Source: a virus
Strand: one strand, 5' to 3'
Length of the DNA stretch: 22,192 bases
Virus record (IMG/VR): IMGVR_UViG_3300033141_003741
Coordinates: 1 to 22,192 of that record
Below the pieces are notes generated by a model. It was given only the letters and a program-made list of their open reading frames with translations. It had not been told where the DNA came from and made no database searches. The translations under genes and the position numbers were made by a program. Shown here one piece after another: positions 1 to 22,192 of the stretch (within the stretch, counting starts at the first letter, position 1; every line of letters begins with the position of its first letter).

Positions 1-3000
1 GAACTCTCGGAACTTGAGCTTGATGAACTCTCACTACTTGATGAACTCTCACTACTAGATGAACTTGAACTCTCACTACTAGAACTTGAGCTAGATTCAC
101 TACTTGATGAACTTGAACTTTCAGAACTACTGCTTGAAGATGATTCGGAACTTGATGAACTTTCAGAACTTGAGCTGGACGAACTTTCAGAACTACTGCT
201 TGAAGAACTTTCAGAGCTTGAAGAACTTTCAGAACTTGAGCTTGATGATGATTCAGAACTACTGCTTGACGAACTCTCACTACTTGAGCTGGAAGATGAT
301 TCAGAACTACTGCTTGAAGAACTTTCTGAACTTGAACTGGATGATGATTCAGAACTACTGCTTGAAGAACTTTCAGAACTACTGCTTGAAGAACTTTCAG
401 AACTTGATGAACTTTCAGAACTTGAGCTTGATGATGATTCAGAACTACTGCTTGACGAACTTTCAGAACTTGAAGATGATTCAGAACTTGACGAACTTTC
501 AGAGCTAGAACTAGATGAACTTTCAGAACTTGAAGATGATTCACTACTTGAACTTGAACTTTCAGAACTTGCAGAGCTTGTTGAGCTAGATTCGGAACTT
601 GAACTACTAAATGTTGTGCTTGATTTTGAGCTGGAAGAACTTTCACTACTTGAGCTAGAAGAACTCTCAGAACTGGAACTTGACGAACTTTCACTACTTG
701 AGCTAGATGAACTTTCACTACTTGAGCTAGAACTTGAACTCTCAGAGCTACTGCTTGAAGAACTTTCAGAACTGGAACTTGATGAACTTTCAGAACTTGA
801 ACTTGATGAACTTTCTGAACTACTGCTTGATGAACTTTCTGAACTACTGCTTGATGAACTTTCTGAACTAGAACTTGACGAACTTTCACTTGAACTTGAT
901 GAACTTGATGATTCACTTGAACTTGAGCTGGAAGAACTTTCAGAACTACTGCTTGACGAACTTTCAGAACTACTGCTTGATGAACTTTCAGAACTTGAGC
1001 TGGAAGAACTTTCAGAACTTGAGCTGGAAGAACTTTCAGAACTTGAGCTGGAAGAACTCTTAGAACTACTTGAACTCTCAGAACTACTGCTTGACGAACT
1101 TTCAGAACTACTACTAGATTCTGAACTTGAACTTGATGATTCAGAACTTGCAGAGCTTGTTGAGCTAGATTCAGAACTTGAACTACTAAATGTTTCACTA
1201 GATTTTGAACTTGATGAACTTTCAGAACTACTGCTTGATGAACTCTCAGAACTTGAAGAACTTGAACTTTCTGAACTTGAGCTGGAAGAACTCTCACTAC
1301 TTGAACTTGAGCTAGAACTTTCAGAACTTGAAGAACTTGAACTTTCAGAACTTGAAGAACTTGAACTTTCAGAACTACTGCTTGAAGATGATTCGGAACT
1401 TGAACTTGAAGAACTTTCAGAACTTGAGCTAGAACTTGATGATTCACTACTAGATGAACTTGATGATTCACTACTTGATGAACTTGATGATTCACTACTT
1501 GATGAACTTGATGATTCGGAACTACTGCTTGAAGAACTTTCTGATGAACTTGAACTTTCAGAACTTGAGCTTGATGATGATTCACTTGAACTACTGCTTG
1601 AAGAACTCTCAGAACTGGATGAACTGGATGATTCAGAAGAACTAGAACTGGATGATTCAGAAGAACTAGAACTGGATGAACTTTCTGAGCTTGACGAACT
1701 TGAACTTTCTGAGCTTGACGAACTTGAACTCTCACTACTTGAGCTTGAACTAGATTCAGAACTACTGCTTGATGAACTTTCCGAGCTTGATGAACTTGAA
1801 CTCTCAGAACTTGAACTGGAACTTGAACTTTCTGAGCTTGAACTTGATGAACTTTCTGAGCTTGAACTTGATGAACTTTTAGAACTACTGCTTGATGAAC
1901 TTTCAGAACTTGATGAACTTGATGAACTTTCTGAAGAACTAGAACTTTCACTTGACGAACTTGACGAACTTTCACTTGATGAACTTGACGAACTTTCACT
2001 TGATGAACTTGACGAACTTTCACTTGAAGAACTTGAACTTTCAGAACTTGCAGAGCTTGTTGAGCTAGATTCAGAACTTGAACTACTAAATGTTTCACTA
2101 GATTTTGAACTTGATGAACTTTCAGAACTACTTGAACTTGAACTTTCAGAGCTTGATGAACTTGAACTCTCAGAGCTTGATGAGCTTGATGATTCGCTAC
2201 TTGAGCTTGAGCTAGAACTCTCAGAACTGGAACTTGATGAACTTTCAGAACTTGAGCTTGATGAACTTTCAGAACTACTGCTTGAAGAACTTTCTGAACT
2301 ACTGCTTGAAGAACTTTCTGAACTAGAACTTGAACTTGAACTTTCCGAACTTGATGAACTTGAACTTTCCGAGCTTGACGAACTAGATGATTCACTTGAA
2401 CTAGAACTAGATGATTCAGAACTACTGCTTGAGGAACTTTCTGAAGAACTTGAGCTTTCTGAACTAGAACTTGATGATGATTCACTTGAACTACTGCTTG
2501 AGGAACTTTCCGAGCTTGATGAACTTGAGCTTTCAGAAGAACTAGAACTTGAGCTTTCAGAAGAACTAGAACTTGAGCTTTCAGAACTACTGCTTGATGA
2601 ACTCTCAGAACTGGAACTTGACGAACTCTCAGAACTGGAACTTGACGAACTCTCAGAACTGGAACTTGACGAACTTTCAGAAGAACTACTGCTTGATGAA
2701 CTCTCACTACTTGAGCTGGAAGAACTCTCTGAACTTGATGAACTTGAACTTTCTGAACTTGAGCTTGAAGATGATTCACTACTTGAACTTGAAGATGATT
2801 CACTACTTGAAGAACTTGAGCTTTCACTACTTGAACTTGAACTTGAACTTTCAGAGCTTGAACTACTTGAACTTTCAGAGCTTGAACTACTTGAACTTTC
2901 AGAGCTTGAACTACTTGAACTTTCAGAGCTTGAAGAACTTGAAGAACTTTCTGAAGAACTAGAACTTTCACTTGACGAACTTGACGAACTCTCACTTGAC

Positions 3001-6000
3001 GAACTTGACGAACTCTCACTACTTGAGCTAGAAGAACTTTCACTACTAGAACTTGAACTTTCAGAACTTGCAGAGCTTGTTGAGCTAGATTCGGAACTTG
3101 AACTACTAAATGTTTCACTAGATTTTGAACTTGAAGAACTCTCAGAGCTTGAGCTTGAAGAACTTTCAGAACTGGAACTTGAGCTTGAGCTTTCTGAACT
3201 ACTGCTTGACGAACTTTCAGAACTGGAACTTGAAGAACTTTCAGAAGAACTACTGCTTGATGAACTTTCTGAGCTTGAGCTTGAAGAACTTTCCGAGCTT
3301 GACGAACTTTCAGAAGAACTAGAACTACTGCTTTCACTACTTGAACTTGAAGAACTCTCACTACTTGAGCTTGAAGAACTCTCACTACTTGAGCTTGAAG
3401 AGCTTTCTGAACTAGAACTGGATGATGATTCAGAACTAGAGCTTTCAGAACTGGATGAACTAGATGATTCAGAACTAGAACTTTCAGAACTTGAAGATGA
3501 TTCAGAACTACTGCTTGAAGAACTTTCAGAACTTGAGCTTGATGATGATTCAGAACTTGAGCTTGAAGATGATTCAGAACTTGAGCTTGAAGAACTTTCA
3601 CTACTTGAACTAGACTCGGAAGAACTAGAACTACTACTTTCAGAACTTGATGAACTTGAACTTGATTCAGAACTACTGCTTGATGAACTTTCAGAACTTG
3701 AGCTTGAAGAACTCTCAGAACTTGAGCTTGAAGAACTCTCAGAACTACTGCTTGATGAACTCTCAGAACTGGAACTTGACTCAGAACTACTGCTGGAAGA
3801 ACTTTCACTACTTGAACTTTCAGAACTACTGCTGGAAGAACTTTCTGAACTTGACGAACTTGAACTTTCAGAACTACTGCTTGATGAACTTTCAGAACTA
3901 CTGCTTGATGAACTTTCAGAACTACTGCTTGATGAACTCTCAGAACTACTGCTTGATGAACTCTCAGAACTACTGCTTGATGAACTCTCAGAACTTGAAC
4001 TTGATTCAGAACTACTGCTTGAAGAACTTTCAGAGCTTGAGCTGGAAGAACTTTCAGAGCTTGAGCTGGAAGAACTTTCAGAACTTGAGCTTGATGAACT
4101 TTCAGAACTTGAGCTTGATTCAGAACTACTGCTTGAAGATGATTCAGAACTACTGCTTGAAGAACTTTCAGAACTACTGCTTGAAGAACTTTCAGAACTA
4201 CTGCTTGAAGAACTTTCAGAACTTGAGCTTGATTCAGAACTACTGCTTGAAGATGATTCAGAACTACTGCTTGATGAACTTTCTGAAGAACTTGAACTCT
4301 CAGAGCTTGACGAACTTGAACTTTCAGAGCTTGACGAACTTGAACTTTCAGAGCTTGAACTTGATTCAGAACTACTGCTGGAAGAACTTTCACTACTTGA
4401 TGATTCAGAACTACTGCTTGAAGATGATTCAGAACTTGATGATTCAGAACTACTGCTTGAAGATGATTCAGAACTTGACGAACTTGAGCTTTCAGAACTT
4501 GAACTTGACTCAGAACTACTGCTTGACGAACTTTCTGAACTACTGCTGGAAGATGATTCGGAACTTGAACTTGATGAACTTTCAGAACTGGAACTTGATG
4601 AACTTTCAGAACTTGAGCTTGATTCAGAACTACTGCTGGAAGATGATTCGGAACTTGAACTTGATGAACTTTCAGAGCTTGAGCTGGAAGATGATTCAGA
4701 GCTTGAGCTGGAAGATGATTCAGAGCTTGAGCTGGAAGAACTCTCAGAACTTGATGAACTTGAACTTTCCGAACTTGAACTTTCCGAACTTGATGAACTT
4801 GAACTTTCTGAACTTGATGAACTTGAACTTTCTGAACTTGATGAACTTGAACTTTCTGAACTTGAGCTTGAAGATGATTCACTACTTGAACTTTCAGAAC
4901 TTGAACTTGATGAACTTTCAGAACTGGAACTTGATGAACTTTCAGAACTTGAGCTTGATTCAGAACTTGAACTTTCAGAACTTGAACTTTCAGAACTAGA
5001 TTCAGAACTTGAGCTAGATTCATCTGTCATTGATATATCTTCAAAAACAACATCATCTGTATCGGTCCATTCTACAGCACCAGTATCTTTAAAAACTACA
5101 TCTGGTGTAAATGAAGTTGAAGAAGAGCTTGAAGAACTTTCAGAACTACTGCTTGATTCAGAACTACTACTTGATGAACTCTCGGAACTACTGCTTGAAG
5201 AACTTTCTGATGAGCTTGAAGATTCACTACTTGAAGAACTTGAACTCTCAGAACTACTACTTGACGAACTTTCAGAACTTGAAGAACTTGAACTTTCAGA
5301 ACTTGATGATTCAGAACTTGATGATTCAGAACTACTGCTTGAAGATGATTCAGAACTACTGCTTGAAGATGATTCAGAACTTGAGCTTGAAGAACTCTCA
5401 GAACTTGAAGAACTTGATGATTCAGAACTTGAAGAACTTGAACTTTCAGAACTACTGCTTGAAGATGATTCAGAACTACTGCTTGATGAACTTTCAGAAC
5501 TTGAGCTTGAAGAACTCTCAGAACTTGAGCTTGAAGATGATTCAGAACTTGAAGAACTTGAAGAACTTTCAGAACTTGAGCTTGATGAACTTTCAGAACT
5601 ACTGCTTGATGAACTTTCAGAACTTGAGCTTGAACTAGATTCAGAACTTGAGCTTGAACTAGATTCAGAACTACTGCTTGATGAACTTTCAGAACTACTG
5701 CTTGATGAACTTTCAGAACTACTGCTGGAAGAACTTTCGGAACTTGAGCTTGACTCGGAACTACTGCTTGATGAACTTTCGGAACTACTGCTTGATGAGG
5801 ATTCTGAACTACTACTTGAAGAACTTTCAGACGAACTTTCACTACTTGAGCTTGAATCACCCGTTACTGATATATCTTCAAAAACAACATCATCTGTATC
5901 GGTCCATTCTACAGCACCAGTATCTTTAAAAACCACATCTGGTGTAAATGAAGTTGAAGAAGAGCTTGAAGAACTTTCAGAGCTTGAAGAACTTTCAGAA

Positions 6001-6290
6001 CTTGACGAACTTTCAGAACTTGAGCTTGAACTAGATTCAGAACTACTGCTTGAAGAACTTTCAGAACTACTGCTTGATTCAGAACTACTGCTTGATGAAC
6101 TCTCAGAACTACTGCTTGAAGAACTTTCAGAGCTTGAAGAACTCTCAGAGCTTGAAGAACTTTCAGAGCTTGAGCTTGAACTAGATTCGGAACTACTGCT
6201 TGAAGAACTTTCAGAACTTGAAGAACTTTCAGAACTTGAAGAACTTTCAGAGCTTTCAGAGCTTGAAGAACTTTCGGAGCTTGAAGAACT
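1..6290 (-). repeat. Low-complexity Ser-Glu coding repeat tract
   Basis: The tract is built from 18-24 base units. On the plus strand they read as gaacttt/cag pieces alternating with gaactact, gcttgatgaa and gatgatgattc pieces; on the minus strand they read as Ser runs closed by Glu. Units vary by synonymous exchange among AGC, AGT, TCA, TCT, TCC and TCG and by whole-codon gain or loss. GC content looks higher than in the very AT-rich neighbours. The repeat keeps two or more frames open on both strands, so long antisense reading frames appear as by-products. Unit number is likely to vary between isolates by slippage or recombination. Confidence 0.9.
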
Positions 6291-6368
6291 ACTCCACCAT
6301 TCTACTGCATCAGTATCTTCAAATGTTACTGCACCAGTATCTTCAAATTTTACGTTTGGTTCTGCCAT
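1..6368 (-). CDS. Giant serine/glutamate-repeat protein (3' end beyond window)
   Basis: Read on the minus strand from ATG at 6368, this frame stays open to the window edge, giving at least 2,122 codons. The N-terminus starts MAEPNVKFEDTGAV and has no signal peptide. From residue about 26 onward nearly every codon is Ser (all six Ser codons are used), with Glu about every six to seven residues in SSSSSE-type units. Exceptions are three DTGAV-type modules and four KSSETF/KSSTTF landmarks. The SD is AAGG, six bases before ATG, and a TATAAATA element lies upstream. All other supported genes share this strand. Composition resembles bacterial serine-rich repeat glycoproteins and polyserine linkers, but those known adhesins carry signal peptides and anchors, and none is visible here. 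I infer a long, flexible, acidic, possibly glycosylated virion fibre or decoration protein. Function is not established, and the C-terminus is unseen. Confidence 0.85.
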   Translation of the reverse strand, partial: MAEPNVKFEDTGAVTFEDTDAVEWWSSSSSSESSSSSESSESSSSSESSSSSESSSSSSSESSSSSSSESSSSSESSSSSESSSSSSSESSSSSSSESSSSSESSSSSSSESSSSSSSESSSSSESSSSSESSSSSSSTSFTPDVVFKDTGAVEWTDTDDVVFEDISVTGDSSSSSESSSESSSSSSSESSSSSSSESSSSSSSESSSSSESSSSSSSESSSSSSSESSSSSSSESSSSSSSESSSSSSSESSSSSSSESSSSSSSESSSSSSSSESSSSSSSESSSSSSSESSSSSSSESSSSSSSESSSSSSSESSSSSSSESSSSSSSESSSSSSSESSSSSSSESSSSESSSSESSSSSSSESSSSSSSESSSSSSSESSSSSESSSSSSSESSSSSSSESSSSSESSSSSSSTSFTPDVVFKDTGAVEWTDTDDVVFEDISMTDESSSSSESSSESSSSESSSSESSSSSESSSSSSSESSSSSSSESSSSESSSSSSSESSSSSSSESSSSSSSESSSSSSSESSSSESSSSSSSESSSSSSSESSSSSSSESSSSSSSESSSSSSSESSSSSSSESSSSSESSSSSSSESSSSSSSESSSSSSSESSSSSSSESSSSSESSSSSSSESSSSSSSESSSSESSSSSSSESSSSESSSSSSSESSSSSESSSSSSSESSSSSSSESSSSSESSSSSSSESSSSSSSESSSSSESSSSSSSESSSSSSSESSSSSSSESSSSSSSESSSSSESSSSSSSESSSSSSSESSSSSSSESSSSSSSESSSSSESSSSSSSESSSSSSSESSSSSSSESSSSSSSESSSSSSSESSSSSSSESSSSSSSESSSSESSSSSSSESSSSSESSSSSSSESSSSSSSESSSSSSSESSSSSSSESSSSSSSSESSSSSSSESSSSSESSSSSSSESSSSSSSESSSSSSSESSSSSSSESSSSSESSSSESSSSSSSESSSSESSSSSSSESSSSSSSESSSSSSSESSSSSSSESSSSSSSESSSSSESSSSSSSESSSSSSSSESSSSSSSESSSSSSSESSSSSSSSESSSSSSSESSSSSKSSETFSSSSSESSSTSSASSESSSSSSESSSSSSSESSSSSSSESSSSSSSESSSSSESSSSSSSSESSSSSSSESSSSSSSESSSSSSSESSSSSSSSESSSSSSSESSSSSSSESSSSSSSESSSSSSSESSSSSSSESSSSSSSSESSSSSSSESSSSSSSESSSSSSSESSSSSSSESSSSSSSESSSSSSSESSSSSSSESSSSSSSSESSSSSSSESSSSSESSSSSSSESSSSSSSESSSSSSSESSSSSSSESSSSSSSSESSSSSSSESSSSSSSESSSSSSSESSSSSSSESSSSSSSSESSSSSSSESSSSSSSESSSSSSSESSSSSKSSETFSSSSSESSSTSSASSESSSSSSESSSSSSSESSSSSSSESSSSSSSESSSSSESSSSSSSSESSSSSSSKSSSSSSSESSSSSSSESSSSSSSSESSSSSSSESSSSSSSESSSSSSSESSSSSSSESSSSSSSESSSSSSSSESSSSSSSESSSSSSSESSSSSSSSESSSSSSSESSSSSESSSSSSSESSSSSSSESSSSSSSESSSSSSSESSSSSSSSESSSSSSSESSSSSSSESSSSSSSESSSSSSSESSSSSSSSESSSSSSSESSSSSSSESSSSSSSESSSSSKSSETFSSSSSESSSTSSASSESSSSSSESSSSSESSSSSSSESSSSSKSSSSSSSESSSSSSSESSSSSSSESSSSSSSESSSSSSSESSSSSSSSESSSSSSSSESSSSSSSESSSSSSSESSSSSSSESSSSSSSESSSSSSSESSSSSSSESSSSSSSSESSSSSSSESSSSSSSESSSSSSSESSSSSKSSTTFSSSSSESSSTSSASSESSSSSSESSSSSESSSSSSSESSSSSESSSSSESSSSSSSESSSSSSSESSSSSESSSSSSSESSSSSSSESSSSSSSESSSSSSSESSSSSSSESSSSSSSESSSSSSSESSSSSESSSSSSSESSSSSSSESSSSSESSSSSSSESSSSSSSESSSSSSSESSSSSSSESSSSSESSSSSSSES
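571..3130 (-). repeat. Four higher-order landmark copies (KSSETF/KSSTTF type)
   Basis: A roughly 60-base segment starting gcagagcttgttgagcta on the plus strand recurs at 571, 1150, 2050 and 3070. On the minus strand it encodes Ser runs containing KSSETF (KSSTTF in the copy at 571) followed by SSSTSSASS. These are the only places in the left 3.2 kb where Lys, Thr, Phe or Ala break the Ser/Glu pattern. Spacings are 579, 900 and 1020 bases, all multiples of three, so the copies are in frame and mark block duplications of the Ser-rich arm. Similar runs flank the copies at 2050 and 3070. Confidence 0.85.
5027..6368 (-). repeat. Three DTGAV-type acidic modules in the Ser-rich protein
   Basis: Three non-Ser segments are recognisable in the minus-strand frame. 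They lie at about 6291-6368 (the N-terminus, with FEDTGAVTFEDTDAVEWW), about 5855-5950 and about 5027-5122 (both with DTGAVEWTDTDDVVFEDIS). The last two are nearly identical at the DNA level, including their flanks, so they are recent duplicates; the first is diverged. Alternating hydrophobic and acidic residues with conserved Trp suggest small beta-rich units that could bind a partner or divalent metal, but I recognise no named domain. Tracts of about 0.3, 0.7 and 1.9 kb of Ser-Glu separate or follow them. Confidence 0.8.
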
Positions 6369-6405
6369 TATATACCTTAAAAATTTACATTATTCCACTA
6401 TCTAA

Positions 6406-6413
6406 TATTTATA
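6406..6413 (-). promoter_or_regulatory. T4-type late promoter element TATAAATA
   Basis: An exact TATAAATA on the minus strand lies 38 bases before the start of the giant Ser-rich gene and just after the terminator of the preceding operon. In T4-like phages this octamer is the -10 type element read by the gp55 sigma factor, and no -35 box is needed. It would give a leader of about 30 bases containing the AAGG SD. A single copy could arise by chance in DNA this AT-rich; its place in a short intergenic gap is the main support. Confidence 0.6.
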
Positions 6414-6416
6414 TTT

Positions 6417-6464
6417 AAAAAGCATAAAAATACCCCAAATACAATATAGTATATTTAGGGATAT
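6417..6464 (-). terminator. Rho-independent terminator of the glycan cassette
   Basis: Read on the minus strand, 6430-6464 folds into a stem of 12 pairs, including a CCC/GGG core, one G-U pair and one bulged base. It is followed by TTTTTATGCTTTTT. It sits 12 bases past the stop of the last cassette gene and ahead of the late-promoter motif of the Ser-rich gene. It therefore separates the two transcription units. Confidence 0.75.
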
Positions 6465-6475
6465 TTAAAAATTTC

Positions 6476-7261
6476 TTATTTTTTAGATTTTTGTCTAAGC
6501 TTTTCTATTTTCTCTTTGAATTGTCCTTTATATTTTTCACTTTTTGCACTAAGTTTTTTTGGGCGACCGGGATAATATTTTAATAATAATTTTATTAATC
6601 TATCGGTCATTGGTATTTCATCAATTCCATGTTTATCAAGAGCAAAGGTTTCCCATGCTAAACCTCTATGTGGATGAAAATGAGCAACTTTAATTGGTTT
6701 CTCTCCAAGTATAAATCTTTCCAAAAATCCAGAACAACCAACATTATAACTATAATCTAAGGTAGTTACACGATCTTTAAACTTTTTAGATTTGAAAACT
6801 TTATTTATTGTGGGTTCTTCTTTTTTATACTCATGTTTTGAAATAATTTTAACTATTTCGTTTACTATATCTCTACATTGTGGCGTCCAGAATATACTAC
6901 CACCATTGAATTTCGGACGACTATATTGCCCAGCAGCAACATCTTTCATTTCAGGTTGATCAAACCATACATTTTGCCAAGCATCAAGATCATGTGACCA
7001 TATAACATCATCAATCTGTTTTTTATCAAATAACCATTTAAGTCCAAACATTTTACTACCAGTAAGACAAAACTCATTAAGATCTATTTGATATGTTTTT
7101 ATGCCTCTATAATAGAAGTCAAAATTTGACAAAACCATTATATCCTTTGCTCTCCAACCTAGTTCTAAACTATTTTCTATTTGTGCTATTAATGCATTAA
7201 CAGTCATGCCTGGAGAAAACCTACCTTTTTTCTGCACATTTGCTACCATAAAATTTTTCAT
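6476..7261 (-). CDS. Putative GT-A type glycosyltransferase
   Basis: A 261-residue protein, last gene of the cassette. It shows a DLD-type metal/nucleotide-sugar motif in IWSHDLDAW (residues about 88-95), then FNGGSIFW (about 118-125) and a late KVAHFHPHRG, a layout typical of GT-A fold sugar transferases. The C-terminal 40 residues are rich in Lys and probably helical. ATG at 7261 has SD AAGGA six bases upstream; Met5 is a weaker alternative. A terminator follows the stop. Donor and acceptor sugars cannot be told. I did not match it to a named family, so the call rests on the DxD motif and the context. Confidence 0.55.
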   Translation of the reverse strand: MKNFMVANVQKKGRFSPGMTVNALIAQIENSLELGWRAKDIMVLSNFDFYYRGIKTYQIDLNEFCLTGSKMFGLKWLFDKKQIDDVIWSHDLDAWQNVWFDQPEMKDVAAGQYSRPKFNGGSIFWTPQCRDIVNEIVKIISKHEYKKEEPTINKVFKSKKFKDRVTTLDYSYNVGCSGFLERFILGEKPIKVAHFHPHRGLAWETFALDKHGIDEIPMTDRLIKLLLKYYPGRPKKLSAKSEKYKGQFKEKIEKLRQKSKK

Positions 7262-7280
7262 ATTTTATCCTTTTTATAAT

Positions 7281-7859
7281 TTAACATATTATTCTTTTTG
7301 GTCTACCAAATATTTTCTTTGAAAGTTCAACAGCATCTTGACAATTTAATAGTTGTTCCCAAAATGATACACTTTGTATAAAAATTTCCCATCTAATTAA
7401 AATATCATCACTTTCTATTGAATAACTTTTATGTTCAATTCCAATTTTATCTAATATTTCTTTTCTATATTCCTCATCTACTAACCATTTATTAAATGAT
7501 ATAATAATAAACTCATTTGATTCTATAAATTCCTTAGCATATTGATAATATAAAGAATATAAGTATTTAATATCTAAGTATTTTTTACCATCTATAAGAT
7601 TAGCATATGGATCATTTTTATATGATGGATTATAATTATCAAGAGTAAATTTAGTATTTTCATCATAGTATATATAATCAGCCATCCAATTCCAAATATC
7701 TCTAAGTAATAATATATCATATCCATCATTAGATATTTTTATTTCTTGATTTTCAAAATTATACACATTACAATCATATTCTGATAACCAATCTACTATA
7801 TAATTACTACCGAATTTTTCTAAACTCCACAATCTTATATTATATTTTGATCCATTCAT
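7281..7859 (-). CDS. Sulfotransferase-like protein
   Basis: A 192-residue protein. The N-terminus carries LWSLEKFGSNYIVDWL, which resembles the 5'-phosphosulfate loop region seen in sulfotransferase-like phage proteins. Residues about 49-61 (ILLLRDIWNWMAD) fit the RDPxNW-type 3'-phosphate-binding motif of that superfamily. SFNKWLVDEEYR (about 121-132) also recurs in such proteins. If correct, it would move sulfate from PAPS to a sugar or other hydroxyl. The classic loop Lys/Arg pattern is degenerate, so loss of activity is possible. Its start overlaps the upstream GT2-like gene by 20 bases and has SD AAGGA, so the two are translationally coupled. Confidence 0.5.
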   Translation of the reverse strand: MNGSKYNIRLWSLEKFGSNYIVDWLSEYDCNVYNFENQEIKISNDGYDILLLRDIWNWMADYIYYDENTKFTLDNYNPSYKNDPYANLIDGKKYLDIKYLYSLYYQYAKEFIESNEFIIISFNKWLVDEEYRKEILDKIGIEHKSYSIESDDILIRWEIFIQSVSFWEQLLNCQDAVELSKKIFGRPKRIIC

Positions 7860-8730
7860 TAAAATTCTTCCTTAATGTTGCTCTTCCCCAACGATGGTTT
7901 TCATTAGATTTAAGATCACCAACAATTAAATTTATTATTGATATTAATTTATTTCGTGACTCTGTTATTTTCCAACTTCTTTTATAATTAGCTGATTGAT
8001 GTTTTTTGTGTCCCTCAACGGCTCTATAAAACTGACCACCAAACCACATCATTTTAAAACCCAACTGCCATGCTCTATACATTAAATCTTTATCATCATG
8101 ACCATATCCTTCCATGTTTTCATCATAACCACCAAGTAAATCAATAAACTCATTTTTATAAAAACCAAGACGACCTCTGGTCATACTTTTACCCTTTGTA
8201 AATATTGCTTTTTCTGGTTGATCATTAGCAAGTCTATTTAAAAATGTACAAAATCCTTTATTTGTAAATCCATCAGCATCTATATTAATAACTATATCAC
8301 CTGTAGCAACTTTAAAACAAATATTTCTTGAATGAGACATACTATAGTTCTTTACAGTACACTCTTGTATAAATATCATTTCACCAGATTCAATCATATT
8401 CATATAATTTTTTTTAATCCACATACCAGGATTATCCTCAGTACTATTATAATCAAGTATAACATATTCAACATTTGGATAATCAGAATTATCTTTTATA
8501 TTCTGTGGTAATGTTTGTTTTAAATCATCTAATCTATCCATAACATTTGTACAAAGAGAAATTTTATTATATTTAAACTCTTTATCAGATTCTAATTTAA
8601 TAAACTTTTTATCCCAAAAAGTAAAATTAGATCCATATTGTGACCACCATAATTTCTCTATATCTTTACAAAGATTTTTTTGATTAATTATAAAACTACC
8701 ATCTTTCAACTCTCTTAATCTATCATCCAT
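7840..8730 (-). CDS. GT2-like glycosyltransferase with galactosyltransferase C-terminal motif
   Basis: A 296-residue protein with a GT-A domain: strand and turn ISLCTNVMDRLDDLKQTLP (residues 57-75), VILDYNSTED (90-99) at the nucleotide site, and the metal-binding DAD in VINIDADG (147-154). It then shows GGYDENMEGYGHDDKDLMYR (200-219), the signature of the galactosyltransferase/GalNAc-transferase C-terminal domain (Glyco_transf_7C type). It probably adds a hexose or HexNAc from a UDP-sugar to a glycan or to a protein hydroxyl. SD AGGAGA lies upstream. The gene overlaps the sulfotransferase-like gene. Of the cassette's enzymes this looks the closest to known protein-linked glycan transferases, but the acceptor is unknown. 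Confidence 0.75.
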   Translation of the reverse strand: MDDRLRELKDGSFIINQKNLCKDIEKLWWSQYGSNFTFWDKKFIKLESDKEFKYNKISLCTNVMDRLDDLKQTLPQNIKDNSDYPNVEYVILDYNSTEDNPGMWIKKNYMNMIESGEMIFIQECTVKNYSMSHSRNICFKVATGDIVINIDADGFTNKGFCTFLNRLANDQPEKAIFTKGKSMTRGRLGFYKNEFIDLLGGYDENMEGYGHDDKDLMYRAWQLGFKMMWFGGQFYRAVEGHKKHQSANYKRSWKITESRNKLISIINLIVGDLKSNENHRWGRATLRKNFNEWIKI

Positions 8731-8743
8731 TAATTTTTCTCTC

Positions 8744-9358
8744 CTAGAGTCTAGTTAAATCTTTTTTCATAACCATTGTTAAACCACAATATGCTGCAGT
8801 ATATGGCCAAGTAAAAGTAAATAAATCTTTATTATTTTCTAAATAATGTCTTATCTTATATGAATCACATGTCCTGCCAGCACTTATTTTCTTTTCATAA
8901 TAATGTTTCTGTGGATATGTGTCATGTAAAAATATCATAGCATTTTGTGGTAAAATATCCATAAAATAATCAACTTCATATTTAATAGCATCATAATAAT
9001 GATTACCATCTATGAAAACAATCGCTGGTAAGTATTCTGAATTATTATTTTTCAATAATGTTTTCTTTAATTTTTCTATAAAAACAGTTGATATACATTG
9101 ATGGATATGATGTCTTTTATAATTCAGTTTATGTTTATCAATAGTATCTTTAACTCTTTTAATAATTTTATCACTACGATCACAGCTCATTAAAACTCTA
9201 TCATATTTAATTGCATGTTTTAAAAGCATTATAGTTGAATTACCCATACCAATTTCTATAATAGATCCTTTAACATTAGATAAAATAATTGGTGCTAAAC
9301 TATCTACTACAGTCCATAATGATTCCATTTCAAAATTTCTAAGATATTCGTTACCCAT
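8744..9358 (-). CDS. Class I SAM-dependent methyltransferase (Methyltransf_24-like)
   Basis: A 204-residue protein with IIEIGMGNST (residues about 33-42) as the SAM-binding motif I, IVFIDGNHYYDA in the middle and MIFLHDTYPQ further on. These are the acidic and metal-site pattern of small O-methyltransferases and sugar methyltransferases. It is a clear paralogue of the product of 12120-12677: both share FIDGxH, FxHDTYP and FTWPY...GLxMxMKK endings. Start ATG shares a TAATG overlap with the stop of the gene before it, so the two are coupled. It probably methylates a sugar hydroxyl of the glycan built by neighbouring transferases; substrate is not shown. Confidence 0.7.
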   Translation of the reverse strand: MGNEYLRNFEMESLWTVVDSLAPIILSNVKGSIIEIGMGNSTIMLLKHAIKYDRVLMSCDRSDKIIKRVKDTIDKHKLNYKRHHIHQCISTVFIEKLKKTLLKNNNSEYLPAIVFIDGNHYYDAIKYEVDYFMDILPQNAMIFLHDTYPQKHYYEKKISAGRTCDSYKIRHYLENNKDLFTFTWPYTAAYCGLTMVMKKDLTRL

Positions 9359-9945
9359 TATCTTCTTTCCATAACTATAATTGTATTTTTAAACCATCTC
9401 AATGTACTATAGTATCTTAATACCTTTGACCATCTCTTTTTCACAAATAGACCTCGTTCTCTAAATTTCTTGATGACATATTTATTAGACCTCTCATTGA
9501 AGTGTCCTTTTCCACCCTGACCAGGAATTGCCCAGCTTAGTACTATATTTTTGCTAGTAAATTTTGCCACATTATCAATGAATATGTCTTCACATTTTTC
9601 TGGAATATGTTCACCCACCTCAAGACATATAACTAAATCATATTCTGTATCAACACCACTAATGGGTTGTGATAAATCTAAACTATAAATATTATCATAG
9701 ATACCTAATTCTTTTATGCCTTCTGTTCCTTCATATCCATCTACTTTCCAGTCATATGATTCAAATATTTTACAATATCTACCTGTGCCACATCCAAGAT
9801 CGGCAACTCTTTTTGGATTTTTGAACATATACTTTATAGCACCAGCTAGAACAGGATCATAACTATGATGTCTTTTTGCCATATCTATATTCCATATACC
9901 ACTTGTTTCATCTATATATTTTTTCATTATATTTCTATATACCAT
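9358..9945 (-). CDS. Class I SAM-dependent methyltransferase (Methyltransf_11/25-like)
   Basis: With the start chosen here the protein has 195 residues. VADLGCGTGRY (residues about 47-57) is a textbook SAM motif I, DGYEGTEG follows as the acidic strand-2 region, and DLVICLEVGEHIPE is the strand-4 region of small-molecule methyltransferases. Three ATGs compete. 9987 would overlap the upstream gene by 61 bases. 9945 has SD GAAGG six bases upstream and is preferred. 9927 sits in a TAATG overlap but lacks an SD. The C-terminus is basic. It probably methylates a sugar or glycan end; the acceptor is unknown. Confidence 0.72.
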   Translation of the reverse strand: MVYRNIMKKYIDETSGIWNIDMAKRHHSYDPVLAGAIKYMFKNPKRVADLGCGTGRYCKIFESYDWKVDGYEGTEGIKELGIYDNIYSLDLSQPISGVDTEYDLVICLEVGEHIPEKCEDIFIDNVAKFTSKNIVLSWAIPGQGGKGHFNERSNKYVIKKFRERGLFVKKRWSKVLRYYSTLRWFKNTIIVMERR

Positions 9946-10442
9946 ACCCATCCTTCTAGGGTTTTGATATTTTCTTCTCCAAAGCATTCATCCACAGCTA
10001 TTTTAACTTCTGGACAACTTGGATGTGTATAATCATGACCAGATATAATTCCACCTTTTTTTATTAATGGTTTCCAACATTTTATATCATTTTTAACACT
10101 TTCTTTATCATGCGAAGCGTCAATATAAACCATATCAAACGGTTTCCAATTTGGATGTTCTGATCTTTCTTTAAAAAGTACAGAAGCTTGCTCTGATGTC
10201 ATGTTAAGTAATTTAAAACTTTTAAAAAACATCATCAATCTACTAGCATAAAAAAATTTTGAATTTTGTCGAAAATGATCCACACCCCAATATTCATCCA
10301 TTTTATCATCATATTTTTTTAATATTTTTTTCATTCCACGACATTTCCATAAACCTATTTCTGCATATTTCTTTACAGAATATTCTTCTATAATTGAACA
10401 AATAGAATTTGCAGTAACACTAACGAATCTCTTTCTTTTCAT
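9927..10442 (-). CDS. Class I methyltransferase, Methyltransf_24-like (paralogue of 20608-21183)
   Basis: A 171-residue protein with YAEIGLWKCRG (residues about 26-36) at the SAM site, FDMVYIDASHDKES (102-115) and GGIISGHDYTHP (130-141). The Asp/His pattern is that of metal-dependent O-methyltransferases. It is a close paralogue of the product encoded 10 kb upstream at 20608-21183: MMFFKSF, EYWG(V/I)D, GGIISGHDY and ENIKTL are shared, but this copy lacks a stretch of about 15-20 residues after EYWG. SD GAGG lies upstream and only three bases separate it from the previous stop. Substrate unknown; the cassette suggests a sugar. Confidence 0.7.
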   Translation of the reverse strand: MKRKRFVSVTANSICSIIEEYSVKKYAEIGLWKCRGMKKILKKYDDKMDEYWGVDHFRQNSKFFYASRLMMFFKSFKLLNMTSEQASVLFKERSEHPNWKPFDMVYIDASHDKESVKNDIKCWKPLIKKGGIISGHDYTHPSCPEVKIAVDECFGEENIKTLEGWVWYIEI

Positions 10443-10445
10443 TTA

Positions 10446-11096
10446 TTATACCTCAAATACCATTATATAATCTATAAGATATCTTCTAGCTTTTATATTT
10501 TTTAAAGCATTTACTAATCTCAGAGTTTTCATTCCACTGTATTCTATGTTACATTCTTTAAATCTATGTATCCAGTATGATTTATACTGCGGATTAAGAT
10601 GATACATACTACGTTTTGGTGATGTGCTCATTATTATTAATCTACTAGATGCATTTATTAGATTTTCCATATATATTGATACTTCATCTGGTAATAAATG
10701 TTCTGCTACTTCAATAGATAAAACACAGTCCCATTTACCACAATCTATTAATTCACCAACATCACCATATTTTATATGATCAATAATATTTTTTGGAATA
10801 TATTCTTTTCCTATTTCAAATCCCTTTTCAAAACCCAGAACTTTTTTAGCACCACCTTGAAGAGCACCAACTAAATAAGGACCAATGCCGCATCCAAAAT
10901 CCACCATAGATTTTATTTCAAAAAGTTCTGTAATAATTTTACCATAATAATCAAACGGTCTTATAGTCCTTTTTTCCCAAAATGCTTTATTATATAGACC
11001 ATCGAAATCATCTATATATTGTATTTTCCTCTGAACATCAATGAGTTCTTTTTGATATTCTCTCCACATATACGATTTATTTGGTGTCCATTTCAT
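10446..11096 (-). CDS. Class I SAM-dependent methyltransferase
   Basis: A 216-residue protein. MVDFGCGIGPYLVGAL (residues 64-79) is motif I, KKVLGFEKG (about 84-92) supplies the acidic residue that binds the SAM ribose, and WDCVLSIEVAEHLLPDE is motif IV with its following helix. The last third (MSTSPKRSMYHLNPQ, then FKECNIEYSG) resembles the substrate side of Methyltransf_11/23 type enzymes acting on lipids, quinones or sugars. The N-terminal 55 residues are helical and not typical of the core fold. SD AGGA lies upstream. It lies between the FkbM gene and another methyltransferase, four and three bases away, so one transcript is likely. Confidence 0.72.
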   Translation of the reverse strand: MKWTPNKSYMWREYQKELIDVQRKIQYIDDFDGLYNKAFWEKRTIRPFDYYGKIITELFEIKSMVDFGCGIGPYLVGALQGGAKKVLGFEKGFEIGKEYIPKNIIDHIKYGDVGELIDCGKWDCVLSIEVAEHLLPDEVSIYMENLINASSRLIIMSTSPKRSMYHLNPQYKSYWIHRFKECNIEYSGMKTLRLVNALKNIKARRYLIDYIMVFEV

Positions 11097-11100
11097 ATTT

Positions 11101-11808
11101 TTATATCCTATATTTACAAACCCATTCTTTACTTACTAGCATAAACTCCATAGTTCCACCTTCTGGTAATTTATCAACTGGTATATAAACACTTCTTTTA
11201 TATTTTGTTCCTTTATCCTTCCATACAGATAATCTTAATTCAAAATCATCTTTAAACTCATCTATCCAATCATTCCATTCCTGTATTTCACCACCAAAAG
11301 GAGTATGTATTTCTGCCATAAACTGAACACAACCCTTGACTATATTAATAGATTCATCATTAAGAAGATGTCTTTCTCCACCTTCTGTATCTATTTTTAT
11401 TATATAAGATTCTAAATCATTCAGTTTATATGTATCAAACATTTGTTTTAAAGTTAAACTATCCACAAAATATTCTGGTTTCTTTGGCAACCATTTATTC
11501 TCATCTTCTCTTATAAATCTATGATAACCATTATTTTGTCTTCTTATAAAACACATTGGATTTCCATCACCTATTGCTATATTATGACTTTCAATTCTCC
11601 AGTATCTCATATTTCTTTCTAGTATATCATAAGTCTCTTTACATGGTTCAAATCCTATAATTCTCGCAGCTGGAAACAATAATCTACCCATTATAGAAAC
11701 CGAACCAACATTTGCACCAATATCTATCAATCCATCTATACAATATGGTGATATTTTTAAAAATTTTCTCAAATCATATGTATCATAATAATGTATTTTT
11801 CCTGCCAT
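11101..11808 (-). CDS. FkbM family methyltransferase
   Basis: A 235-residue protein with the three FkbM hallmarks in order: DIGANVGS (residues 29-36) for SAM binding, IIGFEPCKETY (50-60), and IIKIDTEGGERHLL (136-149). It also shows the FMAEIH strand near residue 164. The family O-methylates sugars, polyketides and surface glycans, and genes of this family are frequent in polysaccharide and glycan loci. A role in capping or decorating the glycan made by this cassette is an inference. SD AAGGGAG precedes the ATG. The N-terminus starts directly with the fold, so it is a minimal single-domain enzyme. Confidence 0.82.
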   Translation of the reverse strand: MAGKIHYYDTYDLRKFLKISPYCIDGLIDIGANVGSVSIMGRLLFPAARIIGFEPCKETYDILERNMRYWRIESHNIAIGDGNPMCFIRRQNNGYHRFIREDENKWLPKKPEYFVDSLTLKQMFDTYKLNDLESYIIKIDTEGGERHLLNDESINIVKGCVQFMAEIHTPFGGEIQEWNDWIDEFKDDFELRLSVWKDKGTKYKRSVYIPVDKLPEGGTMEFMLVSKEWVCKYRI

Positions 11809-11812
11809 GTTT

Positions 11813-12115
11813 TTATTCTCCCTTTATTATAAGATTTTTATAATATCTTAATCTCTTTAGTGATGTAACTGTTTTAAAAACAATAATTATTCCACCAATG
11901 GGGGATGCCATAAATGCCACCCAATTAGCATAAAGTTCTGATAATAATCTGCTTTTAAACATTTTTTGTGAATGGGTAAATTCATGAAATATCAAATGTT
12001 TTTTCGCAGCTTTTGATAAATCTTTTCTTATGCTAATTTTATCATTAGAGTAAAATCCAAAAAATATACCCATATAATCTTCATCATACTCTGTAATTGT
12101 TATATTTCTTTTCAT
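11813..12115 (-). CDS. Tiny HExxH zinc-metallopeptidase-like protein
   Basis: Only 100 residues. HLIFHEFTHSQKM contains HEFTH (residues 44-48), the zinc-binding HExxH motif. Glu60 in SELYANW sits where a gluzincin-type third ligand would be. Residues about 67-80 (AFMASPIGGIIIVF) are hydrophobic enough to be a short membrane segment, and the C-terminus is basic. Such minimal HExxH proteins occur in phages without known targets. Placed between two methyltransferases, it could process or mature the virion glycoprotein, or act on a host protein; neither is shown. SD AGAGG is upstream and four bases separate it from the previous gene. Confidence 0.6.
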   Translation of the reverse strand: MKRNITITEYDEDYMGIFFGFYSNDKISIRKDLSKAAKKHLIFHEFTHSQKMFKSRLLSELYANWVAFMASPIGGIIIVFKTVTSLKRLRYYKNLIIKGE

Positions 12116-12119
12116 TATA

Positions 12120-12677
12120 TTACCTCTTATAAAACGGTCTATTTTTTTCTTTTTTCATAATCATTGATAATCCACTATTTATAGCACTATAAGGCCATGT
12201 AAATATTTGTAAATCATCTCTTTTTTCTAACCCTTGCCTAACTTTATAAATATTACCAGAAACTTTATTATTTTCTGAAATCCAGCTTTCATCAGGTGGG
12301 TATGTATCATGTATGAATATAACACCATTCTTACTTAAATTTTCAAAAATAAATTCAAATTCTTTCATAACAGTTTCATGAATATGTTCTCCATCAATAA
12401 AAGCAATAGATATAGATATATCTGAAAGGGTTTTTATAAAATCTAAAGATTTTCCTACATAAGAATTTAAATTTTTAAGTTTTTTATCGGCTTGATTAAT
12501 TTTTTTCCAATTTATATCACATACATGATGTATACGATTATAATGAATAGCATACTTATTCAATATTTTTGTAGATCTTCCGAATCCAATTTCAAATATA
12601 TCACCTTCAGAATTACTCAAAATAAGATCACTAAGTAAATCCATAACTGCCCAGTCTTTATTAAATTCTCTTAACAT
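12120..12677 (-). CDS. Class I SAM-dependent methyltransferase (paralogue of 8744-9358)
   Basis: A 185-residue protein with DIFEIGFGRSTKIL (residues about 26-39) at the SAM site, ISIAFIDGEHIHE in the middle and GVIFIHDTYPPDE later. It ends FTWPYSAINSGLSMIMKK, matching the paralogue at 8744-9358. The duplication plus divergence suggests two different hydroxyl positions or sugars as substrates. The start is the first ATG after the previous stop. The SD AAGGAG lies about 14 bases away, further than usual, so this gene may be translated by coupling. An exact TATAAATA inside its 3' end (12176-12183) is probably chance. Confidence 0.68.
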   Translation of the reverse strand: MLREFNKDWAVMDLLSDLILSNSEGDIFEIGFGRSTKILNKYAIHYNRIHHVCDINWKKINQADKKLKNLNSYVGKSLDFIKTLSDISISIAFIDGEHIHETVMKEFEFIFENLSKNGVIFIHDTYPPDESWISENNKVSGNIYKVRQGLEKRDDLQIFTWPYSAINSGLSMIMKKEKNRPFYKR

Positions 12678-12680
12678 ATT

Positions 12681-13508
12681 TTAAAATGTTTCTCCTTCTG
12701 GGATTTTTATTTTTTTAGGGCCTCCTGTGTATTTAGAATGGCCATATTTTATTTCTTCAACTACAGTCAAAAATTTTTGTGCTGTGTCCATAAGATAAAG
12801 AGTTTCTCCAGAAAATATTCTTTTTCCAGTATCTCTATTCATAATTTCAGCATTTTCAACTAAATCACATCTACCATGTGCTATTTTAATTTTACCATAC
12901 AAATATCCAGGATGTGTTATAACACAATTATATTCCATAGGCAAAACCGAATATCTAATATCACTTTCATATAACAACATTCTTAAATATGGTTCATCTG
13001 TAAAGTATCTTCTTCTATTTTTTAATTCTTCAATCATATCATTTATAAACTTTATCATTTTTTCATTTTTCTTCCATATAAACATACCACCTGCTAATTC
13101 TGGATAAGATTTTGGAACTCTGCCTATTTTTCTAGAAAAATAATGTGGCGACATTGGGATGGCCATATCAAAATGATCCATCAATGGAAATATCTCAGAA
13201 AAATCATCACATACATAAGTATCAGCATCCAAATGTAAAGTTATATCATATGGTGATGTAGATAAATACTCCCACTTTTTTTGCCACATTAAATGATGTG
13301 TTTCAAGTTGATCAACTTTTACAACATTATCAAAAACTTCATCAAATTCAACATTCAAATTTGTATAAAGAGTAATACCTAAATTTGGGACATGTTTTCT
13401 AACACTCTTTGCTGATATTACTGCTAGTTCATATTGACTTTTTATTGCATGACCATCACTTCTTCCTTTCTTTTTATTTACTGCAATATAAATAACACCT
13501 ATATTCAT
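12681..13508 (-). CDS. Putative GT8-like glycosyltransferase
   Basis: A 275-residue protein. The N-terminal strand NIGVIYIAVN leads into a GT-A fold. ITLHLDADTYVCDD (residues about 89-102) holds the DxD metal and nucleotide-sugar motif, and ELAGGMFIWKKNEKM plus PYLRMLLYESDIRYSVLP fit the acceptor side of GT8-like or nucleotide-diphospho-sugar transferases. A late IAHGR may supply the His that contacts the donor phosphates. The reaction would be transfer of a hexose from a UDP-sugar; linkage is unknown. SD AAGGAG is well placed before ATG. It lies nine bases after the CgeB-like gene and four before a methyltransferase. Confidence 0.68.
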   Translation of the reverse strand: MNIGVIYIAVNKKKGRSDGHAIKSQYELAVISAKSVRKHVPNLGITLYTNLNVEFDEVFDNVVKVDQLETHHLMWQKKWEYLSTSPYDITLHLDADTYVCDDFSEIFPLMDHFDMAIPMSPHYFSRKIGRVPKSYPELAGGMFIWKKNEKMIKFINDMIEELKNRRRYFTDEPYLRMLLYESDIRYSVLPMEYNCVITHPGYLYGKIKIAHGRCDLVENAEIMNRDTGKRIFSGETLYLMDTAQKFLTVVEEIKYGHSKYTGGPKKIKIPEGETF

Positions 13509-13517
13509 ATTTTCTCC

Positions 13518-14450
13518 TTATATATGTTTATTAACAATATCAATAAATTTATTGACTCTATTAACATTATTATAATTTTCTCTAACAAGATCCATTCCAT
13601 TTTGTGCTATTTCTTCACGTTCATCTTCATTTTCTAAATAATAATAAATTTTATCTTTTAAATCATCTAATGAATCAAAAGTAACTAAATGATATCCATC
13701 AATATATCCAAATTTTTTTAAATCATCACAATTATCAGTTAAAAGAAAAGTTCCACATGCTAATGTTTCTGGTGTTCTTGGAGTTATAAATTTAAATTTA
13801 AAATTACAATTTATTACTATTTTTGATTTGTTTGTCAAATCAACAGCTTCTTCAAAATATATTCTTGTGATCCAACTAATTACATCCATTTTCCATATCA
13901 TTCTTGTTATTTTTCTTCTTAAAGGATATATTTTATCAGATGCTCCCCAAAATGTAGAAACATCTATTTCTTTTGGAATATCACTCTTTTTTCTATATAT
14001 ATTTGTATCTACTGCAAAGGGTAATATGTATTGATATTTTCCTACATTATTCTTTCTTAAAAAATCTCTTGTTGATGTAGAATATCCAAATGATATATCA
14101 AATGCATGGTGGTTAAAATGTCTATAATAATTTGATAAATTTCTACCATTCTCATAGAAATCACCAGCTATATGTATCTTTAAAATATTCTTAATATCAT
14201 TAAAATCTTGTATTTTATTTAAACCATTTGTAAGTATAACATCTGGTTTATAATATTTTTCAATTATTTCTTGTAATGTTATTTCACCATCCCATTCATA
14301 TCCATATTTTTCACCATAACCCCATCCATAAAAAAAAGAATCTGTACTTCTAGCTAGTTCTTCTCTCCAAAGTTCTTCATACCAGCTTCCTTTATAACCA
14401 TGACCATATCCATTATATTTTCTTCTGTTACCATAAACTAAAATTTTCAT
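13518..14450 (-). CDS. CgeB-like glycosyltransferase (GT-B fold)
   Basis: A 310-residue protein. It starts with the Rossmann strand MKILVYGNRR. DVILTNGLNK (residues about 70-79), IAGDFYE (94-100), LPFAVDTNIYR (143-153) and FITPRTPETLACGTFLLTDN (221-240) follow the order seen in the CgeB/spore-maturation type GT4-like enzymes (Glyco_trans_1_2 domain). The Glu of PETLACG is the expected donor-binding residue. It ends with the usual helix (EEIAQNGMDLVRENY). ATG overlaps the previous stop as ATGA with SD AGGA, so it is coupled to the DUF5662 gene. CgeB-like enzymes are common in phages and decorate surfaces or proteins; this acceptor is unknown. Confidence 0.75.
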   Translation of the reverse strand: MKILVYGNRRKYNGYGHGYKGSWYEELWREELARSTDSFFYGWGYGEKYGYEWDGEITLQEIIEKYYKPDVILTNGLNKIQDFNDIKNILKIHIAGDFYENGRNLSNYYRHFNHHAFDISFGYSTSTRDFLRKNNVGKYQYILPFAVDTNIYRKKSDIPKEIDVSTFWGASDKIYPLRRKITRMIWKMDVISWITRIYFEEAVDLTNKSKIVINCNFKFKFITPRTPETLACGTFLLTDNCDDLKKFGYIDGYHLVTFDSLDDLKDKIYYYLENEDEREEIAQNGMDLVRENYNNVNRVNKFIDIVNKHI

Positions 14451-14917
14451 ATATTATCCTGTGTACTTAATATAGAAATTCTTGTTATTGTTCGCTTATG
14501 AAGAATCATTTCTTCGTGATTTTCATTATAATATTTTTGCCATGTTCCACCAAATTTTCGACTCATTCCACGCCAATCGGCTATCATTTGTTTTACATAT
14601 TTTCTGGGCATGGGAATGGGAAGTTGTGCATTAGAAGATCTTGTTACACTTACCCAATAATTCCAATGATGTTTGTTTCGTTTTTGGTGATGATTCCAAC
14701 CCAATTGAAAATCTTTATTATTTTCAGTTCCTTTGTCGTATTTCTTGGCTTTATTTGTATCATAAAAATATTTAGCATAAGGTATAAACTCTGACGGAAG
14801 GAACTTTGACAGATCATGAGTTATTGCATGAATTGGCATTCCCATTTTAAGACATTCAATGCCAACATTTTTTTTATGTTCAAGTACATACAATAGATAT
14901 TTTAAATATTTTTTCAT
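14447..14917 (-). CDS. DUF5662 family protein, HD-hydrolase-like
   Basis: A 156-residue protein matching the phage and bacterial DUF5662 pattern as I remember it: ITHDLSKFLPSEFIPYAKYF (residues 32-51), QLGWNHHQKRNKHHWNYW (71-88) and MPRKYVKQMIADWRGMSRKF (103-122). H14, H34-D35, H76/H77 and D114 could form the metal site of an HD-type phosphohydrolase; that assignment is my inference. No activity is established for the family. SD AAGGGG lies upstream. It sits between two glycosyltransferase genes and overlaps the second, so a link to nucleotide or nucleotide-sugar chemistry is conceivable. Confidence 0.75.
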   Translation of the reverse strand: MKKYLKYLLYVLEHKKNVGIECLKMGMPIHAITHDLSKFLPSEFIPYAKYFYDTNKAKKYDKGTENNKDFQLGWNHHQKRNKHHWNYWVSVTRSSNAQLPIPMPRKYVKQMIADWRGMSRKFGGTWQKYYNENHEEMILHKRTITRISILSTQDNI

Positions 14918-14931
14918 TTACTTCCCCTTTT

Positions 14932-17508
14932 CTATAATACTAATTGCTCTATAACTTCAATCCATTTTTTTGGATCTAAATTCTTTTTTGCCCATTCTTT
15001 TGCATACATTCCCATTTTATGACGATAATCCTCTTTTCGTTGTAGTAATTTTATTGCATAAAGAAAACCATCATAATCAATACAATGAAATCCAGAATCT
15101 CCATGAACTATTCTATCTTTAGTACCATCTCTTGGCTCGCCTAAACATGGAATACCAGCAGCAAGTGCTTCCGCCATTACTCTTGGATACTGATCTCTCC
15201 AATGATTAGATGTTCTATAAAGAAATATATGACCTTGCTTTAAAAAGTCACCAACATCCATTTCATTCCATTTGTAAAAAATCATTCTTGGCTCTTTCTC
15301 AAATGCCTTAACTAATTCTTTATGAGCGACCATAAATGCAAATTTTGTTTTCTTTGTATCTTTTAGTAAACGAGAATAAAACTTAACATCATTTTCTTTT
15401 ATTATATTATGTTGCCATAAATGTTGTTTATCACCACCGCTTTCAGTTTCAGTTGTTACATATTTTCTATAATCCGGAAGACATGTTTTTATTATCATTA
15501 GATCCTGATCTTTCTCTTTTTTCTGTGGGGCAACATCAAGAAATTTTTCAAGATTAATAGCACCAAACATTACTACAAGTTGTGTATCATCAAAACCTAT
15601 TGCATCTCGTATCCATTCATCGCGTTTCTCTGTATTTTGAAAAATAACAGCTCTAAGTTTTTTAGATTTTGCTAGCCAATTGCATTTTGTTAATGATCCA
15701 TTTGCAAAGTTTATACCTATTATGACTGAAGAGCTTTTATTCACTATAGGTTCTGCCGTTTTAGCGAAATCCCATACACAATCATTAGCATAAAATAGAA
15801 GTGGTAAACCCTCTTTCATATTTTCAAGCATACCTTCTTTATATGAATGTGGCTCTGTTTCTATATCTTTATAATTTTCATGAACAGTTGACCACGGATA
15901 CAAGTTTACCTTCCAACCAGATTTTCTTAATAGAGTGGAAATCATTGCTAAGCTTTGTTCCCCACCACCCTTAGAGTTAAGATTACCAACAATATTGATT
16001 TCTTTATTTGTATGATTGATTATTGATGGTATCGTTATATTCTTTACTGGCTTGATATATTTTTTTAAGCTAGTTCCTTGATTTTCATATTTATATATAT
16101 CACCATCATAATATTTTTCTATTGCACGAATAACATCTTGTGATGTAATATTATCCATACATTCAGCAACATGTTTATCATCAACTTTAACTGGTTTCTT
16201 ACAAAGATTCTTATTATGTTTCGGATCTTTTTGAAGTGGTGTTACTCTGGCTTTCCAACATCCACCATTATCACAACAAGAATAAATACCATTTGAATGA
16301 AGAATCTGATGATTGGTATATCCACTCCACATATGAGGTTCTCTGCCACCAAATATAGCAACACATGGTTTACGAGCTTTTCTATACTTTGGTGGCATTG
16401 CAGCTGCAAGATGCATTAAAAAACTTGGGCCACTTACACACCCTTCAGCATGATAAAGAAGTGGCACAAGTGATCTTACACTTTTATTAAATTTATCTGT
16501 TAAATCAATAACATTACTAAGATTTTCTATTAAATGATCACTTCTACCTATAGTAACAAATTTTATTTTTCCTTCAAAATGATCTATAACTTCTTGAAAC
16601 TTTCTCCAATCCCATATTTTACAAGTACAATCTCTTTTACCACCTGGGCCAATTACCCAATACTTTTCAAAACCATAAATATCTTTTATTAAATTATATG
16701 ATTTCTCTTCTTTAGTAAGATGAATATCACCACGTTGTCTAGCAAATTCTTTACAAATTTGATGATATTTTTCACGAAAGGATATAAATGGTTCTATAGC
16801 ATTTTCTGCATTCTTTTTTGTATCACCAAGTGATGGATCACCAATTCTACCATTTGCAAATATAGCAGTAAGTTCTCCTATACTCATTGGCAATGGTTCA
16901 TGAAAATCAGCAATAGCAATCATATCAAAAAGAAACATTGATGTAAAATGCATATGAGAGTTATTGATATTACCAATCATTGGATACCCAACTTTATAAT
17001 ACTCAACACCCTCATCGTCTTTTTTAATACTTCTATCAATATAAGGATTGTTTTCCCAAAGCATTTTTTGATTACTATCTACATTTATAACTATATCTGG
17101 AAAAAGTAATTTAAAATCACGAATGCCTGATGTAAACATCAGCCCATCGCCTAATGCTCTATGATGCCCAAATATTATTTTTCGTGGATTGTCTATTGTT
17201 CGTTTTATTACTTTAGGTGTGATTGTTTTGGTAGGTTCTGTTTGTGTCTGTGTTATTGTTTTGGTAGGTTCTGTTTGTGTCTGTGTTATTATTTCTCCAT
17301 ATCTATCATATATGGATTGAAGCATTATTTTTTTATTTTCATTGTTATCTGGTAATATGTGGTGGATATGGTTGTCTTGAAATAAAACACTCATTAATAA
17401 TGCTTTTGGATCTTTTTTAAGAATATTATTATTACTAGATAACGTCTTTATTTCTTGCTCTAACATTTTATTTAACTTATACATTTCTTTAGTAACATTT
17501 TTTATCAT
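14932..17508 (-). CDS. Two-domain glycosyltransferase (GT9 heptosyltransferase-like plus GT4)
   Basis: An 858-residue fusion. Residues 1-70 are helical, and 73-96 carry an 11-residue tandem repeat (ITQTQTEPTKT twice). From about 109, IIFGHHRALGDGLMFTSGIR, LLFPDIVINVD and NNPYIDRS mark a GT9 domain. It continues through VIGPGGKRDCTC and CVSGPSFLMHLAAAM, ending near 470. A second domain from about 495 begins INIVGNLNSKGGGEQSLAMI and ends with RVMAEALAAGIPCLGEPRDG, in which the Glu before ALAAG (residue 780) is the GT4 donor-binding Glu. One chain could thus add two successive sugars. A Cys-rich patch (YSCCDNGGCWKAR) sits late in the GT9 part. SD AGG lies upstream. It is the largest cassette enzyme and the first in transcription order. 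Confidence 0.8.
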   Translation of the reverse strand: MIKNVTKEMYKLNKMLEQEIKTLSSNNNILKKDPKALLMSVLFQDNHIHHILPDNNENKKIMLQSIYDRYGEIITQTQTEPTKTITQTQTEPTKTITPKVIKRTIDNPRKIIFGHHRALGDGLMFTSGIRDFKLLFPDIVINVDSNQKMLWENNPYIDRSIKKDDEGVEYYKVGYPMIGNINNSHMHFTSMFLFDMIAIADFHEPLPMSIGELTAIFANGRIGDPSLGDTKKNAENAIEPFISFREKYHQICKEFARQRGDIHLTKEEKSYNLIKDIYGFEKYWVIGPGGKRDCTCKIWDWRKFQEVIDHFEGKIKFVTIGRSDHLIENLSNVIDLTDKFNKSVRSLVPLLYHAEGCVSGPSFLMHLAAAMPPKYRKARKPCVAIFGGREPHMWSGYTNHQILHSNGIYSCCDNGGCWKARVTPLQKDPKHNKNLCKKPVKVDDKHVAECMDNITSQDVIRAIEKYYDGDIYKYENQGTSLKKYIKPVKNITIPSIINHTNKEINIVGNLNSKGGGEQSLAMISTLLRKSGWKVNLYPWSTVHENYKDIETEPHSYKEGMLENMKEGLPLLFYANDCVWDFAKTAEPIVNKSSSVIIGINFANGSLTKCNWLAKSKKLRAVIFQNTEKRDEWIRDAIGFDDTQLVVMFGAINLEKFLDVAPQKKEKDQDLMIIKTCLPDYRKYVTTETESGGDKQHLWQHNIIKENDVKFYSRLLKDTKKTKFAFMVAHKELVKAFEKEPRMIFYKWNEMDVGDFLKQGHIFLYRTSNHWRDQYPRVMAEALAAGIPCLGEPRDGTKDRIVHGDSGFHCIDYDGFLYAIKLLQRKEDYRHKMGMYAKEWAKKNLDPKKWIEVIEQLVL
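17222..17290 (-). repeat. Tandem 33-base repeat in the GT9-GT4 gene
   Basis: Two identical 33-base copies lie head to tail at 17222-17254 and 17255-17287, with the first three bases of a third copy after them. On the coding strand each gives the 11 residues ITQTQTEPTKT, forming a Thr/Gln/Pro linker between the N-terminal helices and the GT9 domain. Perfect identity suggests recent duplication or slippage. The Thr-rich linker could itself be an O-glycosylation target, but this is speculation. Confidence 0.9.
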
Positions 17509-17543
17509 TATTATACCTTTTATTATAACATTTTAATTTTATA

Positions 17544-18374
17544 CTATCCTATTGAAATATCGAGGCCTTCCCACACCTCCTCTAGTCTAAGTGTTTCCTC
17601 AAGCTTTTCTTTTTCTTCTTTTCCTTCACTTATCAGATCACCACCATCCATACTTATACCGGTATTTCCAACAGATGTAAAATTAGCAAATTTACTTCTT
17701 ATTCTTCCTAACATAATTTTACATTCTGCAAGAGCATAATCGAAAATCCAATCACTAGTATAAAAATTCTGATCACTACTTGACCAATTTTCATTATGTG
17801 TGCTTCCTTCCATCATATATACTTTTAATAATGCATATCCAGGTGAGTCAATAGTAAATTCATTACCATCTTGTGTTATTGTTAATGCATTTCCTGTCGG
17901 TGGAGCTGGTTGTATTTCTAATTCATTTGAAAATCTATGATATTTCCAATTATATTTTGTTGGTATATATCTATTAACTGTTTCTAGAAAATCTCTAGCT
18001 ATATGATATGATATTATAGTATACCCACCACCACTCATGTTTGTACGATATAATGCCTCATACATACCATTGTTATATAAGTAATTATCTAGAGTAAACA
18101 ATGTATTTATTCCGCCGCCAGCAGATCCACCAGAATCAGTATAATCAACTACCTCTGTAACACCAGTTGGTAATTGGTAAACTGTTTGAGTAGCAGATAA
18201 TGCCATAGTAAAGAATGTTTCAATTCTTGATTGACCAACCGCCCATTTTATAAATTTATCTCTTGCATAATCTATAGCATCAAATATTTGAGTATCATCT
18301 AACTCTACTTTTATTAAAGGGTGTCCTAACCTGCGACGAATTTTTGTTGATAAATCAACTTTTGTTATAGCCAT
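17544..18374 (-). CDS. Putative neck/connector virion protein
   Basis: A 276-residue protein directly after the terminase gene and behind a late-promoter motif. The N-terminus (ITKVDLSTKIRRRLGHP, then ELDDTQIFDAIDYARDKFIK, residues about 3-43) is a pair of helices seen in phage head-completion and adaptor proteins. A beta-rich, Gly-rich middle follows (DSGGSAGGGI, MSGGGYTI). The C-terminal helix region DYALAECKIMLGRIRSKF leads into SMDGGDLISEGKEEKEKLEE. I recall similar proteins annotated as virion structural or neck proteins in T4-like phages, but I cannot place it as a particular T4 gene product. SD AGAGAGA precedes ATG. Gene position supports a structural role. Confidence 0.55.
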   Translation of the reverse strand: MAITKVDLSTKIRRRLGHPLIKVELDDTQIFDAIDYARDKFIKWAVGQSRIETFFTMALSATQTVYQLPTGVTEVVDYTDSGGSAGGGINTLFTLDNYLYNNGMYEALYRTNMSGGGYTIISYHIARDFLETVNRYIPTKYNWKYHRFSNELEIQPAPPTGNALTITQDGNEFTIDSPGYALLKVYMMEGSTHNENWSSSDQNFYTSDWIFDYALAECKIMLGRIRSKFANFTSVGNTGISMDGGDLISEGKEEKEKLEETLRLEEVWEGLDISIG

Positions 18375-18394
18375 TTTTTATCTCTCTTATTATT

Positions 18395-18402
18395 TATTTA
18401 TA
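18395..18402 (-). promoter_or_regulatory. T4-type late promoter element TATAAATA
   Basis: An exact minus-strand TATAAATA in the 34-base gap between the terminase gene and the putative neck gene, 20 bases before the ATG at 18374. The expected start point falls just upstream of the AGAGAGA SD. It would drive the neck gene and, since no terminator is seen until 6464, potentially the whole glycan cassette as late genes. Confidence 0.6.
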
Positions 18403-18408
18403 TAATTT

Positions 18409-19956
18409 TTAGTTATAAATTTCAGAATTATTTAACCAACTCCAATCTTCTTCTGGTTTTTCTACATCTGATAATATACCCCACATATCTACATCATCAT
18501 CTTTACTTATAAATCCCATAGATTCATCTAGAATATTCATTTCAAATATATACGATGCCCAATATAAAGCAGATACAAGATCATCTGGTTTATCTTTGCC
18601 AAAAAATTTATTACCATCTTCTATAAAAGTACTTAATTGTTCTATAGTATTCTTATCATTGATTATTACACTACCATCTTCTATAAGCTTTTTCATAAGC
18701 AAAACAGCTTTTGGTTTTGTACTTCTGGTAGCTCGTATTCCAAGATTTGCAACCTTAGATCCTGTATTTACAAGATTTTCATTTTCCAAGTCCCACCACA
18801 GTCTTTGAACAACTGGTGCACCTTCACCATTATTCTCAACCATTATATATGAATTATTATAATATAATGAAATACGATCAACTATATCTGAAAACTCATA
18901 TACATCAGTCAAATTATCTTCAAATACAGCAACTTGTTCCAATGCAACAGGATTTATGCTCTTCATTTTAAATACTTGTATTGTTGACCAATTCTCTCCT
19001 GTTCCTTTGCTAGTATCAACACCCATTACATATTTATCACCACTTTCTGGTTTTTCCCATATTCTAAATCTATCATTAAGATCAGTAAAATTAGGATCAC
19101 TCCATACAGTTAGAAGTGTTTCTATTGTTTCTGTATTTAATACAGTATGTGTTGATCCAATAAACTGTACATTGAATTCTTGATTGAATTTAGTCATACC
19201 AAGATTCTCTATTTGTTCCTTTGCCCATGCTTCATCTCTACCAGGAACCTGTTCCCATCCTATTCTAGTATGAACAAAACTATTCATATTGGCTTCGGAT
19301 TGTGAATATATTCTATGAAACAAATTAAACATACCACATGGCGTACTGATCATGATAATTTTTGCTTCAGTAGATGCAGAAATAGTAGGATAATTAGCAG
19401 CCCAAAACTCTTCAGCAATATTATTTGGTACAAAAGCAAACTCATCTGTACAAAGTAAGTTTATTGATTCACCACGAAACGCATCGGGTGATGTAGCTGA
19501 AATTAAAATTCTAGTATGATTATCAAATGTTATAAATGTCTTACTGTATTCATGAACACCAGGTTTTAAGAAAACAGGTAAGCATTCGTACATACGTTTC
19601 AATCGTCCAAGGATCATTTTAGCTGATGCTTCTTTATTTGAAACAATACCAATGGTTTTATCATTATGAAATAAAGAATACCAAAGTACATATGCCGCAA
19701 CAGAAGTAGTTTTACCACTCTGTCTTGATGCCAGTACTACATTATAACGATTTTTAGCAAATTTATCGAGCAAATCTTTTTGATAGTCATAAGGATCAAA
19801 AAACATTTCACCTTTATCTGGATTGACTATTTTAACATATTTTAAAAAATAATCTATATCATGTGAGCATTTGTGTAACTCTGAAATATCTTCTGGTGTA
19901 TATTCTATTTCTGTGTTTGGGCGTTTTACATATTGCTCATCATACCGTATTGCCAA
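18409..19956 (-). CDS. terL: Terminase large subunit (T4 gp17-like)
   Basis: A 515-residue DNA-packaging motor. The ATPase domain shows Walker A SRQSGKTT (residues 77-84), Walker B and catalytic Glu in NLLCTDEF (166-173) and coupling motif MISTPCG (202-208). The nuclease domain shows GVDTSKG (Asp314), IMVENNGEG (Glu374) and KPDDLVSALYW (Asp458/459), the three acidic sites of RNase H-like terminase nucleases. Length is somewhat below T4 gp17 (about 610). All motors and nuclease residues look intact. Start: no ATG fits. TTG at 19956 is chosen because an in-frame stop lies three codons upstream; the SD AAGGAG sits 11 bases before it, so ATT at 19962 is a less likely option. No small terminase is in the window. 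Confidence 0.95.
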   Translation of the reverse strand: MAIRYDEQYVKRPNTEIEYTPEDISELHKCSHDIDYFLKYVKIVNPDKGEMFFDPYDYQKDLLDKFAKNRYNVVLASRQSGKTTSVAAYVLWYSLFHNDKTIGIVSNKEASAKMILGRLKRMYECLPVFLKPGVHEYSKTFITFDNHTRILISATSPDAFRGESINLLCTDEFAFVPNNIAEEFWAANYPTISASTEAKIIMISTPCGMFNLFHRIYSQSEANMNSFVHTRIGWEQVPGRDEAWAKEQIENLGMTKFNQEFNVQFIGSTHTVLNTETIETLLTVWSDPNFTDLNDRFRIWEKPESGDKYVMGVDTSKGTGENWSTIQVFKMKSINPVALEQVAVFEDNLTDVYEFSDIVDRISLYYNNSYIMVENNGEGAPVVQRLWWDLENENLVNTGSKVANLGIRATRSTKPKAVLLMKKLIEDGSVIINDKNTIEQLSTFIEDGNKFFGKDKPDDLVSALYWASYIFEMNILDESMGFISKDDDVDMWGILSDVEKPEEDWSWLNNSEIYN

Positions 19957-19984
19957 TTTAATTCACACTCCTTGGTTTTACTTA

Positions 19985-20611
19985 TTATTTCAAACCGTAT
20001 ATATTTTCTTTCAATACATCTTCATATTTTCTATTAACTAGAAAATATGATTTACATTTAAATGTTATTTCTACTTTACCATAATATGCTTTCTTTAGAT
20101 TTTTATCTGTATATTGTAAAAAAATATCATTAAATTTTTTCTTCATTTTATCTATTTTAATATATTTACCACCCATACTTATATTATATATTTGATCAAA
20201 AAACATATATATGTCTATTACATGGGGATGGTAAACATACTTATAATTACCTATAGGAAAAAACATATATACATTACCATATACATGTTCTAGTTGCCAA
20301 TAATCACTGGATGTAAAAACACCCTCACTTCTAGGTTTCCAACCAAAATGTTTTTTGAACGACATATTCATATATGTATGTAATTCTTCTGGCATATTAC
20401 GAGGTCTTCTATTTGTTCGTGGTTTGATTTTTTTAATATCTTTTATTACACTTTCTGTAGCTCTATATATCCAACTTTCTGGTTTGACTTTTTTCATTTC
20501 TTTTATAAAAGGCATGCAGTCTTTCTTTAGTTTTTCGGCAATTAATTCAACTTCACCATCATCATATAAAAAACTCAAATCGACTTCATTTATATATTGT
20601 TTGAACTTCAT
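19985..20611 (-). CDS. Putative ADP-ribosyltransferase-fold protein with capsid-targeting N-terminus
   Basis: A 208-residue protein from ATG at 20611 (SD GGAG; ATGA overlap with the previous stop). ATG at 20629 would lengthen the overlap and is rejected. The N-terminus MKFKQYINE resembles the capsid-targeting sequence of T4 internal proteins (MKTYQEFIAE), with INE as a possible prohead-protease site. The body has WIYRATES (about 47-54), RPRNMPEELH, HFGWKPRSEGVFTSSDYW (about 88-105) and YGNVYMFFPIGNYKYVYHP. This order of Arg, Ser-rich strand and aromatic strands recalls a family of phage proteins thought to have an ADP-ribosyltransferase-like fold, but I cannot confirm catalytic residues. If right, it could be packaged and injected, as T4 Alt is. 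Both parts are inference. Confidence 0.45.
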   Translation of the reverse strand: MKFKQYINEVDLSFLYDDGEVELIAEKLKKDCMPFIKEMKKVKPESWIYRATESVIKDIKKIKPRTNRRPRNMPEELHTYMNMSFKKHFGWKPRSEGVFTSSDYWQLEHVYGNVYMFFPIGNYKYVYHPHVIDIYMFFDQIYNISMGGKYIKIDKMKKKFNDIFLQYTDKNLKKAYYGKVEITFKCKSYFLVNRKYEDVLKENIYGLK

Positions 20612-21183
20612 TGTATCTCCATATACCATACATATCCTGGCAATGTTTTAATATTCTCTTTACCTAATAATTCATTAACTGCTGATTCTGTCTCTGGATG
20701 TCTGCCTTGGCCATAATCATGTCCAGATATAATTCCACCTGGTTTTATCAGACCAATCCATAACTCTATATCTTTCTTTACAGAATACTTATCATGAGCA
20801 GCATCAATAAATACCATATCAAATGGTCGCCAGTCAGGAAACGATTTTCTTTTCCCAAACAAATCTGATGCCTCTCTAGATGACATTTTAAGCACTCTAA
20901 AGCTTTTAAAAAACATCATAAAATGACAGGCCCATCCATATAAATCATCCCATTCTTTTTGATATAATCCTCTTTCTTTGCTCCAATCTTGTTCAAGAAA
21001 AAAATCAATGCCCCAGTATTCATCAAGGATATTATCATATTTTCTTAAAAGATCTTTAACAGCTCTACATTTATAGAGTCCTATTTCTGCCATTTTCTTT
21101 ACAGAATATTTTTCTATAAGCACCGCCATGGAGCCGTGAGTTGTTGATCTAAATTTTTTTCTAATTGATTCGTATTTATCCAT
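20608..21183 (-). CDS. Class I methyltransferase, Methyltransf_24-like (paralogue of 9927-10442)
   Basis: A 191-residue protein with MAEIGLYKCRAVKDLL (residues 31-46) at the SAM site, FDMVFIDAAHDKYS (121-134) and PGGIISGHDYGQG (148-160). It is a close paralogue of the cassette enzyme at 9927-10442 and is longer by an insert around residues 62-85. It lies outside the main cassette, in front of the head genes, and is first after a terminator and a late-promoter motif. No clear SD precedes the ATG at 21183, so translation from a short leader is likely. The downstream gene starts in its stop codon (ATGA). Substrate unknown. Confidence 0.7.
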   Translation of the reverse strand: MDKYESIRKKFRSTTHGSMAVLIEKYSVKKMAEIGLYKCRAVKDLLRKYDNILDEYWGIDFFLEQDWSKERGLYQKEWDDLYGWACHFMMFFKSFRVLKMSSREASDLFGKRKSFPDWRPFDMVFIDAAHDKYSVKKDIELWIGLIKPGGIISGHDYGQGRHPETESAVNELLGKENIKTLPGYVWYMEIQ

Positions 21184-21202
21184 AATTAATTATACTTATA
21201 TA

Positions 21203-21210
21203 TATTTATA
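21203..21210 (-). promoter_or_regulatory. T4-type late promoter element TATAAATA
   Basis: An exact minus-strand TATAAATA 20 bases before the methyltransferase ATG at 21183 and 14 bases after a strong terminator. It would open the unit methyltransferase - ADP-ribosyltransferase-like - terminase. The flank is pure A/T, so chance alone could make such an octamer, but the terminator-promoter-gene order is convincing. Confidence 0.6.
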
Positions 21211-21223
21211 TAATATTGAGCAT

Positions 21224-21257
21224 AAAAAAGGATAGATTTTTATATCTATCCCTTTTT
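21224..21257 (-). terminator. Rho-independent terminator after the SpoVR unit
   Basis: A perfect eight-pair stem GGATAGAT/ATCTATCC (21230-21237 with 21244-21251) with a six-base A/T loop. It is followed on the minus strand by TTTTTT and preceded by a matching run of A. It starts right after the stop of the 36-residue gene. Because both flanks are A/T tracts it could work in both directions. Confidence 0.85.
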
Positions 21258-21258
21258 A

Positions 21259-21369
21259 TTATTTATCTAATATATCTTTCATTAATTTATCAAACCATTT
21301 TGTTGTTCCCATAATACAACCAAGAATAAAAACAACAACACATAATACTATTGATATAATAATTATCAT
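21259..21369 (-). CDS. Small single-pass membrane protein, 36 residues
   Basis: ATG at 21369 overlaps the stop of the SpoVR gene as ATGA, and the frame runs 36 codons to TAA at 21259, just before the terminator. Residues 2-20 (IIIISIVLCVVVFILGCIM) form one hydrophobic segment. The rest (GTTKWFDKLMKDILDK) is a short amphipathic, net basic tail, so the protein probably sits in the inner membrane with the tail in the cytoplasm. No known family was recognised. The exact overlap, the membrane segment and the terminator placement argue for a real gene and for translation coupled to SpoVR. Confidence 0.65.
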   Translation of the reverse strand: MIIIISIVLCVVVFILGCIMGTTKWFDKLMKDILDK

Positions 21370-22192
21370 TTTCCTTTCTTTTTTAATGCAGTATAAAATA
21401 TATCTCTTTTGCCATCATTTGTTTTTAAAGCAATATCGTTTCCCCATAAAAAATGTATATGTTTTAATGTTTCTTTACAATATGTAGGTTCAAGTGGTAT
21501 GCCAGAAAACATATGTTCAATTTTCATTCTTCCTTTACTATCACTATTAACTATTTGAATTTTTGGAACACCACTATGAACAAAACTTGATGATATTAAA
21601 TCAGCAATCTCTTTTGCTTTATGTTTTGTTATAATGAAATCTTCTGAAACATTTGTATCTTTTATAGCATATATGTATAAATCCATATCATTTACTAGAT
21701 CTAGTGTTAAAAATTCTTTCATAAAAAACCAATCGCTACATGTTCTTACAACCTCAAGAACCTTTTCTCTACCTTTCATAACACCTGTATCCCAATTTTC
21801 TCTTTCTTTTATACTTATTACATTTTCATATTCTTTACCATATCTTCCTTTATTCCATCTATCCTCAATATCTTCCCATATTTTTGATCCTACTAAATAT
21901 GGATTCAATGATAACGGATTTTTAGCTTTCACAAGAGAATTAGAATAGTTATACTGCGCATGATCTGATTTATCCAAATAATCTTCTTGAAATAGTTGCC
22001 ACATTATTTTTTCATGGATAAATGTAGCGAACCCCTCATTTGCATACTTACTCCTCATTTGAGGCCAGAAATAAATACCTAGTTGTCTTATAATTTCACA
22101 AATATCTTTTTGCCAATCATCTAGTGATTTTGAGTTATCAATTATAAATCTAAGAAAGTCTTCTGTTGGTTCTACTGGTGATTTTTTTTTCA
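21366..22192 (-). CDS. SpoVR family protein (5' end beyond window)
   Basis: The frame continues upstream past ATG 22058 to the window edge, so 274 C-terminal residues are visible. PTEDFLRFIIDNS, LDDWQKDICEIIRQLGIYFWPQ and YANEGFATFIHEKIMW are the conserved SpoVR core (known form: PTKDLL, LEDWQ, YFxPQ, NEGWATFWH). Further on NPYLVGSKIWEDIEDRWNKG and the DLDLY-like DMDLYIYAI also match the family. In bacteria SpoVR (YcgB) often sits with the kinase PrkA/YeaG and with YeaH, and is tied to sporulation or stress; its biochemistry is unsettled. Large phages sometimes carry it. Its partners would lie to the right of this window. The internal ATG is not a start, because family residues lie before it. 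Confidence 0.88.
   Translation of the reverse strand, partial: KKKSPVEPTEDFLRFIIDNSKSLDDWQKDICEIIRQLGIYFWPQMRSKYANEGFATFIHEKIMWQLFQEDYLDKSDHAQYNYSNSLVKAKNPLSLNPYLVGSKIWEDIEDRWNKGRYGKEYENVISIKERENWDTGVMKGREKVLEVVRTCSDWFFMKEFLTLDLVNDMDLYIYAIKDTNVSEDFIITKHKAKEIADLISSSFVHSGVPKIQIVNSDSKGRMKIEHMFSGIPLEPTYCKETLKHIHFLWGNDIALKTNDGKRDIFYTALKKKGK

Follow-up and report, generated by a model that had tools for sequence, protein, structure and literature searches.

To our knowledge, glycosylation of virion proteins by phage enzymes has been documented in only a few systems. Among the autotransporter heptosyltransferases TibC and AAH (PDB 4RAP and 4RB4), TibC modifies serine residues in a repetitive surface protein, as described in the accessible text of PMC4358343. 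In bacterial serine-rich-repeat systems, the accessible part of PMC6973325 describes a very serine-rich acceptor near a multi-glycosyltransferase cluster (GtfA/GtfB and further enzymes). Chlorovirus A111/114R carries three glycosyltransferase domains in one chain and builds N-glycans on a virion protein with virus enzymes, according to the accessible text of PMC7826918. Mycobacteriophages bear glycans on virion proteins, namely on the C-termini of capsid and tail-tube proteins (Freeman et al. 2023, via the accessible text of PMC12619734). We analysed a stretch of viral DNA of 22,192 nucleotides (the window) which encodes a GT9 and a GT4 domain in a single chain.

The fusion gene and its sugar island

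The phage origin supposed in the first-pass annotation was borne out by a terminase (18409-19956), which matched 2,541 phage records, and by a head-tail adaptor gene in the window. The fusion leads an island of glycosyltransferase and methyltransferase genes that lie on its strand. In the window, the terminase and neck genes are neighbours of this island; in other contigs, large structural-looking ORFs lie next to it, and some islands contain nucleotide-sugar genes. The features of the locus are as follows.

14932..17508, minus strand: GT9-GT4 fusion glycosyltransferase, 858 aa (ATG start; Pfam matches; 31 related contigs)
17290..17508, minus strand: N-terminal helical stretch, residues 1-73 (closest relatives only; helices of low confidence in the model)
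17222..17290, minus strand: Thr-rich linker before GT9, perfect 33-base tandem repeat (two copies, 17222-17287, plus 3 bases)
16099..17184, minus strand: GT9 domain, residues 109-470, GT-B fold (invariant G120-D121 and K297; Cys cluster)
14935..16005, minus strand: GT4 domain, residues 502-858, GT-B fold (GGGEQ, D679/R681/K682, D772(x)7E780)
13518..14450, minus strand: separate GT4-like glycosyltransferase (PF13524)
12681..13508, minus strand: probable GT-A type glycosyltransferase (PF03407, below cut-off)
12120..12677, minus strand: methyltransferase (PF13578)
11101..11808, minus strand: FkbM-family methyltransferase
10446..11096, minus strand: methyltransferase-like (weak PF13489, below cut-off)
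9927..10442, minus strand: methyltransferase (PF13578)
9358..9987, minus strand: methyltransferase (PF13489)
8744..9358, minus strand: methyltransferase (PF13578)
7840..8730, minus strand: GT2-type glycosyltransferase, conserved in islands
7281..7859, minus strand: island protein without family match (related genes in 3 other loci)
6476..7261, minus strand: island protein with invariant DLDxWQN motif, without family match, possibly GT-A like (related genes in 9 other loci)
3..6368, minus strand: giant serine-rich repeat ORF, open at the window end (1751 Ser in 2122 codons; proposed acceptor)
20608..21183, minus strand: further methyltransferase, on the other side of the terminase (PF13578)

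Both Pfam profiles scored above their cut-offs within one ORF, in agreement with the earlier proposal that GT9 and GT4 share a chain. The order along the 858 residues is helical stretch, Thr/Pro repeat linker, GT9 and GT4, and the junction of the two enzymes is a separate, non-repetitive linker at about residues 471-501. A duplicated Thr/Pro linker had also been proposed. The perfect 33-base repeat is real (two identical copies at 17222-17287, far beyond chance, the period running on to 17290), but it lies before GT9 and not between the enzymes. The encoded Thr-rich unit, 11 residues long, occurs twice, at about residues 74-96, and this linker connects the N-terminal stretch (residues 1-73) with the GT9 domain. 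The idea that its copy number varies did not hold, two copies being present in the window and in all three near-identical contigs. The other 16 aligned rows lacked this repeat; one of them, L029, had two TPDVP units, a short Thr/Pro repeat of another kind, at the same position, and in L020, L023, L030, L031 and L037 the protein starts at the GT9 domain, without the N-terminal stretch. Evolution of the linker is close to neutral (dN/dS 0.64-0.84).

Beyond the window, IMG/VR held 31 contigs with the fusion, of which 28 carry both halves and 3 are truncated by the contig end; several of the 31 are near-copies of each other or of the window. Scans with one-half patterns found no contig with a single half of this subfamily, except two cut by the contig end. 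Two peptide-pattern scans of bacterial and archaeal genomes, which can miss distant relatives, found no carrier of the fusion. PHROGs gave no match for the fusion or for 16 GT9 rows, and the phages collection gave none for the fusion or for one stand-alone GT9. For a stand-alone GT4 and for the island GT2, the search gave one unannotated faecal phage record each. A GT9-GT4 enzyme was not described among the matches listed in a search of titles and opening abstracts of the open-access literature.

Against three relatives, two of them mutually close, the GT9 half gave dN/dS of 0.06-0.09 and the GT4 half about 0.05, and thus both halves are under strong purifying selection. Some phages encode a related GT9 and GT4 in two separate genes that adjoin each other (hhalign 99.3%). 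Since the related GT9 was found alone, and sometimes beside a separate related GT4, in other phages, the fusion looks derived. In one contig, L060, the GT9 that accompanies GT4 has diverged strongly. For other phage GT9s, some of the partner domains could be identified.

The two glycosyltransferase halves

Profile searches and structure models agreed in placing both halves in the GT families named for them earlier. For GT9, PF01075 matched residues 268-410 of the full protein with 28.4 bits (cut-off 22), and 19 of 22 relatives matched the profile at E <= 0.01. Weak scores to the NCBIfam model RfaQ were seen in 10 of 16 GT9 rows (best E 1.1e-5), and the seven NCBIfam families matched included no autotransporter heptosyltransferase model. 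GT9 profiles gave sub-significant matches to PDB sequences, so the half was compared by fold. As the full-length model was of poor quality in this region, the half was modelled on its own (pLDDT 88.3). The top 8 rows of the fold search with this model were all GT9 enzymes (Z 17.7-22.5), with Z of 22.5 to 3tov, 20.3 to heptosyltransferase II and 20.0 to the protein-Ser heptosyltransferase TibC.

D121 and K297 were kept in all 22 aligned GT9 halves, as were C411, C417 and C450; C436 was kept in 21. In order along the chain, an early Asp, a donor-lobe Lys and a C-terminal four-Cys cluster follow each other as in TibC, whose structure aligned over 266 residues at 21% identity. TibC-type enzymes form a dodecameric ring and have a four-Cys iron finger after the donor lobe, to which the cluster seen here may correspond. 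In contrast to TibC, the Cys spacing differs and an N-terminal beta-barrel is missing from the fusion, its place in the window being taken by the predicted helical stretch (low confidence). The accessible text of PMC4358343 describes no GT4 domain for TibC. With WaaC and WaaF (PDB 2H1H and 1PSW; Z 17.7-20.3) the half shares the GT-B fold, a Gly-Asp motif and the donor-lobe Lys and His. Unlike these enzymes, it is fused to GT4 and the donor-side Asp is replaced. This Asp belongs to the donor-lobe D-S/T-G motif, which we take to define the LPS heptosyltransferase family. At the aligned position, residue 361, all 22 halves had P, V, L or I; this alignment to E. coli heptosyltransferase II (PDB 1psw) is weak (E 0.14) but anchored on the invariant His. 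In addition, gmhA was not found in the 16 long fusion contigs searched, whose hosts could supply the donor. Heptose as the donor, hinted at in the first-pass annotation, is therefore not supported. PF16363-type genes (GDP-mannose dehydratase/epimerase) were above cut-off in 5 of 16 long fusion contigs. A search for the PF01467 nucleotidyltransferase domain, too general to be of use, gave one match in 16 contigs.

For GT4, PF00534 matched residues 730-839 (35.7 bits; cut-off 26.4), and all 22 relatives matched at E <= 0.01. GGGE, D679, R681, K682, D772 and E780 were kept in 22 of 22 aligned halves. GT4 enzymes have an E(x)7E-type motif, which reads D772(x)7E780 here, the first acid being Asp in every row. 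This half was modelled within the full-length job only (mean pLDDT 56.3, with higher values in the GT4 region) and, taken from that model, gave Z of 26.3 to BshA and HepE. It resembles BshA, HepE, PglA and PimA in fold (best Z of each 24.2-26.3), donor-lobe sequence and the acidic motif, and differs from them by low identity (12-16%), fusion to GT9 and its own invariant DxRK and GGGEQ motifs. Since both halves belong to these families, are modelled as such and retain catalytic-type residues, it is reasonable to suppose that one chain could perform two ordered transfers.

Serine-rich repeat ORFs near the fusion

The serine-rich ORF of the window contains 195 ESSSSSSS units encoded by 112 distinct codon strings, in which TCN and AGY codons replace one another. 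This variety indicates that serine itself is selected. Such ORFs occurred in 11 of 21 fusion loci (our selection from the 31 contigs, omitting near-copies and four short or cut contigs), in 17 of 64 stand-alone-GT9 loci and in 0 of 76 control loci, chosen as the best 80 of at least 594 terminase relatives (fusion versus control, Fisher 4e-9). For loci of at least 10 kb the counts were 11 of 20 and 0 of 27 (1e-5). The broader terminase control was used because a scan with the terminase of the window gave near relatives only. As the controls come from other phages, possibly from other habitats, ecology could explain part of the association. Within the 16 long fusion contigs, 14 had a serine-rich ORF and 2 had none, and 29 of 30 such ORFs (some being fragments of one frameshifted gene, in G016) were on the strand of the fusion. 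Their density was mildly higher near the fusion (16 in 356 kb) than elsewhere in the same contigs (14 in 583 kb). Among phages with unfused GT9 and GT4, the fetched stretches of L104, L109 and L112/L113 had a serine-rich ORF and those of L107, L108, L111, L115 and L119 had none. Of six pieces of serine-rich ORFs searched for domains, four gave no match and one resembled laminin G. Gene position and flanking domains suggest that these ORFs encode virion proteins.

A very serine-rich candidate acceptor beside several glycosyltransferases recalls the serine-rich-repeat clusters, systems that also have a GtfA/GtfB priming pair and accessory Sec export. The present locus differs in being in a phage and, as far as scanned, in its priming enzymes, with no Pfam or NCBIfam match to the GtfA/GtfB family among the window proteins scanned. 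Similarly, the fusion is like A111/114R, by description, in joining several glycosyltransferase domains in a virus-encoded chain; that enzyme is from a eukaryotic virus. Glycans on virion proteins, as proposed here, are also borne by mycobacteriophages, and the accessible text of PMC12619734 mentions neither a fusion nor a serine-rich repeat protein.

Proposed function and alternatives

The reading we prefer, at roughly even confidence, is a bifunctional enzyme that would start and extend O-glycans on a serine-rich virion protein encoded by the same phage; we infer its activity, donors and acceptor from the domains and their surroundings. The enzyme would be a soluble glycosyltransferase of an uncultured, T4-like phage. 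Its GT9 half may attach or extend the first sugar and its GT4 half may add the next, other island glycosyltransferases would lengthen the chain and the methyltransferases would cap it. The acceptor would most likely be a structural protein of the phage itself, the serine-rich repeat ORF being the first candidate, and the product an O-glycosylated, methylated, mucin-like virion fibre. More tentatively, and with somewhat less than even confidence, we suggest a mucin-like system in which giant serine-rich virion fibres of uncultured tailed phages are served by a dedicated island and GT9-GT4 both primes and extends O-glycans on their serines that methyltransferases cap, giving a self-made glycan coat. 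In such a system the GT9-GT4 pairing itself would be selected, as the neighbouring genes, the fusion and the diverged GT9 partner in L060 suggest.

GT4 enzymes are common builders of surface polysaccharides, and GT9 relatives of known role include LPS core heptosyltransferases. During infection the island might thus alter a glycan of the host surface, such as LPS, capsule or teichoic acid, for instance to exclude other phages, with GT9 and GT4 acting on lipid-linked or LPS acceptors. The RfaQ scores and the nucleotide-sugar genes of some islands are consistent with this. However, all 22 GT9 halves lack the acidic donor-side residue of LPS heptosyltransferases, the island adjoins terminase and neck genes or structural-looking ORFs, and no GtrA-type flippase was found in the 16 fusion contigs; we consider host-glycan remodelling unlikely. 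It is also quite unlikely that only one half is catalytic, the other holding the substrate so that a single sugar is added. For this possibility speak the replaced DSG-type Asp of the GT9 half and the precedent of GtfB, which binds the acceptor while GtfA transfers (accessible part of PMC6973325). Invariant catalytic-type residues and strong constraint in both halves argue against it.

In T4-like phages, GT-B enzymes act on hydroxymethylcytosine, and the fusion could add sugars to hydroxymethylated phage DNA as a protection from restriction, as happens in T4-type or hypermodified phages. A title on virus-encoded glycosyltransferases that hypermodify DNA is among the references of PMC12619734, as far as its text is accessible. 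Against this very improbable role, no thymidylate synthase/dCMP hydroxymethylase-type gene was above cut-off in the 16 incomplete contigs (one sub-threshold match, in G014), and Tet_JBP, in a search without positive control, was found in 0 of 16. Finally, an assembly chimera or a decaying gene has a negligible chance: the contigs are metagenomic and the serine-rich ORF is frameshifted in the near-identical contig L019, yet 28 further contigs carry both halves in open reading frames under strong purifying selection, and these independent contigs rule out a chimera for the fusion.

The bifunctional enzyme proposed here offers a recurrent fusion together with an obvious candidate acceptor, and initiation, transfer order and acceptor choice are directly testable in vitro. 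If the proposal is true, family GT9, known from LPS and autotransporter glycosylation, would be extended to virus proteins. The serine-rich ORFs of these phages would then be glycoproteins, with a bearing on adsorption, stability and recognition.

Architecture, folds and constraint of the fusion

14932-17508, minus strand: GT9-GT4 fusion ORF, 858 residues

The fusion is real and recurrent. The first-pass annotation had placed a GT9 and a GT4 domain in one chain, and this was borne out by Pfam matches above cut-off for both, PF01075 (GT9) at residues 268-410 (28.4 bits, cut-off 22) and PF00534 (GT4) at residues 730-839 (35.7 bits, cut-off 26.4), as well as by other contigs with the same architecture. 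Four scans using the whole protein, its alignment and its halves identified 31 distinct IMG/VR contigs, several of them near-copies of each other or of the window. Both halves were present in 28 of these other contigs; the remaining three, with one half each (L063 and L073) or no more than the beginning of GT4 (L028), were cut by the contig end. The fusion had no match in the phages collection, two scans by peptide pattern, covering 84,980 species with one genome apiece, detected no bacterial or archaeal carrier, and no description of a GT9-GT4 architecture, itself composed of known enzyme families, was found in the literature searched.

The GT9 half, modelled alone with 22 aligned rows (mean pLDDT 88.3), had GT9 enzymes as its nearest structures: 3tov (Z 22.5) and heptosyltransferase II (Z 20.3), followed by TibC (Z 20.0) and WaaC (Z up to 18.2). 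The GT4 half matched BshA and HepE at Z 26.3 in a full-length model whose overall confidence was low and better over GT4. Catalytic-type residues were identical in all 22 rows, including D121 and K297 in GT9 and GGGE, D679, R681, K682, D772 and E780 in GT4. Measured against three relatives, 84-86% alike and including one closely related pair, dN/dS was 0.06-0.09 for GT9, about 0.05 for GT4 and 0.64-0.84 for the Thr/Pro linker; constraint therefore acts on both halves and scarcely on the repeat-bearing linker. That only one half of the fusion is active appears less likely.

The perfect 33-base duplication reported for this linker was confirmed (17222-17254 equals 17255-17287, with the period kept for three further bases), but its site was not between the two enzymes. 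It encodes approximately residues 74-96, and therefore sits between an N-terminal helical stretch and GT9, whereas the GT9-GT4 junction (residues ~471-501) is a distinct linker, variable among relatives. Another short Thr/Pro-rich repeat, TPDVP twice, was observed in L029 just before the GT9 domain, at the place of the window's repeat, so low-complexity linkers ahead of GT9 may arise repeatedly.

Origin of the fusion

When the GT2 of the window's island (the same-strand block of glycosyltransferase and methyltransferase genes headed by the fusion) was used as query, phages were identified that carry GT9 and GT4 as separate genes. The two are directly adjacent in L107, L109, L111, L112/L113, L115 and L119; L108 has one gene and L104 four genes between them. 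Among stand-alone-GT9 loci (best 80 of 123 relatives, duplicates included), such a GT4 lay at most five genes downstream in 12, being next door in 8 of these; 65 had no such GT4, and in 3 the GT9 was uncalled. Separate and fused GT4s are related (hhalign 99.3%, E 4e-20, over 127 donor-lobe columns), whereas the value for the island's other GT4 was 13.6%. In a tree of 66 GT9 sequences (22 fused and 44 stand-alone of <420 residues), 21 of the 22 fused rows formed one clade with 100/100 support. The exception, on a very long branch outside it, was the following:

4717-7089 of contig L060: fused protein, GT4 half in the family, GT9 half very diverged

These placements suggest one main fusion event, with the GT9 of L060 replaced or very diverged; domain replacement there is possible. 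Phage GT9 domains with other partners were also seen in L214, L221, L237, L272, L276 and L279. The partner was a PF13578 methyltransferase domain in L279, weakly GT2/fringe-like and below cut-off in L276, and a domain with an RDxFN motif in L214, L221 and L237, which had no Pfam match in L221 and L237 and which may be sulfotransferase-like. In the glycan islands of phages, GT9 appears to act as a hub for domain fusions.

Genomic setting and serine-rich ORFs

21366-22190, minus strand: SpoVR-family gene, adjoining the phage terminase region
14447-14917, minus strand: DUF5662 gene (121 bits), immediately following the fusion
3-6368, minus strand: giant serine-rich repeat ORF, 1751 Ser in 2122 codons (82% Ser)

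On the window, a 22 kb IMG/VR record, a neck gene and the SpoVR gene lie near the terminase. This terminase matched 2,541 phage records, all below 60% identity; the matches listed, which include many Synechococcus and Escherichia phages, are at 34.7-37.5%. The island 3' of the fusion contains, on the same strand, another GT4, a probable GT-A enzyme whose match is below cut-off, the GT2, six methyltransferase genes (one with a sub-threshold match only) and four genes without enzyme family, one being the DUF5662 gene, which by BLAST only near-copies of the window share among the loci compared. Several methyltransferases are from the same families, and two of their genes (9358-9987 and 9927-10442, both minus) overlap by 61 bases. 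The block terminates in the serine-rich ORF, which runs off the window.

Serine codons of this ORF were 936 TCN and 815 AGY, and its 195 ESSSSSSS units are spelled by 112 different codon strings, in which one and the same position may hold TCN or AGY, so serine itself is kept: at codon level, serine is selected. The ORF is probably linked to the fusion. Serine-rich ORFs (Ser making up 50% or more of a 60-residue window) occurred in 11/21 fusion loci (from the 31 contigs, omitting near-copies and the short or cut contigs L004, L028, L063 and L073), 17/64 stand-alone-GT9 loci (80 minus near-copies) and 0/76 terminase control loci (from 80; 723 kb), with Fisher 4e-9 for fusion versus control; for loci of at least 10 kb, the counts were 11/20 versus 0/27 (Fisher 1e-5). 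At least one was present in 14 of 16 long fusion contigs, and 29 of 30 lay on the strand of the fusion, some being pieces of one frameshifted gene. Per kb, they were less than twice as frequent close to the fusion (16 in 356 kb) as at greater distance (14 in 583 kb), so the association follows phage type more than strict adjacency. Among unfused pairs, L104, L109 and L112/L113 had a serine-rich ORF in the fetched stretch; L107, L108, L111, L115 and L119 had none there. Many serine-rich ORFs carry, at one end, a part that is not rich in serine; six such pieces gave one laminin-G-like match, one sub-threshold match and four without match. The otherwise near-identical contig L019 (3300033148_007469) has its serine-rich ORF split, by either assembly error or real variation:

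21141-22364 of L019, plus the following ORF: serine-rich ORF broken by a frameshift that lies in the repeats

Sugar donor and proposed role

The heptose-like donor hinted at from GT9 membership was not supported. The Asp of the heptosyltransferase II DSG motif aligned, in a weak profile match (E 0.14), to position 361, occupied by P, V, L or I in 22/22 rows, and gmhA was not found in the 16 long fusion contigs. Besides, PF16363-type genes (GDP-mannose dehydratase and relatives) were above cut-off in 5 of the 16, and in four of these no more than ~2 kb from the GT4 half. These features, which bear on the donor only indirectly because the host may supply it, make a non-heptose donor at least as likely. 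L023 carries such a gene in the following region:

261-9587 of L023: genes upstream of the fusion

Here lie four genes that belong to a single epimerase/dehydratase cluster, together with genes for a sugar-nucleotide dehydrogenase, a radical SAM protein and a methyltransferase. Of the four, two were scanned, and one of these is a GDP-mannose dehydratase (399 bits), near an epimerase and the dehydrogenase. This gene set suggests that the phage produces its own sugar nucleotide.

Remodelling of the host surface by the island is less favored, as GtrA was not found in 16 contigs and the island lies amid structural genes. Glycosylation of DNA is also less favored, with no thymidylate-synthase-type enzyme above cut-off in these contigs; a Tet/JBP search, run without positive control, gave 0 of 16. 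The closest functional parallel to the fusion's GT9 is TibC, a GT9-type enzyme that adds heptose to serines of repetitive surface proteins and needs a four-Cys iron finger for activity (PMC4358343). A similar group of Cys residues lies in the corresponding part of the phage enzyme (C411, C417 and C450 in 22/22 rows, C436 in 21/22); however, Cys spacing differs from that of TibC and the TibC beta-barrel is absent, and as the two were compared only along the chain, we did not place the phage GT9 in a TibC-type class. Two further sources describe serine-rich-repeat protein systems in which a priming pair begins the glycan and other cluster enzymes extend it (PMC6973325), and chlorovirus A111/114R, which suggests that the glycans of a virion can be built by a single virus-encoded chain combining several glycosyltransferases (PMC7826918). 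By analogy with these three systems, the GT9 half would prime a glycan on the phage's serine-rich protein, the GT4 half would extend it, and the island enzymes would lengthen and methylate it. We infer, with statistical support, that these phages may carry a self-made glycan coat on their serine-rich proteins.
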